DNA from: an uncultured Bacteroidota bacterium
GTDB lineage: Bacteria > Bacteroidota > Bacteroidia > Chitinophagales > Chitinophagaceae
Reading direction: 5' to 3'
Assembly (NCBI GenBank): GCA_903835005.1
Contig: CAILLK010000076.1
Span: forward strand, 1-64,000
Length of the DNA stretch: 64,000 nucleotides
The notes beneath the pieces were generated by a model, which had not been told where the DNA came from, did no database searches, and worked only from the letters and a program-made list of their open reading frames with translations. Both the position numbers and the translations under genes were made by a program. How positions within the stretch are numbered: the first letter of the stretch is position 1; the number at the start of each line of letters is the position of its first letter. Of this stretch, positions 1 to 64,000 are shown piece by piece.

Positions 1-112
1 CAATAATAATGAGCATCAAAGAAAGTACTAAGCCATCAAACTCACGTTAACCTCGCTACGGTTTGTCTGATCCCTGATGCTTTACTGTTACCCTGAAAAA
101 AGGCAGACTCCG

Positions 113-672
113 GAAAAAAGCTTTTTGTTTGGTTATCTCATTCTCTTAAATAAAAGACAATGGGATAATGCTGATGGCTGAAACCCTTGCTGGTGGCTGA
201 TATAAATTAATTTACGATTATCTCATGTTATCTCCTATTTGCGATATCGGGAATTTTGTAACCTTGCTTCGAAAAGCCTGGCCCTGGTGCTTTGCTTCTG
301 CCTTGAAAAAAACAGCAGCCAGTGAAAAAAGGCTTTTTGTTTGGTTATCCTATTCTCATAATTAAAAGACAATGGGATAATGATTATTGCTGAAACCCTT
401 GCTGGTGGCTTATATAAATTATTTGCCGATTATCTCATGTTATCTCATTGACCTTTTCCTGGGAGAACCGGCAGTTAAAAACTGCCTAGATTGCTCAGAC
501 ACAGGTCGGCTACGCACGGGGCTTTGCTAAAGACCTTCGCCAGTGAAAAAGGGCTTTTTGTTTGGTTATCTCATTCTCATAAATAAAAGACAATGTGATA
601 ATGGTTATTGCTGAAACCCTTGCTGGTGGCTTATATAAATTAATTTACGATTATCTCATCTTATCTCCTATT
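113..672. repeat. Three dispersed ~125 bp direct repeats
   Basis: Copies lie at about 113-238, 324-447 and 545-672. Each starts with a near-palindrome (AAAAAGGGCTTTTT in the third copy), continues with TTTGGTTATCTCATTCTC and a GACAATGGGATAATG-like core, and ends in GATTATCTCATGTTATCTC. Copies differ at scattered bases, and the spacers between them are unrelated. No open reading frame runs through them. They look like a small non-coding intergenic repeat family; I do not recognise it. Confidence 0.75.
479..545. repeat. Dispersed repeat, copy 1 of 2
   Basis: A ~66 bp stretch beginning AAACTGCCTAGATTGCTC is imperfectly repeated at 2331-2396 in the same orientation. Shared blocks include the first 18 bases, a GGGCTTTGCTA/GGGCCTTGCTA block and a CGCCAG end. 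This copy sits between the second and third ~125 bp repeats, the other just before the 189 bp tandem array, so several repeat families are interleaved here. Confidence 0.6.
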
Positions 673-1386
673 GTGTAGAATTGGGCGTTTTATTTGCGGT
701 TCCAGTTGTCCTTCGGAACAATCGGAGAGAATTTAAATAATAATACGTACGTATTACAAACTCACCAACAGTGCTTTCGCGCTACAAACGTGAGCGTGGA
801 CTATTAGTACTCTGGAGCGCCGAGTCCGCCAACTGTGGAACTAAATTTCAGTGTTGTGGTTTTTGAGACTCGGCTGCTACATTTTGAAACTTCAGCTTAT
901 AGCCTTGATTGAACAAAGAGAGACTCAGCTAAGACTTAATGCATCGAATATTCAAAAACCACTGCTCAAATCACATTTCTATACCTGTTATGTGAGAAAT
1001 TTTTGTCAAAATCAGCAGGAATGTTTGTGATTCTGGTGGCTTGGGGGGAGAAAAATGAGTGTTCGATTTTTTCATAGTTTAATAAGTTGATATTTTAGGA
1101 TAAATTTGGAACAAAGATAAGATGAATAATTGGAAATTCCTAATTATGTAGCATAATTATTCTCGATAGGCTAACCAGGGTTAATATTGTTCTAATTGAT
1201 TGGAAGAACATCAGCTTTAGTACCCTGATATACCGTCTCATCCAACACACAATAGACTTTGCTTGGTGGTGCCTTCTGCTGCGAGGAGAGAGTCCCGGCG
1301 CAGACTTAAACTGCGTTTTACAATATGGGTTATTTTGTTCGCCATCTTGGCAATACTAAGGTTCTCAGTTCAGAACGTTATTTATT
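673..1386. other. Gene-free stretch
   Basis: No credible coding sequence was found on either strand. It contains a perfect 16 bp palindrome, TAATACGTACGTATTA, at 741-756, and an 11 bp inverted repeat (GTGGTTTTTGA at 856-866, TCAAAAACCAC at 952-962) enclosing two GAGACTCRGCT-like direct repeats. No RNA gene was recognised. Confidence 0.4.
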
Positions 1387-1707
1387 TTATGCCGGATCTA
1401 TCCATACATAAAATATAAACAGTAATGCAAGCAAAGGTATTAATGAACTCAGGAAAACGAGGTAAAGGGTTTTGCAATATTTGATCTGTTCTCGCTTCAT
1501 TTCATTTTTCGTGTTGCTTAATGCTCTTTCAAATACCTCGACTGTAATTTTCTAGTCGGAATTGATAATGCCCTTAAATCGTAGTATATTGTAGTAAATA
1601 ATCAAGTACATACCAAAAGCCATAACTATAAGAAATGCGACAATAAGTACCTGCTCTGTGCGGTTTATCAGTTCTTTGTTTGCAAAAAGGGAGGAGAGTA
1701 GCTGCAT
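1387..1707 (-). pseudogene. Two-helix small membrane protein gene interrupted by an in-frame TAG
   Basis: Reading from ATG at 1707 gives 51 residues with one hydrophobic helix (around VLIVAFLIVMAFGMYLIIYY). A TAG follows at 1554-1552, then the same frame stays open for another 54 codons to TAA at 1389-1387. The second half holds a charged segment (about FERALSNTKNEMKREQIKYC) and a second helix (SSLIPLLALLFIFYVWI). A continuous frame with a plausible two-helix topology suggests one gene of about 106 residues broken by a nonsense mutation. Alternatives are two separate small proteins (an internal ATG opens a 37-residue product) or a base error. A TAnnTTTG box lies upstream. The family is not recognised. 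Confidence 0.55.
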
Positions 1708-1740
1708 TTATATTTTTTGGGATCTAATCTTTTTAAGATA

Positions 1741-1748
1741 CAAATATA
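1741..1748 (-). promoter_or_regulatory. Bacteroidota -7 promoter element
   Basis: The minus strand reads TATATTTG, a perfect match to TAnnTTTG, 33 nt before the ATG at 1707. No good TTG -33 element is seen at the usual spacing. It is divergent to the promoter of the UPF0158 gene. Confidence 0.4.
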
Positions 1749-1785
1749 ATAAAGCAACGGATCCCCCTCTGCACATATGCATAAT

Positions 1786-1818
1786 TTTGAGTTTATTCTG
1801 TATGGTTTTATATTTTTG
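1786..1818 (+). promoter_or_regulatory. Bacteroidota promoter of the UPF0158 gene
   Basis: TTTG at 1786-1789 and TATTTTTG at 1811-1818 are 21 nt apart, matching the -33/-7 arrangement of Bacteroidota housekeeping promoters. The site lies inside the longest possible reading frame, which argues that translation starts at 1837 and not at 1777. Confidence 0.55.
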
Positions 1819-1836
1819 CAAATAAAATGGCTGTTT

Positions 1837-2280
1837 ATGAAATTGCAGATAAGGCCTGAAATGGTTAAAGAGATAGCCGGGCAACTGGATATGGGCTTTA
1901 AATGTTTTTACAATATTAAAACCTGCGAACTCGAAGTTATACCAGATGAAGTCAGGTTGCCTGGATATGATGATGAGCCATGGCAGGAATCAAACGACAA
2001 AGTGGATCAAAACCCTGATGATTATGTGTGTTTCGCAGGTATGGATAGTAGTGAATCTTTCAGATTAATGGAAAATTTTATCAATGAGATACCGGTTAGC
2101 AGTATACAAATGAGATTTGAGGAAGTAATCCAACTCAAAAAGCCTTTTCAGCAATTCAAATACCTTTTACTAGATTACCCCGAACTACGTCAGCAATGGT
2201 TTGAATTCAAAGAGCAGGGAATGATCATTTTTGTACAGGACCAGATTGATGTCTTGAATTTCGACCCGGATAGCGAGTAA
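1837..2280 (+). CDS. UPF0158 family protein
   Basis: A soluble protein of 147 residues of unknown function. The C-terminal half, with the run around MRFEEVIQLKKPFQQFKYLL followed by a WFEFKEQGM-type segment, is typical of UPF0158 (PF03682). The family is usually 140-170 residues, so this copy is complete. It is acidic, with no signal peptide or membrane segment. A longer frame opens at 1777, but its extra N-terminus is hydrophobic and overlaps a good promoter, so I chose the ATG at 1837 (MKLQIRPEMV). It stands alone between repeat clusters with no operon partner. Confidence 0.7.
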   Translation: MKLQIRPEMVKEIAGQLDMGFKCFYNIKTCELEVIPDEVRLPGYDDEPWQESNDKVDQNPDDYVCFAGMDSSESFRLMENFINEIPVSSIQMRFEEVIQLKKPFQQFKYLLLDYPELRQQWFEFKEQGMIIFVQDQIDVLNFDPDSE

Positions 2281-2330
2281 TCCCGGATTTTGCCAAACAG
2301 CAGTTATCCCAAGGGGGCGGGATTTTCAAT

Positions 2331-2396
2331 AAACTGCCTAGATTGCTCGGACGAGTCTTCTATGCACAGGGCCTTGCTACAGACACGCGCCAGACA
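2331..2396. repeat. Dispersed repeat, copy 2 of 2
   Basis: Direct imperfect copy of 479-545, beginning AAACTGCCTAGATTGCTC. It directly precedes the 189 bp tandem array. Confidence 0.6.
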
Positions 2397-2400
2397 GAAT

Positions 2401-2985
2401 ATTTCCTGATGATTGCAATTTTACCACCCCTGGTTGCTCCCGGTATTCGCCTCGATCAACCTGTCCATTCCTCTCCGAAAAATCGAGATTTTAGAAAAAA
2501 CAGAAGGGGAGTTGAGAGCCAGGAGATCATTTCCTGATGGGGGCGGGTTTAGACGGATTCAATCCGTCTCTACACATTTCCTGATTGATATTTCCTGATG
2601 CACGCAATTTTACCACCCCTGGTTGCTCCCGGCATCCGCCTCGATTAACCTGTCCATTCCTCCCCGAAAAATCGGGATTTAAGAAAAAACAGGAGGGGAG
2701 TTGAGAGCCGGGAGAGCATTTCCTGATGGGGGCGGGTTTAGACGGATTCAATCCGTCTCTACATATTTCCTGATTGATATTTCCTGATGGGCGGGATTTT
2801 ACCACCCCTGGTTGCTCCCGGCATTCGCCTCGATCAACCTGTCCCCTCCTCCCCGAAAAATCGGGATTTAAAAAAAAACAGGAGGGGAGTTGAGAGCCGG
2901 GAGAGCATTTCCTGATGGGCGCGTGTTTAGATGGATTCAATCCATCTCTACATATTTCCTGATTGATATTTCCTGATGGGCGAGG
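2401..2985. repeat. Tandem array of 189 bp units, three copies plus a stub
   Basis: Units begin with ATTTCCTGATG at 2401, 2590 and 2779, with a partial unit at 2968, so the period is 189 bp each time. Each unit contains TTTTACCACCCCTGGTTGCTC, a foldable stretch in which CCTCCCCGAAAAATCGGG is followed by an A-rich spacer and CAGGAGGGG, and a small hairpin GACGGATTCAATCCGTC. The units are highly similar. An inverted, shortened relative lies at about 54419-54500. The reading frames crossing the array are repeat artefacts. Confidence 0.85.
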
Positions 2986-3404
2986 TAGAGGAAAAATTTT
3001 CGTCCTTTACATAATGCCGATAAAGGCCTGACAACTACCTCATCTCCGGCAAGGTTCATCCTGAATCTGTTGCTTAAAAAGAATAGTAACATTTTCATGA
3101 TCGAATAACTGCCATACAGGTAATAAAACTTCCTGATTTTGCGTTGCAGCCCTAAGTTTATATTTGATGTTAGCGCAAAATCAGCAATTGATTAATCCAT
3201 AAACATCAGCCAAAGAATATATGTTTCAGACCTGATGGGTTTAAGGAAAGGTATCCTCAACCAAAAGTTAAAAACTGGCACAGAATTTGCAGGATACATT
3301 CTGATTCATCTTACCCTAATCAGTTACAAAAGGCATTGCCAATATTTTTCAGGGTAAGCCGTAATATTTAATTATCTTAACTCCCGATTTCAAACAACAC
3401 AATT
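2986..3404. other. Gene-free stretch before the lipoprotein gene
   Basis: No coding sequence, RNA gene or clear repeat was recognised. It presumably carries the promoter of the gene at 3405, but no confident TAnnTTTG box was seen. Confidence 0.3.
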
Positions 3405-3860
3405 ATGATTAAATCAAGCATGGTTATTACCTTTTCTATTGCCTTACTGGCAATATTTTCAGGCTGTTCTAAGTCTGGCAGCACAACCCGTGCCATGAGT
3501 GCATATATTAATGATTCCGCATTTTCAGCAATTGGCCCGCATGTTACTACTGTATTTGGTAAATATACCCAGGTAACCGGTATAAATTTACTGGTACCTG
3601 GCACAACTGTAAATACGGTCATTTCAATAACTGTAAGAGACTCTATAGCCTCATATACCTTCACGGAGCCAAACAGCAACCGCAATGTAAGTATTGAGTT
3701 CAGTTCGCCCGATACTAAAGGGCAGACAGTATTTGCCACTTCCGGAATTGTAAATGTTACAGATTCCAGCACGGGTATCATTAAAGGGACATTCAGCTTC
3801 GTTGTCTCCGACAGCTTTGGTAATAATAATATAACCAGTGGAAGCTTTACCGGTCTGTAA
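3405..3860 (+). CDS. Small secreted lipoprotein (DUF6252-like)
   Basis: A 151-residue protein with a signal peptide of about 20 residues and a lipobox around LAIFSGC, so it is probably lipidated at Cys21. The mature part is rich in Ser, Thr, Val and Gly and predicted mainly beta. The C-terminal pattern, in which IIKGTFSFVVSDSFG is followed by NNITSGSFTGL, resembles the end of DUF6252-type lipoproteins of Bacteroidota; this assignment is tentative. The gene is isolated, with repeats upstream and a membrane protein gene downstream on the same strand. A reading frame on the opposite strand is a shadow. Confidence 0.65.
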   Translation: MIKSSMVITFSIALLAIFSGCSKSGSTTRAMSAYINDSAFSAIGPHVTTVFGKYTQVTGINLLVPGTTVNTVISITVRDSIASYTFTEPNSNRNVSIEFSSPDTKGQTVFATSGIVNVTDSSTGIIKGTFSFVVSDSFGNNNITSGSFTGL

Positions 3861-3978
3861 TAAAACCGGCCATTAAAAATTCCGAAAACTATTACCTTCC
3901 GGTAATAAGCAAATGCCGGGAAGGATTTTTTCTGTACTGTGATTGATAGCTATATATATAATTCCTATAGCTGAAAGG

Positions 3979-4008
3979 TTGTTTCAGATTCAGGATTTAT
4001 TACATTTG
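3979..4008 (+). promoter_or_regulatory. Bacteroidota promoter ending 3 nt before the ATG
   Basis: TTG at 3979-3981, a 19 nt spacer and TACATTTG at 4001-4008 match the -33/-7 consensus exactly. The ATG of the next gene is at 4012, so the start of transcription should fall at or next to the start codon. This predicts a leaderless or nearly leaderless mRNA. Confidence 0.6.
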
Positions 4009-4011
4009 CCC

Positions 4012-5151
4012 ATGTCTACGCAAGTAATCAAAAGCCGCATCAACTCAATAGATATACTTCGCGGCCTGGTTATGGTAATCATGGCCCTCGATCATGTTCG
4101 CGATTTTTTCAGCGACTACCAGGGCAACCCAACTGATCTGCAACAGGTCAGCACTATGATGTTTTTCACCCGCTTTATCACTCATTACTGCGCACCGGTA
4201 TTTATTTTCCTGGCTGGCTCCAGCGCCTTCCTGGCTATGGGCAAGGGCCGCACAGTGCACCAGGAATCATTCCGTTTACTTACCCGTGGCCTATGGCTCA
4301 TTCTGGTTGAGGTTACCATAGTGCGTCTCGGCTGGACCTTTAATTTCGATTACAGCCTGGTTATTCTGCAGGTTATCTGGGCTATTGGGGTCAGTATGGT
4401 TGTTCTGTCGCTCCTCATTTATCTCCCTCGTTTCGCTATATTATCCATTGGCCTGCTCATGATCTTCGGGCACGACATGTTCGACAACCTTCATCCTGCA
4501 GGCGCTGCCGGTATTGTATGGCAGTTTCTGCACGTTCAGGGCCCGCTGCACTATGGCCATAATGATACCCTCTTTATCATTTACCCCCTCATACCCTGGA
4601 TAGGTGTTATGGCCGCCGGCTATAGCTTTGGCGCACTGTTTCATCTGCCGCCGGCACAGCGGTTCAGGTGGCAGTATATTATCGGTATCGGTTCCATACT
4701 GTTGTTCATTGCACTCCGCCTCGGCAATATCTATGGCGATCCTGCACCATGGCATACCCAATCCATGTGGTGGCGCTCCCTGCTATCCTTTATCAACGTC
4801 AGCAAATATCCGCCATCCCTCCAGTATATATTGCTTACACTTGGCCCGGCCATTACCTTATTGCCGCTTCTGGAGCAATTATCGGGCAGGGCAGCCAGCA
4901 TTTTTACTGTCTATGGCAGGGTTCCTATGTTCTATTACATACTTCATATATACCTTATTCATGGTTTGGCTGTAGTATCCAGCATCCTGTTTTTTCATGG
5001 CGCGCCGGTATCTCCGTTCAGTCATCCGGGTTTCCATCTGTGGGTGGTATATGCTGTCTGGCTGCTGGTGGTGTTGCTTCTTTACCTGCCCTGCCGCTGG
5101 TTTATGGGCATAAAAAAGAGCCATCATCAATGGTGGCTCAGTTATTTATAA
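4012..5151 (+). CDS. DUF1624 / heparan-glucosaminide acetyltransferase-like membrane protein
   Basis: A polytopic inner-membrane protein of 379 residues with about ten hydrophobic segments. Its N-terminus, SIDILRGLVMVIMALDHVRD, is the signature of the DUF1624/YeiB-like acyltransferase group, which includes heparan-alpha-glucosaminide N-acetyltransferase. The Asp-His pair in ALDHVRDFF and the conserved Arg after DIL are characteristic. The family is thought to move acyl groups across the membrane onto sugars or glycans, but the substrate here is unknown. A frame opens at 3943, but its extra residues overlap the promoter, so the ATG at 4012 (MSTQVIKSRI) is preferred. It is convergent with dapA. 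Confidence 0.75.
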   Translation: MSTQVIKSRINSIDILRGLVMVIMALDHVRDFFSDYQGNPTDLQQVSTMMFFTRFITHYCAPVFIFLAGSSAFLAMGKGRTVHQESFRLLTRGLWLILVEVTIVRLGWTFNFDYSLVILQVIWAIGVSMVVLSLLIYLPRFAILSIGLLMIFGHDMFDNLHPAGAAGIVWQFLHVQGPLHYGHNDTLFIIYPLIPWIGVMAAGYSFGALFHLPPAQRFRWQYIIGIGSILLFIALRLGNIYGDPAPWHTQSMWWRSLLSFINVSKYPPSLQYILLTLGPAITLLPLLEQLSGRAASIFTVYGRVPMFYYILHIYLIHGLAVVSSILFFHGAPVSPFSHPGFHLWVVYAVWLLVVLLLYLPCRWFMGIKKSHHQWWLSYL

Positions 5152-5170
5152 CAGTGTAAAGAACACACTG
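5152..5170. terminator. Short hairpin between convergent genes
   Basis: CAGTGT at 5152-5157 pairs with ACACTG at 5165-5170 around a 7 nt loop, in the 21 bp between the convergent stop codons. There is no long T-run, so function as a terminator is only a possibility. Confidence 0.25.
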
Positions 5171-5172
5171 GC

Positions 5173-6057
5173 TTACAGACTCTTCAGGTATTCACCTATC
5201 TGCGATGCCAGGCCTTCGCTCACAGGAACCAGTGGCAGCCGCAGCACATTTTCGCATATACCCTGCTGGTAAAGCGCAGACTTTACTCCCGCCGGATTAC
5301 CCTCTGCAAACAGCAGGTCTATACCCGGCAATAGTTTGTTCATTACATGCCTGGCTTTTTCATACTTGCCCACAATTGAGAGGTTCATCAGTTCTATCAT
5401 CTCCGTGGTAAAACAGTTGGCTGCAACCGATATCACACCTTCCATACCTATTGCCATCTGAGCCAGTACCAGGTTATCATCACCTGAAAGAACCAGGAAG
5501 TTTTCAGGCTTGATGCGCAGCAGCTCAAGGCATTGGGCAATATTTCCGCTCGCTTCCTTTATTCCGGTAATATTCCGGCAGTCATTGGCCAGCCGCACCA
5601 CCGTGGCCGGCAACAGGTTGCTGCCTGTTCTGCCAGGTACATTATACAGTAATACATTTTTGTTGGTCGCCGCTGCTACTTTTTTGAAGTGCTGGTACAT
5701 ACCCTCCTGCGAAGGTTTGTTGTAATAGGGCGCAACACTCAGAATGGCATCCACACCGCGAAGGTCCATTGTCTTCAGTTGCTGCACCACCTCTTCGGTA
5801 TTATTACCACCAATACCGCATACTACGGGCAGATTGCCCTTCGAGTAGCGGATCACAGCAGAAAGCACTTCCTGCTTTTCAGCTCCCGACAAAGTAGGTG
5901 TCTCACCTGTAGTACCCAGGGCTACCAGAAAATCAACTCCCCCCCTGATAACACTGTCTGTTAATTTCTCTAATGCGGGATAATCTACTTCTCCGCTTTC
6001 AAGGAAAGGTGTAATTAATGCTACACCTGTTCCGGTTAACTTTTGCTTTTTAGCCAT
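5173..6057 (-). CDS. dapA: 4-hydroxy-tetrahydrodipicolinate synthase
   Basis: DapA condenses pyruvate with aspartate semialdehyde, the first step committed to diaminopimelate and lysine, in the cytosol. The usual landmarks are present: GTGVALITPF at the N-terminus, the GTTGETPTLS motif that carries the pyruvate-binding threonines, YNVPGRT with the catalytic tyrosine, and GIKEASGN with the Schiff-base lysine. Length is normal at 294 residues. A start seven codons upstream at 6078 is possible; MAKKQKLTGTG fits the family better. It is transcribed away from accA's stop with a ~110 bp gap and has no lysine-pathway neighbour. Confidence 0.95.
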   Translation of the reverse strand: MAKKQKLTGTGVALITPFLESGEVDYPALEKLTDSVIRGGVDFLVALGTTGETPTLSGAEKQEVLSAVIRYSKGNLPVVCGIGGNNTEEVVQQLKTMDLRGVDAILSVAPYYNKPSQEGMYQHFKKVAAATNKNVLLYNVPGRTGSNLLPATVVRLANDCRNITGIKEASGNIAQCLELLRIKPENFLVLSGDDNLVLAQMAIGMEGVISVAANCFTTEMIELMNLSIVGKYEKARHVMNKLLPGIDLLFAEGNPAGVKSALYQQGICENVLRLPLVPVSEGLASQIGEYLKSL

Positions 6058-6165
6058 TTTATATAGTTTAGTTTCCAATTATTATTTGCACAGTGGGGGG
6101 TGTAGTTAAGTGTAAAAAAGTAAAGGAAATATACTGAGCTTAAAGTTAATTCAAAGAATTCTGAT

Positions 6166-7122
6166 TTACTCCACTTCTTCGTAAAATCCCATTTTTGAGA
6201 ATTTTTCTATCCGCTGGTTAATCCTTGATTCTGTATCAATTACAGATAAAGCCGACAGACTTTTGAGCAGGTAAGATTTGAGTGTTGCCGCCATATTATC
6301 GGGGTCGGCCTGGGCTCCGCCAACAGGCTCCGGAATAACATCATCTACCAGCCCGAAACTGCTCATATCCTGAGAAGTCAGTTTCAGCTGCTCAGCCGCG
6401 GTTTCTTTAAAATTCCAGCTACGCCATAAAATGGAGGAACAGGATTCGGGGGAGATTACGGAATACCAGGTATTCTCCAGCATAGCTACTCTGTCACCAA
6501 TACCGATGCCTAATGCGCCGCCCGAAGCGCCCTCGCCAATGATGACGCAGATAACCGGCACTTTGAGGTTGATCATTTCAAACAGGTTCCTGGCAATAGC
6601 CTCGGCCTGTCCGCGCTCCTCAGCTTCCAGACCCGGAAATGCACCGGGAGTATCAATAAAAGTAATTACGGGCCGGTTGAATTTTTCGGCCATCTTCATC
6701 AGCCTTAAGGCTTTCCGGTAGCCTTCAGGATTTGCCATACCAAAATTGCGCATTTGCCTCATCTTGGTATTCACTCCTTTTTGTTGTCCCAGCACCATCA
6801 CCGGCTGGCCATCCAGTTCTGCCATACCTCCTACCATTGCTTTATCGTCCTTTACCTGCCGGTCGCCGAAGAGCTCAATAAAATTGGTAAAGATTTTTTC
6901 GATGTAGAAAAGAGTATAAGGTCGCTCAGGGTGGCGGCTCAACTGAACCCGTTGCCATGGGGTCAGGTTTTCATAAATCTGCGTCCGTGTTTTCTCTATT
7001 GCTGATTCCAATTCTCGAATACTGTTGGTTACATCTACTTTATTCTTTGCCGACATTTCCTTCAACTTATTAATCTGCGATTGAAGGTCTTCCAATGGTT
7101 TCTCAAAATCCAAAAATTGCAT
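6166..7122 (-). CDS. accA: Acetyl-CoA carboxylase, carboxyltransferase subunit alpha
   Basis: AccA forms the carboxyltransferase with AccD, moving CO2 from biotin-BCCP to acetyl-CoA to make malonyl-CoA for fatty acid synthesis. At 318 residues it is full length. It has the N-terminal [17 protein letters not shown] segment, [12 protein letters not shown], the [15 protein letters not shown] region, and the crotonase-fold motif [17 protein letters not shown]. As in most Bacteroidota it is not next to accD. A perfect TAnnTTTG box lies 18 nt upstream of the ATG. Confidence 0.96.
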
Positions 7123-7140
7123 AATCTATAGTTTCCTGTA

Positions 7141-7148
7141 CAAATGTA
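7141..7148 (-). promoter_or_regulatory. -7 promoter element of accA
   Basis: The minus strand reads TACATTTG (TAnnTTTG), ending 18 nt before the accA ATG. No TTG occurs at the ideal -33 spacing. Confidence 0.5.
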
Positions 7149-7414
7149 ATGATAATAAATTCAAACAGCTTTCTTTTGAGCCTCTATAATTAAGAAACCG
7201 CCATGGCTGTATTTCTACAGGGCAAAGATGCACAAGTCCCGGCAATTTAAGTTCTTCCGTTTTTCGGGAGGTTTAAACCACTTTCTAGGAGCAGAATTAA
7301 AATTTTTCAAAAGTGAAAAAATAGTCGTGCCCTGCACCCATCAAAACTTATTAAGGTATAAAACGGAGTGATGAAGCCGGGCTCCGGAAATGAGTGAAAA
7401 TCTCCCGCATTTTA
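7149..7414. other. Divergent intergenic region
   Basis: About 300 bp separates accA from the divergent small membrane gene. Apart from the two promoter boxes noted here I see no coding or structured element. Confidence 0.3.
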
Positions 7415-7422
7415 TATCTTTG
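7415..7422 (+). promoter_or_regulatory. -7 promoter element ending 4 nt before the ATG
   Basis: TATCTTTG matches TAnnTTTG and the ATG follows at 7427. Transcription should begin near the start codon, another probable leaderless gene. The -33 element is weak. Confidence 0.45.
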
Positions 7423-7426
7423 ATTA

Positions 7427-7693
7427 ATGGAGAATACCGGGAAGAACATTAATAACAGGCAGTCATCAAGTATAAAAACGACTATATACCGGATACTTAT
7501 AGAAGTAGGTTTTATTATTTTTCTGTTTTATGCAAATCTGCTGATGGGCGAATTCTCCCGAACCGGCCAGGGAATGAATAATGGCCTGATGTGGGCAATA
7601 AATAACATTTTTACCGCGTCCAATTTTCTGATCGCCATAATCGCGGCTTTAATAGGGCATTTGGTTTTTGGATATATCCGCAAAAAACTCTGA
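7427..7693 (+). CDS. Small two-helix membrane protein, unknown
   Basis: An 88-residue protein not recognised as a family member. About 20 polar residues (MENTGKNINNRQSSSIKTT) precede a hydrophobic helix (around VGFIIFLFYANLLMGEF). A polar loop and a second helix follow (FLIAIIAALIGHLVFGYI), with a positively charged end (RKKL). The positive-inside rule suggests both ends lie in the cytoplasm. It stands alone between accA and the histidine kinase and reads in the opposite direction to both. Confidence 0.55.
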   Translation: MENTGKNINNRQSSSIKTTIYRILIEVGFIIFLFYANLLMGEFSRTGQGMNNGLMWAINNIFTASNFLIAIIAALIGHLVFGYIRKKL

Positions 7694-7736
7694 ATAGCTC
7701 TGGCTTTTATGGAATTTACTAATCCGAAAGTAGGGT

Positions 7737-9434
7737 TTAATCGTTTTCGGCTGGTAATGAGAACCTGAATTCTGAGCCTTTCCCGACCTCACTATCTACC
7801 CATATTTTTCCTTTCTGAGCTTCAATAAAATCTTTAGATATCGAAAGCCCAAGTCCGGTACCTTTTGCTTTAGAACCGGGCACCTGGAAATACCTTTCAA
7901 ATAAGCGCGAAAGATACTCGCGGGCTATACCGGGCCCGTTATCTTCAACCGAAAAAACAAGGTTGCCCTTTTCCGATTTTACAGAGAGATTTATCTTTCC
8001 CCCATCCGGAGAATATTTAATGGCATTGGTCAGAAAATTATTCAGAACCCAGGTACTTTTTTCCGCATCAGCTTTTATTAACGGCAGATTATTTTCCAGC
8101 GTTTTTACAATTTCAACATTCTTATCCTTAGCGCTCGACGATACCGTTGCAATAGCATTATCTACTATTAAATAAGGATTTACTGATTGCACATCCAGTT
8201 GTATTCGTCCGGCTTCCACCTGCGACATATTGAGGAGCTCACTAAGAATTTTCAGTACCCTCTGGTTATCCTGCTTAAGATTCCTGATCAGTTCTTTCTG
8301 TTCTTCCGATAGCTTACCTACACGTTCATCCTCCAGTAATTTCAGGCTGAAATCAGATGCCGCAAGAGGGGTTTTAAGTTCATGAGATATAGTGGCTATA
8401 AAATTGGTTTTAGCTACATCAAGCTCTTTGAAGGAGGTAATATTCCGCAGCACTATTACTTTGCTGTTGCCCTCTCCCTGAGCCACTTCAACAACTTCTT
8501 TTATAAAATAATTTTCCCTGTTTTCTACTACAATTTTAAACGGGGCAGTGGTTTCATTGTTGATAAGAAAATTAAAAAGGTCATTCCGTTTACATAATTC
8601 GGCCACCGGCTTACCTACTATCTCTTCGGCTTTAAGGCCCAGCAACTGCAAAGCCCGGAAGTTGGCAAACAGAATATGGTTGTTAAGGTCTATGCCTATG
8701 CTTGCATCCTTAAGGCTGTTGATAACCGCTTCAGCCCGGCTCTTCTCAAACATCAGCTTATTGAGGTTGCTGCTTTCAAAATATTCCAGCCTTTGCGCCA
8801 TGTTATTAAATGCATCGGCAAGGCTGCCAAACTCATCCTTATTATCCATAAATATCCGGTGCCGGTAATTCTTGTTGGTAATCTCTTTAATGGCTTCACT
8901 TAGCTGATTAATAGGGTTGGCCACTATGGATGGGAAATTGACAGAAAAAGTAAAGGATATCAGGAATACAATCGTTGCCAGGCAGATTATAATAGTTAAA
9001 GCCCGTTCCGCAGTTGCTTCTGCTTTTGCATTTTTTATGTGTATGGCATTCATGTTGAGGTACAGTACTCTTTGAATGTCGCTTTGTATCTCCTTAATAT
9101 TCTGTTTTGTTGAGTCACCCGCTTTCAGTTTTTCAAACAACCGCCTCAATGTATGCGTAGCCACATCTTCGCCCGGCTCAGTAATATTATTTTCCTGCTG
9201 CATCAGTGCTGATTCAAATTGGATTAATGATTGACCGGCATTGATATCAAGGCTGTCGAGCTGTTGCTGCATTTCGTAGCAATACATCAGACTTTCATAG
9301 TTATCCTTCAAAACTTCTTTCGACTCACTTTTGAGGGTAGCCGTGTAGTAAATTCCCGCTCCTCCGGTCAATAGCAAAAGAAGAAACAAAAAAGTAGTCC
9401 CCAGCCATATTTTTTTCCTTACTGTTAGCGCCAT
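7737..9434 (-). CDS. HAMP-PAS sensor histidine kinase of the kdp region
   Basis: A membrane histidine kinase of 565 residues. The order is helix at about 10-31, periplasmic domain, helix at about 146-168, HAMP, PAS at about 230-335, HisKA with the phospho-accepting His351 in ATISHELKTPL, and HATPase with the N box NNFLTNAIKYSP, DNGPGI (498-503) and GTGLGLS. The ATG shares its A with the kdpD stop codon (TGATG), so the two genes are translationally coupled. The pair probably does the job of a single canonical KdpD. The likely partner regulator is the sigma-54 response regulator at 22222-23559; this is inferred from context. Confidence 0.85.
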   Translation of the reverse strand: MALTVRKKIWLGTTFLFLLLLLTGGAGIYYTATLKSESKEVLKDNYESLMYCYEMQQQLDSLDINAGQSLIQFESALMQQENNITEPGEDVATHTLRRLFEKLKAGDSTKQNIKEIQSDIQRVLYLNMNAIHIKNAKAEATAERALTIIICLATIVFLISFTFSVNFPSIVANPINQLSEAIKEITNKNYRHRIFMDNKDEFGSLADAFNNMAQRLEYFESSNLNKLMFEKSRAEAVINSLKDASIGIDLNNHILFANFRALQLLGLKAEEIVGKPVAELCKRNDLFNFLINNETTAPFKIVVENRENYFIKEVVEVAQGEGNSKVIVLRNITSFKELDVAKTNFIATISHELKTPLAASDFSLKLLEDERVGKLSEEQKELIRNLKQDNQRVLKILSELLNMSQVEAGRIQLDVQSVNPYLIVDNAIATVSSSAKDKNVEIVKTLENNLPLIKADAEKSTWVLNNFLTNAIKYSPDGGKINLSVKSEKGNLVFSVEDNGPGIAREYLSRLFERYFQVPGSKAKGTGLGLSISKDFIEAQKGKIWVDSEVGKGSEFRFSLPAEND

Positions 9435-10564
9435 CAGGACAAAATTATAATGTCAACATTGTTTTTTGATAGTGTCTTAAGCAATTGATTGAAAACACCT
9501 GTTCTCAGGATAATCTGGAACAGGTTTAAATGCGGTTTGCCGATACAAATAGTCGTCACATTTTTTTCTTCTGCTGTTTCCATTATAGTATGTGCCACAT
9601 TGTCGGATTGCCTGCGGATTACCTCTGCGCCAAGCTCTGTGGCGTTCTTGAAATTATTAATCAGGTGCCGTTGATCTGCCAGGTTAATTTTATCACTTGC
9701 TTCCTGAGCTGTCTGTACGTATAACACAAACCACTGGCTGTTGTAATAAGAAGCAAGCCTTGCTGTTTTGCGGATGATGCGCTGCGCAATTTCGTGATTG
9801 GACGAAATACAGGCCATAAACCGTTCGTGCCGGTAGGGTGTTTGTTTGGCTGTGATCTGGTAGTCCACTTTCCGTTCCACCTGGCCGGCTACTTCCTTCA
9901 GGGCAAGCTCCCGTAATTGCAATATCCTGTCTGGCTGAAAGAAATTCTGTAAAGCCTGCTGCACCTTGGAGTGGTCATATATTTTACCTTCCTTCAGCCG
10001 GGTAATCAGCTCATCTGCGGTCAGGTCAATATTTACTACCTCATCAGCAATCTGGAGCATTTTATCGGGCACCCGCTCCTTCACTTCCACTCCGGTTATT
10101 TCTTTTACTTCATTGTTTATGCTCTCAATATGCTGAATGTTTACCGCTGTAATCACGTCGATTCCTGCATCCAGCAGGTCCATTACATCCTGCCATCTTT
10201 TCTCATTCTTACTCCCCGGTATATTGGAATGTGCCAGTTCATCCACAATAACTATTTCGGGATGCAGGATAAGTATAGCCTGAACATCCAGTTCGTCCAG
10301 TTTCTTGCCTTTATAAAATACCTCCCGCCTTGGTATGATGGGCAATCCCTCAATCAGCGCCTGTGTTTCTTTTCTGCCATGGGTTTCCACATAACCCACT
10401 TTAATATTTACATTATTATTGAGCAGGCTGTGGGCTTCCTGCAGCATGCGGTAGGTCTTTCCCACACCAGCGCTCATACCTATATATATCTTCAGTCTGC
10501 CCCGGGTACTTTCACGGTTCAGATCAAGAAATTGTTGTACCTTCTTTTCTTTATCATCATCCAT
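9434..10564 (-). CDS. kdpD: KdpD N-terminal sensor protein without kinase domain
   Basis: A 376-residue protein equal to the cytosolic N-terminal half of KdpD. The KdpD domain carries Walker A GMSAGVGKT (29-37), GYVETHGRKET, and the DELAHSNIPGS motif (108-118). A universal-stress-protein-like domain follows from about residue 245 (RFMACISSN to ICIGKPH). The DUF4118 membrane domain and the kinase core of the ~890-residue E. coli KdpD are missing. The kinase is instead the next gene, overlapping by one base. The kdpD start overlaps the end of kup by 8 bp. It presumably senses K+ limitation and modulates the adjacent kinase. Confidence 0.9.
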   Translation of the reverse strand: MDDDKEKKVQQFLDLNRESTRGRLKIYIGMSAGVGKTYRMLQEAHSLLNNNVNIKVGYVETHGRKETQALIEGLPIIPRREVFYKGKKLDELDVQAILILHPEIVIVDELAHSNIPGSKNEKRWQDVMDLLDAGIDVITAVNIQHIESINNEVKEITGVEVKERVPDKMLQIADEVVNIDLTADELITRLKEGKIYDHSKVQQALQNFFQPDRILQLRELALKEVAGQVERKVDYQITAKQTPYRHERFMACISSNHEIAQRIIRKTARLASYYNSQWFVLYVQTAQEASDKINLADQRHLINNFKNATELGAEVIRRQSDNVAHTIMETAEEKNVTTICIGKPHLNLFQIILRTGVFNQLLKTLSKNNVDIIILS

Positions 10565-12512
10565 TTAAGTCCGTTTCTCTTTTAAGTTTAATATCCTCAG
10601 CTTCCTGAACTATGAGGGGTACACGTTCAATAACTACATTATTATAGTCAAGCCCGAATGCTTCAGCGTCAGGCAGACTTAGTTTATCGAGTATGAAATA
10701 CAGTTTCATCCTGATGTTTGTCCAGAAGGGGAGATCGTTCTCAAATGACAGGAAGCTTTTCAGAACAATAAACCGGAAATCGCCATATTCGCCGCCCTGA
10801 TCCACCAGGCAATGGTTTTTATCAATCGCCACCTCCTTATTTGCCACCAGATCTCTTACCACTTTTCTGAATAATAAATTGATACGGGGCACAACCCGGA
10901 ATCCAAGTTTGAACCTGACATATATAAGGTCATCCGGTGACAAAATTTTTACCGAATAACTCATTGTATACGGCGCATCATCAACCTCTACATGCAGCAG
11001 CCAGTATAGATCCGCCCGCTTGGGCTGCCCGCAAAATATGGACTCAATGATCCTGCTCTCAATTATACCGGGTTTTTCGGCGATAGTCAGATACGCAACA
11101 TGGGTGGCAAACTGTGGTATCGTGCTGTCGTTGCTCAGTTGCTTAAACAACGGGAGGTATTTATCAACTCTCAGGTATTTTTTAAACTTATTTTTAATCC
11201 TCCTGCCCGTATACCACATATACATGGTAGTAACCAGCAAAACACCAATAAGCATTGTGAGCCAGCCGCCATGAGCAAATTTTTTAAGATTGGCGGTAAG
11301 AAAGGTAAGCTCAATCCACAGGTAAATAATAAGCAGAGCAAAAATGAAAACCTTAGGCATTACTTTTCTGGAATACAGGTAATAACTCAGTAATACCGTA
11401 GTCATCAGCATTGTGAGGGTTACTGATAACCCAAATGCGGCCTCCATATTGCTTGATTCGCGGAAGTAAAGCACCATGCCGATACACCCGGCCATCATCA
11501 GCCAGTTGATAGAAGGCATATAAACCTGGCCGCGCAATTCTGAAGGGTATTTTGCCCGCAACCTGGGCCATATCTGCAACCTTACAGCTTCATTGAATAA
11601 TGTGTAGGTGCCGCTTATCAGCGCCTGGCTTGCTATAATAGTGGCCAGAGTGGAAATTGCAATTGCAGGCATCAGGAACCAGCGCGGAACCAGGCCATAA
11701 AATGCATCTACATCCTTCAGCGTGTGCCCGATATACGACTCAAGCAACGCAGCCTCTCCAAAATAACACAGCATCAAAGCCACTTTAATAAATATCCATG
11801 CTGCCTGAATATTCCTGCGCCCTACATGCCCCATATCGGCATACAAAGCCTCGGCGCCGGTGGTACATAAAAAAACACCGCCAAGCACCCAGAAACCTTC
11901 AGGATAATAAAGTACCATACGGAAGGCATAAACCGGATTCAGCGCTCTAAGTACAGAAAAATCCCTGACGAGGTTATTGATTCCCAGCACTGCAATCATA
12001 CCAAACCAAAGGACCATAGCCGGCCCGAAAAATTTACCGATACTGCCAGTGCCGGTTTGCTGAAAGAGGAACAATGCCGAAAGGATGCCGATAGTTATTG
12101 GTAATATAGGGAGGCCGGGATAAATTTCTTTAAGCCCCTCTATGGCCGATGTTACGGAGATGGGCGGTGTAATAAGGCTGTCGGCTATCATAAAACTGCC
12201 GCCGATGATAGCAGGCCACAACAGCCATTTGGCATGCCGCCTGATCAGGGCAAATAAAGAAAAGATTCCTCCTTCTCCTTTATTGTCGGCCCGCATGGTA
12301 ATCAGAACGTATTTTATGGTAGTCTGAAAAGTAAGTGTCCAGAATATAGCTGAAACACTGCCCAGGATAAGGGTTTCGGTAATAACCTGGTGGCCGATGA
12401 TGGCTTTAAAAGTATATAAAGGAGATGTGCCCAGGTCGCCGAATACAATTCCGAGTGCTATCAGAACGCCTGCATAAGTTATCTTCTTTATGTCGAGCTC
12501 TTTCATAAGCAT
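10557..12512 (-). CDS. kup: Low-affinity potassium transporter Kup
   Basis: Kup/Trk-type K+ uptake protein of 651 residues with about 12 transmembrane helices. Family signatures include ALGIVFGDLGTSPLYTFKAI near the N-terminus, NKGEGGIFSLFALIRRHAKW, the TGAEALYADMGHVGRRNIQ motif and a hydrophilic cytoplasmic C-terminus from about residue 440. It is the first gene after a terminator-like hairpin and overlaps kdpD, so constitutive uptake and the sensor genes share a transcript. The start is either ATG 12512 (MLMKEL) or ATG 12506 (MKEL). Confidence 0.93.
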   Translation of the reverse strand: MLMKELDIKKITYAGVLIALGIVFGDLGTSPLYTFKAIIGHQVITETLILGSVSAIFWTLTFQTTIKYVLITMRADNKGEGGIFSLFALIRRHAKWLLWPAIIGGSFMIADSLITPPISVTSAIEGLKEIYPGLPILPITIGILSALFLFQQTGTGSIGKFFGPAMVLWFGMIAVLGINNLVRDFSVLRALNPVYAFRMVLYYPEGFWVLGGVFLCTTGAEALYADMGHVGRRNIQAAWIFIKVALMLCYFGEAALLESYIGHTLKDVDAFYGLVPRWFLMPAIAISTLATIIASQALISGTYTLFNEAVRLQIWPRLRAKYPSELRGQVYMPSINWLMMAGCIGMVLYFRESSNMEAAFGLSVTLTMLMTTVLLSYYLYSRKVMPKVFIFALLIIYLWIELTFLTANLKKFAHGGWLTMLIGVLLVTTMYMWYTGRRIKNKFKKYLRVDKYLPLFKQLSNDSTIPQFATHVAYLTIAEKPGIIESRIIESIFCGQPKRADLYWLLHVEVDDAPYTMSYSVKILSPDDLIYVRFKLGFRVVPRINLLFRKVVRDLVANKEVAIDKNHCLVDQGGEYGDFRFIVLKSFLSFENDLPFWTNIRMKLYFILDKLSLPDAEAFGLDYNNVVIERVPLIVQEAEDIKLKRETDLNG

Positions 12513-12582
12513 CTGTTATTTATTTTAGCAACTGTAAAGTACGCCAAAAAACTATCGGTTGAGTAAAATTTCATATGGCAGG

Positions 12583-12615
12583 AAAAAGTGGCGGGCCAGA
12601 TCTGACCGCGCCACT
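12583..12615 (-). terminator. Rho-independent terminator downstream of the porin gene
   Basis: On the minus strand AGTGGCG and CGCCACT pair around a ~15 nt loop and are followed by TTTTT. It separates the kdp-porin transcript from kup-kdpD-kinase. Confidence 0.6.
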
Positions 12616-12685
12616 CTTCATTTTAAAACACACTATATTGATGATTATTAAGTACACTTTTGCTGATAGCTCACTATCGTTAAAA

Positions 12686-14122
12686 TTACAGCCTGAACAG
12701 GAATGCGGCAATAAGCTTGCTCTCAGATTTTTCAAGGTCGGGAGACCAGCCTGTCGGTATTGGGGTGTTTGTGTAGCCTGATGGAGAAGTAACTCCGCCG
12801 GGTCCGGCAAAGTAACCGACACTTGCTTCCCTGTGCACCCACTCCAGCTTGAATTCTACACTCTGGTTGGGCATCCACCGGAAACCGGTTGAGCAATCCC
12901 AGCCTGTAAATGGCATACCCGGGTTTTCCTGGAAAGGATAGGATCCTGAGGCACTTGTGTTGGTGCCTTGTGACACGCCCTGGGTAGGGTTGTAAGGATT
13001 AGGAAAGTTACTTGCCTGCCCTGTGGGTTCCAGCACAAGGTATCTGCCCGGATTGGTCATCCATCCGCCTCCAATGTACCAGCCTACTTTGTTTTTGGCA
13101 AACCAGATGTGGTTATATGCCATACAGCTTACAAAATACTGTGCCGGATTGTTTACCGGGTCGCTGTTGTTAAATCCGTTTACCCCGTCACCTTTCTCAA
13201 AGCCAACATCAGCAGTAATTGAAAATGCCGCCCTGTTGATACCGCTTACTTTTGAACCCTGGTAGTATCGCATCAGGAAGCTGTTATCTGAGTGAAACCT
13301 GTGCCTGCCTAATAGTCCGGCTACATCTGTGCCCCAATAATCATTGGTAAGCATCTTTATATTCTCTTTAGGGATGTAAGTTATGTTGCATCCCAGGCCC
13401 GGTAAAGCATTGAACATACCATAGCTCTGCCAGCCATTAATGATCCATGGTTCTACTTTCAATGTTTTGCTCAGCCACATCTGAATCCTGATTCCATTAA
13501 AAAACCAGGGTGTATTATCGGATGTATAGGATGCCTGGTATTCCCAGTTCTCCTGCTGGTAGTAGGAATTGAGCCCGATATAAGACATGAACAAACCCGC
13601 ATCAATATTCATGCCACCGTAAAAAACATTTGGGAAGTGATATCCTACATAAGCCTCGTCGAGATACCGATAAGCATCAGCCATATCATACTGGCCACGG
13701 TATGGGCTTACATCATTACGGGGAACAACAATTGCGCGCTCTCCGAATTGGGTCATTATCCTGCCCCGGGCATTGCCGTAGCTGAAATCACCTCCAAAAT
13801 TTACGGCTGAAATCACCATTTCATCCACGCGCGAAAGTGCCGTTGAGCCTACGCTCGTATGGTCTATTGGATTGTTGAAAGAATGGGCTGTATTGCAATC
13901 AATCAGGATGCTGGGCGTAAAAAACGGGATATGGAATATTGTTGAATCCCTGCGGTCGTTACCATTCACCCACGACAGGTCGTAACCGTCCCAGGTTACT
14001 TTTTCTGCTTCAGGCACTGTTGCAGTTGCCTGCGTCGTTGCACTCTGGTTGTTTTGTGCTTTAGCTTGTTGTGTAAGCATAAGGGCCGCTATTGCCGCAA
14101 ATGCTATTGTTGTTTTTTTCAT
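12686..14122 (-). CDS. Outer-membrane beta-barrel porin (BBP2-like)
   Basis: A 478-residue protein with a clear Sec signal peptide (MKKTTIAFAAIAALMLTQQ, cut after AKA). Mature sequence alternates polar and aromatic residues throughout and ends in Leu (IAAFLFRL), typical of an outer-membrane barrel. The pattern with repeated FxxxNVFYGGMNIDAGLF and YTSDNTPWFFNGIRI-like strands fits the putative beta-barrel porin-2 family found in Bacteroidota. It lies in line with kdpC and the YnfA gene, 176 bp after the latter. That suggests a potassium-related diffusion channel, which is an inference from context. Confidence 0.75.
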   Translation of the reverse strand: MKKTTIAFAAIAALMLTQQAKAQNNQSATTQATATVPEAEKVTWDGYDLSWVNGNDRRDSTIFHIPFFTPSILIDCNTAHSFNNPIDHTSVGSTALSRVDEMVISAVNFGGDFSYGNARGRIMTQFGERAIVVPRNDVSPYRGQYDMADAYRYLDEAYVGYHFPNVFYGGMNIDAGLFMSYIGLNSYYQQENWEYQASYTSDNTPWFFNGIRIQMWLSKTLKVEPWIINGWQSYGMFNALPGLGCNITYIPKENIKMLTNDYWGTDVAGLLGRHRFHSDNSFLMRYYQGSKVSGINRAAFSITADVGFEKGDGVNGFNNSDPVNNPAQYFVSCMAYNHIWFAKNKVGWYIGGGWMTNPGRYLVLEPTGQASNFPNPYNPTQGVSQGTNTSASGSYPFQENPGMPFTGWDCSTGFRWMPNQSVEFKLEWVHREASVGYFAGPGGVTSPSGYTNTPIPTGWSPDLEKSESKLIAAFLFRL

Positions 14123-14298
14123 TGTCTGTTATTTTTAGTGTGTTTTAAAATTTGCTTTTACTTAAAAAATGGTTCTGAAGTATTTGTTCTCAAAATTACC
14201 GGTGGCGCGAATTATGCTCTATGATTTCCGGCATCCGGATTGCTGACTATTATCAACTGTTTTTCTCAATCATCCATGATACTCTTTTTGCCTTATAC

Positions 14299-14643
14299 TT
14301 AAATTAATTTACGTGGTGCATAAAAAATCACTATTGTCCCGATTAATATTATTGCAGCTCCTACTATATCATACAAGTCTGGTTTTACTTTATCTATTTT
14401 CCATCCCCATAGTATTGCCATTATTACAAATATCCCTCCGTATGCAGCATATGTGCGGCCAAAGCTGGAAGGCTGGAATGTGGCAACAGCGCCATAAACA
14501 GCCAGCAGTATTCCGCCAAAAATGCCTACCCATAAGGGCTGTTTATTTTTAAGGGCAATCCATACCAGGTAACCTCCTCCTATCTCGCACAACCCTGCCA
14601 GAACAAAAAAAACTACAGACCGGATAATTGTCTCTTTAGTCAT
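14299..14643 (-). CDS. YnfA/UPF0060 family membrane protein
   Basis: A 114-residue inner-membrane protein with four hydrophobic helices, typical of the UPF0060/YnfA family related to small multidrug transporters. Motifs are FVLAGLCEIGGGYLVW and the FGRTYAAYGGIFVIMAILWG segment with the conserved Arg-Thr-Tyr-Ala-Ala-Tyr-Gly-Gly block. Its ATG directly abuts the kdpC stop codon with no gap, so it is co-translated with kdpC. A YnfA gene in a kdp operon is unusual; a role in cation handling is possible but unproven. Confidence 0.88.
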   Translation of the reverse strand: MTKETIIRSVVFFVLAGLCEIGGGYLVWIALKNKQPLWVGIFGGILLAVYGAVATFQPSSFGRTYAAYGGIFVIMAILWGWKIDKVKPDLYDIVGAAIILIGTIVIFYAPRKLI

Positions 14644-15204
14644 TTATTTCAGGTTATTGAGGTCCAGGTTCAGTTTTAAAACGTTTACACGGTCAGGCCC
14701 CATTCCCCACATGGGGCACTCAATGTGCGCCTTTACCAGAGTCTCTACTTTGCTTTTATCCAGGCCACGCACTTTAGCCACTCTGGCTACCTGTATCTCT
14801 GCGCCTTCCGCACTGATGTGTGGGTCTAGTCCGCTGCCGCTTGCCGTAACCATATCAGAAGGAATTTCCGCTTTATTAATTCCCGGATTATGCTGTATGA
14901 AAGTATCAATAGCGGCCTGAACCTGTGCCAGGTAGTCAGGGTTGTCCGGCCCCTTGTTACTGCCACCCGATCCGGCAGCATTATAACCAACCGCTGATGG
15001 CCTTGACCAGAAATATCTGTCGTCAGAGAACTTCTGGCCGATATTCTCATAGTAGTATTTGCCCTTGCCATCCTTAACTATAAAGCCTTCCCCTTTGTTG
15101 GGCGCCAGTTGGGCTATTCCCCACATCACCACCGGATAGACACCTGAAAAAAACAGGATGCAGATGATAGTCAACAAGATCGATGGAATTATTTCCTTTT
15201 TCAT
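14644..15204 (-). CDS. kdpC: K+-transporting ATPase subunit C
   Basis: KdpC is the single-span periplasmic-facing subunit that stabilises and helps ATP binding in the KdpFABC pump. The 186 residues show one N-terminal helix (IPSILLTIICILFFSGVYPV), the SRPSAVGYNAAGSGGSNKGP motif typical of the family, and DPHISAEGAEIQVARVA near the C-terminus. In most genomes kdpC follows kdpB directly. Here a 370 bp gap holds an opposite-strand gene. Confidence 0.95.
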   Translation of the reverse strand: MKKEIIPSILLTIICILFFSGVYPVVMWGIAQLAPNKGEGFIVKDGKGKYYYENIGQKFSDDRYFWSRPSAVGYNAAGSGGSNKGPDNPDYLAQVQAAIDTFIQHNPGINKAEIPSDMVTASGSGLDPHISAEGAEIQVARVAKVRGLDKSKVETLVKAHIECPMWGMGPDRVNVLKLNLDLNNLK

Positions 15205-15220
15205 TTTTATCAGTTTTTAT

Positions 15221-15228
15221 TAACTTTG
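15221..15228 (+). promoter_or_regulatory. -7 promoter element of the antisense small gene
   Basis: TAACTTTG matches TAnnTTTG and lies 16 nt before the ATG at 15245, directed against the kdp genes. The -33 region is weak. Confidence 0.4.
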
Positions 15229-15244
15229 TAATTAAAATTTTGCT

Positions 15245-15511
15245 ATGGAACAAACACTAAGAATTAAGACCGATGACTTAAACCTATCATTAATTGAAGA
15301 TTTAAAAAAACGTTTCAACAAAATCAATGTCAAAGAGTTCACGATCAGCTTTTCAACCCCGAAGAAAAAATATCTGTACCTCGAAACGCAGGATGAAGCC
15401 AGAACCAGAATTGAAAATGAAATAAATGATACTGACCCGGATAACTTTATTTCGTATTCAGGAGAAGAATTTGAACAACTTTCTAATGTCCTCCGAACGA
15501 TGAGACAATGA
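15245..15511 (+). CDS. Antitoxin-like small protein inserted in the kdp operon
   Basis: An 88-residue soluble, charged protein. The N-terminus (LRIKTDDLNLSLIEDLKKRF) and the acidic C-terminal half ending in FEQLSNVLRTMRQ resemble small antitoxins that precede YoeB/RelE-type toxins in Bacteroidota; I cannot place it in a named family. Its TGA overlaps an ATG (ATGA), as in toxin-antitoxin pairs, but the following frame is only 20 codons long. It is the only plus-strand gene within the kdp cluster and separates kdpB from kdpC, which suggests a late insertion. Confidence 0.5.
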   Translation: MEQTLRIKTDDLNLSLIEDLKKRFNKINVKEFTISFSTPKKKYLYLETQDEARTRIENEINDTDPDNFISYSGEEFEQLSNVLRTMRQ

Positions 15512-15570
15512 TTCGAATTCACTTTGCTCCACTTGATTCCCATACTAACAATTGCCATGGTCATTATTGA
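15508..15570 (+). pseudogene. 20-codon stub, possible remnant of a toxin gene
   Basis: ATG at 15508 overlaps the preceding stop codon. The frame reads MIRIHFAPLDSHTN and stops at 15570, 5 bp before the end of kdpB. The opening (basic and beta-strand-like) would fit the start of a RelE/YoeB-type toxin cut off by a deletion. With only 20 residues this is a guess from position. Confidence 0.25.
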
Positions 15571-15574
15571 TTAT

Positions 15575-17617
15575 TTACATCCATATTGCGACTACCATAT
15601 CTATTAATTTTATGCCGATGAATGGCACCAGTATACCTCCCAGCCCATACACCAGCAGGTTTCTTCTCAGCAATGCGCTGGCGCCTATAGGCTTATAAGC
15701 CACGCCTTTCAGCGCCAGCGGTATCAGCATCGGTATTATAATAGCATTGAAAATAATAGCCGATAATATGGCGCTCGAAGGGCTGTGCAGGTTCATGATA
15801 TTTATCTTCTGCAAAACTGGTATTGAGGTAATAAACAATGCCGGCACAATTGCAAAATACTTGGCAACGTCATTGGCGATAGAGAAGGTAGTCAGCGTAC
15901 CCCTGGTCATCAGCAATTGCTTGCCTATTTCCACTATCTCTATCAGCTTGGTAGGGTCGTTGTCGAGGTCCACCATGTTGCCTGCCTCTTTGGCTGCCGC
16001 CGTACCGCTGTTCATAGCCACGCCTACATCAGCCTGGGCCAGTGCCGGTGCATCATTGGTGCCATCACCCATCATAGCCACCAGCTTACCTGTAGCCTGC
16101 TCCTTGCGGATGTAGGCCATTTTATCTTCCGGCTTTGCTTCCGCTATATAGTCATCCACACCAGCCTTCTCTGCAATATATTTTGCTGTCAGCGGGTTAT
16201 CACCAGTTACCATCACGGTCTTAACTCCCATTTTCCTCAGGCGCTCAAAACGCTCAAATATGCCTGTCTTGATAATATCCTGCAATTCTATCACACCAAG
16301 CACAACATTATTCTCAAGTACTACCAGTGGCGTGCCACCATTAGAAGATATTTTCTTCACATCCTCAATAGTGCCGGCAGGGAATAAATTATCTGCTTTT
16401 TCTACCTTGTTCTTCATGGCGTCAAAAGCGCCCTTGCGGATCTGCGTATTCCCGAAATCAATACCGCTGCTGCGTGTCTCAGCAGTAAACTTGATAAATG
16501 TCGGATTATCCACCTGCAAGCTCTGCGGGTTGATTCCACCCAGTTCAATAATTGATTTGCCTTCCGGGGTCTCATCTGCCATTGAGCTTAAAACAGCACA
16601 TTTAATAAGACGATCCTTATCCACCCCTTTGGCAGGGTAAAAGTTGGTAGCCTTACGGTTGCCAATAGTGATAGTACCGGTTTTATCAAGCAGCAGCACA
16701 TCAAGGTCGCCCGCTGTTTCAACGGCTTTACCAGATTTGGCAATCACATTTGCCCGCAGCGCCCTGTCCATACCCGAAATACCTATTGCCGATAAAAGGC
16801 CACCAATAGTTGTTGGTATAAGGCATACGAATAATGAAATGTAGGCCGATATCGGGATGGGTGTTTTGGCATAGGATGCGAATGGCTGCAACGTAATACA
16901 AACTATAATGAACACCAGTGTAAACCCTGCAAGCAGTATGGTCAAAGCTATTTCATTTGGTGTTTTCTGCCTTGATGCACCTTCTACCAGTGCTATCATC
17001 TTGTCCAGGAAACTTTCTCCGGGTGAGGTGGTCACCTTCACCTTTATCTTATCAGAGAGCACTTTGGTGCCACCGGTTACTGAAGATTTATCGCCTCCAG
17101 ACTCACGCACCACTGGCGCCGACTCTCCGGTTATTGCCGATTCATCAATAGTTGCAATGCCTTCAATAATCTCTCCGTCGGTAGGTACTATATCGCCTGT
17201 TTCGCAAATGAAAACATCTCCTTTCACCAGTTCTGATGACGATACTACATGCACCTCATTCAGGTACATATTGCCTACCAGTTCTACTTTTTTAGCAGGA
17301 GTATCTTCCCTTGTTTTCCTCAGCGAGGCTGCCTGTGCCTTACCACGCGCTTCAGCCAGCGCTTCCGCGAAATTGGCAAAAAGCAGTGTAGCCAGCAGTA
17401 TCAGGAAGATGAGAAAATTGTAGGTGAATGAACCCTGGCTCTTCTCACCAGCCAGAATCCAGGCGCAGACAAACATCATTACGAATGTGCCTATCTCTAC
17501 AGTAAACATTACCGGGCTGCGAAACTGGTATTTCGGATTTAATTTTACAAAAGACTGCTTTATAGCATCAGCTACCAGCTCCCCCTTAAACAGTCCTTCT
17601 TTACGGTTCCTTTTCAT
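15575..17617 (-). CDS. kdpB: K+-transporting P-type ATPase subunit B
   Basis: KdpB is the ATP-hydrolysing subunit of the KdpFABC potassium pump. The 680 residues include the actuator motif TGES (163-166), whose Ser is the residue phosphorylated to inhibit the E. coli enzyme. Also present are the phosphorylation motif DKTGTIT with Asp311, the [12 protein letters not shown] nucleotide-binding region, [13 protein letters not shown] and the hinge [19 protein letters not shown]. About seven transmembrane helices are visible. Length is normal. It follows kdpA after a 170 bp gap that carries an inverted repeat. Confidence 0.97.
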
Positions 17618-17630
17618 TTCAAAATAGTTT

Positions 17631-17785
17631 TACCCCCGCCCCCTGAAGGGGAGTACGCTTACTGCTAACTTTAGGGGTCTGGTTCATTTTTAAAGTTCTT
17701 GTCTTAAATAGTATTATAAGTTCATTTATTATTCAAAAGCTCAATTTTCTGTTCTCAAAGCACTCCCCTTTAGGGGCCGGGGGTG
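17631..17785. repeat. ~155 bp element with ~23 bp terminal inverted repeats between kdpA and kdpB
   Basis: ACCCCCGCCCCCTGAAGGGGAG near 17632 and the complement of CTCCCCTTTAGGGGCCGGGGGT near 17762 match except for two bases. About 105 bp of AT-rich sequence lies between. Similar CCCCTGAAGGGG palindromes are common intergenic repeats in Bacteroidota. The arrangement looks like a small non-autonomous element or a paired REP inside the operon. Confidence 0.6.
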
Positions 17786-17787
17786 AG

Positions 17788-19527
17788 TCAGGGGGTTTTC
17801 ATCCATTCAGCAATAGGCCCCAGCGCCAGTGCAGGGAAGAATGCCAATGCAGCTATAATCACTTTTACCGCAAACACCAGTAAACCAAATGTGCCGGTAT
17901 CTGTTTTCAGTGTACCCCCGCTGGCAGGTATGAATTTCTTGCCTGCCATCAACCCGGCTATTGCCACCGGACCTATAATAGGCAGGAAGCGGGAAAACAA
18001 AAGCACAATTCCGGTGCTGATATTCCAGAACGGATTGTTATCCGCAAGGCCTTCAAACCCGCTGCCGTTATTGGCAGATGATGAGGTATACTGATAAAGC
18101 ATCTCGCTGAATCCGTGGTAAGACGGATTGTTGAGCCATCCGCCGGCATTATGCTTGCCGGCTGCATCAGCAAACCACCAGCCCATATTAGTATCATGCG
18201 CTGTAAAGTAGCAGGCCAATGCTGTAAAACTCAGGATCAGAAACGGATGAAACAATGCTATTATCATAGCTATTTTCATTTCCCTTGCCTCGATCTTTTT
18301 GCCTTCGAACTCCGGAGTACGGCCTACCATCAGGCCACCTATGAACACAGCAAGTATCACATAAATGAAAAAGTTGAGAAACCCTACACCCACGCCGCCA
18401 TAAAATGAATTGATCATCATTCCCAGCAGCATATTCATACCCGATACCGGCATAAAACTATCGTGCATTGCATTTACCGAACCTGTGGAAATTACTGTGG
18501 TGGCTATGCTCCAGAATGCAGAGGCAACAGCCCCGAAGCGCACCTCCTTCCCTTCCATATTCCCGCCGGGCTGCGATATGCCCATGTGGGCTATATATGG
18601 GTTGCCATGCACTTCTGTTATGATGGCAGGTACCACAAGTATCAGGAATCCCAGTGTCATAACACCCCAGAATACCCACGCCAGTCTTTTCTTGTTGCAA
18701 TAAAAACCGAAGGCAAAGACCATGGCAAACGGTATCAGAATCTGTGCCACCATCTGCACAATGTTCGACAGGTAGGTTGGGTTTTCAAATGGATGGGCTG
18801 AGTTGGCCCCGAAAAAGCCCCCGCCGTTTGTGCCCAGGTGCTTAATGGCCACAAATGCGGCTACCGGTCCGCGGCTCACATGCATGGTATCGCCCTGTAC
18901 TGAGGTCACGGTATCAATGCCTTTAAAGGTCATCGGAGTTCCTTCAAACAAATGGATAGCAGCTATAAGAATACATATAGGTAAGAGGATACGTGTGCAG
19001 CTTCTTAAAAAATAATTATAGAAGTTACCCAGCTTATCGGTTGTTCTGTCCTTAAGCGCATTAAATACCACTGCTGCTGCCGCCATGCCGGTTCCGGCTG
19101 ATGCAAATTGCAGAAACATCAGTCCGAATACCTGTGAAAAATAGGAAACTCCTGTTTCTCCGCTGTATTGTTGCAGGTTGCAATTCACAAGAAACGAAAT
19201 GGCGGTATTTATTGCCAGGTCAGGCGTCATATTGGGATTATGATCCGGGTTCATCGGTAACCAGCTCTGGTTGAGCAGGCAGAATACTGCCCATAGAAAC
19301 CATATAAGGTTGATGGTAAGCAGGGCCACCAGGCTTTGCTTCCAGCCCATTTCTATACCCGGATCTATACGCGATGCTTTAAAAAATAACCGTTCAATGG
19401 GATTGAATATACCATCGGTCCAAACCCGCTGCCCGCCATACACTTTTGCAATATACCTTCCCAGGGGTACTGCAAGTAACAATGTTGCCACAAACATCAC
19501 GACAACACCTAAGATCTGAGAATTCAT
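17788..19527 (-). CDS. kdpA: K+-transporting ATPase subunit A
   Basis: KdpA is the channel-like, K+-selecting subunit of KdpFABC. The 579 residues contain about ten helices and the four filter-region loops, including NLQQYSGETGVSYFSQ and GTNGGGFFGANSAHPFENPT. At the C-terminus, SSANNGSGFEGL is followed by a last filter loop and helices. Length matches the family (about 560-590). It directly follows kdpF with 21 bp between them. Confidence 0.97.
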   Translation of the reverse strand: MNSQILGVVVMFVATLLLAVPLGRYIAKVYGGQRVWTDGIFNPIERLFFKASRIDPGIEMGWKQSLVALLTINLIWFLWAVFCLLNQSWLPMNPDHNPNMTPDLAINTAISFLVNCNLQQYSGETGVSYFSQVFGLMFLQFASAGTGMAAAAVVFNALKDRTTDKLGNFYNYFLRSCTRILLPICILIAAIHLFEGTPMTFKGIDTVTSVQGDTMHVSRGPVAAFVAIKHLGTNGGGFFGANSAHPFENPTYLSNIVQMVAQILIPFAMVFAFGFYCNKKRLAWVFWGVMTLGFLILVVPAIITEVHGNPYIAHMGISQPGGNMEGKEVRFGAVASAFWSIATTVISTGSVNAMHDSFMPVSGMNMLLGMMINSFYGGVGVGFLNFFIYVILAVFIGGLMVGRTPEFEGKKIEAREMKIAMIIALFHPFLILSFTALACYFTAHDTNMGWWFADAAGKHNAGGWLNNPSYHGFSEMLYQYTSSSANNGSGFEGLADNNPFWNISTGIVLLFSRFLPIIGPVAIAGLMAGKKFIPASGGTLKTDTGTFGLLVFAVKVIIAALAFFPALALGPIAEWMKTP

Positions 19528-19548
19528 GTAAATTTTATTTTATAATGA

Positions 19549-19626
19549 CTAAAATTTTTCCGGTTTAACTAATACATAGACCATATAGACAAATGTCAGT
19601 AAGGCTACAATGAATAATGCTGCCAT
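19549..19626 (-). CDS. kdpF: KdpF, 25-residue subunit of the potassium pump
   Basis: A 25-codon frame reads MAALFIVALLTFVYM followed by VYVLVKPEKF and TAG. It lies just upstream of kdpA. The single helix followed by a YVL(V/I)xPExF end is the hallmark of KdpF (E. coli KdpF is 29 residues with the same end pattern). KdpF sits in the membrane beside KdpA and stabilises the complex. It is too short for routine gene finders and easily missed. Confidence 0.9.
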   Translation of the reverse strand: MAALFIVALLTFVYMVYVLVKPEKF

Positions 19627-19636
19627 GTTTGTTGAT

Positions 19637-20221
19637 TTATTGTTTATTGATTGCTTGTGAATACAAATAGTTAATCTTAAAAGTATTGTGCACCTGATCA
19701 TATTCCTGCACATCCCCTTCATTAAGATACTGATTCAGCGCCAGCAGGAATTTATCGTTATTCCTGAATGCTTTTTTCAGATTGTCCATTGTCAGTTGAA
19801 CAATTTCCCCATCGGATGATGTACTGAAATAATAGGCGTTTACTACTATAAAGCCTTTACTTTGAGTGATATTCTTCTGCTGGGTATACACATAGATATT
19901 CCCTGCTTCTGCTATCTGGTATTCTGTATTATTATAAAACCGGAACACCTCGTTTTTGCAGTTTCTGTATCCATACAACTCACTTTTCAGGTATGTATAT
20001 TTCTTGCCGTTTTCTTCCACTTTTACAGTGGGCATATTCCAGAAAAAGTCGTGTACATGTATTGTTTTCCTGCCACTGCATGTATTCTTATTAGTCAGTA
20101 TATCGTTCCTGAAATCTGCCGCCGTCTTATAAATGCCACTCTGGCTTTTAGCATAGGTACTGAGCGAGATTATCAGCAGCACAGTACTTATTATTTTTGT
20201 CTTGTTTTTCATAATTTTCAT
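19637..20221 (-). CDS. Secreted hypothetical protein in the kdp operon
   Basis: A protein of about 194 residues with a signal peptide (KTKIISTVLLIISLSTYAKS, probable cut after Ser or Gln). The mature part has mixed charged and aromatic sequence with GRKTIHVHDFFWNMPTV and YGYRNCKNEVFRFYNNTEY. The family is not recognised. It lies between the 28-residue micropeptide and kdpF on the same strand, so it is co-transcribed with the pump genes. The frame is open to 20317, but the extra residues overlap the micropeptide stop; ATG 20221 or 20212 precedes the signal peptide. Confidence 0.6.
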   Translation of the reverse strand: MKIMKNKTKIISTVLLIISLSTYAKSQSGIYKTAADFRNDILTNKNTCSGRKTIHVHDFFWNMPTVKVEENGKKYTYLKSELYGYRNCKNEVFRFYNNTEYQIAEAGNIYVYTQQKNITQSKGFIVVNAYYFSTSSDGEIVQLTMDNLKKAFRNNDKFLLALNQYLNEGDVQEYDQVHNTFKINYLYSQAINKQ

Positions 20222-20313
20222 TTTATTTTTTTCCTGCCCTGGTACCCGATTGATAACACCTGAATACGGCAGGGAAATTTCGTTTAATACATATATCACT
20301 TGCTGCAGGGGTT

Positions 20314-20400
20314 TCAAATCTTTTCAAACCAGTCGATCGACTTATATAGCAGCCAGAAGCCCACCAGTGTTCCGACTATTAATGCTGTAGTTACTAACAT
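20314..20400 (-). CDS. 28-residue membrane micropeptide at the head of the kdp operon
   Basis: ATG at 20400 opens MLVTTALIVGTLVGFWLLY followed by KSIDWFEKI and TGA. One hydrophobic helix is followed by a charged end, the same layout as KdpF but with a distinct sequence. It starts 5 nt after the stop of the 36-residue peptide upstream. Tight spacing and a clean single-helix profile suggest a real gene. It could be an extra KdpF-like subunit or a regulator; neither is demonstrated. Confidence 0.6.
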   Translation of the reverse strand: MLVTTALIVGTLVGFWLLYKSIDWFEKI

Positions 20401-20405
20401 AAATT

Positions 20406-20516
20406 TTATTTTATCAGGTTAATTAATATTTTCGTTTTTAAATAAACCATGTATACCAGCGATAGGGTTATCAACCAAATGAAAACTATACCGGCTGTTT
20501 TTTCATTTCCTTTCAT
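20406..20516 (-). CDS. 36-residue membrane micropeptide, first gene of the kdp operon
   Basis: ATG at 20516 opens MKGNEKTAGIVFIWLITLS followed by LVYMVYLKTKILINLIK and TAA. It has a short polar N-terminus, one helix and a basic C-terminus. The VYMVYL stretch resembles the YMVYVL of KdpF in the same operon. It lies about 180 nt downstream of a sigma-54-type promoter and 5 nt before the next micropeptide. I infer it is translated; no family is recognised. Confidence 0.55.
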   Translation of the reverse strand: MKGNEKTAGIVFIWLITLSLVYMVYLKTKILINLIK

Positions 20517-20704
20517 TTTCCTCTGGCGCTCATAAATTTTATATTATAATTATCAGTCAAATAAAGCTGATAAATTAAATCTTCAATATGATCATGGTCA
20601 AATCGCTTATTGTTTATGGTCATTAATTTATATGATATTTATCAATATTAATTAAATACTCTTTCAATCGCTTATTTGACTGCAGATGTTTTTATCCGGA
20701 ATGA

Positions 20705-20720
20705 GGCAAAATATATGCCT
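20705..20720 (-). promoter_or_regulatory. Sigma-54 (-24/-12) promoter of the kdp operon
   Basis: The minus strand reads AGGCATATATTTTGCC. Against the consensus TGGCAYRNNNNTTGCW, all invariant positions match, including GG and GC exactly 12 bases apart; only the two outer bases differ. Transcription would start near 20693, 177 nt before the first micropeptide. The nearby NtrC-family activator makes regulation by RpoN likely. Two AATCGCTTATT direct repeats (20601-20611, 20666-20676) lie in the leader. Confidence 0.65.
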
Positions 20721-20811
20721 GAACCACAACCATATAGCGCTGAATACCGGGAAGTGCCGCCTGTATTGATTGATGCCTTTTCTCTCCATATATCCCGCTC
20801 TTGCTACAAAC

Positions 20812-20842
20812 AAAAAACCTTCTCAAAATGAGAAGGTTTTTT
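20812..20842 (-). terminator. Strong bidirectional terminator
   Basis: ACCTTCTCA (817-825) and TGAGAAGGT (829-837) form a perfect 9 bp stem with an AAA loop. Runs of A on one side and T on the other allow termination in both directions. It ends the GNAT gene and insulates the kdp promoter. Confidence 0.85.
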
Positions 20843-20868
20843 ATCAGAATGAGAGCCGATGATGTGCT

Positions 20869-21519
20869 TTAGTCCTTTCTTTCAGGGTCATATAACAAGG
20901 CTGTACATAAGCAGTTTTTCCTTCCTTTGCTCATAAGCACCGGGCAATTGACGCAGGATTTGCAACCCTCCCAGAAAGCATCATCCGAAGTAATCTCAGA
21001 ATAAGTTACGGGCTCAAATCCCAGCTCATGGTTCATTTTCATAACTGCGAGGCCGGTGGTAAGACTGAATATTTTTGCTGCCGGGTATTTCTGGCGGCTC
21101 AGTTCAAATATTTTATGCTTGATCTTCTTGCCAATTCCTGATTTCCTGAATTCGGGAGCAACTATCAGGCCGGAATTAGAAACAAATTTCCCGTCTTCCC
21201 AGCTTGAGATATAAGAAAATCCGACCCATTTGCCATCTGGTGCAAAAGCTATAACAGCTTCGCCCTGAATCATTTTCAACTGAATAGATTGAGGTGTGCG
21301 CTTAGAGATACCAGTGCCGCGGGCTATGGCTGAGGCCAGCATCTCATCGCAGATTTCTTTTGCCCAAAACAGGTGACTGATATTGGCTACCTCCACTGTA
21401 AATTCAGGCTGTGTTTCCGGAAGATAGTTACTTTTTAAAGGGATAATATTGCCAGGTATTGTTCCTGGGAGTAAATACCTGTTATTAATCGGATACAAAC
21501 TGTATTGTCGGGCTTCCAT
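20869..21519 (-). CDS. GNAT acetyltransferase with Cys-rich tail (possible ArgA-type)
   Basis: A 216-residue GNAT-fold acetyltransferase. Acetyl-CoA binding motif A is seen as VAPEFRKSGIGKKIKHK (about 120-136). The C-terminus carries five cysteines in CKSCVNC and NCLC (186, 189, 192, 203, 205), which could bind a metal. This layout, with FWEGCKSC and CLCTALLYDP, recalls the GNAT that heads arginine operons in Bacteroidota and is thought to acetylate glutamate. Here no arg gene is adjacent, so the role is uncertain. A strong terminator follows. Confidence 0.7.
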   Translation of the reverse strand: MEARQYSLYPINNRYLLPGTIPGNIIPLKSNYLPETQPEFTVEVANISHLFWAKEICDEMLASAIARGTGISKRTPQSIQLKMIQGEAVIAFAPDGKWVGFSYISSWEDGKFVSNSGLIVAPEFRKSGIGKKIKHKIFELSRQKYPAAKIFSLTTGLAVMKMNHELGFEPVTYSEITSDDAFWEGCKSCVNCPVLMSKGRKNCLCTALLYDPERKD

Positions 21520-21697
21520 TTTATTTGTTGCTGTTTTAATTTAGTTCTGGCTACATACTCATCCTCATTCTGAGGTTGCCATTACTTACCTTATACATTC
21601 CCATTACCATGCCAGATCTGTGCCCGGCATGTTAATCAATTACCAAAGTTTAGGTAATGGCTTTTCAGGTGGTTGAATTCCTGAAGAAAAGCTGGAA

Positions 21698-22054
21698 TCA
21701 ACAACCTCTGTGGCATACCTGCTCTATATAAAGTGTATACAGCGTCATGGGTATAATAGCCATCAGTTGCTGTTTCTCATCGGGATAAATGAGGAACAGC
21801 CTGGTAAAGGAGAACACAAAAACATTTTCTATGGCATTTCTTACCGCCCGGTTTCCCTTAGTGTATAATTTGTCAACAAGTCTCAAACAGCGTTTTACAA
21901 CTCCGAAATTATGTGCCTTTATATTTTTGCACATAAACTCAATCAGCGCATTCATAGTTTCAGAGGCATTGCTTTTCTTGCCTGCAGCTAATAAAGTGGT
22001 GATTTCGGGTAAGGCTTGTTCAAGATATATCGGTATTTCGATCTGGTTGATCAT
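21698..22054 (-). CDS. Small helical protein, unknown (possibly DUF7674)
   Basis: A 118-residue mostly helical soluble protein. The centre (FGVVKRCLRLVDKLYTKGN followed by RAVRNAIENVFVFSF) resembles a small Bacteroidota family annotated as DUF7674; I hold this loosely. No membrane segment or signal peptide. It follows the sigma-54 regulator on the same strand after a 167 bp gap. Confidence 0.5.
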   Translation of the reverse strand: MINQIEIPIYLEQALPEITTLLAAGKKSNASETMNALIEFMCKNIKAHNFGVVKRCLRLVDKLYTKGNRAVRNAIENVFVFSFTRLFLIYPDEKQQLMAIIPMTLYTLYIEQVCHRGC

Positions 22055-22221
22055 AGTTTATCTGTTTGATCAATATACCCGCTAAAATCATACCAAAGCA
22101 GATCAAATAACCCGATAATATTGTTAAAGCTTTGCTGGCAAAGGATATCAGATGAATTTCTATCTGACAAAATAATGCCAGACTGCATCAAATTGAGAAG
22201 GTTTGTATCAAAATGAGATGA

Positions 22222-23559
22222 TTACTTAATTCCATACTCTTCAATCTTCCGGTATAGTGTGGCCAGGCCTATATCCATAAGGCGTGCGGCTTCGGCTTTG
22301 TTGCCGTGGGTATGCTGCAGCATTTTCCGGATATGAAATTCTTCTATTGTAGCAAGGTGGTATAATGAGCCATTATTACAGCTTTTGCCCTGCCTGATCT
22401 CATATGGCAGGCTTCCGGGCTGCAGCGTATCGCTTTCTTCAAGGATAACGGCGCGTTCCATTACATTTTTCAGTTCCCTCACATTGCCTTTCCATTCATT
22501 CTGTTTCAGCAATTCCAGGGCTTCTTTCGAAATTGCATAAATGTTTTTATTTGTTTTGCCGGCATACAGATTCAAGAAATGCTGAGCCAGTAAGGGTATA
22601 TCTTTCACCCTTTCTCTAAGTGAGGGCAGATCAATACTGAAAACGGCTATGCGGTAATACAGATCGCTTCTGAAATGCCCTTCGGCTATTTCCTTCTGCA
22701 GGTCTCTGTTGGAGGCAGCAATGATCCTGAGTGTTGCTTTATGCTCCCTGGTATCGCCTACGCGCAGGTAGGTGCCGTTTTCCAGCAGCCGCAATAATTT
22801 AGGCTGCAATTCCATCGGCATTTCGCCTATCTCATCAAGGAACAGGGTACCGCCGTTAGCCTCTTCCACAAGGCCTTTCTTATCTTTATTTGCTCCGGTA
22901 AAGGCCCCGGCTTTATGCCCGAATAATTCACTTTCCAGCAGATCTTTGCTGAAAGCGCTGCAGTTGAGCGCGACGAAAGCCTGATTCAGATGAGGGCTGC
23001 TGTAGTGTATAGCCTGTGCAAACACCTCCTTGCCTGTTCCTGTTTCGCCTGTCAGCAGCACAGCAGCTTCGGTGGGGGCTACCTTTCGGGCAAGCTGTAT
23101 GGCGCTCTGTATCTCCGGGCTGTTGCCTATAATTTTTTCAAAACCAAACTGGCTGCCCAATTGTTGCTCCAGTTTCACCACCCTTTTCTGCAGGGCCACT
23201 TTTTCAGAAACGCGGCTCAGCAAGGGTATGATTTTATCATTGTCATTTCCCTTTACCAGGTAGTCGAACGCGCCGTTTTTTATGGCCTGTATGCCATCGG
23301 GCAGGTTGCCGTAGGCGGTTAACAATATCACTTCAACCGAAGGGTATTTCTCCTTTACTTCTCTGGTGAAATCAACGCCATTTCCATCTGTCAGTTTCAC
23401 ATCGCACAGCACAATATCAACAGGCTGGTTTTCCAAAGCATGACGGGCGTTGGCTATTGTAGCCACATCAGCTACTTTATACCCTTCCAGCGAAATGATA
23501 CGCTTAAGCAGGGACCTTAGTTTTTCTTCATCGTCTATCAGCAGAATGTTTATCACCAT
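22222..23559 (-). CDS. NtrC-family sigma-54-dependent response regulator
   Basis: A 445-residue activator. The receiver domain (1-120) has acidic residues IDDEE and phospho-acceptor Asp53 in [11 protein letters not shown]. The AAA+ domain has Walker A GETGTGKE (171-178) and the sigma-54 contact loop GAFTGA (218-223). The C-terminal Fis-type helix-turn-helix reads [20 protein letters not shown]. It is the only response regulator near kdp, and a -24/-12 promoter precedes the kdp operon, so it probably replaces KdpE. It has its own vegetative-type promoter. Confidence 0.93.
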
Positions 23560-23578
23560 TTGTTCTTTAAAACCGGTG

Positions 23579-23610
23579 CAAAGCTATTGCTTTCCTATTA
23601 TCTTTATCAA
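23579..23610 (-). promoter_or_regulatory. Vegetative promoter of the response regulator
   Basis: On the minus strand TTG (23610-23608), a 21 nt spacer and TAGCTTTG (23586-23579) match the Bacteroidota -33/-7 pattern. The ATG follows 19 nt later at 23559. Confidence 0.6.
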
Positions 23611-23785
23611 AGTACCTGATGCGGGATGAAAGTGTTAGCTGTAACATCCAGAGGCCTTATGTCTGCCATGATTTGGACAAATGTACCTATTCCGGAATCA
23701 ATATGAATTTAGCAAAAGAATATTTAGTGAGAAAATGGAAATGATGTAATTCAGTTACAATTCGTATTCAAACTACCGGGAATAA

Positions 23786-23828
23786 AAAATCCCCATCATG
23801 CTGTCCGACAGCCCTCGGGGGAGATTTA
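23786..23828 (-). terminator. Terminator downstream of scpA
   Basis: On the minus strand a hairpin with inner stem GCTGTC/GACAGC and outer stem ATCTCCCC/GGGGAT is followed by TTTTTT. It lies just after the scpA stop codon. Confidence 0.6.
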
Positions 23829-23860
23829 TGCCGCACCTGGCGACAAATAGCATAGTGCAA

Positions 23861-24685
23861 TTATCGTGCCAGATTTTCTATGTCGGTGGAATCTGATTCC
23901 GCAGTGGAGTTGGTTTCAACTCCGGCTGTGGGTATGGTTTCAGCTTCATCGCTCCATTCTACAATAAAATTATTGCGGCCTGTGCCTATAAGGATTGCCA
24001 GGTATTTCTGCTGAATCAGTTCGAGCATTGCCAGAAAGGTGAATATGGCATGGATACGGTTCTGGCAACTGGCGAACAGTATTTCGAACGGTACGCGCTT
24101 GGTTTCGCGCAAACTGTCGATAAGCCAGGTGCGCTGGCCTTCGAGGCTGTAATTGTATTTTACCACCACATGCTGTGGTTTGTTCATACGCTCATTGAAC
24201 CGTTTGATTACTTTTTCGTATGCCTGCAACAGCTTGTACATGGTTACGGTCTGTATTTCAGTTCCCTCGGAGTAGGTTTCGCTGAGGGTTCCCATTTCGG
24301 TATGGATGTTGCCCCTCTTCTGCTGCATGAGGCGGTCGGCTTCCATCACCATCATGGTTTCGGAGGCCTCTTTAAATCGTTTGTATTCCAGTATTTTATC
24401 TACCAGTTCCTGGCGGGGATCTATTTCTTTGCCCTGTGCGTCTAATTCCCTGCGCGGCAGCAACATACGGGCTTTGATGCGCATAAGGGTAGATACAAAT
24501 AATATAAACTCGCTGGCCAGCTCAATATTCAATGTCTCGAGAGAATGAATATAACTGAGAAACTCATTGGTGATTTTTGCGATAGGGATATTGTAAATAT
24601 CCAGTTCATCCCGCTCTATGAAGAACAGGAGGAGATCGAAGGGACCTTCGAACTGGGGGAGTTTTATCTGGTAGGATACGGCCAT
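23861..24685 (-). CDS. scpA: Segregation and condensation protein A
   Basis: ScpA is the kleisin that joins SMC heads and ScpB in the chromosome condensation complex. The 274 residues begin with YQIKLPQFEGPFDLLLFFIE, the diagnostic N-terminal SMC-binding motif. It continues with the KITNEFLSYI and ASEFILFVSTLMRIKARMLLP segments, and has a C-terminal winged helix (FEILFASCQNRIHAIFTFLAM region). An acidic, low-complexity tail of about 35 residues follows. ScpB is not in the window. Its upstream region is a tandem repeat holding three copies of a promoter-like box. Confidence 0.93.
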   Translation of the reverse strand: MAVSYQIKLPQFEGPFDLLLFFIERDELDIYNIPIAKITNEFLSYIHSLETLNIELASEFILFVSTLMRIKARMLLPRRELDAQGKEIDPRQELVDKILEYKRFKEASETMMVMEADRLMQQKRGNIHTEMGTLSETYSEGTEIQTVTMYKLLQAYEKVIKRFNERMNKPQHVVVKYNYSLEGQRTWLIDSLRETKRVPFEILFASCQNRIHAIFTFLAMLELIQQKYLAILIGTGRNNFIVEWSDEAETIPTAGVETNSTAESDSTDIENLAR

Positions 24686-24691
24686 TTTTTT

Positions 24692-24931
24692 AAGTCTAAA
24701 GTCTAAAGTATTTAGTCTAAAGTTTAAATCCGGGATATTGGTACAAAAGTAATTTTTAAGTCTAAAGTCTAAAGTATTTAGTCTAAAGTTTAAATCCGGG
24801 ATATTGGTACAAAAGTAATTTTTGAGTCTAAAGTCTAAAGTATTTATTCTAAAGTATTTAGTCCAAAGTATTTAGTCTAAAGTGTTTAGTCTAAAGTTTA
24901 AATCAGAATAGTTAGTACAAAAGTAATTGTA
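24692..24931. repeat. 66 bp tandem repeat upstream of scpA with inner 7-15 bp repeats
   Basis: Units begin at 24692, 24758 and 24824, an exact 66 bp period. The third unit is expanded by extra copies of TATTTAGTCTAAAG-like motifs, so the short motif AGTCTAAAGT occurs many times. Each unit ends with GTACAAAAGTAATT, which on the minus strand contains the promoter-like box TACTTTTG. This suggests slipped-strand expansion of a promoter region. Confidence 0.85.
24918..24925 (-). promoter_or_regulatory. Triplicated -7 element in front of scpA
   Basis: TACTTTTG (TAnnTTTG) is read on the minus strand at 24925-24918 and again at 24817-24810 and 24751-24744 as part of the tandem repeat. Only the most distant copy has a TTTG about 23 nt upstream, so it is the likeliest original promoter. 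Confidence 0.4.
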
Positions 24932-25113
24932 TTAATACCAGATAGTTTCAAAAATATTTCGCCCTGATTGAGCTTTTTCTATTTCTAACCAGAGACATTA
25001 CCAATTACTGATGTGGCAGGCCCGATAAAGGCACCCGCCTTAATTAATAACTATAGTTTAAAAACCCTCAGAGCAAAAATAGGGTATTAAACAGAATCTG
25101 TAACTTAATGGTT
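24932..25113. other. Non-coding stretch
   Basis: About 180 bp between the scpA promoter repeats and the terminator of the next gene. No coding or structured element was recognised. Confidence 0.3.
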
Positions 25114-25152
25114 CAAAAAATAAAGCCCGCGGTTTTATCCGCAGGCTTTATT
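25114..25152 (-). terminator. Rho-independent terminator of the DUF3078 gene
   Basis: AATAAAGCC-C-GCGG pairs with CCGC-A-GGCTTTATT around a 6 nt loop. On the minus strand the stem is followed by a T6 run, just after the stop codon of the gene at 25191. Confidence 0.8.
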
Positions 25153-25190
25153 AAGATTTGTTTTTCCTAAGTATATAATTCAGATAGTAC

Positions 25191-26213
25191 TTAGAATTTA
25201 TATTCCAGTCCCACGGTGAAAACCTGGCTTATCTGGAGCCAGCCAATGTTATTGCCGGGAACTTCCTGGTTGGCATTGGGGCCGGTGGTGGGTGTAGGTA
25301 CTTTTACGTAAGGAATATTGTTGTCGTATGCCAGGGTGAGCCCAAAAGTCAGGTTGAGGTATTTAGATATTTTCCAGGCCAGGAAATTATCAAACAGAAC
25401 ACTGATATTACCGGGGCTGTCTTTTTTAATTACCTTGCCAGAATCGTTTTTAGTATCCTTAGCCAGGTAATCGGAATATAAATCCAGGCGCGCTTTGTAA
25501 ACCACCTTTTTATGAAAAGTAGCCTGGTACCTGCCTGAGAAATAAGCGCCAAACTGGTAGTATGCGGTTTTATTGTAAGGCACGCCAAAGGCTCCCTGGG
25601 GTGTCTGATCCGTATAAAATTTGCTGGCAACAGTGAGCCTTCCGGCCAAGGGAGAAAGAAAGAGTGAAATATCGCTACCTCTGCGGTACTCCATACCTAA
25701 TGCCGTGGTAAAATAGGCAGGTGAAAAGAATTTGGATACAGATGCAGAATCCCAGTTGGGACGGGTGTAATCATATCCTTGTGTAAACTGAGATTTAAAA
25801 TTGAACAGGCCGGTGAAATAGATGCTTTTAGAAGAATCGTACTTAATGCCATACTTTGAGGTGAAATCTATACGGTCGTCGGTTTTATGAGGCAGGAAAC
25901 CAGTAGAATAGGCATAGTTAAGGCCATAATTCAGATCAAGGTTATTGCTCCATATATCGCGGTGGTGCAAGCGGTTGAGGTATCCGTGAAAAACACCATT
26001 AACAGTGAGCGATGCAACTTCGCCGCCTGCGGCCCAGTTGTGGAGGAAGCCTTCATTTACACCGGCGTTCAGTACGCCGCCATGTACCCAGGCAATGGTA
26101 TCTTTATTGGTGGTTTCCAATGATTTTTTAATGTCATCCACTTTTTTGATCTGGCCATTGGCGCTGGTAGCCGCTAATGCAAGCGCAGTAACTGATAAAA
26201 AGAACTTAGTCAT
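25191..26213 (-). CDS. DUF3078 family outer-membrane protein
   Basis: A 340-residue protein with a Sec signal peptide (MTKFFLSVTALALAATSANG). The mature N-terminus holds TIAWVHGGVLNAGVNEGFLHNWAAGGEVASL (read in two overlapping motifs, WVHGGVLNAGVNEGFLHNW and NWAAGGE), typical of DUF3078. The rest is a series of beta strands ending in FTVGLEYKF with a terminal Phe, as in outer-membrane barrels. Function is unknown. A frame opens at 26270, but the ATG at 26213 gives the clean signal peptide and lies downstream of a TAnnTTTG box. Confidence 0.85.
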   Translation of the reverse strand: MTKFFLSVTALALAATSANGQIKKVDDIKKSLETTNKDTIAWVHGGVLNAGVNEGFLHNWAAGGEVASLTVNGVFHGYLNRLHHRDIWSNNLDLNYGLNYAYSTGFLPHKTDDRIDFTSKYGIKYDSSKSIYFTGLFNFKSQFTQGYDYTRPNWDSASVSKFFSPAYFTTALGMEYRRGSDISLFLSPLAGRLTVASKFYTDQTPQGAFGVPYNKTAYYQFGAYFSGRYQATFHKKVVYKARLDLYSDYLAKDTKNDSGKVIKKDSPGNISVLFDNFLAWKISKYLNLTFGLTLAYDNNIPYVKVPTPTTGPNANQEVPGNNIGWLQISQVFTVGLEYKF

Positions 26214-26267
26214 AAATAAATAGTTGATAAAATGCTGGTATTTAAGTCGGGAAAAATAATTGGGGTG

Positions 26268-26275
26268 CAAAAGTA
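26268..26275 (-). promoter_or_regulatory. -7 promoter element of the DUF3078 gene
   Basis: The minus strand reads TACTTTTG (TAnnTTTG), 54 nt before the ATG at 26213. No clear -33 TTG was seen. Confidence 0.4.
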
Positions 26276-26515
26276 TAAAAATGAGCAGAATAATTTCACT
26301 AAAATTCTTTTACTATTTAAATAAAATATCAATTAATGTATTGATGTTGTGCCAGGTTTAAATTCTGATTTTGGTAATTTCAAAATAAGCCTGAGTAATT
26401 TATCCGGTTGCATTGTTTATGGCATAGTTTTTATCATAATCACCAGGAATCCGGTTTGCCTGTTTGATATGCTGATAAGAAAAATCACCAATCTTAATTT
26501 ATTACATTAAATTTT

Positions 26516-27272
26516 ATGCAAAAAATGGTTTTAAATTTCGTGATCATTGTTTTTGCCCTGGCAATATGCTCCTGCAGCAAGAAAGGCGATACCGGACCAG
26601 CGGGGGCAACCGGGCCTGCAGGCCCGGCATACAAGGGCGCCATAAGCGGGCATGTGATATTGAACGATCAGTTTGGCACCAGGGTATACTCAGGCCTGGG
26701 CAGTGTGAATATACAGTTGAATGGTGCCGCAGCTGTAAATGGGGGATAACAGCGGGTATTACCTGTTTGGCGGACTCACAACCGGAGATTATGAAATTGC
26801 CACATCGGCAAGCGGATATGCTTCATCGTTCACCAATAAATTCCAGTTTCTTGGCGATACCTTAAACAAGGATCTGAAGCTATCGGCTATCATGGATTTT
26901 TCGCCGTTATCCATCATTAACTATACCGCCCTCAGTTCGCCCGGAGACTCAATGGTGCTCCCATTTACTGCGTATAGCCGGGCACGGAACTGTATACTGT
27001 TTGTGAATAATACCTCGTCCGCAGGGAGCCAGCCGGCCAATTATTTACTGGTATATATAAAGGCTGTTCCGGCCAACCAGACCAAAATAAGTTTTGTGTT
27101 ACCGGCAGGTGATTTATATGATGCGGGGTTGGTGAGCAGATCCACATTTTACTATGCTGCCTGTGGCTATGTAACCGGAGATGTTTCGGTATATGAGGAT
27201 CTGACCAGTGGCAGGAATGTATATAATGCAGTGAGCGCCAACCCCGATACTGCGACAGGCGTGACTCCTTAG
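26516..27272 (+). pseudogene. Collagen-like lipoprotein with carboxypeptidase-regulatory-like domain, frameshifted
   Basis: The first frame (26516-26749) encodes a signal peptide with lipobox-like AICSCSKKG, a short collagen-like stretch GDTGPAGATGPAGPA, and the start of a beta domain (GAISGHVILNDQFGTRVYSG). It runs into TAA after a G5 tract at 26741-26745. The next frame (from 26739 to 27272) continues the same domain with DNSGYYLFGGLTTGDYEIAT, as expected of a CarboxypepD_reg-like fold. Removing one G restores a single 251-residue protein. This may be a true pseudogene, a phase-variable tract or a sequencing error. Confidence 0.75.
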
Positions 27273-27337
27273 AGCCATCAGCAGCAAAATAACAGCAATG
27301 TGAAAGCATAGAAACTCACACTGGCCTGATATGCCTG

Positions 27338-28438
27338 TTATTTAGGCCTGTATTTAGCCTCCTCAAGAAAGCGGGGCGGGTCAGTTTGCAGATTGATGAG
27401 TTCTTCGAGTGAAGTTTTGGGATGTTGGGAGATCCAGGCACAAACAATGCGGTAACCAAGCCAGGTGCCAATATTACCCGGTGTATATTTTACCGGGTCG
27501 GATGGCGCTTCCATATCCTTGGCAAAAGGACCATCGTAAACATAGGGAAGTATGTTGTGGCCTTCCTTATTATAAAGGAGTTTCTGATGAATAAAGAAGT
27601 TGTAAACCATTCCTTCATTTTCATCGCACCATTTCAGTTGCTCCTGCCGGAAGCCGAAGATTACCGAATCGGGCAGATGGGGGAGCACCTTGTGGAGGAA
27701 GTATTGTTCTTTGCCTCTCTGGATTATCAGATCGAGCAGGGTTTTATCCTCCTGGCTGAAGGGATGCATGGTCTGGTAAACTGTATTGAACAGAGAAACA
27801 GGGATGTATTGCCTGCGGAAGTGGGAGAGCATATAAGCGGAGACACCTATAGACCGGTAGAAAGGATATTGTTCGCCAAGAAACATATCAAGGCCAATAC
27901 ATAAGGTCGAGTTGTCGACGGGAAATGATGACCAGTTGCCACTCAGGCCCATGTTCAGGTAGTATATGCGCGGAATTTTGTACCCGGGTATGTAATATTT
28001 CAGAAAACGGAATCCATCAGCAAGTTCATTGTCAATATCCTTACTATCCGGGAAGTGCTTTAAAATGGTGTCTTCAAGCTCAACAAAATCTTTGAAGGTC
28101 AGGTCTGTTCTGAGGCTGTCGATTCCGCCCCTTGATGTATCGGAGAAGTTTCCATGGATGCCATATTGCCTCACAGTATCGAGGTAGTAGTTTAAGAAAT
28201 CGGGATATTTAACTTTTAGCAATTGCAGGCCCTTGGCAACATGGTTGGTGTCGATAGCATAAAGGTCTTTATCGAAGCGGTATGTTTGCAAATTTATATT
28301 AATATTTGATACATCAGGGATTTGATTACCCGAATTCCGGCAACCGGAAATGCAAAACGAAGTTGCCAGGAGAATGCCTGAAAAAATGATGCTCACAGCC
28401 GAAAAATAACGCGACGAGCCCCAGCTGATTTTTTTCAT
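27338..28438 (-). CDS. gldB: Gliding motility lipoprotein GldB
   Basis: GldB is a cell-envelope lipoprotein required for gliding and linked to the T9SS machinery in Bacteroidota. The 366-residue protein has a signal peptide with lipobox around FCISGC. The sequence YRFDKDLYAID after the linker, the FLKYYIPGYKIPRIYYL region and STLCIGLDMFLGEQYPFY are characteristic of the family, which resembles DUF2268 peptidases. It agrees with the giant T9SS cargo encoded divergently next door. A TAAATTTG box lies 19 nt upstream. Confidence 0.88.
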   Translation of the reverse strand: MKKISWGSSRYFSAVSIIFSGILLATSFCISGCRNSGNQIPDVSNININLQTYRFDKDLYAIDTNHVAKGLQLLKVKYPDFLNYYLDTVRQYGIHGNFSDTSRGGIDSLRTDLTFKDFVELEDTILKHFPDSKDIDNELADGFRFLKYYIPGYKIPRIYYLNMGLSGNWSSFPVDNSTLCIGLDMFLGEQYPFYRSIGVSAYMLSHFRRQYIPVSLFNTVYQTMHPFSQEDKTLLDLIIQRGKEQYFLHKVLPHLPDSVIFGFRQEQLKWCDENEGMVYNFFIHQKLLYNKEGHNILPYVYDGPFAKDMEAPSDPVKYTPGNIGTWLGYRIVCAWISQHPKTSLEELINLQTDPPRFLEEAKYRPK

Positions 28439-28457
28439 AAAATAGTAATATTGAGTG

Positions 28458-28465
28458 CAAATTTA
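28458..28465 (-). promoter_or_regulatory. -7 promoter element of gldB
   Basis: The minus strand reads TAAATTTG (TAnnTTTG), 19 nt before the gldB ATG. The -33 element is not clear. Confidence 0.45.
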
Positions 28466-28846
28466 ATCATTGGGAGGATAGGTTCATTGATATGTAAAAT
28501 TTAATGTTTGGTGGTTATAGTATTATTTCAGTGGCGTGTAAATATTTTAATTTAATATTTTAATAGTTCGGACAATGCGGTAATTATCCGGAGGCAGTTG
28601 CTATAAAAAGGTAATCAAAGGAGACATATATTTTGTAAATGAACTAATTAAATAGCGTGTGGGTAAATTTTTTTGCGAAAATCTATTTTTTAAAAATAAT
28701 TTAAACTATCTTAGTCCCAAAATTGTATAGAGGCAGGTTAAAAATGATGCAGAAGGTGTATCATTTTGTGCCTGTTTATTACTACAATTATTAACTGTAG
28801 ATGTATAAAAAGAGGTAATTAATTTTTTTATCTAAAGCAAAAGACT
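28466..28846. other. AT-rich divergent intergenic region before the giant gene
   Basis: About 400 bp lies between gldB and the giant repeat-protein gene. It is AT-rich. A near-match TATCTTAG at 28707-28714 could be a -7 box, but no partner -33 was found, so the promoter is unassigned. Confidence 0.3.
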
Positions 28847-31800
28847 ATGACATCAAGGAATCTTTACACTGAACAACACAATGCGGGAAACAATGTAAAA
28901 AGCAGGATTATGCGAACCCTGCTTTTGGCTGGTATGCTGTTGTTTGGCGTTCAGGCTATAGCCCAACCCACTTTTTCCGGAGGAGGTGCACAGACATCAA
29001 CTATCTGTGGCAACAATACCGGTAATGTCACCAACAATGATATCACAAGTCTTTTGACTGCTTCTGATGTAGCCGGAGCGACAATGACCTGGAGTGTAAC
29101 AGCGGGTCCTACCCATGGTTCTGTAACATTTACACCTGGTCCGACTTACTCTGCACCATCTGGCACAAATGTTACACCTATTGGTATAACCTATACCCCT
29201 TCAAGTGGTTATGCCGGTACTGACGTAGTTCAATTTACAGTAGCAGATGTACATGGATCAGCCACCACCAATATTACTTTTACTGTTCTGGCTGCCCCGC
29301 AAGGTGTATTTGTACCCGGAACTGTCTGCGCCAATGGTGCACAAATAACTGTAACTGATGCATCTTCACCGGGAACTTATAGTACCGTTGGATCGGATTT
29401 TACATTTACCGGCGGAACATCTGGTATTACGACAGTAACCGGAGCCAACAATGGTTTCCAGAATATTACCTATACCATGAGTTCTGACGGATGTACGGCA
29501 ACAGCTCAGGTAACCGTACTTGCAGCTCCTTCTACCATCACCGGAAGCAGCACTGTTTGTACCGGAGCAGCAGCTCCATATCCTACAGGCCTGTCTGTTT
29601 CAGGCGGAGCAGGTACATGGGCAACCAGTAATGCTTCCGTAGCTACTGTAAATTCTTCAGGTGTAGTAACCGGAGTAAGTAACGGACCCGTTGTCATTTC
29701 ATATACACTGACGAGTGACGCATGTTATAGTTTATTTCCAATGACTGTATATAATACACCATTACCTATAACAGCTACAACATTTGCAGTATGTACCGGC
29801 AGCTCAATTCCTGTTGCAAGTGGTACCACAGGAGGTATATTCAGTTCAAGCAATTCATTCCAGGCATCAATTACCGCTACCGGTGGACCCGGTTCTGGTA
29901 CTGCAAATACAAACGGTGTTTCATCGGGCACTCCTTTTATTACATATACTGTACCGAGCGGATGCGCGGTTACCCAGCAGGTTACTGTAAATAATACTCC
30001 GAGTGCTATTTCCGGAGCCTCCAGTGTTTGTGTGGGTTACAGTACAGTACTTACTGACCTTACAGCAGGCGGTGCCTGGTCGAGCAGTAATGCGCTTCTT
30101 GGTTCAGTGATAGCTTCAGGAGCAGGAGCGGGAACCGTAACCGGTGTATCGGCAGGCGCACCAAATATCAGTTATACTATTACCTATGGCTCTGCATCTT
30201 GTTATGTTGTTCAGCCATTCAATGTTTATAATAATCCGGCTGCTATCGGCGGTTCTCCGTTTACTGTATGTACAGGTATGACCAATACTGTAACCGATGC
30301 AACAGTTGGTGGTAACTGGACCAGCAGCAATACCGGCCTTGCCAACTTTGCTTCAGGCCCTACAGTTGGAACATTAACCGGCGTATCGATAGGGGTTCCG
30401 ACAATTTCTTATACAATACCGGCAACAGGTTGTTATGCCATACAATCTTACACAGTTAACCAGACGCCGGTTGCAACTACTGGCGCGAGCACTTTGTGTA
30501 TAGGCGCTACAACCACATTGACTAATACAACAGGTGGTGGTAGCTGGAGCACCAGCGATCCATCGAAAGCAACTGTAGTTTCCGGAACCGGTGTTGTAAC
30601 CGGTATTGGGGCAGGGGCAGTTACTATATCATATGTATTGCCATCGGGCTGCTATGCTTTATGGCCAATGACCATTAATTCTAATCCGGGCGCTATAACC
30701 GGGCCAACTACCGTATGTGTGGGGTCCTCGATTACCGCCCTTGACGGATCAGGACCAGGCACCTGGACCAGCAGTAATACCAGCCAGGCATCTGTAGTAT
30801 CAGGGTCAGGAGTTATTACCGGTTTATCGGCAGGTACTCCTACTATTACGTTTACCAATACGGCAACTGCCTGTTATGCAACAGAGGGAATTGTAGTGAA
30901 TACTACGCCAAGCGCAATTTCGGGAACAACCGGAATCTGCGTAGGTGGTACTACCTCACTTTCCTCTTCGCCGGCAGGTGGCACCTGGACCAGCAGCAAC
31001 GGCGTTGTGGCCTCAGTATCGGGCGCTGGTCTGGTAACCGGTTTATCTGCTGGTACTACAAATATTACTTATGCATTAGCCACAGGATGTTATGCAACAA
31101 CAACCATTACGGTTAATCCGCTGCCTTCAGCTATTTCCGGAGCATCGCAGGTGTGCGTTGGTTCAACCACTGTTTATACAGATGGCGGCGGCGGCGTATG
31201 GACCAGCAGTAATCCGGCTTGGGGTACCGTTGGCGCAGGTACGGGTATTGTTGGTGGTGTTGCCCCGGGCAGCCCTACAATTACTTATACACTGCCTTCA
31301 GGTTGTTCTGTAACCCAGGTAATCAATGTAAATGCAAATCCGTTAGGAATTACAGGAACAACAAATGCATGTATCGGCCTTACCAGCGCTCTGAGCGATG
31401 GAACAGCAGGACCTGCAACATGGAGTTCCAGCAATTCAGCGATAGCTTCAGTGGGCGGAACAGGCATAGTTACCGGTGTGAGCGCAGGCACTGCCAATAT
31501 TTCCTATACCGTAACGGCGACCGGTTGTTCGGCTATTGCCTCTTTTGTTGTTAATTCTAATCCGGGTGCAATAACAGGAACAATGGCGGTTTGTACAGGA
31601 TCTGCCACAGCACTGAGCAATGCCACAGGCGGTGGTACCTGGAGCAGCAGCGACATAACAAAAGCAACAGTAAATGCAGCAACCGGTGTTGTAACCGGCG
31701 TCGCTGCAGGATCTGCAACAATATCTTATATACTGGGTACAGGCTGCTATGCTGTAGCAACAGTTGTAGTAAATCAGACACCCGTTGCAATTACCGGAAC

Positions 31801-34800
31801 ACAGAATGTGTGTGCCTCCGGATCACTTTCAGGTACAACTACTTTACTTTCGGATGCGACCCCTGGACCGGCTACGTGGACAACCAGCAATTCTGCGTTG
31901 GCAACAGTTAATGCGGCTTCCGGCCTTGTAACAGGTGTAGCAGCAGGCGTTCCTAATATTACTTACACTATTACTGCAACAGGTTGTTTTGCTTTTGCGT
32001 CTGTTACAGTTAATCCTACCCCTGCTACACCCGCAGGAACTTTAAGTGTCTGTGTTGGGTCTACAACTGTACTTACAGATGCAACTGCAGGTGGAACCTG
32101 GAGCAGCAGTAATACCGGATTTGGTACTGTTGGCGCTACTACTGGTATAGTTGGGGGCGTTAGTGCAGGAACTCCTAACATCATTTATACTATGGCTTCT
32201 GGTTGTGCCACTCAGGCTGCAGTTGTGGTAAATCCATTGCCCGCAGCTATTGCCGGTACATTTAATGTATGTACAGGGTATACAACAATCCTTACTGATG
32301 CAACCGGCGGTGGTACATGGTCGAGCAGTGCCCCAACAATGGGGTCTGTTATTGCATCAGGAGCTGGAGCAGGCACCGTTACCGGTGTTGCAACCGGCGT
32401 GCCTGTAATTACTTACCAGATTACCGCAACAGGTTGTTATGCTACCCAGCCGGTAACAGTAAACCAGACACCTCCGGCGCCAACACCTTCAGGATCTTCA
32501 ATTTGTATCGGTGCAACCGAAACATTATCGGATGCTACAACAGGTGGTTTATGGAGCACCAGCAATCCTTCATTTGCAACTGTAGGAGCCGGAACCGGAA
32601 CAGTAACCGGTGCAGGTAGCGGTACCGTAACTATTACTTATACCGTACCTACCGGATGTTATAATAATGTGAATGTAGTTGTTAACCCGAATCCCGCGGC
32701 TATTACCGGTGTTACCAATGTATGTGTCGGATTAACAACAACCCTTTCGGATGCAACTACTCCGGCAGGAAACTGGACCAGCAGTAATGGCGCTGAAGCG
32801 ACAACTACTGTGGGTGCTGGAACATCGAATGTTATCACCGGTGTTGCTGCAGGTTCTCCTATAATTACCTATACATTAGGTACAGGATGTTATACAACCG
32901 CAACAATTACCGTTAATCCGAATCCGGCGGCTATTACCGGCGCAGGAAGCGTTTGTACCGGATATACAACAACATTTGCATCAACGACTTCAGGCGGTAC
33001 CTGGTCATCGAGCGCAAGTGCGCAGGGAACAGTAGGAGCCACCAACGGTATAGTAGGCGGTATTTCTCCGGGAACACCTACTATTACTTATACATTAAGC
33101 ACAGGATGTCTTGCCACAAAGAGTATTGTGGTTAACCAGACCCCGGCGGCAATTGCAGGGCCTTCAAGTGTGTGTATCGGATTTGGCATAACGCTGACCG
33201 ATGCAACTACCCCGGCAGGAACATGGAGCAGCAGCAATGCAGTTGAAGCATCAGTTTCGGGTGGTACAAGTACTTCAAATACCATTACCGGTAATGCAAC
33301 CGGCATTCCGCTTATCACCTATACAATGGGTACGGGTTGTTATGTAACAACACCAATTACCGTTAATCCGAATCCGGCAGCAATTACCGGCGCTACTTCG
33401 GTTTGTACCGGTCAGACGATCGGTTTGTCGGATGTAACTGCAGGTGGTACCTGGAGCAGCACTGATGCTACCAAGGCCAGTGTAGTTTCCAGCACAGGTG
33501 TTGTAACCGGCGTATCGGCAACTTTACCTTCCCCAACAATTTCTTATACTTTAGCTACTGGCTGTTATGCCACACAGGTTATTGTGGTAAATCAGACTCC
33601 GGCAGCAATAACCGGAACAGCAACAGTATGTACAGGCTTTACAACAACTCTGGCCGATGCAACAGGAACAGGAACCTGGAGCAGCAGCAACCCTTCAGAA
33701 GCATCAGTAGTAGCCGGCCCGTCTGCATCAACTGTTGTGAGCGGTGTTGCGGCAGGAACTCCGGTAATTACTTATACTTTAGGCAGTTGTTATGTAACAC
33801 AGCCGGTTGTTGTTAATCAGAACCCTCCGGCATCAACCGGCACTGCCAGTGTATGCGTGGGTGCAACAACTGTATTGAGTAATACATTATCAGGCGGAAC
33901 ATGGTCTTCAACCAATCCGGGCCAGGCATCAGTTGTTGGTACTACCGGTATTGTGAGCGGATTAGCTGTAGGCACTCCAAACATATCCTATACTATGCCT
34001 ACCGGCTGTTATGTTATCACTCCGGTAGTTGTTAATCCTACACCACTGGCTATTACAGGCCCGACCGTAGTTTGTGCAGGTTCAAATATTACATTAAGTG
34101 ACGCCACTTCAGGTGGTGTATGGAGCAGCGGAAATACATCAACAGCTACAATAGCCGGCGGAACCGGAATTGTTACCGGTGTTGCCGGAGGTGTTGTTAC
34201 CATGTCCTACACACTTGGAGCCGGTTGTTATGCTACCTATGTTATAACCGTTAACCCGGTTCCGAATATCAGTTCATTCACATCAACCGTAGCTACTTCA
34301 GAGTGCGTAGGGTTGGGTGGGGTAGTAACTATAGCTTCCTCTTCGATAGGCACCGGCAGCTACACAGTTACCTATAACTTATCGGGTGCAAATGCCGTAA
34401 CAGGCGCATCGGCTACCCTTACAATGGGAGCTACAACCGGTACATTCAGTATTCCTTCTGCCTCACTTACCGGCACAGGATTTACAACAGTTACCATAAC
34501 CGGTATTTCCAATTCATTCAGTTGTACCAGTGTACCATTATCCGGCAATACATCCACATTTACAGTCTATCCTCTGCCAACAGTTTATACTGTAACAGGT
34601 GGCGGTGGTTATTGCGTGGGTGGTACAGGTACGCATGTATACCTTTCAAATTCTACAGGTGGAGTTAATTACCAGTTGTGGCTGGGCGCTACAGCAGTAG
34701 GCACACCGCTGGCAGGTACTTTCTCCGGCCTAGATTTCGGTGCCATTACAACAGTGGGTACATATACAGTAACTGCAACCAATGCAACAACAGGTTGCGG

Positions 34801-37800
34801 CAGTAACATGTCAGGTTCAGCAACTATATTTACCAATCCGTTGCCAACAAATACCTTTACTGTAACTGGCGGCGGCGCTTATTGTGCCGGTGGTTCTGGT
34901 GTTGCAGTTGGTTTATCCAGTTCTCAGGCAGGCGTAAGCTACCAGCTTTATGTAAGCGGTGTATCTACAGGCAGCGCGGTATCAGGTTCAGGTGCAGCTA
35001 TTACTTTTGGCAACCAGACCACAGCAGGTGTATATACAGTAATAGGCACCAATACAACAACATTGTGCCAGAGCACAATGACCGGCAGCCAGACAGTGGT
35101 AATCAATCCGTTGCCGGCAGCTATTACCGGAACAATGTACTTATGTCCGGGTACCACAGTTACACTTGCCGATGCAACTTCTGGTGGTAGCTGGAGTTCA
35201 TCTACACCAGGCACTGCAACTGTAGGCCCTACCACCGGTGTTGTAACCGGTGCCGCCACTCCAGGCACAGCAAACATAATTTATACACTACCTACTTCGT
35301 GCTCAGTGAGCGCAACAGTAACCGTTAATCCTAATCCGGCAGCCATTTCGGGCCTGACCAGTGTTTGCGCCGGTTCGGCAATTACTCTTGCAGATGCAAC
35401 CGGAAGTGGTAACTGGACCAGCAGCAATCCATTAATTGCCACAGCCAATATTACTACCGGTGTTGTAACCGGTGTGGCCGCAGGTACACCTTCAATTACT
35501 TATACGCTTCCTGCTACAGGTTGTTATGCAACCTTTAATATTACCGTTAACCCGACGCCGGTTGCTATTACAGGGCCTAACTCAGTATGTGTCGGACTGA
35601 CTGCAACAGCAATTGACCTTACCGCAGGTGGTGTGTGGACAAGCAGCTCTCCTTCAAATGCTTCTGTAGGTGGTGGAACAGGTATTGTTTCCGGAATTTT
35701 ATCAGGAACTACTACCCTGACCTATACATTGCCTGCAGGTTGTAACGTAACAGAGCCATTCACTATCAATCCTACTCCTTCTGCAATAACAGGTACAGCA
35801 ACAGTTTGTGTTGGTGCAACCACTACACTGGCAGATGGTTCTACTGGCGGTTCATGGACCAGCAGTAATGGCTCAATTGCAACAGCAGGATTATTTACAG
35901 GGATTATTACTGGTGTATCAGCAGGTACAGTAACCATTACTTATACATTGCCGGCAGGATGCTTTATTACCACAACCGTTACCGTGAATCCGGTAGCCAC
36001 AGCTATCACCGGAACGAATAATGTGTGCGTAGGGCTTACTACTACACTGGCGAATACAGTACCTGGTGGTACCTGGAGCAGCAGCAATCCTGCATATGGT
36101 TCTGTTGTTGGTACAACAGGAGTTGTAACCGGAGTTGCGGCAGGTTCTTACAATATTACCTATACATTGCCGGCAGGATGCTTTGTTACCTTCGCTATGA
36201 CAACCAATCCGCTGCCAGCAGCTATTACAGGTACAACAAGTGTGTGCGTAGGATTAACAACCACTCTGGCTGATGCTACTACAGGCGGCACATGGAGCAG
36301 CAGCAACGGCAGTTTGGCTACCGTAGTTTCCACTACCGGTGTAGTAACAGGAGTTGCAGCAGGTAATCCGAACATAACCTATACGGTTACTGCTACCGGA
36401 TGTATAATTACCACACCGATTACTGTTAATCCGCTGCCGGTTGCCATTACCGGTATCACCACAGTTTGTGCCGGATTAACAACTACTCTGACTGACGCCT
36501 CATCAGGTGGTACCTGGAGCAGCAGCAATACAGCAGTTGGCAGTGTGGGTTCAGCTACCGGTGTTGTTACCGGAGTTGCCGCAGGTACTGCTACCATTAC
36601 TTATACATTACCAACGACCTGCCTGGTTACTACGGGTACAACAGTATACCCTTCACCAGCGCCAATCAGTGGTTCAAATACAGTTTGCGTAGGCCTTACC
36701 ACAACGCTTTCTGACGGAGTGAGTGGTGGTACATGGAGCAGCAGTAATTCTTCACTGGCTTCAGTTGTTGGCGCAACAGGGGTTGTTACCGGTGTTAATA
36801 CAGGCACTCCAACAATTACTTATACCTTACCTGCGCCAGGTAGTTGCTTTACTACTATGGTGGAAACAGTAAATCCTCAGCCGGTTGCTATTACCGGTGT
36901 ATTTACAGTTTGTACCGGTCTGACCACAACGCTGAGCGATGCAACAACAGGTGGTACATGGTCTAGTTCAAATACTTCGATAGCTACTGTAGTTTCTGCA
37001 ACCGGTGTTGTTTCCGGTATAGGTGCAGGCGTTGCTACATTGACTTATACGCTGCCAGCCGGATGTTTTGTTACTCAGAATGTAACAGTGTATCCGACTC
37101 CGGCGGTTATTACAGGAAATCCAACTGTTTGTATGGGTCTGACAACGGCTCTTGCAGATGCAACAACCGGCGGTACCTGGACAAGCAGTAATCCGGGCTT
37201 TGGTTCGGTAGTTGCTACCGGTGTGAACGCAGGGTTGGTAACAGCAGTTAGTCCTGGTACTACAGTGATATCTTATACATTAGCGCCAATAGGCTGTAAT
37301 GTAACTTATACGGTAACAGTGAATCCATTACCGGCAGCAATTGCAGGTACTGTAAACGTTTGTGCGGGTTCATCAACAACACTATCTGATGCTTCAGCCG
37401 GCGGTTCATGGAACAGCAGCAATACTACGGTGGCTACTATTGGTGGTATTTCCGGTATTGCAACAGGCGTTTCAGCAGGCAGTGTCAACTATACATATAC
37501 TTTGCCTACGGGATGTCTTATATCGGCAGCAGGCCTGGTATATGCATTGCCTAATATTTATACACTTACAGGTGGTGGCGCGTTCTGCACAGGTTCAACT
37601 GGTGTTCCTGTTGGATTGAGCGGTTCGGATGCAGGTATCAGCTACCAGTTGATGAATGGCGGTAGCGCAGTGGGTACTCCGGTAATAGGTACCGGTTCAC
37701 CAATATCATTCGGTATCCTGACAACGGCAGCTACTTATACAGTAATTGCTACCAATACAACTACCGGATGCACCCAGAATATGGCAGGATCAGCTACAAT

Positions 37801-40800
37801 TGCTGTTTCTGTATTACCTACTGCCTATAATATGACAGGTGGCGGCGCTTATTGCGCAGGTAGCACCGGTTGGGCTGTAGGCCTGGATGGTTCACAAACA
37901 AGTACAAATTATCAGTTATACCTGAATGGTTCTATATACACAGGTACTGGTGGCCTGCAGGCAGGTAGCGGAGGTCTGGTTTCTTTCGGAGTAATGAGCG
38001 GTGCGGGTAACTATACCGTTGTTGCTACAAATACAACTACAGGATGCAGCAACAATATGGCAGGTGTTTCCGTAATAGTGGTTAATCCGCTGCCAACAGC
38101 TTATACTGTAACAGGTGGTGGTGTTAACTGCCCGGGAAGCACAGGCGTTCTGGTAGGATTAAGCAATTCTCAGACAGGTGTGAATTATACACTGGCCGGA
38201 GGCGCTGCAGCTACATTGCCGGGAACAACAGGATCAGCACTTAGTTACGGATTGATAACTACCAATGGTACCTATACTATTACCGGATTGAATGCAACAA
38301 CAGGTTGCAGCAATGCAATGCTGGGATCGGCATCAGTAACAGCCGGTGTGGCTCCTACAATTTATCCTATGACACAGTCTGGTAACCCATATTGTGCAGG
38401 TGGTGCAGGTTCTACACTTGGATTGAGCGGATCACAGGCTCCGTCAGGTTCGACTACCTACAGTTACCAGTTGCAATACGCAGGTTCTTCTTTCGGAACT
38501 GCGGTAACCGGAACAGGCGCGGCCTTCAGCTTCAGCCCGGTATTGCCGGCAGGTACTTATTCTGTAAAAGCTACCAATACTACTACAGGTTGTACCAGTG
38601 TTACCACAAGCAGTGTTACCGTAGTTGTTAATCCATTGCCTCCGGTTAATCATATCACCAGCGGTAGCGGTGGTACAGTATGTGGCATTGGAGGAACAGG
38701 CGTATTTATCTCTATGGATACATCTTATTCAGGGTATACTTACAAACTATGGAACGGTAGTGCGTCCTCCGGATCAATGGCCGGAACATCAGTTCCTTTC
38801 CCTGCCATAGCGCCATCTTCAATTACTTTCCCTGCTGTGAATGTAGCGGGAACTTATACTGTAACAGCTACAAATAATACAACACTTTGTATAAGCAATA
38901 TGATTGGTAGTGCCACAGTTAATGTTGCATTGTTACCAAATGTTTACACACTATCACCAACAGGCGGTGTTTCTACTTATTGTGCTGGTGGCACAGGGGT
39001 TACTTTAACCTTGAGTGGTTCTGATCTGGGTGTAAGTTATCAGCTGAAAAATTATACTACCTCAATAGCTGTAGGCGCTCCAATAACAGGAACAGGTGGT
39101 GCACTTGTTTTTGGTCCGGTACCAGCAGGCAACTATGATGTTGTTGCAACTAATATTGCTACCTCTTGCAATATCACTATGCCGGCAGCACCTTCATATG
39201 TAACAGTAACTACCAATCCATTGCCAACGGCATATACAGTTTCATCTGGTGGCAGTTATTGTGCAGGTGGTACTGGTGTAGATATTACTTTGAGCGCTTC
39301 TCAGCCGGGAACTACCTATTACTTATACAGGAGCGGAACTATACTGGTTGACAGTGTTCTCGGAACCGGTCTTGGTTTGGATTTCCTTTCTTACACTACA
39401 GCGGGCACTTATACTGCTACTGCAAGTAACATTACTACAGGCTGTACCAACAATATGAGTGGTGCTGCAACAGTAACTGTTACTTCTGCACCAACAGCTT
39501 TCAGTGTTACAGGTGGTGGCCCTTATTGTGCCGGTGGCACAGGCTTACCTGTTGGATTAAGTGGTTCGGTATCTGGTGTTAACTATCAGTTGTATAATGG
39601 TACTACAGCAATCGGGCCGGTGGTTCCGGGCGGTGGCTCTGCAATTACATTTGGCAACCAGACCCTGGGCGGTGTTTATACCGTTAAGGGAATCAGCGGT
39701 TCAACCGGCTGTACCGGCGCAATGACCGGCAGCCAGACAATAACAGTTAATGCTGCGCCTGCCGCTTATACCGTAACAGGTGGTGGCGGATATTGCGCGG
39801 GTGGTACAGGTGTACTTGTAGGTCTCAGCGGATCAGATACAGGTGTTACTTATCAGTTGTACAATGGTTCCACATTAGCAGGTACTCCTGTAAGCGGAAC
39901 CGGAAGTGCAATCAGCTTTGGTCTGCACACATCAAATGGTATCCGTACAGCTATTGCAACAAGGACTTCTACAGGTTGTTCAGCAACGATGACTGGTAGT
40001 GTAGCGGTTACAATTAACCCCGTACCTGCAATTGATACTGTAACCGGTGGCGGCGCTTATTGCCCGGGTGGTACTGGCCGTCTTATCGGATTAAACACAG
40101 GTACAGCGGGTATCAATTATATATTAATGCTGGCTGGCGCTCCGGTAGGTTCTGTGACAGCAGTTACAACTGGCGCAGCAGTTTCGCTCGGTCTTCATAC
40201 CGGAATCGGTACTTATACAGTTCAGGCAATGAATCCAACTACAACCTGTACCAGCAATATGATTGGCACGGCTGTAATATCTAATTATGCATTACCAACT
40301 GCCTATACTGTAACAGGCGGTGGCGGCTACTGCACCGGTGGAACAGGATCTGATATTCAGCTCAGCGGTTCAACTTCGGGTGTAAGCTACCAGTTGTATG
40401 ATGGTACATCTACTTCCGGCCTGGCTGTAACCAGCACAGGTGGAGCAATTGATTTTGGCAACAAGACAGCATTGGGTAACTATACAGTTATTGCAACAAG
40501 CCCTGTTACCGGATGCTCTAATAACATGACCGGAAGTGTAACCGTATCACTGAATCCTTTGCCAACTGCTTATAATGTAACAGGTGGTGGCAGTTATTGC
40601 GCCGGTGGTGCAGGACTTCCGATCGGATTAAGCAATTCTGATCTTACTATCAGCTACCAGTTATTCTATGGTGGTGTAATGACAGGACCGGCGCTGGCAG
40701 GTACTGGCAGCGCACTTAATTTCGGTGTATTTACCGGATCCGGTACTTATACTATAGTAGCTACCAATTCAGTTACCGGTTGTATCAGCACAATGAGCGG

Positions 40801-43800
40801 AAGCGGTTCTATCTCAATCAATCCGCTGCCATTGGTATACAATGTTACGGGTGGCGGATCTTATTGCGCCGGTGGTGCAGGAGTTCCTGTTAATCTTTCT
40901 TCATCTGATGCGGGTATCAGTTACCAGCTGAAACTGGGGTCAGCGAATGTCGGCACTCCGTTTGGCGGCGTTACCGGCCCGTTGAGTTTCGGCAACCAGA
41001 CTGCAGCTGGTATATATACAGTGGTTGCTACCAATCCGGTAACCACATGTACTTCCAACATGGCTGGCAGCGCAACTGTATCCATTAATCCATTGCCAGT
41101 ATCAACTTATGTGGTTACCGGCGGTGGCAGTTACTGCGCAGGCGGCACAGGACTTAATGTGGGTATCACTGGTTCAGGTTCAGGTATCAGCTACCAGTTA
41201 TACAATGGCACAACAGCAACCGGCCTGCCTCAGGCTGGCGGTTCAGGAGCAATCAACTTTGGTTTACAGACTGCTGGCGGAACTTATACAGTAGTGGGTA
41301 CCAATACATCTACTCTCTGCACAAGTACAATGACCGGCAGCGTAAGCATCACGGTTAATCCGTTACCTGTAGTTGATACAGTAACCGGCGGTGGCAATTA
41401 CTGCCCTGGTGGAGCTGGTCAGCATATTGGCCTGAGCAATTCTACAACGGGTGTTAACTATGAATTATACCGCGGCATTGTTCCGTTGTATTCATATGCA
41501 GGTACAGGTACAGGCCTTGATTTTGGTCTGCAGACAATTACCGGTACCTATTTTGTAACTGCAACAAATGCATCTACAGGCTGTAGCATTAACATGGTCG
41601 GCAGTCCTTCTATCGGTATCAGTCCGTTACCAACAACGTACAATGTACTTGCCAGTGGCACGGGATATTGCCTTGGTGGTTCAGGTGTAGCTATTTCCCT
41701 CAACGGATCTGATATAGGTACACAATACCAGCTGTATCTCGGATCGGTAGCGGTTGGCGGACCTGTTTCAGGAACCGGATTTACCATCAATTATGGTCTT
41801 CAGACTTCTGCAGGTACTTATAAAGTTATTGCCACAAGCGTAGCCACAACCTGCTCGAGCACAATGAACGATACCCCGTCGGTAGTTATTAATCCTTTAC
41901 CGTCACAATATACCGTTTCCGGTGGCGGCGGCTTCTGCGCAGGTGGTGCAGGTGTATCGGTTTACCAGGGTGGATCTGATGTAGGTATTAATTATCATTT
42001 ATGGAACGGATCAACTTCGGTTGCTACCGTTGCCGGAACAGGTTATTCTCTCACTTTCGGCCCTGAGACAACAAGCGGCACCTATACAGTAGTAGCGGTT
42101 AATGCAACTACCGGATGTACCAGCAATATGCTGAGCAGCGCATCGGTGGTAGTTAATCCGTTGCCAACCAATTATTTTGTAGTGGGTGGTGGCAGTTATT
42201 GTGCAGGTACTGCCGGTGTGGATATAGGTATTAATGCATCGGATTCAGGTATCAACTATCAGTTGTATCTGGGAACTACGCCAGTTACCAGTCTGGCAGG
42301 AACCAATGGCGCGCTGAATTTCGGTCCTCAGACAACTGCAGGTATTTATTATGTAACTGCAACAAATCCGGTTACATCCTGCCACAGTGAGATGACTGAT
42401 TCAGCCACGGTATCTCTGAATCCGTTGCCTGCAGCATTTACCGTTACAGGCGGCGGTAACTATTGTACCGGTGGAACAGGTGTAAATGTTGGTTTAAGCG
42501 GCACCGCAACAGGAATCAGTTACCAGTTGAAATTAGGTAGTGCTTCAGTATTTGCACCGGTTGCAGGAACAGGAAGCGCCATTAATTTCGGATTGGTTAC
42601 CGCAACAGGTACTTATACTGTTACCGCAACCAATACGGCAACAGGATGTACCAATGCAATGGCATCAGGTGTAGTTGTTTCAGTAAGTGCATTGCCTGGT
42701 ATATATACAGTAACCGGCGGTGGTGCATATTGTGCAAGTACAACCGGTTCGCTTGTAGGACTGAGTGGTTCTGATGTAGGTGTGAATTATGAGCTGTACA
42801 ATGGCACTTCTCTGATACCAGGCGCGGTAGCCGGAACAGGTGGCGCTATCAGCTTTGGTCTGCATACGGCAGGAACATACAGTGTAGTGGCAGTTAATGC
42901 AACTACAACCTGTGCATCGGATATGACCGGTACTGCAGTAGTATCTGTTCTGCCTTCAGTTGTGCCTTCTGTAACAGTATCTACCGGTGTAGGAGATACT
43001 GTTTGTACCGGAACTACAGTTACCTTCTCAGCCCTGACTGTTAATGGCGGTTCATTACCAACATTCACATGGTCTGTTAACGGTATACTGACCGGCGCTA
43101 CAGGAAGCTCCTATACATTTGTACCATCCAACGGAAATGTCATCAGTGTAGCGATGACCAGCAATGAGCCATGTCCGTTGCCAGCTACTGCCAATGGTTC
43201 TGTAACAATGACAGTTAGAGCAGATATTACTCCATCGGTTACTATCGCTGCATCTCCGTCAACTACCGTTTGCCAGGGTACTACGGTTGATATCACTGCT
43301 ACTCCTGTAAATGGTGGAACGGCTCCATCGTATTCATGGAAACTGGGTGGTGTGCCGGTGGGCAGTGGTAGCGTATTTACCTACATACCATCAGACGGTG
43401 ATGTATTGTTCTGTACTATGACCAGCAGCTACCAGTGCGTAACAGCAAATACAGTGCTGAGCAACAATCTCACATTCAGTACTCAGACCAGCCTGTCGCC
43501 TGTAGTTACCATCAGCCTCAATTCAGGAGCTAATGTAGGTACAGTGCTTTATAACGATACCCTTACTGCTGCTGTAGCCAATCCGGGTGTAAGTCCGGTT
43601 TACCAGTGGTCAGTGAATGGTGCCGTTATTCCGGGGGCTGTTTCTTCGGTGCTCTACACTTCAACGCTGAATGACCTCGATGTAGTGAATTGCCAGGTTG
43701 CAGACAGCAATGCCTGCGGTTATCTGCTAGGTAGCGGTTCATTTACAGTACATTCTGCCAATGTGGGTGTTAAGCCTGTAAGCACTATGACCGGCGATAT

Positions 43801-44053
43801 CCGCCTGGTGCCAAATCCTAACAATGGTACGTTTACAATAAAGGGTACACTGTCATCGGTTGATGAGCAGGAGGTAACTATAGAGGTAACCAATGTACTC
43901 GGCCAGGTAATTTATACCAGCAAGGTAATAGCACACAATGGTGTTATAGACGAGAAAGTTCAGATGAACAATGGCCTTGTCAACGGCATGTATATGGTAA
44001 ATGTGCAATCAGCTAATGAGAGCAAAATTTTCCATATGGTTGTTGAGCAATAA
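28847..44053 (+). CDS. Giant 5068-residue T9SS-secreted Ig-like repeat protein
   Basis: A predicted cell-surface or secreted adhesin-like protein of about 480 kDa. The signal peptide is preceded by 21 polar residues (core MRTLLLAGMLLFGVQAIAQ, so ATG 28910 is an alternative start). A cadherin/Ig-like N-terminal region leads into about 21 Big_2-like repeats, a unique linker, 2 repeats of a second type, 11 more of the first type and 20 more of the second. Three PKD/Ig-like modules and a type A T9SS sorting domain (IRLVPNPNNGTFTIKG to KIFHMVVEQ) follow. Nearly every repeat has two Cys that may form a disulfide. It stands alone, with a hairpin after the stop. Function beyond surface binding cannot be inferred. 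Confidence 0.93.
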   Translation: MTSRNLYTEQHNAGNNVKSRIMRTLLLAGMLLFGVQAIAQPTFSGGGAQTSTICGNNTGNVTNNDITSLLTASDVAGATMTWSVTAGPTHGSVTFTPGPTYSAPSGTNVTPIGITYTPSSGYAGTDVVQFTVADVHGSATTNITFTVLAAPQGVFVPGTVCANGAQITVTDASSPGTYSTVGSDFTFTGGTSGITTVTGANNGFQNITYTMSSDGCTATAQVTVLAAPSTITGSSTVCTGAAAPYPTGLSVSGGAGTWATSNASVATVNSSGVVTGVSNGPVVISYTLTSDACYSLFPMTVYNTPLPITATTFAVCTGSSIPVASGTTGGIFSSSNSFQASITATGGPGSGTANTNGVSSGTPFITYTVPSGCAVTQQVTVNNTPSAISGASSVCVGYSTVLTDLTAGGAWSSSNALLGSVIASGAGAGTVTGVSAGAPNISYTITYGSASCYVVQPFNVYNNPAAIGGSPFTVCTGMTNTVTDATVGGNWTSSNTGLANFASGPTVGTLTGVSIGVPTISYTIPATGCYAIQSYTVNQTPVATTGASTLCIGATTTLTNTTGGGSWSTSDPSKATVVSGTGVVTGIGAGAVTISYVLPSGCYALWPMTINSNPGAITGPTTVCVGSSITALDGSGPGTWTSSNTSQASVVSGSGVITGLSAGTPTITFTNTATACYATEGIVVNTTPSAISGTTGICVGGTTSLSSSPAGGTWTSSNGVVASVSGAGLVTGLSAGTTNITYALATGCYATTTITVNPLPSAISGASQVCVGSTTVYTDGGGGVWTSSNPAWGTVGAGTGIVGGVAPGSPTITYTLPSGCSVTQVINVNANPLGITGTTNACIGLTSALSDGTAGPATWSSSNSAIASVGGTGIVTGVSAGTANISYTVTATGCSAIASFVVNSNPGAITGTMAVCTGSATALSNATGGGTWSSSDITKATVNAATGVVTGVAAGSATISYILGTGCYAVATVVVNQTPVAITGTQNVCASGSLSGTTTLLSDATPGPATWTTSNSALATVNAASGLVTGVAAGVPNITYTITATGCFAFASVTVNPTPATPAGTLSVCVGSTTVLTDATAGGTWSSSNTGFGTVGATTGIVGGVSAGTPNIIYTMASGCATQAAVVVNPLPAAIAGTFNVCTGYTTILTDATGGGTWSSSAPTMGSVIASGAGAGTVTGVATGVPVITYQITATGCYATQPVTVNQTPPAPTPSGSSICIGATETLSDATTGGLWSTSNPSFATVGAGTGTVTGAGSGTVTITYTVPTGCYNNVNVVVNPNPAAITGVTNVCVGLTTTLSDATTPAGNWTSSNGAEATTTVGAGTSNVITGVAAGSPIITYTLGTGCYTTATITVNPNPAAITGAGSVCTGYTTTFASTTSGGTWSSSASAQGTVGATNGIVGGISPGTPTITYTLSTGCLATKSIVVNQTPAAIAGPSSVCIGFGITLTDATTPAGTWSSSNAVEASVSGGTSTSNTITGNATGIPLITYTMGTGCYVTTPITVNPNPAAITGATSVCTGQTIGLSDVTAGGTWSSTDATKASVVSSTGVVTGVSATLPSPTISYTLATGCYATQVIVVNQTPAAITGTATVCTGFTTTLADATGTGTWSSSNPSEASVVAGPSASTVVSGVAAGTPVITYTLGSCYVTQPVVVNQNPPASTGTASVCVGATTVLSNTLSGGTWSSTNPGQASVVGTTGIVSGLAVGTPNISYTMPTGCYVITPVVVNPTPLAITGPTVVCAGSNITLSDATSGGVWSSGNTSTATIAGGTGIVTGVAGGVVTMSYTLGAGCYATYVITVNPVPNISSFTSTVATSECVGLGGVVTIASSSIGTGSYTVTYNLSGANAVTGASATLTMGATTGTFSIPSASLTGTGFTTVTITGISNSFSCTSVPLSGNTSTFTVYPLPTVYTVTGGGGYCVGGTGTHVYLSNSTGGVNYQLWLGATAVGTPLAGTFSGLDFGAITTVGTYTVTATNATTGCGSNMSGSATIFTNPLPTNTFTVTGGGAYCAGGSGVAVGLSSSQAGVSYQLYVSGVSTGSAVSGSGAAITFGNQTTAGVYTVIGTNTTTLCQSTMTGSQTVVINPLPAAITGTMYLCPGTTVTLADATSGGSWSSSTPGTATVGPTTGVVTGAATPGTANIIYTLPTSCSVSATVTVNPNPAAISGLTSVCAGSAITLADATGSGNWTSSNPLIATANITTGVVTGVAAGTPSITYTLPATGCYATFNITVNPTPVAITGPNSVCVGLTATAIDLTAGGVWTSSSPSNASVGGGTGIVSGILSGTTTLTYTLPAGCNVTEPFTINPTPSAITGTATVCVGATTTLADGSTGGSWTSSNGSIATAGLFTGIITGVSAGTVTITYTLPAGCFITTTVTVNPVATAITGTNNVCVGLTTTLANTVPGGTWSSSNPAYGSVVGTTGVVTGVAAGSYNITYTLPAGCFVTFAMTTNPLPAAITGTTSVCVGLTTTLADATTGGTWSSSNGSLATVVSTTGVVTGVAAGNPNITYTVTATGCIITTPITVNPLPVAITGITTVCAGLTTTLTDASSGGTWSSSNTAVGSVGSATGVVTGVAAGTATITYTLPTTCLVTTGTTVYPSPAPISGSNTVCVGLTTTLSDGVSGGTWSSSNSSLASVVGATGVVTGVNTGTPTITYTLPAPGSCFTTMVETVNPQPVAITGVFTVCTGLTTTLSDATTGGTWSSSNTSIATVVSATGVVSGIGAGVATLTYTLPAGCFVTQNVTVYPTPAVITGNPTVCMGLTTALADATTGGTWTSSNPGFGSVVATGVNAGLVTAVSPGTTVISYTLAPIGCNVTYTVTVNPLPAAIAGTVNVCAGSSTTLSDASAGGSWNSSNTTVATIGGISGIATGVSAGSVNYTYTLPTGCLISAAGLVYALPNIYTLTGGGAFCTGSTGVPVGLSGSDAGISYQLMNGGSAVGTPVIGTGSPISFGILTTAATYTVIATNTTTGCTQNMAGSATIAVSVLPTAYNMTGGGAYCAGSTGWAVGLDGSQTSTNYQLYLNGSIYTGTGGLQAGSGGLVSFGVMSGAGNYTVVATNTTTGCSNNMAGVSVIVVNPLPTAYTVTGGGVNCPGSTGVLVGLSNSQTGVNYTLAGGAAATLPGTTGSALSYGLITTNGTYTITGLNATTGCSNAMLGSASVTAGVAPTIYPMTQSGNPYCAGGAGSTLGLSGSQAPSGSTTYSYQLQYAGSSFGTAVTGTGAAFSFSPVLPAGTYSVKATNTTTGCTSVTTSSVTVVVNPLPPVNHITSGSGGTVCGIGGTGVFISMDTSYSGYTYKLWNGSASSGSMAGTSVPFPAIAPSSITFPAVNVAGTYTVTATNNTTLCISNMIGSATVNVALLPNVYTLSPTGGVSTYCAGGTGVTLTLSGSDLGVSYQLKNYTTSIAVGAPITGTGGALVFGPVPAGNYDVVATNIATSCNITMPAAPSYVTVTTNPLPTAYTVSSGGSYCAGGTGVDITLSASQPGTTYYLYRSGTILVDSVLGTGLGLDFLSYTTAGTYTATASNITTGCTNNMSGAATVTVTSAPTAFSVTGGGPYCAGGTGLPVGLSGSVSGVNYQLYNGTTAIGPVVPGGGSAITFGNQTLGGVYTVKGISGSTGCTGAMTGSQTITVNAAPAAYTVTGGGGYCAGGTGVLVGLSGSDTGVTYQLYNGSTLAGTPVSGTGSAISFGLHTSNGIRTAIATRTSTGCSATMTGSVAVTINPVPAIDTVTGGGAYCPGGTGRLIGLNTGTAGINYILMLAGAPVGSVTAVTTGAAVSLGLHTGIGTYTVQAMNPTTTCTSNMIGTAVISNYALPTAYTVTGGGGYCTGGTGSDIQLSGSTSGVSYQLYDGTSTSGLAVTSTGGAIDFGNKTALGNYTVIATSPVTGCSNNMTGSVTVSLNPLPTAYNVTGGGSYCAGGAGLPIGLSNSDLTISYQLFYGGVMTGPALAGTGSALNFGVFTGSGTYTIVATNSVTGCISTMSGSGSISINPLPLVYNVTGGGSYCAGGAGVPVNLSSSDAGISYQLKLGSANVGTPFGGVTGPLSFGNQTAAGIYTVVATNPVTTCTSNMAGSATVSINPLPVSTYVVTGGGSYCAGGTGLNVGITGSGSGISYQLYNGTTATGLPQAGGSGAINFGLQTAGGTYTVVGTNTSTLCTSTMTGSVSITVNPLPVVDTVTGGGNYCPGGAGQHIGLSNSTTGVNYELYRGIVPLYSYAGTGTGLDFGLQTITGTYFVTATNASTGCSINMVGSPSIGISPLPTTYNVLASGTGYCLGGSGVAISLNGSDIGTQYQLYLGSVAVGGPVSGTGFTINYGLQTSAGTYKVIATSVATTCSSTMNDTPSVVINPLPSQYTVSGGGGFCAGGAGVSVYQGGSDVGINYHLWNGSTSVATVAGTGYSLTFGPETTSGTYTVVAVNATTGCTSNMLSSASVVVNPLPTNYFVVGGGSYCAGTAGVDIGINASDSGINYQLYLGTTPVTSLAGTNGALNFGPQTTAGIYYVTATNPVTSCHSEMTDSATVSLNPLPAAFTVTGGGNYCTGGTGVNVGLSGTATGISYQLKLGSASVFAPVAGTGSAINFGLVTATGTYTVTATNTATGCTNAMASGVVVSVSALPGIYTVTGGGAYCASTTGSLVGLSGSDVGVNYELYNGTSLIPGAVAGTGGAISFGLHTAGTYSVVAVNATTTCASDMTGTAVVSVLPSVVPSVTVSTGVGDTVCTGTTVTFSALTVNGGSLPTFTWSVNGILTGATGSSYTFVPSNGNVISVAMTSNEPCPLPATANGSVTMTVRADITPSVTIAASPSTTVCQGTTVDITATPVNGGTAPSYSWKLGGVPVGSGSVFTYIPSDGDVLFCTMTSSYQCVTANTVLSNNLTFSTQTSLSPVVTISLNSGANVGTVLYNDTLTAAVANPGVSPVYQWSVNGAVIPGAVSSVLYTSTLNDLDVVNCQVADSNACGYLLGSGSFTVHSANVGVKPVSTMTGDIRLVPNPNNGTFTIKGTLSSVDEQEVTIEVTNVLGQVIYTSKVIAHNGVIDEKVQMNNGLVNGMYMVNVQSANESKIFHMVVEQ
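29530..34263 (+). repeat. First block of type-A Ig-like repeats (about 21 units)
   Basis: Each 70-80 residue unit follows the pattern VCVG-TTTLSDAT-GGTWSSSN, then ATV-TGVVTGVAAG and ITYTLPTGC, and closes with VTVNPxPAAITG. The layout resembles bacterial Ig-like (Big_2) domains. Units differ widely from one another in sequence, so the expansion is old. Counting was by eye. Confidence 0.75.
34576..35127 (+). repeat. Pair of type-B repeats embedded within the type-A array
   Basis: Two units of about 90 residues follow the pattern YTVTGGGxYCxGGTG, then GVxYQLW and FGxxTTxGTYTVTATN, then TTGC and NPLPT. They are preceded by a unique ~100-residue segment and followed by 11 more type-A units, showing that blocks were shuffled or duplicated. 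Confidence 0.7.
35128..37552 (+). repeat. Second block of type-A repeats (about 11 units)
   Basis: Same pattern as the first block, more uniform, with VCVGLTTTLADATTGGTWSS recurring. The last unit merges into the type-B array through LVYALPNIYTLTGGGAF. Confidence 0.7.
37553..42962 (+). repeat. Main block of type-B repeats (about 20 units)
   Basis: Units of about 88-95 residues carry the conserved core TGGGSYCAGGTGVxVGLSGS, then GVSYQLYxG, GTGxAIxFGxQT and GTYTVVATN, then TTGC and MTGS. Units 4-7 contain length variations (for example SGSQAPSGSTTYSYQLQYAG). They end each time in a VNPLP(T/A)-like linker. Confidence 0.75.
42963..44053 (+). other. C-terminal region: three PKD/Ig-like modules and T9SS sorting domain
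   Basis: Three ~88-residue modules start with PSVTVS, PSVTIA and SPVVTIS and share an FTWSVNG/YSWKLGG/YQWSVNG core. The final ~90 residues match a type A T9SS sorting domain: VPNPNNGTFTIKG, EVTNVLGQVIYT, LVNGMYMVNVQ and a KIF-MVVEQ end. Such domains direct export through the outer membrane and are cut off by the PorU sortase. Confidence 0.85.
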
Positions 44054-44079
44054 TCTGATTGTTTGAAATGGTTTTTTTA

Positions 44080-44107
44080 GAAACGGGGAGCATTTGCTCC
44101 CCGTTTC
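44080..44107 (+). terminator. Perfect 12 bp hairpin after the giant gene
   Basis: GAAACGGGGAGC and GCTCCCCGTTTC pair perfectly around an ATTT loop, 27 nt after the stop codon. A T-run precedes but does not follow the stem, so it may act as an RNA-stabilising or Rho-aided terminator. Confidence 0.55.
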
Positions 44108-44125
44108 AGTTGCAGCGGGTTGTAT

Positions 44126-44133
44126 TATATTTG
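44126..44133 (+). promoter_or_regulatory. -7 promoter element ending 4 nt before the ATG
   Basis: TATATTTG matches TAnnTTTG and the ATG of the next gene is at 44138. The -33 region (TTTC at 44104-44107) is weak. Probable leaderless transcript. Confidence 0.5.
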
Positions 44134-44137
44134 TTTC

Positions 44138-45262
44138 ATGAATCAGCGGAGAAAATGGATCAGCCTGGTGGCGTTACTTGCCCTGGCTTGTCTGGTTTAT
44201 TTATTGCTGCCCCGTTTTCCGGACTTAATCGCTGGTTATGACCGGTTCCTGTTCTATCCTTTCCAGACTGTCCGGGGTTTTCTATTGAATAAAATACCGT
44301 TCAGCCTGGGTGATGTGCTATATATAGCTGTTGGCGCCTGGGGGCTTTTTACTGTTGCAAAGTGGATCAGGTACTTATTCAGTTTCAGAGCCAATAAGGT
44401 ATTTCTTGGAGACTCCATAATCAGAACAAGCAGAACAATACTCTTGTTTTACCTGTTTTTTGTAGCCGGGTGGGGTGCCAATTATTACAAGCCACCGCTG
44501 ACAGAAAAGTGGGGCCTTATACCTGTGTTACCACTTCCAAAAATTGATGCGGAAAAGGCCGAACGCAAAAAGAAATCGCTTGAGAACCTGGTTGTATTCA
44601 ATCATTTCCTGGCAGATAAAATCAATACATACGAGCCGGGATATCATTCCTTATCGCTTATAGAAATAAGCAACAGGTCTGCTGCTTACTACGGTATTTA
44701 TACTGATAGTAAAGTGGCCGGATACGGACTGAAGATAAAGCCCGGGCTTTTCGGGTACTTTATGAGGAGGTTGGGAGTGGAGGGGTATTATAACCCGTTT
44801 ACGGGTGAGGGGCAGATTGATAAGGAACTGCCTGCCTTCACCATGCCTTTCCTTATATGCCATGAAATGGCCCACCAGGCAGGTATTGCATCGGAAGAAG
44901 ATGCCAACCTGATGGCCTATGCTCTGGGCACTGATGCGCCCGACAGCACCTTCCGGTATTCGGCATACCTGAACATATGGCTTTATGCCAATTACCGGCT
45001 TTACCGGCGGGATTCGGGTAAAGCCAGAGAGATTGAAGCTGTGCTTAACAAACTCACCAAGGCGCACATTGACACCCTGGACCAGATTAGCAAGAAGTAT
45101 CAGAATGACTACGCCCGGTACAGCAGCCAATTGTATGACAACTATCTGAAAATGCAGGACCAGAAAGACGGAATAAGGAGCTATGGCAATGTGGTATCGA
45201 GTGCCTGGCTGCTGGAGCAGAAGAGGGTAAAAAGCGAAATCGGGTTTATAGTTGTGCCATAG
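44138..45262 (+). CDS. DUF3810 membrane protein with HExxH zinc-protease motif
   Basis: A 374-residue protein starting MNQRRKWISL. Three hydrophobic segments lie in the first ~110 residues, followed by a globular domain. SLIEISNRSAAYYGIYTDSK is followed by VAGYGLKIKPGLFGYFMRR and LICHEMAHQAGIASEEDANL. These are the signatures of DUF3810, and HEMAH with a downstream Glu (EEDAN) suggests a gluzincin-like metallopeptidase. Substrate unknown. A TTG start at 44120 is possible but lies within the promoter, so the ATG at 44138 is chosen. It reads away from the giant gene's hairpin. Confidence 0.85.
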   Translation: MNQRRKWISLVALLALACLVYLLLPRFPDLIAGYDRFLFYPFQTVRGFLLNKIPFSLGDVLYIAVGAWGLFTVAKWIRYLFSFRANKVFLGDSIIRTSRTILLFYLFFVAGWGANYYKPPLTEKWGLIPVLPLPKIDAEKAERKKKSLENLVVFNHFLADKINTYEPGYHSLSLIEISNRSAAYYGIYTDSKVAGYGLKIKPGLFGYFMRRLGVEGYYNPFTGEGQIDKELPAFTMPFLICHEMAHQAGIASEEDANLMAYALGTDAPDSTFRYSAYLNIWLYANYRLYRRDSGKAREIEAVLNKLTKAHIDTLDQISKKYQNDYARYSSQLYDNYLKMQDQKDGIRSYGNVVSSAWLLEQKRVKSEIGFIVVP

Positions 45263-45276
45263 AATAAATCATTGCA

Positions 45277-46074
45277 CTAAAATGAAAAATTTACCCAATG
45301 AGGCTTACGCGCATATTTCTTATCTGATACACAATCGGAAATCTCCAGCATCTCAAACTTCCCTTTACCTGTTTTTCTGATCCTCATTTCTTTTTTAGGT
45401 TTTTCGTAGAAAATATCAAAGTATACATGCCCAACTTCCTTCCATTTATTGTTCTTTAATGAATATACATATAAAGCCTTGTACCTGCTCGTACAGGAAG
45501 AGACAAAAAGTCCAACTTCGCTGATTCCATCTTCATCTATGTCGCCGGCAAGGAACATATTATCCGGGTGACAGCAAAATGATTCAGTGTGCAGGCGTGG
45601 AATGGTGGTATCAGAAAAATAGTATGATTCACCTTCTTCAATGATATTCAGTTCAGGCAAAACAAAAACTGAATCTTTGATTTTATCCCGATTAAGATAG
45701 CCTAATTCTTTTACACCTTCGAAATATTTTATTAAGATTGTATCCATGTATATACGGACACCATTTGATGAATCCTCGTACTTATCAAAATAATATCTTA
45801 ATTTTTTAGTGTAACCTTTAAGCAGGTGCTCACCGTAAAATTTTGCATCTGTTGATAATACTTCATGTGGATTCTTAGGTCTTGGGAATAAATTATTTTC
45901 TAATTCAGGTATAGATTTTTTAATAGCAGGGAGCCTTGTGCTGTCATGGCTGTAAAGCATTGAATTAATACCATGTTTAATGGTAATATGGTTCTGCTTA
46001 TCCTGAGAATCATTCCTGCAACAACAAATACCTGAGAGGGCAAGCAATGTGAGGATGGTTAATCGGTATGTCAT
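45277..46074 (-). CDS. Lipoprotein-like hypothetical with a Ca-binding-type repeat
   Basis: A 265-residue protein with an N-terminal signal (MTYRLTILTLLALSGICCC) and Cys residues at a likely lipidation point, although the lipobox is not canonical. Around residue 185, AGDIDEDGISEVGLFVSSC resembles an FG-GAP/VCBS-like DxDxDG calcium loop, followed by YKALYVYSLKNNKWKEVG. The family is otherwise not recognised. It follows the mutase gene on the same strand by 36 bp, but a functional link is unclear. It is convergent with the DUF3810 gene. Confidence 0.55.
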   Translation of the reverse strand: MTYRLTILTLLALSGICCCRNDSQDKQNHITIKHGINSMLYSHDSTRLPAIKKSIPELENNLFPRPKNPHEVLSTDAKFYGEHLLKGYTKKLRYYFDKYEDSSNGVRIYMDTILIKYFEGVKELGYLNRDKIKDSVFVLPELNIIEEGESYYFSDTTIPRLHTESFCCHPDNMFLAGDIDEDGISEVGLFVSSCTSRYKALYVYSLKNNKWKEVGHVYFDIFYEKPKKEMRIRKTGKGKFEMLEISDCVSDKKYARKPHWVNFSF

Positions 46075-46110
46075 GGTTAAAGTTTAACATCCATAATATT
46101 TTACTTTAAT

Positions 46111-47664
46111 CTACCCCTTATACTCTCCCCACACACTTCTCAAAGTATCGGCTATCTCACCCAGAGTGCAAAGGTGCTCCACCGCATCTATTACAGCGGG
46201 CATCAGGTTTTCGGTAGTCATAGCTTTGGCCTTGATGGTTGCCAGGCAGGCTGAGGCTGCTTCGTTATTGCGTTCTGCCCGTAGCTTAGCCAGTTTCTCC
46301 GATTGCTGTATACGTATGGAGTCATTAATTTTAAAGCCGGGTGGCTTGCTCATTTCATTGGAGGTGAATTTATTTACCCCTACTATTACCTTGCTGCCGT
46401 CTTCAATAGCCTTGTTGTAGGCATAGGCCGATCGGGCTATTTCGTCCTGCATAAAATGATGCTCAATGGCCTTTACCGAGCCGCCCATGGCATCAATTTT
46501 ATCAATCAGTTTCCAGGCCGCTGCTTCCACTTCGTTAGTGAGCGATTCCACATAAAAGGAGCCTGCAAGCGGGTCTGCCGTATCGGTTGCTCCGCTTTCG
46601 TAGGCCAGTATCTGCTGGGTGCGCAGGGCTATTGATGCTGCTTCCTCTGTGGGCAGCGAGAGGGCTTCATCGTAGCCATTGGTATGCAACGACTGGGTGC
46701 CACCCAGCACTGCTGATAACCCCTGAAGGGCGACGCGGACAATGTTGTTTTTGGGCTGCTGGGCTGTGAGGGTGCTGCCGCCTGTCTGGGTATGAAACCT
46801 CAGCATCTGGGCGCGCGGGTCGGTAGCTCCGAGCGATTTGGTGATCTGAGCCCACATGCGCCTTGCTGCCCGGAATTTTGCCACTTCCTCAAACAGGTTG
46901 TTGTGGGCATTGAAGAAGAAGGAAAGGCGCTGCGCAAATACATTTATATCCAGGCCCTTGGTGATAGCTGCCTGAAGATAGGCTTTGCCGTTGGCCAGCG
47001 TAAAAGCAAGTTCCTGCACCGCATTTGAGCCTGCCTCCCGTATATGGTAGCCCGAAATGGAGATGGTGTTCCACTTGGGTACCTCCTTGCTGCAATACTC
47101 AAAGATATCGGTGATGAGCCGCATCGACGGGGCGGGAGGGTAGATGTAGGTGCCCCTGGCGGCGTATTCCTTGAGTATATCGTTCTGTATGGTGCCGGAT
47201 ATCTTCTTTATATCGGCTCCCTGTTTTTTAGCCAGGGCAATGTATAAAGCCAGTAATATAAATGCAGTAGAGTTGATGGTCATGGAGGTGGATATATCGC
47301 TGAGCCGGATATCTTTGAACAGCAGCTCCATATCCTGCAGCGAATCTATGGCTACGCCCACCTTGCCCACTTCTCCCTCAGCCATAGGGTGATCTGAATC
47401 GTAACCTATCTGGGTGGGCAGATCGAAGGCCACTGAAAGGCCGTTTACTCCCTGGCCCAGCAGGAAGTGGTACCGCTTATTCGACTCCTCGGCTGTGCTG
47501 AAACCGGCATACTGGCGCATGGTCCAGAGCCTGTCGCGGTACATGGCGGCGTGTACGCCCCTGGTAAACGGGAACTGCCCCGGTAGTTCGTCCATTTTCA
47601 CCGGCTGGCAATATAATTCCCTGATCTCTATCCCTGAATCTGTACTGATCTTTTTGCTGTCCAC
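46111..47664 (-). CDS. Methylmalonyl-CoA mutase catalytic subunit without B12 domain
   Basis: Interconverts methylmalonyl-CoA and succinyl-CoA. The 517 residues cover only the TIM-barrel substrate domain; the C-terminal cobalamin-binding domain of long forms is missing and must come from a separate small subunit not seen here. [14 protein letters not shown] has Tyr52 and [11 protein letters not shown] has Arg170. These equal the Tyr and Arg that select methylmalonyl-CoA, whereas isobutyryl-CoA mutases have Phe and Gln at those positions. [11 protein letters not shown] carries the cobalamin-side His207. It starts with GTG (47664). The neighbouring genes are unrelated. Confidence 0.88.
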
Positions 47665-48229
47665 CTGTTCTGATTTAATAAACTTTTTATAGCACAGGGT
47701 TTTCCGGGCCGGAACTGCTCTGTGCTGATGGTAAAGGTAATGAACATAAAAAAGAAGAGAAACAAATAAGGTTTTAGATTATGCTCAGCCGAGCCCCGGC
47801 TTATGGCTGCTATGTAGCTGAAGTGGCGCCGTTTGAGTGCGGATGGTCATTTGGCTTTCTACCGGATGAATACAAAATCAATTGCCTGTTTTTTAGGTGA
47901 GGTTAAATTGGTACTTGGAATAACTGCAGTTCGCCCTTGCTGGTCGGGATTTATAATCCCGACCCAAATGGTTGCGGATTTACAACCCGCGTTTTTTTAT
48001 GTTGCAGGCGAGTCTCAGTTTTTTTAACTGCTGTAGCTGATTTCAATAGCCAAGTTTTAACGAAGTTTATAGCGAAGTTTATAGCGAAGGTATGTTCACA
48101 GGACTCGTCGCCATGGTTGCGGTGGGGATGGGTTTTGATAGTGAGCTTGTATTGCCGCTGTGTCCACTACTGCGCAAGGGGACATGCAGAAAGAAATAAC
48201 GAACATTGTCAGCATACCCTCATTAGAAT
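47665..48229. other. Non-coding region with hairpins and short direct repeats
   Basis: About 565 bp without a credible gene. GGTCGGGATTTATAATCCCGACC at 47942-47964 (given here as arms GGTCGGGATT and AATCCCGACC) is a near-perfect hairpin, followed by GCGGATTTACAACCCGC. Together they form a REP-like pair common in Bacteroidota. CGAAGTTTATAG is tandemly repeated at about 48060-48087. The region marks the border between core genes and the restriction-modification genes. Confidence 0.5.
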
Positions 48230-49114
48230 TTATGATTTCCACCAATCAAAATTATCAGATATGATTAACTCGTTCTTCTCCAGATGATGAGTTGTTTTCA
48301 TTGGTATTGCTTTATAAGGCAAATTATACTTTTCAGCTAAACCTCTGATTTCTTTGGTATCATCATAGGTAAGCATATACTTGCCTTTTACTAAGGAGGT
48401 TAGCTCGAATAGTCGTTCATGATCAATATCGAAATGAGTATACAACCTTTTCCCAGCTACAGTATAGGGTGGGTCGATAAAGAAATACACTTCTTTATCG
48501 GTGAGGTTTTGTTCCATAACCTCAAAAGCATTGCCTTTAATAAAATTAATTTTATGTTTTACATATTCTATAGCGAGTATTCTGTCGTGCAAAGTTTTAG
48601 GATACCAACGCGAACCGATACCTTTTCCGTTTTCACCGTTTTTCAAAAGTCCAGAACCTTTAGCAAGTATGCCACCATGAAAAATCCTGTTTTTCAAAAT
48701 TGTACAAAATGCCATATCATGTACTAATTTATTTGGTTTGTCCAACTCTGATTTCGCATTATCCAAAGTAAGATCAAAAGAGTATATCTTTTCTGCCAGC
48801 CATTTATTTTTTCCATTCAAAATGACTTCCCAAACTGCCGCAACCTCTTCGTCTTTTTCGACCATAGTTATATTGTCGGCTAGATTGTCGAAGGCTGCTG
48901 TAAGGCTGACTATGCCACCACCGGCAAATGGTTCAATCAAATGATGTACACTAACACCACTTTGCTGCAACCATTGCCTTACAGTAGGTATCAGCCAGGT
49001 TTTACCACCAGGATACCGAAATGGGCTTCGTTGCGGCACTGATGAAACATTTACAACGTTTTTCTTATCGGATTCAATTAAATCGGTATCAAACATTGAT
49101 AATTGGAGCTTCAT
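48230..49114 (-). CDS. D12-class DNA adenine methyltransferase
   Basis: A 294-residue m6A methyltransferase of the Dam/DpnM (MethyltransfD12) type. It shows PFRYPGGKTWLIP (31-43), the SAM-binding EPFAGGGIVSL (61-71) and the catalytic FFIDPPY with DPPY at 214-217. Length is normal. Its ATG overlaps the TGA of the upstream NotI-like endonuclease gene (ATGA), so the two form a coupled restriction-modification pair. The target is expected to contain an adenine; sequence unknown. Confidence 0.9.
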   Translation of the reverse strand: MKLQLSMFDTDLIESDKKNVVNVSSVPQRSPFRYPGGKTWLIPTVRQWLQQSGVSVHHLIEPFAGGGIVSLTAAFDNLADNITMVEKDEEVAAVWEVILNGKNKWLAEKIYSFDLTLDNAKSELDKPNKLVHDMAFCTILKNRIFHGGILAKGSGLLKNGENGKGIGSRWYPKTLHDRILAIEYVKHKINFIKGNAFEVMEQNLTDKEVYFFIDPPYTVAGKRLYTHFDIDHERLFELTSLVKGKYMLTYDDTKEIRGLAEKYNLPYKAIPMKTTHHLEKNELIISDNFDWWKS

Positions 49115-49989
49115 TCTGCTACAGTGTTTTCATCGTTAATAATATCATTATTTCCAGTCCTTTTTGCATCCAGTTTCTTCTGCAATAATTCTGTAAACTC
49201 AATAATAGAACCGGCTTCAAATTTTGCAATCTGCTCCAACGCAGAAGCAAAATTTGTATAAACAACCCGTTGCAATTTCAATGATAAACTGAGATTATCC
49301 GGAACAAGGTCATACAAAAAGAATGCAAAGTCTGATTGGCTTTTTTCTACTTCAGGTAAAGCGGGAAGTGTATTGTAGAAAGTAGTTTGCAGGGCCACTG
49401 CTTGTTTTTTATTCCATTGCCGCAGTATGGAACCCTTTGCTATGATTTGGGGAATCAGCCTTTTTCTTGAGGAAGAAAGATAATCGGGCTTAGGGTATTT
49501 AAAAGCATTTGTCCAGGAAAAAGAAGAAGTCGGGTCTTCGAGATAGGCTGTGAACGGGCCGGTGAGATTACCGGAAATATAAACAGATTGCACTTCAAGC
49601 GAACCAAAATCAACTACTCTTCCTTTATCGTCATAAGATACAAGGACATAATCAATATTCCCGGCAGATTTTCCGTGTTTATCATTTAATCTTACTTCAC
49701 CTACATGAGTCCACGTAACTTTTTTATCAAAAATGAAATTGGCCGCATCGCTGATAATTGTCCAGTCTTCCCTGAACCGGATCGGGCAAATAATTACAGG
49801 TTTGTCTTTATGGTACAAACTGCATACGCCCAACGGAAATTCAATGCTGTTTTTTGTACAGTTAGACACAATATTATTGAACGGGCAAAGTTTATTTTCC
49901 CTGTAGCGCAAAGCCCTTTCACCTTCATTATTTATAGGAAAACCAAAAACTTCCGCCAATGGTTGATTCGTAATTTTATCGGCCTGCAT
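49111..49989 (-). CDS. NotI-family type II restriction endonuclease
   Basis: A 292-residue protein resembling the NotI endonuclease family (PF12183). Four cysteines at about 35, 44, 56 and 68 (LCPFNN, NCTK, GVCSLY, IICPIRF) match the N-terminal Cys4 iron site of NotI. The nuclease core reads AGNIDYVLV with Asp113 and FGSLEVQSVYISG with Glu132-x-Gln134, the modified PD-(D/E)xK site of that family. It overlaps the adenine methylase gene by 4 bp. It has a TAAATTTG box 4 nt before its ATG. Confidence 0.8.
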   Translation of the reverse strand: MQADKITNQPLAEVFGFPINNEGERALRYRENKLCPFNNIVSNCTKNSIEFPLGVCSLYHKDKPVIICPIRFREDWTIISDAANFIFDKKVTWTHVGEVRLNDKHGKSAGNIDYVLVSYDDKGRVVDFGSLEVQSVYISGNLTGPFTAYLEDPTSSFSWTNAFKYPKPDYLSSSRKRLIPQIIAKGSILRQWNKKQAVALQTTFYNTLPALPEVEKSQSDFAFFLYDLVPDNLSLSLKLQRVVYTNFASALEQIAKFEAGSIIEFTELLQKKLDAKRTGNNDIINDENTVAE

Positions 49990-49993
49990 GTAG

Positions 49994-50001
49994 CAAATTT
50001 A
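49994..50001 (-). promoter_or_regulatory. -7 promoter element ending 4 nt before the endonuclease ATG
   Basis: The minus strand reads TAAATTTG followed by CTAC and the ATG at 49989. A leaderless restriction-gene transcript would be translated without a ribosome-binding site. The -33 is weak. Confidence 0.45.
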
Positions 50002-50091
50002 GCAAATATTATTGCCAGTTATTTACCAAATTTTGCATTACACCTTATTCCGGTTGAATAATAAGACTAATTGGGTATATAGCAGCGGACA

Positions 50092-50154
50092 CTACAGCAT
50101 AAATGGACGTTGCGGGAGGCTACGACCAGTAATTTTTATTTATTTTGTTTATAA
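50092..50154. repeat. Imperfect direct repeat, left copy
   Basis: AACATAAACGGGCAGCGGGGAC-like sequence ending in GACCAGTAATTTTTATTTA resembles 50700-50766, which reads CATAAACGGGCAGCGGGGAC and GATCAGTAATATATTTTTA. The two copies lie about 610 bp apart and flank the antitoxin-like gene. Identity is moderate. Confidence 0.45.
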
Positions 50155-50229
50155 CCTGGCAATAGCCGGGAGCTTGCTGTTACAAAAATCTATAACTGTA
50201 TTAGTATGGAGTAAATACACAGGCAGCGA

Positions 50230-50472
50230 TTAAAATTGTTTCTTTAATCTTTCTTCCCACTCATTACGGCTTTGTTTTACCTGCGCACGCATGTCTTCGG
50301 CTGTCTCATCAGAAAGTATGCCCCAGAAATCAGCCATCGTTTTTTTATTTACTGGCTTTTGTTCCAGTTCTTCAAGAGCGAGGTAGGTAATTTCAATAGG
50401 CTTGCCGATGTACTCTTTATTTATCTGCATATGTACATCAGTATTTGTCGGTGTAATAATTGTTCGTACCAT
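50230..50472 (-). CDS. Orphan antitoxin-like protein
   Basis: An 80-residue protein starting MVRTIITPTNTDVHMQINKE. The N-terminal beta-rich part and the C-terminal pattern MADFWGILSDETAEDM followed by VKQSRNEWEERLKKQF resemble VapB-type antitoxins that pair with PIN-domain toxins in Bacteroidota. No toxin gene follows: the 240 bp to the endonuclease gene hold no PIN domain. It may be a solitary or decayed antitoxin. A longer start at 50499 is less likely. Confidence 0.55.
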   Translation of the reverse strand: MVRTIITPTNTDVHMQINKEYIGKPIEITYLALEELEQKPVNKKTMADFWGILSDETAEDMRAQVKQSRNEWEERLKKQF

Positions 50473-50499
50473 GAAATTTGTTTTTAATTCCGATCTCAA

Positions 50500-50857
50500 C
50501 CTTTATGCAATAAAGAGGATTAATGCAGCAAATCATCGTTACAAAGTTATAGAAATCTCATAATTCTTCCAAATCATCCCGGTTCCTAAGGAGGAACTGG
50601 TAGGAAACTAAAGATACCGATAAAGTAAACTACTAAGGTGCCAGTTGGCGTTTCATTGGGCTTTGCTACATAACGCAGTAGGGGTGATTCGGAAGTGAGC
50701 CGCTGCAACATAAACGGGCAGCGGGGACGATGCGATCAGTAATATATTTTTATTTTATCATATAAACATAGATTAGTGGGGATTAAACCAAACATTCATT
50801 ATTATCTTTTACATACAACTCTCAACTAGGAGGACACAGTGATTACGAAAGATTAAC
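50500..50857. other. Non-coding stretch with the right copy of the direct repeat
   Basis: About 350 bp without a gene. It holds the right copy (50700-50766) of the repeat described at 50092-50154. It is otherwise featureless. Confidence 0.35.
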
Positions 50858-51493
50858 TCACTCCGTTTGGTCGTAAATCTCCTTTTTCTGTGTTATTAAA
50901 TATACAAATATTAGTGTTGATGAAAATATTGTAAAAGTTGAAATAATACTCGTATATATGCTACTAGGTTCTCCATCTTGTGTTTTATATAGATGCGAAT
51001 AAATAGCCAATATAGAAAAAGCAAATCCATAAAAAATCTCCCATATCACCATCAAACGATAAAATTTTTTCTCTTTAGTTTCATTTTTTAAATGCTTATA
51101 TTCGAAATGATCCCATAAGTAATACAGTATTATAAAAATAAAATAGTATAATAATATTAATTCAAAATTTGGATATTTATCGTTGTTGTGCAAATTTATT
51201 TTATTAAATGTCATAATTAAAACAAATAAAATTATAAAATCGTAAGTAAAATATTTCTTTCTATAAATAGTTGTATATATAGTATATATATAATCGCAGC
51301 TATAAAATATTAAAGATGATATAACCAAAGCTATTTTATAAATGTGTAAAACCGACAAATAGGCAAGCCATTTTGAAGGAGATAAAATGACGTTCATAGA
51401 ATCCTTAACTAAATCAAACATAATTGTACCCAATACAGCAGGATAGATTAAACCTACCATCAGATTTTTCAATATACCTTTATCTTGTGCCAT
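50858..51493 (-). CDS. Multi-spanning membrane protein, unknown
   Basis: A 211-residue protein with about six hydrophobic segments, for example FIILFVLIMTFN, LILLYYFIFIILYYLW and FTIFSSTLIFVYLIT. Charged loops are Lys-rich. No family is recognised. The gene is markedly AT-rich compared with core genes in the window, like its two upstream neighbours. It is separated from them by about 105 bp and reads the same way, so it may belong to the same accessory unit. Confidence 0.55.
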   Translation of the reverse strand: MAQDKGILKNLMVGLIYPAVLGTIMFDLVKDSMNVILSPSKWLAYLSVLHIYKIALVISSLIFYSCDYIYTIYTTIYRKKYFTYDFIILFVLIMTFNKINLHNNDKYPNFELILLYYFIFIILYYLWDHFEYKHLKNETKEKKFYRLMVIWEIFYGFAFSILAIYSHLYKTQDGEPSSIYTSIISTFTIFSSTLIFVYLITQKKEIYDQTE

Positions 51494-51599
51494 AATTTAT
51501 TATCTAAATTCAATCAATAAACTCTACTATTATATTGCTTTCGAAATTAATATATTTTGCATATGTGCTAATTATAAGAATAAGATCAACCGAGGGTAT

Positions 51600-52901
51600 C
51601 TAAATTTTTCCATGTTGGTCTTCAGTAATTGTCATTAGCGTTTGCGTTATTATATAAATGGCTAAAAAGCCGAAAATAAAAATTGTCGAAGAAACAAGTA
51701 GTTCATACTTTCTAATTCCTAATTGATATTCTAAATATAAAAGGAAAAACATTGAGCTTATGGAAAAAAAGAAAAAATACAAATCAATTGCGCCTATAAT
51801 GCTTCTAAATCTTGCTGATAAATTTCGCTTCGTAAAGCTGAACTCAGCCAAATCATTTGGAAATTTCTTAAAATAATCATGTTTAGCTAATTTCATGAAA
51901 TCTGAATTAAAAGTGTTTTTTAAATCCACAATATCTTCTTTTTGAAGTTTCAAAAGATAGATGGAATAAAACATGTAAATTATAAACACCGAGGTGACTA
52001 CAAATACACTTATTGGGGAATCGGAAATTTTATATGTACCTAAAATAGAAGCAGAAATAATTATAGGTAGCCCAATTATTTGGTTTGTCAATTTACTTAA
52101 AGATTCACGCAATAATAAAAAATATTTGTTCTTATATTCAATAAAATCATTTTTAAGATTTTCCAAAGACAGATCATGTAAATATATTTCGAAATTTTGT
52201 GACGCTGTATAAATTATATCATTAAATTTTCTTAATAACAGATTGATTCTTTCAGACTTATTCACTTTTGATAACTCATTTATTAGTTCAATTTTTATGA
52301 ACTTGGGGAAATGTTTATTGTTTTCCTTAAATGCTTCTTTAAACTCTTTTAACGCATACCCAAGTCTTACATCTTCCATCAAATTAATCCCTCCATTGGG
52401 CAAGACAATTTCAATTTTACCATCCTTTTTTAGTGAAGTAAATACAATATGTTTTGTGTCCAAATTAAAATAATCAACGAAATAAAATGCCGAATTCTCT
52501 TGATGCTCCTGCGTTTTTAAGAAATCAAGTAAGCTGTAATAATAATAGTTGTTACTGATAAGATGCACAGCCACTTCCTCCTGATTGAGATTATATGCTT
52601 TATCAATATCAGGAAAATAAATTACACCTTCATTGAATAAAGCTAAAGGTTTCGACCAAACATTTTTAGTTACTCTGGAAATAAAATCTTCATTATTTAA
52701 AAAAATTGTAAAGTTTAAAGAATTAATGTCAATTTCCACAATGTCTACACCCACATTATCTATATTTATGCCAAATGCTCGTATCAATGAAATTACTTGT
52801 GCATTTACAATTAAAGGGAAAGTTATACTATTCCTGATAGTATCAATATTTACTTCAGTCAACCTTTTGAAATATTCTATTATAGTTATTATCTCCCTCA
52901 T
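51600..52901 (-). CDS. Membrane protein coupled to the NdpA-like gene, unknown
   Basis: A 433-residue protein. The first ~280 residues are soluble, with mixed strands and helices and a helical segment before the membrane (SLENLKNDFIEYKNKYFLLL). Four hydrophobic helices then come in two pairs (around ASILGTYKISDSPISVFVVT and IIYMFYSIYLL, then IDLYFFFFSISSMFFLLYL and TIFIFGFLAIYII). No known domain is recognised. Its ATG overlaps the stop of the NdpA-like gene (ATGA), pointing to linked function. The layout, with a large cytosolic part followed by membrane helices, resembles effector proteins of abortive defence systems, but this is only an analogy. Confidence 0.6.
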   Translation of the reverse strand: MREIITIIEYFKRLTEVNIDTIRNSITFPLIVNAQVISLIRAFGINIDNVGVDIVEIDINSLNFTIFLNNEDFISRVTKNVWSKPLALFNEGVIYFPDIDKAYNLNQEEVAVHLISNNYYYYSLLDFLKTQEHQENSAFYFVDYFNLDTKHIVFTSLKKDGKIEIVLPNGGINLMEDVRLGYALKEFKEAFKENNKHFPKFIKIELINELSKVNKSERINLLLRKFNDIIYTASQNFEIYLHDLSLENLKNDFIEYKNKYFLLLRESLSKLTNQIIGLPIIISASILGTYKISDSPISVFVVTSVFIIYMFYSIYLLKLQKEDIVDLKNTFNSDFMKLAKHDYFKKFPNDLAEFSFTKRNLSARFRSIIGAIDLYFFFFSISSMFFLLYLEYQLGIRKYELLVSSTIFIFGFLAIYIITQTLMTITEDQHGKI

Positions 52902-53917
52902 TGCATAGTAATTTGTTGACGTATAGAATCTGCCAGACTCTTAGATCGAATTGTCACCAGCTCATTATCGGTAGCTGAGATATTTACCTTCCGTTCATAA
53001 TCTCCTCTTGCAAAACTTAAACGAATTCCGTCTCTGTTAGCTGAAATTCGTTTGAATTTGTTTAATGCTCTACCATCATATCTAAATTCATGATCTAATT
53101 CATAAGAATGTGCCTCAGCAAATTCAATTAGCTTATTTTCGTTTTCTCCTCCATAAATCTGTCTTCCAAGGTTTCGGAGATTGACAATTTTGTTTTCCGA
53201 AGATTTTATAATGTTGTAAACAACCTCCCTGAAGTCATTTACGTCATATTGTTGATTTGTTACTGGATTAATAGGGCGTTCTATTGAAGAAACAATTAGA
53301 AAAAGTTTGTTTGTGAAATCTGCATTAGATTCAGGTCTAGTCAAACCGATCCACTCCATAAAATATTCGGAAATATCAGCTTGATTACTTTTTGTAAGTG
53401 CAATGTGATTATTATCCCCGTCGGTGAGTTTCTGGATATTTATCCTTGCCCCCATTGCAAGTTTATTTGTGTCGAGATACCTTACTTCATTTATTTTGAA
53501 TGTATGATTCAGGTTGTCCTTATTGAATAATACACCTTCTGTATCCCTCACTAGAAAAACACCTATAAAAGGAACATTATTGATAATATACTCACAAAAC
53601 ACAAAAAAACCTCCTTTTGCGAAGTAAATTCCGGAGAGTTTTTCTGAAAGTCTGACAATGTTAACACTACTAAATTCTAGAAAACTTTCGTCAGTCATGA
53701 CGTTTTGATGAGCAGAAAATAAATTATAAAATTCATTATCCTCGGTAGAAAAATTCCCGTAACTATTATCATCTTTTGAAAAGGCGATATTTAACTTAGA
53801 AGCCAAACGTAGAGTATTGTCATTTATTGCCAATAAGTTTTGAGATAAAAAGTAGTTTGCACCATTACTATTTGGAGCTTTTATTATTTCATGTATTATA
53901 ATGCGCGATAATTGCAT
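52898..53917 (-). CDS. NdpA/YejK-family nucleoid-associated protein
   Basis: A 339-residue member of the 37-kDa nucleoid-associated family (PF04245). Family landmarks are a helical N-terminus, FAKGGFFVFCEYIINNVPFI, GVFLVRDTEGVLF, YLDTNKLAMGARINIQK, SEYFMEWIGLTRPES and the C-terminal HEFRYDGRALNKFKRIS with GIRLSFARGD. E. coli YejK is 335 residues, so it is complete. Proteins of this family bind the nucleoid; their role is unclear. Here it is coupled by a 4 bp overlap to an unknown membrane protein, beside a restriction-modification pair. Base composition is AT-rich. Confidence 0.82.
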   Translation of the reverse strand: MQLSRIIIHEIIKAPNSNGANYFLSQNLLAINDNTLRLASKLNIAFSKDDNSYGNFSTEDNEFYNLFSAHQNVMTDESFLEFSSVNIVRLSEKLSGIYFAKGGFFVFCEYIINNVPFIGVFLVRDTEGVLFNKDNLNHTFKINEVRYLDTNKLAMGARINIQKLTDGDNNHIALTKSNQADISEYFMEWIGLTRPESNADFTNKLFLIVSSIERPINPVTNQQYDVNDFREVVYNIIKSSENKIVNLRNLGRQIYGGENENKLIEFAEAHSYELDHEFRYDGRALNKFKRISANRDGIRLSFARGDYERKVNISATDNELVTIRSKSLADSIRQQITMQ

Positions 53918-54169
53918 AGTCTGAAGTTTTTAAATAAATATTTACTCATTATTCTAAACCTATTAAAGTGAATTCATAGTTTAACAACAATTTTCGCTTG
54001 TGATATTGTGTAATAACTACTAATAGAAATTATATAGAAGGCTTTAATAATCGTTAATAATAAGCTCCTCATTCTAATGTATTTTTAAAATTCTTTTTAT
54101 GTAAATAATTTCCAGCACAATACTACACAATCATTTCCACCCACACAACGGGATTTTCTGCAAAACCAA
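53918..54169. other. AT-rich intergenic stretch
   Basis: Presumed promoter region of the NdpA-like operon. No confident TAnnTTTG box was found. No gene was recognised here. Confidence 0.3.
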
Positions 54170-54230
54170 GGGGGTATTTTCCCCGGTAGTAATGGGGGTG
54201 TTTTCCCCATCGGGTAGGGGTGTTTTCCCC
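54170..54230. repeat. Three tandem GGGG-TTTT-CCCC hairpin units
   Basis: GGGGGTATTTTCCCC, GGGGGTGTTTTCCCC and GGGGTGTTTTCCCC follow each other at about 22-23 bp intervals. Each can fold with a small loop. A 70-codon frame on the minus strand crosses them and encodes GENTP repeats, but may be spurious. They could be binding sites or terminators; none is proven. Confidence 0.55.
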
Positions 54231-54418
54231 GTATATTGTTTCTTGATGGGTGCGATCCAACCTTCTCTTTTGTTCCAAATGTTAGCGTAGCGCATCAGGA
54301 ACTGCAAATAAATCTCCCTCTGACGGCACTTGAAAAACCTCACCCCAAGGTATTAAACGTGATAATATACAAACTCTTTGCAACAGAAAATTATCCTAAA
54401 CCTGCTAGCCGGTTACAC

Positions 54419-54500
54419 TCTCCCGGTTCGCAGACTCCCCTCCTGTTTTTAGGAGGGGACAGGTTATACGAGGCGAATGCCGGGTGTAACCAGGGATGGT
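54419..54500 (-). repeat. Inverted relative of the 189 bp repeat family
   Basis: The complement reads TGGTTACACCCGGCATTCGCC, then CTCGTATAACCTGTCCCCTCC, then CAGGAGGGGAGTCTGCGAACC and GGGAGA. This follows the order of the units at 2401-2985 (TGGTTGCTCCCGGCATTCGCC, CCTGTCCCCTCC, CAGGAGGGGAGTTGAGAGCC). The A-rich middle is shortened. It shows the family is dispersed on both strands. Confidence 0.7.
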
Positions 54501-54986
54501 AATCTCGCGCACAGCCGGGAACGATCTCCCGGTTCGCAACCCAACCACACTATCATACCAAAGAAGAAGTGCTCCCCCTGTTATTCCAGGTGTTCTAATT
54601 ATATAAAATAATTATATTATTCAAGATTTTCCAAAGGGAATCTGGAAGTGCAGGTAAAACCCCTCGCCAGCGCCTGCACTGAGCTATTGCCGAAGGGGCC
54701 TGCCCTGCTTAGAAAACGAAGTTATAATCCCAACCGCCAAAACAAACTAAAAGCCCCCACAAACAAAATGTCCACAACGTTTTTTAATCCTAAAACCCGC
54801 CACCAGCTTGCATTCCCGCCGTTTTCCATCCCTTTTTTGTGGACATCTTTTCATTTTTCTAATTTTTTTGCACTCTAAATTTGTACCCCTTTTTACACAC
54901 TGCTGCCATAGTATTCCACTATTCACAGCGCTTTAATTTTTTCACATTATCAAATTTTCAAATTTTAATATTTAAAACTTAAAACT
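54501..54986. other. Non-coding stretch before the terminase-like gene
   Basis: No credible gene. It includes a small AT-rich inverted repeat near 54597-54618. The last 120 bp are very AT-rich and probably hold the promoter of the gene at 54987. Confidence 0.3.
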
Positions 54987-55892
54987 ATGGCTCCAAAACC
55001 AACCCAGCAGCAAATGGCTAAAGACCTCTATCTCCAGACAGACAAAACCCAGCAGGAAATAGCCGACATCCTCAACGTAAACCGCCGCACAATTTATTTG
55101 TGGGTCAAAAACGGCAAATGGGCCGAAATGAAGACCGCCGCGGAACAAACCCCGTTCACCATGCAGAACGATATTCACAATCATATCGCTGCCATCAACA
55201 GGCGCATCAAAGACCGCGAAGGCGATAACTGCCCCACCATGCAGGAAGTCGAAATGCTGCGCAAACTCATTAATATGTCTGCAGTAATAAATAAGCGCCA
55301 TACAGGCGCCTACATCGAGGCATTCATGGAATTGACCACCTATATCTACCACAAAGACGTAGACCTGGCCCGGAAAGTAACCATGCACGCCGATAATTAT
55401 GTAAAAGGCTATTTAGGAGAGGGTGCTGATGAGATTCAAATGAATATAGCAGATAACATTGCCCGTGTAGAAAAAAATCTCGAAAACAATACCGAACTGG
55501 AAGACCCGGCCACCCCTCTTGAAACCGTACCCGAACCACCGGCTACCGATCAGGATCAAACCGAAGCCCCGCAACCAATCGAACCAACCCCTACCGGGCC
55601 AGACACTCAAATCGGGTCTCCTGATGAAAATAACACCCGCTCCTCTGTCCCCGTTAGCACTTCACCGAGCGAGGCCAATGGAATTTCCGGACATCCATGC
55701 GATAACAATGGGATAACCCCACCACCCGTCAAAAACAGCGATAATCAATTGAAAAACAATGAAGTAAACCAGCCAGCAGCAGCCACTCCATATCCCATCA
55801 CCAATTTTTCAAACAATGGGATAACCACCCCTCAGTGGCAAAACCGGAGTTTCATTGATCTCCCGGCAAATGAAGTTCTCGGAAAAGAATAG
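54987..55892 (+). CDS. Terminase-small-subunit-like DNA-binding protein, orphan
   Basis: A 301-residue protein. Residues 5-50 form a helix-turn-helix (KTQQEIADILNVNRRTIYLW followed by VKNGKW) like those of phage terminase small subunits (gpP/DUF1804-type). A helical middle (about 60-160, EVEMLRKLINMSAVINKRHT) may oligomerise. The last 130 residues are Pro-, Asn- and Thr-rich low complexity with NNGIT repeated. No other phage gene is near. It may be a prophage relic or a domesticated regulator. A long opposite-strand frame here is a shadow. Confidence 0.55.
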   Translation: MAPKPTQQQMAKDLYLQTDKTQQEIADILNVNRRTIYLWVKNGKWAEMKTAAEQTPFTMQNDIHNHIAAINRRIKDREGDNCPTMQEVEMLRKLINMSAVINKRHTGAYIEAFMELTTYIYHKDVDLARKVTMHADNYVKGYLGEGADEIQMNIADNIARVEKNLENNTELEDPATPLETVPEPPATDQDQTEAPQPIEPTPTGPDTQIGSPDENNTRSSVPVSTSPSEANGISGHPCDNNGITPPPVKNSDNQLKNNEVNQPAAATPYPITNFSNNGITTPQWQNRSFIDLPANEVLGKE

Positions 55893-56676
55893 CAGCCGGT
55901 TATCTCCCAATAATGCTATTCATAGAAGCAATTATTACCTAATGCCAAACACACATTATAAACCGGCATTACCAGGAATTTGCGGTCTTAAAAAGGCTCT
56001 TTGCAAATTGCGGATTAGCGCCTCCGCGCGGTCCTTTCTATATATATTTTATTATTCGTACATGAAACAAAAATCATAGCCCACGGTTTCAACCGTGGAA
56101 CAGAACAAAAGAGGGGCATCTAATCGTTTCAACGGTTTATTGTTATAAGTTCAGACCTTCTTACCAATCGCAGCCTGGAATGCGGTATTTAGGATAAGAA
56201 ACGCGACGAAGATGAGTACCTCAATGATGCAAATCCCCCCTTGCCACACGGGTTTTGTGGGTCAGCGAAGGGGGCAGAGGCTATGTCATTTAGTTGTGAA
56301 AGCCCGACATGGCCTTAATGTGAGTAACTGGTGGTAAAACCATCTGTAAAATCTGATGTCAATCCCGACCACGAAGTTGGTCGTATGTAGATTTTGAAAT
56401 GCGGATAATCCTTACCTGAGCGACATCTTCCCTGCCCCCTTCGCTTACGCACACGCCTTAGCGTTAGCCGGAATTTGCTATATCAGGTTTCTTCATCACT
56501 TTATCATATTCAGGCTTTTGTTTGTGTTTTATCTGGCATGATCAATAAAGTAATGTTATACAAGCGTGCCATGGCCACTTAAGCTATATGGATGCAAGCA
56601 TGTGGGCTCTCAGATTATAGCAATACGGTTTTTTCTTCAAGGACCAATTCCCCTCGTAATTCTTAACTTCGCGCCA
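55893..56676. other. Non-coding region with a REP-like hairpin element
   Basis: No gene recognised. CCCACGGTTTCAACCGTGG at 56080-56098 folds into a perfect hairpin, followed by AATCGTTTCAACGGTTTA at about 56122-56139. A related pair, CCACTGGTTTCAACCTTGG and ACGTTTCAACGGTATA, lies at 63694-63753. The rest shows no structure. TAACTTCG at 56664-56671, near the dnaG ATG, is a one-mismatch -7 box. Confidence 0.45.
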
Positions 56677-58617
56677 ATGATAACCCCCGCCTCTGTACAG
56701 GAAATAATGAACCGCGCCGATATTGTGGATGTGGTGGGGCAATTTGTGCGGCTCAAAAAACGGGGCAGCAGCTATATTGCCAACTGCCCGTTTCATAATG
56801 AGAAAACGCCTTCTTTTAATGTTTCGCCGGCAAAGGGGATTTATAAATGTTTCGGGTGCGGCAAGGCGGGCAATGTGGTGACCTTTATACAGGAGCATGA
56901 AAAGCTGAGCTACCCGGAGGCAATGCGCTGGCTGGCCGACTACTATAAGATTACCATTGAGGAAACGGAGCGGAGCCCCGAGCAGCAGCACAAACAACTG
57001 GCTGAGGAAGGGCTGCGGATACTGAATGAATTTGCGGCTACGTGGTTTCATGATACTTTGCTGAATAATGAGGAAGGGCAGCTGATAGGTATGTCGTACT
57101 TCAGGCAGCGGGGATTCAGGAAGGATATTATTGAGCGGTTCAGGCTGGGTTATAACCCGGAGAAAGGCGATGCTTTTTACCAGGCTGCTCTGGCTAAGGG
57201 GTATAAGAGCGATATACTGGCGCGTGCAGGGCTGGCTAAAGACCGCAACGGCATGTACCATGATGTGTACCGGGGCCGTGTGATCTTCCCGATACAGGGC
57301 ATGACGGGCAGGATACTGGGCTTTGGGGCGCGCATACTGAAAAGCAATGAGAAGGCGCCCAAGTACATCAACAGTCCGGAGAACGAACTGTATGTAAAGA
57401 GCAAGGTGCTGTATGGCATGTACCAGAGCCGGCAAGCCATAAGCAAGCAGGACGAATGCCTGCTGGTGGAGGGCTATACGGATGTGATATCACTGCACCA
57501 GGGCGGTGTGGAGAATGTGGTATCGAGCAGCGGCACATCGCTTACCGAAGACCAGTTGCGGCTGATAGGCCAGCTTACCAAAAACCTCACAATCCTGTAT
57601 GATGGCGACCCTGCGGGCATCAAGGCGGCACTGCGCGGACTGGATATGGCGCTGGGACAGAGCTTTAATGTGCAACTGGTGCTGCTGCCCGATGGCGAAG
57701 ACCCCGATAGCTTTGTGCAGAAACAGGGAGCGGCTAAGTTTCATGAATATATAAAGGGCCACAAGCAGGATGTGATCAGCTTCAGGCTGCAAGTGGGGCT
57801 GAGTGAGGCAGGTGAAGATCCGGTGAAGCGATCGAAACTGGTGAATGAGATTGCGGAGAGCATAAGCAAGATCAATAAGGCGGAGGATTTCTCGCTGCAG
57901 AGCCACTATACCCGTGAGGCCGCCCGCAAACTGAAGGTGGATGAAACAGGGCTGGTGAACCTGATAAACAAATACATCAGAGACCGGATTGAGAACGACC
58001 AGAAGCATGTGCGCCGCGACGAGGTGATGCCTCACCCCGAACACCAGCAAAGTGAACCTGAACAGGAACTTAAAGTACCCGACAAAGACGAGCAGCAGGA
58101 ATGGCAGTTGCTGCGGATACTGATAGAATACGGGCACCTGCCCTATGAGGGCTACGAGAGTGTGGCAAAACTGATAGAAGACCGCATTGGCCCCGACCTG
58201 ATAAAGGAGCCGCTGGTGCAGCGGCTGTTTATGGAGTACTTCAGTCATTATGCCCACTTCGGCAATGTGCCTGAACTGCATTTTTTTATTAATTACCCGG
58301 AGCAGTCTATCCGTGATATTATGGCGTCGTTACTGCACCCCAGACAGGAAATAAGCACCCGGTGGAAGGAGAAATACGGTATAGAATCGCCCACAGGTGC
58401 TATGACCTATGTGAATGATGTTGACAGTACGATGTCGTACTTTGAGTTGAAGAAAATCCTCCTTATACAGGAAAAGCTAACCACCATGCTGAACGAGGAA
58501 AAAGACCCTATAGCCCAGCAGGTGATGCAGGAAAAGTTTTTGAAGCTGCGGGTAATGGAACGGGATATATTGAAACGGCACCGGCAGGTGGTTTTTAAAT
58601 CGGGTAAGTATAAGTAA
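56677..58617 (+). CDS. dnaG: DNA primase
   Basis: DnaG makes RNA primers at the replication fork. The 646-residue protein from ATG 56677 (MITPASVQEIMNRADIVDVV) is full length. The CHC2 zinc finger reads CPFHNEKTPSFNVSPAKG and KCFGCGKAGN. The catalytic core has FGARIL, the TOPRIM motif LLVEGYTDVISLHQGG and the metal-binding LYDGDPAGIKAA. A helicase-binding C-terminal region follows. The frame is open upstream to 56566, but that extension is not conserved primase sequence. No rpoD or rpsU is adjacent. Confidence 0.96.
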   Translation: MITPASVQEIMNRADIVDVVGQFVRLKKRGSSYIANCPFHNEKTPSFNVSPAKGIYKCFGCGKAGNVVTFIQEHEKLSYPEAMRWLADYYKITIEETERSPEQQHKQLAEEGLRILNEFAATWFHDTLLNNEEGQLIGMSYFRQRGFRKDIIERFRLGYNPEKGDAFYQAALAKGYKSDILARAGLAKDRNGMYHDVYRGRVIFPIQGMTGRILGFGARILKSNEKAPKYINSPENELYVKSKVLYGMYQSRQAISKQDECLLVEGYTDVISLHQGGVENVVSSSGTSLTEDQLRLIGQLTKNLTILYDGDPAGIKAALRGLDMALGQSFNVQLVLLPDGEDPDSFVQKQGAAKFHEYIKGHKQDVISFRLQVGLSEAGEDPVKRSKLVNEIAESISKINKAEDFSLQSHYTREAARKLKVDETGLVNLINKYIRDRIENDQKHVRRDEVMPHPEHQQSEPEQELKVPDKDEQQEWQLLRILIEYGHLPYEGYESVAKLIEDRIGPDLIKEPLVQRLFMEYFSHYAHFGNVPELHFFINYPEQSIRDIMASLLHPRQEISTRWKEKYGIESPTGAMTYVNDVDSTMSYFELKKILLIQEKLTTMLNEEKDPIAQQVMQEKFLKLRVMERDILKRHRQVVFKSGKYK

Positions 58618-58740
58618 ACCCCAAAAAACTTTTGTTGATTTTTCCAGGCTTCAATATTTACCAGCTATGTGCCTGAACGGCTATGACAACTGTCAAGGCG
58701 CGAGCTAATGCTCGTCAATCAGATTAATAAGATTATCACG

Positions 58741-58748
58741 TAAATTTG
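58741..58748 (+). promoter_or_regulatory. -7 promoter element of the proline-rich small ORF
   Basis: TAAATTTG matches TAnnTTTG and lies 16 nt before the ATG at 58765. No clear -33. Confidence 0.4.
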
Positions 58749-58764
58749 AGTAAAATCAGAGGCT

Positions 58765-58935
58765 ATGTACCAGCAGAATAAGGAACCGGAAATAAAACCA
58801 GCGCCACACAATCCTGAAATAAAACCAGTGGCGCCAGAGCGGCCAGGTCAGGCACCGCAGCCGGGCGTTATGCCGCAGCACGATCCGGCACCTGCCCCGA
58901 GGCCGGCAGAAATGCCACCGGGGAAAGGGAATTGA
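58765..58935 (+). CDS. 56-residue proline-rich small protein
   Basis: ATG at 58765 opens MYQQNKEPEIKPAPHNPEIK, continuing with PVAPERPGQAPQPGVMPQHD and PAPAPRPAEMPPGKGN before TGA. Two EIKPxPxxP-like repeats and nearly one-third proline mark it as a disordered or extended peptide. No signal peptide or membrane helix. The TAAATTTG box upstream supports expression. It is below the usual length cut-off for annotation. Function unknown. Confidence 0.5.
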   Translation: MYQQNKEPEIKPAPHNPEIKPVAPERPGQAPQPGVMPQHDPAPAPRPAEMPPGKGN

Positions 58936-59188
58936 AGATAAATGACCGATTGTTACAGATTCAAAGATTCAATCTATTACCTGCGATTCTTTGATCCTGA
59001 AAACCGGGAAGAGTCTGTTTTTAAACCAGGTGAACGCCGAAAAAATATTCCAAAATGCCTTATGGAATATCTGACATAAACTATCTTTATCACAAATGTC
59101 AGGAGCTTTTATAAAATTGGGCATATAGAAACGCTCAAAAAACAGGTTGCCTGATTAATTGCCGGCAATACTATTTTAAAGCTTTTCT
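58936..59188. other. Short non-coding gap
   Basis: About 250 bp before the cytochrome gene. Nothing recognised in it. Confidence 0.25.
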
Positions 59189-60727
59189 ATGACCAAAAAA
59201 CTCCTCCTGGCTTTAGTCCTTTTAGTGGTGGCCTTTGTGCAATGCGGCACCCATCCTCAAAACCAGCTGTTATCTGCCGGTCAGTTGCCATCGCAATATT
59301 TCACAATAGACATTAGCAGAGATACCGTGCTGCATACCGAAAAGGGGGCGCTTATAAAAATCCCGAAAGGGTCATTGCAGGCCGATGGTGGTGCCACTGT
59401 GAAACTGGAAATAAAAGAAGCCTATACCATTACAGATATGATACTGGGCGGACTTACCACCAAGGCAGGCAAAGCCCTGCTGAGCAGCGGGGGGATGATC
59501 TATATTAACCCGGCTGATAAAAATGTAAAAATACTGCAGCCCATTTCTGTGTCTATCCCTACCCGCTACAGGCAGGATGGAATGGAACTATATACAGGTG
59601 TGCAAAAACCCGATGGCGGCATTGACTGGACAGATCCGCAACCTGTTCCCAAGCCGGAACTGCCCGATACCCTGGCAAAGGGCAAAGCATTATTTATGGC
59701 CAATTGCGCTTCGTGCCACCATCCGGTAAAAGATGCTACCGGACCGGCATTGGCTTTCCTGGATAAGCGCAGGGAATGGAAATGGCTGGTGCATCATATC
59801 CATAATTCATCTGAGATGGTAGCTCAAGGAGATCCGCTCTCGGTATGTATCTTCAATCGGTTTAATAAAACCCAGATGACCGCATTTCCTCAGTTAACTG
59901 AGGAAGAAATTCACCGCATATTTGATTATGTAGACAACCAGGCTGGAGGAAAAGATCCATCCACCTTGTTTGATTTTAAGAAATCATTTGATAGCTGCCA
60001 GGTTTATATGAACCTTATGTTACAACTTGCTACTTCACGCGACAGCCTGATCATTGATAATGGAAAACAAGTAGTAATAGAACGAATAAATCCCGATGCT
60101 ACAAGAGGGAGAATTGGGGCCGGCTCTGAAAATGGCCCGGGTTTTAAACCGGAGAATATGGTAGTTCCTGCCAACAACTATGCCGAATACTACCAGTTTA
60201 ATATTAAGGTTTTCGGTTGGTACAATGTAGATGTATTGTTCAGGGATATGCCCGGTTTTGCAAACAGTATGCTTATCGTACCTGTTATAGGTGAATTCAA
60301 GGATAACCTGAACATCTACCTCGTTATTCCGTCTTACAAAGTCTTTGTACCCGGCGGACCGGTGGCTGGTAAAACCGATGAATATGCCTTCTTTACTGAT
60401 GACGGGCTTACGCCACTGCCCCTGAATGTAAAAGCATACATCATAGCCATGGGCGACTATAAAGGCCAGGTGTGGTATGGCCATACCGAATTTACTACCA
60501 GTCTGAAACAATCGCCACAAGTACAACTGGCCGCTATGACCAGGGAACAGATGAACGAGGAGGTGAAAAAGCTGGACATTTCCGAAATCAGCATTATGGC
60601 AAAGGATTCAAAAAATGCAGCTCAGATAAGGAAGATAGATGCCAAAATGAGCGAACTGGAAAAACTGAAACCCAAAGGTTGTGATTGCAATTGTTTAGGA
60701 TTGACGGATAGTATATCTGTAAAGTAA
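59189..60727 (+). CDS. Envelope cytochrome c-like protein
   Basis: A 512-residue secreted protein with a signal peptide (MTKKLLLALVLLVVAFVQC), in which Cys19 may be lipidated although Gln at -1 is unusual. Residues 30-150 form a beta domain. A cytochrome c domain follows at about 165-250 with the haem motif CASCH and a likely Met ligand in KTQMTAFPQLTEEEI. The remaining ~260 residues are beta-rich and of unknown family. They end in a Lys-rich helix and CDCNC. It may transfer electrons at the cell envelope. It stands alone. Confidence 0.75.
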   Translation: MTKKLLLALVLLVVAFVQCGTHPQNQLLSAGQLPSQYFTIDISRDTVLHTEKGALIKIPKGSLQADGGATVKLEIKEAYTITDMILGGLTTKAGKALLSSGGMIYINPADKNVKILQPISVSIPTRYRQDGMELYTGVQKPDGGIDWTDPQPVPKPELPDTLAKGKALFMANCASCHHPVKDATGPALAFLDKRREWKWLVHHIHNSSEMVAQGDPLSVCIFNRFNKTQMTAFPQLTEEEIHRIFDYVDNQAGGKDPSTLFDFKKSFDSCQVYMNLMLQLATSRDSLIIDNGKQVVIERINPDATRGRIGAGSENGPGFKPENMVVPANNYAEYYQFNIKVFGWYNVDVLFRDMPGFANSMLIVPVIGEFKDNLNIYLVIPSYKVFVPGGPVAGKTDEYAFFTDDGLTPLPLNVKAYIIAMGDYKGQVWYGHTEFTTSLKQSPQVQLAAMTREQMNEEVKKLDISEISIMAKDSKNAAQIRKIDAKMSELEKLKPKGCDCNCLGLTDSISVK

Positions 60728-60875
60728 AAAATCTTCCTGATCAACAGATTATTCCAACTGTTCCTGAAATTTTATTCAAGCAATTTATGTGCAGTGTCAA
60801 CAGATTTTTGGGCTGAATTCTATTTACATTTCTGCTATAATTCAGTAATTCCCTAACTTTACATAAAACAGGGTT

Positions 60876-61097
60876 ATGCAATCTATATATCATATCCGGA
60901 TAAAAGAAGAATATGCAGCGGCAATAATTGAAGACCTGAAAAAAAAGGATGGAGTGGAATTTTTACCTGCTGATGAGGCTTTCGATGTTCCGCAATGGCA
61001 AAAAGACGAAGTGCTTAAACGAAAGAAATACTACAAAGAACATCCTGAAGAACTGATCAGTTGGGAAGAATCAGAAAAAGTGCTTAATCCCGGCTAA
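60876..61097 (+). CDS. Antitoxin of a ParE/RelE-type module
   Basis: A 73-residue protein (MQSIYHIRIKEEYAAAIIED). The N-terminal part is ribbon-helix-like and the C-terminal part is helical and charged (WQKDEVLKRKKYYKEHPEEL followed by WEESEKVLN). It is typical of small antitoxins paired with ParE toxins. The stop codon TAA shares its last A with the toxin ATG (TAATG). TAACTTTA at about 60853-60860 is a near -7 match upstream. Confidence 0.7.
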   Translation: MQSIYHIRIKEEYAAAIIEDLKKKDGVEFLPADEAFDVPQWQKDEVLKRKKYYKEHPEELISWEESEKVLNPG

Positions 61098-61396
61098 TGA
61101 AGCATTTCACAGTGGTTGTTACTCCCAGGGCCATCAAGGAAATGCAGAAAACCATGGAATATTATAATGGTCTGCAAACAGGCTCAGGCAGGCGTTTTCA
61201 TCAGGATTATAAAACACAGATAACATCCTTAAAGCACAATCCTTTTGCAAGGGCTATACGATATGCCGATATCCGCTTCGCCGTGTTTGATAATTTCCCC
61301 TATGCAATTCATTATAACATAGAAGATAATCAGGTGATAATTCTGGCGGTCTTATCAATGTTTCAGAATCCGGAATCATTCTGGATAGAAGCGTAA
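61097..61396 (+). CDS. ParE/RelE-family toxin
   Basis: A 99-residue protein with the ParE/RelE fold pattern: FTVVVTPRAIKEMQKTMEYY, an FHQDYKTQI helix, PFARAIRYADIRFAVFDNF and PYAIHYNIEDNQVIILAV. The Arg and Tyr residues in strands 2-4 fit the family. Targets are gyrase (ParE) or the ribosome (RelE); I cannot decide between them. The two-gene module overlaps by one base and is complete. Confidence 0.85.
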   Translation: MKHFTVVVTPRAIKEMQKTMEYYNGLQTGSGRRFHQDYKTQITSLKHNPFARAIRYADIRFAVFDNFPYAIHYNIEDNQVIILAVLSMFQNPESFWIEA

Positions 61397-61488
61397 TGGC
61401 TGGCACTATAAGTCAATTACCGCGGTTCACCCCTTCTTGACAGGAACATCCCGCCAGCTACAGCTGCAAAGGGCCGCAACCTATCCAC

Positions 61489-63603
61489 CTACCCCTTATA
61501 CCCCACCCCCATATTCCAGAACAGAAAAGCCCATTTATCGGCCTGCTCGGCAATGATCATATCGGTAGGTTTACCGGCGCCATGGCCAGCCTTGGTTTCT
61601 ATACGTATCAGCACAGGGTTCTTGCAGGTCTGCCCGGCTTGCAGGCCAGCGGCAAACTTGAACGAATGAGCAGGCACTACACGGTCGTCATGGTCGCCGG
61701 TGGTAACCAGGGTAGCCGGGTAGCAGTTTTTCTTTGCATTGTGCACCGGTGAATAATGGTAGAGGTATTCAAACATTTCCTTGCTGTCTTCGGCGGTACC
61801 ATAATCATAGCTCCAGCCTGCACCTGCGGTAAATTTATTGTACCGCAGCATATCCATCACCCCCACTGCCGGGAAGCAGACTTTGTACAAGTCAGGCCTT
61901 TGAGTCATGCAGGCTCCTATAAGCAATCCGCCGTTAGAGCCGCCTGATATAGCCAGATATTCCTTAGAGGTGTATTTTTCTTTTATCAGGTATTCAGCAG
62001 CCGCAATAAAATCGTTGAACACATTCTGTTTCTTCATTTTAATACCTGCATTGTGCCATTTATCGCCATACTCACCACCACCCCGCAGGTTAGCTACAGC
62101 ATAGATGCCGCCCTGCTCCATAAATACGATATTGCTGGTGCTGAAGGCCGGTGTAAGGCTTATGTTGAACCCGCCATAACCATACAGCATTACCGGGTTT
62201 TTACCATTCAGCTTCACCCCTTTTTTGTATGTGATAATCATCGGTATTTTTTCTCCGTCTTTCGATTTGTAAAAAAGTTGCTTGCTTTCGTAATCCTTAG
62301 GCTCAAACTTCACACCAGATGTTTTATAAACTGTCGATTGACCAGTTTTAATATCGTACTTAAAAATGGTGGAAGGATAAACGTAAGAGGTATAGGTGTA
62401 GTAAGTTTCCATTTCCTCCATCTTGCCACCAAATCCGCCTGCAGTGCCCAAGCCCGGCAATTCAATGGCTTTTTCCTTTTTGCCATCCAGGCCATACTGA
62501 TATACTCTTGATACCGCATCCTCGATATAATGAGCAAAGAATTTCTTGCCACATGTAGAGATAGAAAGCGGGAATTTAGATTCGGGTATCAGCACCTTCC
62601 AGTGTTCTTTGGTGGGTGTGGCTGCATCTGTTACTACCAGTTTGCGGTTAGGAGCATCCTGATTGGTGGTTATGTATAGCTTGCCCTTATCGGTAAATGC
62701 AATATCCTGCTCATGATCGAAGCCAGTAACTATGGGTACTATTGGCGCATTCTTTTTGGTCAGGTCCTGTATATAGAGTTCATTGCCGTAGGTGGCATTG
62801 GCAGCGCTAATTACGAGGTAATTTTCATCTTCGGTTACCCCGCCGCCTATATACCTGCGTGGTGTTTCCTCACCTCCAAATATCAGTTTATCATCGCTTT
62901 GCGGTGTGCCCAGTTTATGGTAATAGAGTTTGTGTACCTGTGTTTTTTCGCTCAGTTCGCTGCCCTTTGGCTTATCATAACTGCTGTAATAAAATCCTTC
63001 GTTGTGCAGCCACGATAGCCCGCTGAATTTTACATCCCGCAGGGTATCATCCATCTTCTTTCCCGTTCTGGTATCTATCACAATTACCTTTCGCCAGTCG
63101 CTGCCGCCCTCGCTTATCTGGTAAGCTGCGAGGGAACCGTCTTTGGTAAACTCAATACCCTGCAGAGAAGTAGTTCCGTCTTTCGAGAATTTGTTGGGGT
63201 CCAGAAACACTTCAGGTTCTGCGCTCCCTACCTGGCGGTAAAGCACACTCTGGTTCTGCAGTCCGTCATTTTTATAAAAATAGGTATATGCACCTTCTTT
63301 AAAAGGCGCTGTATATTTGGCGTAGTTCCACAGTTCTGTAAGCCTGTTTTTTATAGCGTCCCTGAAGGGTATCCGGGCGATATAGTCGCTCGTAACCCTA
63401 TTCTCTTCGTCTACCCAATTTTTGGTTTCTTCGGAGCGGTCATCTTCCAGCCATCGGTAAGGGTCACTAACTTTGGTTCCAAAATATTCATCTGTCTGAG
63501 TTCCCTTTTTGGTGTCGGGGTACTTGCCTGTAAAATTGGTCTGCTGCGCCTGTGCTGATAAAACTGTCATAATAAAAAGAGACGAAAATATGGATAACTT
63601 CAT
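61489..63603 (-). CDS. Secreted S9A prolyl oligopeptidase
   Basis: A serine peptidase that cuts after proline in short peptides. The 704 residues begin with a signal peptide (MKLSIFSSLFIMTVLSAQA), so it works in the periplasm. The N-terminal part has the family start YPDTKKGTQTDEYFGTKVSD and PYRWLEDDRSEETKNWV, then a seven-bladed propeller. The alpha/beta-hydrolase domain holds Ser556 in GGSNGGLL, Asp about 639 in GDHDDRVVPAHS and His674 in KAGHGAGKP. Length is normal. It is convergent with the toxin gene. Confidence 0.94.
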   Translation of the reverse strand: MKLSIFSSLFIMTVLSAQAQQTNFTGKYPDTKKGTQTDEYFGTKVSDPYRWLEDDRSEETKNWVDEENRVTSDYIARIPFRDAIKNRLTELWNYAKYTAPFKEGAYTYFYKNDGLQNQSVLYRQVGSAEPEVFLDPNKFSKDGTTSLQGIEFTKDGSLAAYQISEGGSDWRKVIVIDTRTGKKMDDTLRDVKFSGLSWLHNEGFYYSSYDKPKGSELSEKTQVHKLYYHKLGTPQSDDKLIFGGEETPRRYIGGGVTEDENYLVISAANATYGNELYIQDLTKKNAPIVPIVTGFDHEQDIAFTDKGKLYITTNQDAPNRKLVVTDAATPTKEHWKVLIPESKFPLSISTCGKKFFAHYIEDAVSRVYQYGLDGKKEKAIELPGLGTAGGFGGKMEEMETYYTYTSYVYPSTIFKYDIKTGQSTVYKTSGVKFEPKDYESKQLFYKSKDGEKIPMIITYKKGVKLNGKNPVMLYGYGGFNISLTPAFSTSNIVFMEQGGIYAVANLRGGGEYGDKWHNAGIKMKKQNVFNDFIAAAEYLIKEKYTSKEYLAISGGSNGGLLIGACMTQRPDLYKVCFPAVGVMDMLRYNKFTAGAGWSYDYGTAEDSKEMFEYLYHYSPVHNAKKNCYPATLVTTGDHDDRVVPAHSFKFAAGLQAGQTCKNPVLIRIETKAGHGAGKPTDMIIAEQADKWAFLFWNMGVGYKG

Positions 63604-64000
63604 TATGGTAAAATTTAATGTTGTTAATGCTAATAGGCCACAAAATAAGCTATTTCAGGCAATGTCATAAACTTAAGAGTTCGCTATATTTAGCCACTGG
63701 TTTCAACCTTGGTTAAGGTGTGAATTGATTCCATATAAACGTTTCAACGGTATATTATTCGCTGGTAAACGGTCAAAACCGTTATGGAAATTCTCTGTTT
63801 GTATACTCACTGTGGAAATCATGGGCTATATAATCGTGTTTATATTTTAAGAAAATGACATTACTATTTCAGGATTTATCAGCCTTTTTATAAGTGCGCA
63901 CTGAATTTTTAAGGCAAAACTAAGAAACAAGTACACCCTACGCTTTGTTATCTTTTTACCTATAAATAAGTTATTTAAAATGTTTAACACTAAATTGCCC
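63604..64000. other. Non-coding end of window with REP-like element
   Basis: No gene recognised. CCACTGGTTTCAACCTTGG at 63694-63712 and ACGTTTCAACGGTATA at about 63738-63753 repeat the pattern seen at 56080-56139. AACGGTCAAAACCGTTATGG near 63767 adds another small hairpin (AACGGT/ACCGTT). Confidence 0.4.

Follow-up and report, generated by a model that had tools for sequence, protein, structure and literature searches.

A conserved single-span peptide gene upstream of kdpF, with predicted sigma-54 control of the kdp operon, in Bacteroidia

A 28-codon frame on the minus strand upstream of kdpF in an uncultured bacterium of the Chitinophagaceae is almost certainly a real, selected gene tied to kdp. 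This assignment is made from sequence: homologues occur in nearly all related loci, the codons are under purifying selection and the frame is linked to kdpA. Its product, here called the core peptide, is most likely a second single-span partner of the KdpFABC potassium pump, a function that we infer. The frame was analysed within a stretch of 64,000 nt (the window; GenBank assembly GCA_903835005.1, contig CAILLK010000076.1, positions 1 to 64,000), which belongs to a genome of 5.9 Mb. The whole scheme that we propose, in which a split KdpD, an NtrC-type regulator and sigma-54 would control the operon and the core peptide would be a partner of KdpFABC, has in our estimate a probability of about 0.6.

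The genes of the kdp region all lie on the minus strand of the window. The order begins with an NtrC-type response regulator (22222..23559) that consists of a receiver, a sigma-54 AAA+ domain and a Fis helix-turn-helix (Pfam Response_reg 1.7e-25, Sigma54_activat 7.4e-70, HTH_8 2.7e-10), and continues with a DUF7674 protein (21698..22054, PF24722 1.1e-20), a GNAT acetyltransferase (20869-21519), the micropeptides, a secreted hypothetical protein, kdpF, kdpA, kdpB and kdpC. A frame of 36 codons (MKGNEKTAGIVFIWLITLSLVYMVYLKTKILINLIK, 20406..20516) and the core frame of 28 codons (MLVTTALIVGTLVGFWLLYKSIDWFEKI, 20314..20400) encode one helix each, are 5 nt apart and stand in line with the secreted hypothetical, kdpF (25 codons) and kdpA, as an earlier note on this DNA had described. 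The secreted hypothetical protein was read by translation (start at 20221 or 20212, end at 19637) and had tblastn matches in nine other loci; searched as 19637-20221, it matched no Pfam or NCBIfam family over cut-off. While kdpF (19549..19626) matched PF09604 over the cut-off (E=3.3e-7) and TIGR02115 under it (2.4e-4), kdpA (17788..19527) matched PF03814 at 3.2e-221, and the translated frames at 15575..17617 and 14644..15204 are, to judge by their position, presumably kdpB and kdpC. After kdpC follow genes for a YnfA/UPF0060 membrane protein (14299..14643, Pfam 2.2e-43), a BBP2-type outer-membrane porin (12686..14122, Pfam 4.2e-28), a Kup-type K+ transporter (10557..12512, Pfam K_trans 1.6e-152), a KdpD N-terminal sensor without kinase (KdpD-N; 9434..10564, Pfam KdpD 3.6e-92, with Usp at 9.7e-4 and NF038185 at 3.2e-107 both under cut-off) and a separate histidine kinase (7737..9434, Pfam domains 4HB_MCP, HAMP, PAS, HisKA and HATPase). 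The YnfA-family protein, the porin and the Kup transporter between kdpC and the KdpD-N gene (10557-14643) resemble one potassium regulon. In some relatives, DUF7674-like frames occupy the same position between the regulator gene and kdp, and in two of them (L051 and L054) the DUF7674-like end is, by eye, directly followed by the palindrome described below. Elsewhere in the window there is an open frame of 5068 codons (28847-44053) with repeated bacterial Ig-like domains in its first third, the part that was scanned.

The core peptide was traced through class-type loci, that is, loci whose kdpA is at least 54% identical to that of the window; there were 168 of these, or 165 after identical ones had been merged, and the kdpA loci were chosen partly as those of best score. 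The first model, built from nine members of the family, detected relatives in other families of the class, located upstream of kdpA, and was then iterated. A homologue at E<1e-3 was present in 155 of the 165 loci and KdpF in 163; the class HMM had been trained on 123 of 150 loci, so that these counts cover many of the same loci. All 155 homologues lie upstream of KdpF on the same strand (in the window one gene intervenes), with a gap to kdpF of about 60 nt or less in 137 loci and of >60 nt in 18, and 121 of the 123 training-set matches have an ATG that gives 26-31 residues. A separately fetched set of named loci, whose class members are Bacteroidia genera, carried the core peptide in 35 of 39 cases, or in 32 of 36 new ones when three loci that duplicate training loci (L215, L216 and L218) are set aside. 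The named genera with the peptide include Flavobacterium, Chryseobacterium, Elizabethkingia, Pedobacter, Hymenobacter, Spirosoma, Phocaeicola and Paraprevotella. One of the duplicates, L216, is a Chitinophagaceae record and shares its kdpA stretch with L036, a locus of the window's family. At the codon level, pN/pS was 0.25 (267 pairs with 70-97% nucleotide identity) and the median dN/dS 0.16 (240 pairs), while the other two reading frames over the same 267 pairs gave pN/pS of 1.01 and 1.97.

Linkage to kdpA was seen in a scan of 395 genomes of the phylum. All 44 matches at E<1e-6 lay on the strand of kdpA and 114-918 nt upstream of it, as did one match at 3.3e-4; of six weaker matches checked for position, one (E=0.083) was beside kdpA and five were elsewhere. 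The ten class loci that gave no homologue include one that ends at a contig edge (L050), one without the kdpA start (L247, match from residue 148), one with a second kdp type (L052_b), two with sub-threshold candidates (L137 and L242) and one that carries the tail out of frame (L210). No core peptide was found in the class loci L110, L163, L167 and L225. The second, divergent kdpA type (44-57% identical) was seen in L014, L018, L052_b and L130; at these loci a recognised KdpF and the core peptide are both absent.

The 36-codon frame (20516-20406) has a narrower distribution. Relatives at E<1e-4 occur in 12 loci including itself, in 10 of which the peptide ends 5-50 nt before the core peptide, and by clustering it groups with frames in 18 of 165 loci; in 34 other genomes of its own genus there was no convincing relative (best E=0.099). 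The 36-residue peptide is thus, judged by its homologues, a real but patchy accessory gene. The earlier note had placed two micropeptide genes on one footing and had suggested looking for both frames in Bacteroidota kdp loci. Conservation supports both as genes, the 28-codon frame as the core (155/165) and the 36-codon frame as patchy (about 18/165), and such a search returned the 28-codon frame, conserved with selected codons, but no convincing match to the 36-codon frame in the genus. Another 36-codon frame (20513..20623), which shares an ATGA overlap with the accessory frame, had no homologue among 168 leaders searched (next best E=6.6) and is probably not a conserved gene. Clustering also gave other leader micropeptide groups in 11, 8, 3 and 3 loci; a cluster of 11 helix-like frames in Flavobacterium-type leaders was not counted as it looked, by eye, like a spurious out-of-frame reading of a conserved upstream gene. 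A single-span group of the SWHLLA..IIIAGIIYRI type was observed upstream of kdp in 11 loci (L023, L038, L087, L138, L141, L158, L160, L161, L164, L168 and L219). A group of small peptides of the MTISRKTFKKREHS type was observed in eight (L086, L090, L093, L094, L102, L220, L226 and L235), three of which are named Chryseobacterium or Elizabethkingia.

Similar peptides precede kdpF in other phyla. The named loci that do not belong to the class-type set number 41; our script recognised a KdpF in 32, and 26 of these 32 had an abutting upstream single-span ORF compared to 1.5% in shuffled leaders. An alignment of 32 non-Bacteroidia peptides (A4) is gap-free over the core, with the consensus M-x-D-x9-FF-x-L-x7-C-D, and its profile matched that of the Bacteroidia peptides (A1) over 28 of 28 columns (88.5%, E 2.7e-6). 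Members of this pre-KdpF group have 26-44 aa, one helix and a short polar tail that is often [CFW][DE][KR][IL]. The core peptide of the window fits the group, with 28 aa, the tail WFEKI and a gene upstream of kdpF on the same strand. Ten pre-KdpF peptides gave no match over cut-off in NCBIfam and Pfam, nor did any of the three small frames of the window (20623-20513, 20516-20406 and 20400-20314) over the curated cut-offs of these collections, and a PDB sequence search with the core profile gave one chance-level match (E=1.2). In 299 Pseudomonadota genomes, 98 of which have kdpA, there were 54 matches at E<1e-3, where profiles A1 and A4 already include peptides of some of the genomes searched with them; 53 were upstream of kdpA, and the remaining one, at the end of a contig, stands before kdpF. 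An adjacent match at E<=0.01 was present in 56 of the 98 kdpA genomes. Where three genomes carry several kdp loci, seven of seven peptide matches lie beside a kdpA; one further full kdpA of genome G841 and the split kdpA of G828 had no peptide match at E<=0.01. A related peptide frame is also carried by the Rhizobium etli CFN 42 plasmid.

Could the core peptide be a duplicated KdpF? The two are alike in being single-span peptides of about 25-30 aa encoded in the same operon just before kdpA, and both have EK near the C terminus. The core peptide nevertheless has another sequence profile and sits further upstream, the genuine kdpF being a separate frame (19626-19549). When aligned with hhalign, the core peptide and KdpF shared just 18 columns (37.6%), and the non-Bacteroidia peptides scored 7.3% against KdpF, while the two pre-KdpF groups scored 88.5% against each other. 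Neither peptide of the window matched a KdpF model at E<=1, their weak matches being below cut-off and to unrelated families. Membership of the core peptide in the KdpF family (PF09604 / TIGR02115) was therefore rejected, as both the family model and the whole-length profile failed, and a duplication of KdpF seems very unlikely.

The pump itself can exist without the core peptide, as peptide-less kdp loci occur. Of eight matchless Pseudomonadota loci that we inspected, seven are without a helix frame next to kdpF, and the eighth has a copy that the search had missed; E. coli K-12 has no such peptide as a separate frame between ybfA and kdpF, and the second kdp type lacks it as well. A single record each of Enterobacter, Pseudomonas and Staphylococcus was inspected, and none showed such a peptide. 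The KdpF of the seven peptide-less Pseudomonadota loci look, in our judgement, enterobacterial or Pseudomonas-like, and the KdpF tails of E. coli K-12 and of the three records are without the usual PE(K/R)F end. An abutting helix ORF was present in 41 of 51 loci with PE-type tails compared to 3 of 11 without (Fisher p=0.0012), in a test where the three (L297, L318 and L323) and some of the 41 (e.g. L079 and L080) look spurious, loci are clustered by ancestry and those with a KdpF that the script did not recognise are left out. The tendency of peptide-less lineages to have a KdpF without the PE-type tail is thus only a lead, confounded by ancestry and spurious ORFs. Such tails were seen at the apparently peptide-less loci L316-L321, L323, L293, L280, L297, L277 and L324. 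The open frame of kdpF in E. coli K-12 (L324) extends 38 codons upstream of the annotated start, and its first residues form a hydrophobic stretch (MAFAIFILFLHP); L323 has a comparable stretch in another frame. On a Phenylobacterium plasmid (L290), a 27-codon peptide frame lies 85-169 nt upstream of kdpA. For Caulobacter, passages of PMC8552747 describe a 5' UTR ahead of kdpF, about 100 nt long, that is predicted to be structured. By analogy this UTR may be coding, because the plasmid of Phenylobacterium, a member of the same family, has its 27-codon frame there.

In the window, the micropeptide frames stand behind a probable sigma-54 -24/-12 promoter, AGGCATATATTTTGCC (20705..20720, 18.9 bits), with a predicted transcription start at ~20693. 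The site keeps the sigma-54 positions (GG-N10-GC), as stated in the earlier note. From 121 leaders of the class we learned a two-block motif, (T/A/C)GG(C/A)A(T/C) and, after 3-4 bases, TTTGGCATA. Scored on the loci it was learned from, it reached at least 14 bits in 73% of leaders; among the controls the share was 5% for shuffles, 7% for antisense leaders and 10% for 242 segments from within kdp. In the named loci it reached this score in 27 of 34, two of which (L216 and L218) duplicate training loci. The learned motif is GG-N10-GG-C in most class loci, with a spacer weight of 0.68, and the exact GG-N10-GC accounts for only 0.25 of the weight, so that the class consensus is one base off the textbook spacing, to which the site in the window conforms. 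A canonical sigma-54 weight scheme was set aside: at 12 points it found 37% of 118 leaders compared to 11% of shuffles, and the learned motif did better.

A 17-bp palindrome, CTTCTCATTTTGAGAAG (20819..20835, 19.6 bits), lies 115 nt upstream of the sigma-54 site and is the presumed activator site. The class motif, CCTWTCAWWWTGAWAGG, is likewise 17 bp long. Among the 113 loci whose promoter site scores at least 14 bits, the same loci that the motif was learned from, it reached at least 10 bits in 92%, compared to 0.2% of shuffles and 0.9% of genic controls. A strict palindrome was present in 115 of 151 leaders, and 113 of these also have a promoter site downstream that scores at least 8 bits; in shuffled stretches the figure was 12 of 116. 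The distance from palindrome to promoter was 91-95 in 61 of 114 loci, 111-119 in 35, 102-104 in 8, 82-83 in 2, 136-137 in 2 and elsewhere in 6; the groups are ~10.5 bp apart, about one helical turn. A T run follows the palindrome in the window, and the palindrome could therefore also terminate the upstream gene. That it is merely such a terminator and the promoter is not sigma-54 dependent, a reading to which the off-textbook -12 box of most class loci would lend itself, is most improbable: the palindrome is kept class-wide in its sequence, beyond mere symmetry, its distances to the promoter are phased, and an exact-arm search of the genome found the arms of the window in one exact copy, plus one site with two mismatches, with no second exact copy.

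Sigma-54 control of the kdp operon, which the earlier note had read from the single site, is thus highly probable, as it is backed by phylogenetic footprinting, the phased palindrome, the NtrC-type regulator gene and rpoN, of which the genome has one match. The window itself combines the GG-N10-GC element with the phased upstream palindrome as candidate activator site, and the genome holds rpoN and an activator gene. A tblastn relative of the window's NtrC-type regulator was present in the locus DNA of 34 of 39 named Bacteroidota loci compared to 4 of 41 others. The regulator (22222..23559) is likely to be the activator of the kdp promoter, and the separate histidine kinase (7737..9434) its likely partner.

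In the scheme that we propose, a signal of potassium shortage would reach the split KdpD, made up of the KdpD-N sensor and the separate membrane kinase, which would phosphorylate the NtrC-type regulator. The regulator would bind the palindrome (20835-20819) and, by looping, activate RNA polymerase-sigma-54 at 20720-20705. The transcript would start with one or two membrane micropeptides, both presumably translated. The core peptide would then insert as one helix and join KdpFABC beside KdpF, as a second small subunit or as an assembly and stability factor, and the 36-residue peptide would be an optional accessory of some lineages.

Might the peptides act on the sensor side instead, by binding KdpD-N or the histidine kinase and feeding back on kdp expression? 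They are promoter-proximal and run in the same direction as the sensor genes, and over-expressed Salmonella KdpF modulates kdp expression, according to a title cited in PMC5401905. However, the pre-KdpF peptide accompanies KdpF at loci with an apparent whole KdpD (deduced from match spacing), with KdpD-N alone, with no KdpD in the locus DNA examined, or with the NtrC type. As it is present across these KdpD arrangements, the peptide is not tied to one sensor type and tracks kdpF and kdpA, which makes a role on the sensor side unlikely.

Another possible explanation could be that the frames are a leader: translating a short membrane frame would control expression of the genes downstream or bring the polysome to the membrane, and the cell could do without the peptide itself. 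Their position at the 5' end of the operon would fit this, as would the ATGA overlap of the peptide stop with the kdpF start in 18 of 44 non-Bacteroidia cases, two of which (L318 and L323) look spurious. Yet the amino acids are kept, the charged tail included, while synonymous sites vary freely, the spacing to kdpF exceeds 60 nt in the 18 of 155 class loci noted above, and the six Rfam matches at 19500-21000 all fall far short of their gathering scores. On this ground an RNA leader or riboswitch was rejected. We consider a dispensable leader peptide distinctly improbable. An action on the pump, rather than on the sensor or on RNA, has somewhat better than even odds. Of the two roles that the earlier note had offered, extra pump subunits agree with the reading that we favour, while nothing in this analysis points to sensors of membrane state. 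It is favoured because the core peptide follows kdpF and kdpA across phyla and regulator kinds, and because the frequent overlap of peptide stop and kdpF start, the two doubtful cases aside, is expected of partners that are made together.

Parts of the proposed scheme have relatives in known systems. The regulator DVU3334 of Desulfovibrio vulgaris is presumably itself of the NtrC type. Passages of PMC3333781 describe that it controls its own kdpFABC operon, that KdpD is split there into a sensor+UspA protein and a separate kinase, that 22 of the 29 regulators with DNA-binding function belong to the NtrC family and that orthologues are reported only in two other species. By analogy, the sensor, kinase and regulator set of the window resembles this system in outline, but no small peptide is mentioned in those passages. 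The CydX peptide, in turn, is a tiny hydrophobic helix of a membrane complex and, according to PMC6005532, is required for its enzyme, while the role of the core peptide is predicted.

The kdp genes of Alicyclobacillus are reportedly written kdpZFABCN, and kdpZ and kdpY of Clostridium acetobutylicum are said to encode hydrophobic peptides. The C. acetobutylicum operon is written kdpZYABCXDE after 1997 work cited in PMC5401905, so that, as far as this passing citation goes, genes before kdpA have already been named in one species; these two genes can be set beside the core peptide by description only, and no family model, assigned function or broad survey was met with for them. The ideas of the earlier note thus have precedents, both in the control of kdpFABC by DVU3334 (PMC3333781) and in kdpZYABCXDE (PMC5401905), to the extent that the passages of these sources cover them. 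In the literature searched, with subscription papers mostly outside its scope, no title or abstract start described a conserved pre-kdpF peptide gene or sigma-54 control of kdp in Bacteroidota.

Kdp is a standard model of bacterial potassium uptake and of the P-type ATPase mechanism, and it is known mainly from E. coli. As E. coli K-12 is without the peptide, studies of its pump had no way to reveal it. We hold it to be an even call that the Kdp of many bacteria has a fifth conserved component, the single-span pre-kdpF peptide of 26-44 residues, which in Bacteroidia would head its own sigma-54 operon with optional micropeptides. If this is true, the list of pump parts would have to be revised to include a conserved small component that many bacteria possess and E. 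coli K-12 does not, and natural systems that have or lack the peptide could be compared to find out what micropeptides of this kind do. The class-wide sigma-54 switch would give Bacteroidia a dedicated, testable kdp promoter with a candidate activator site.
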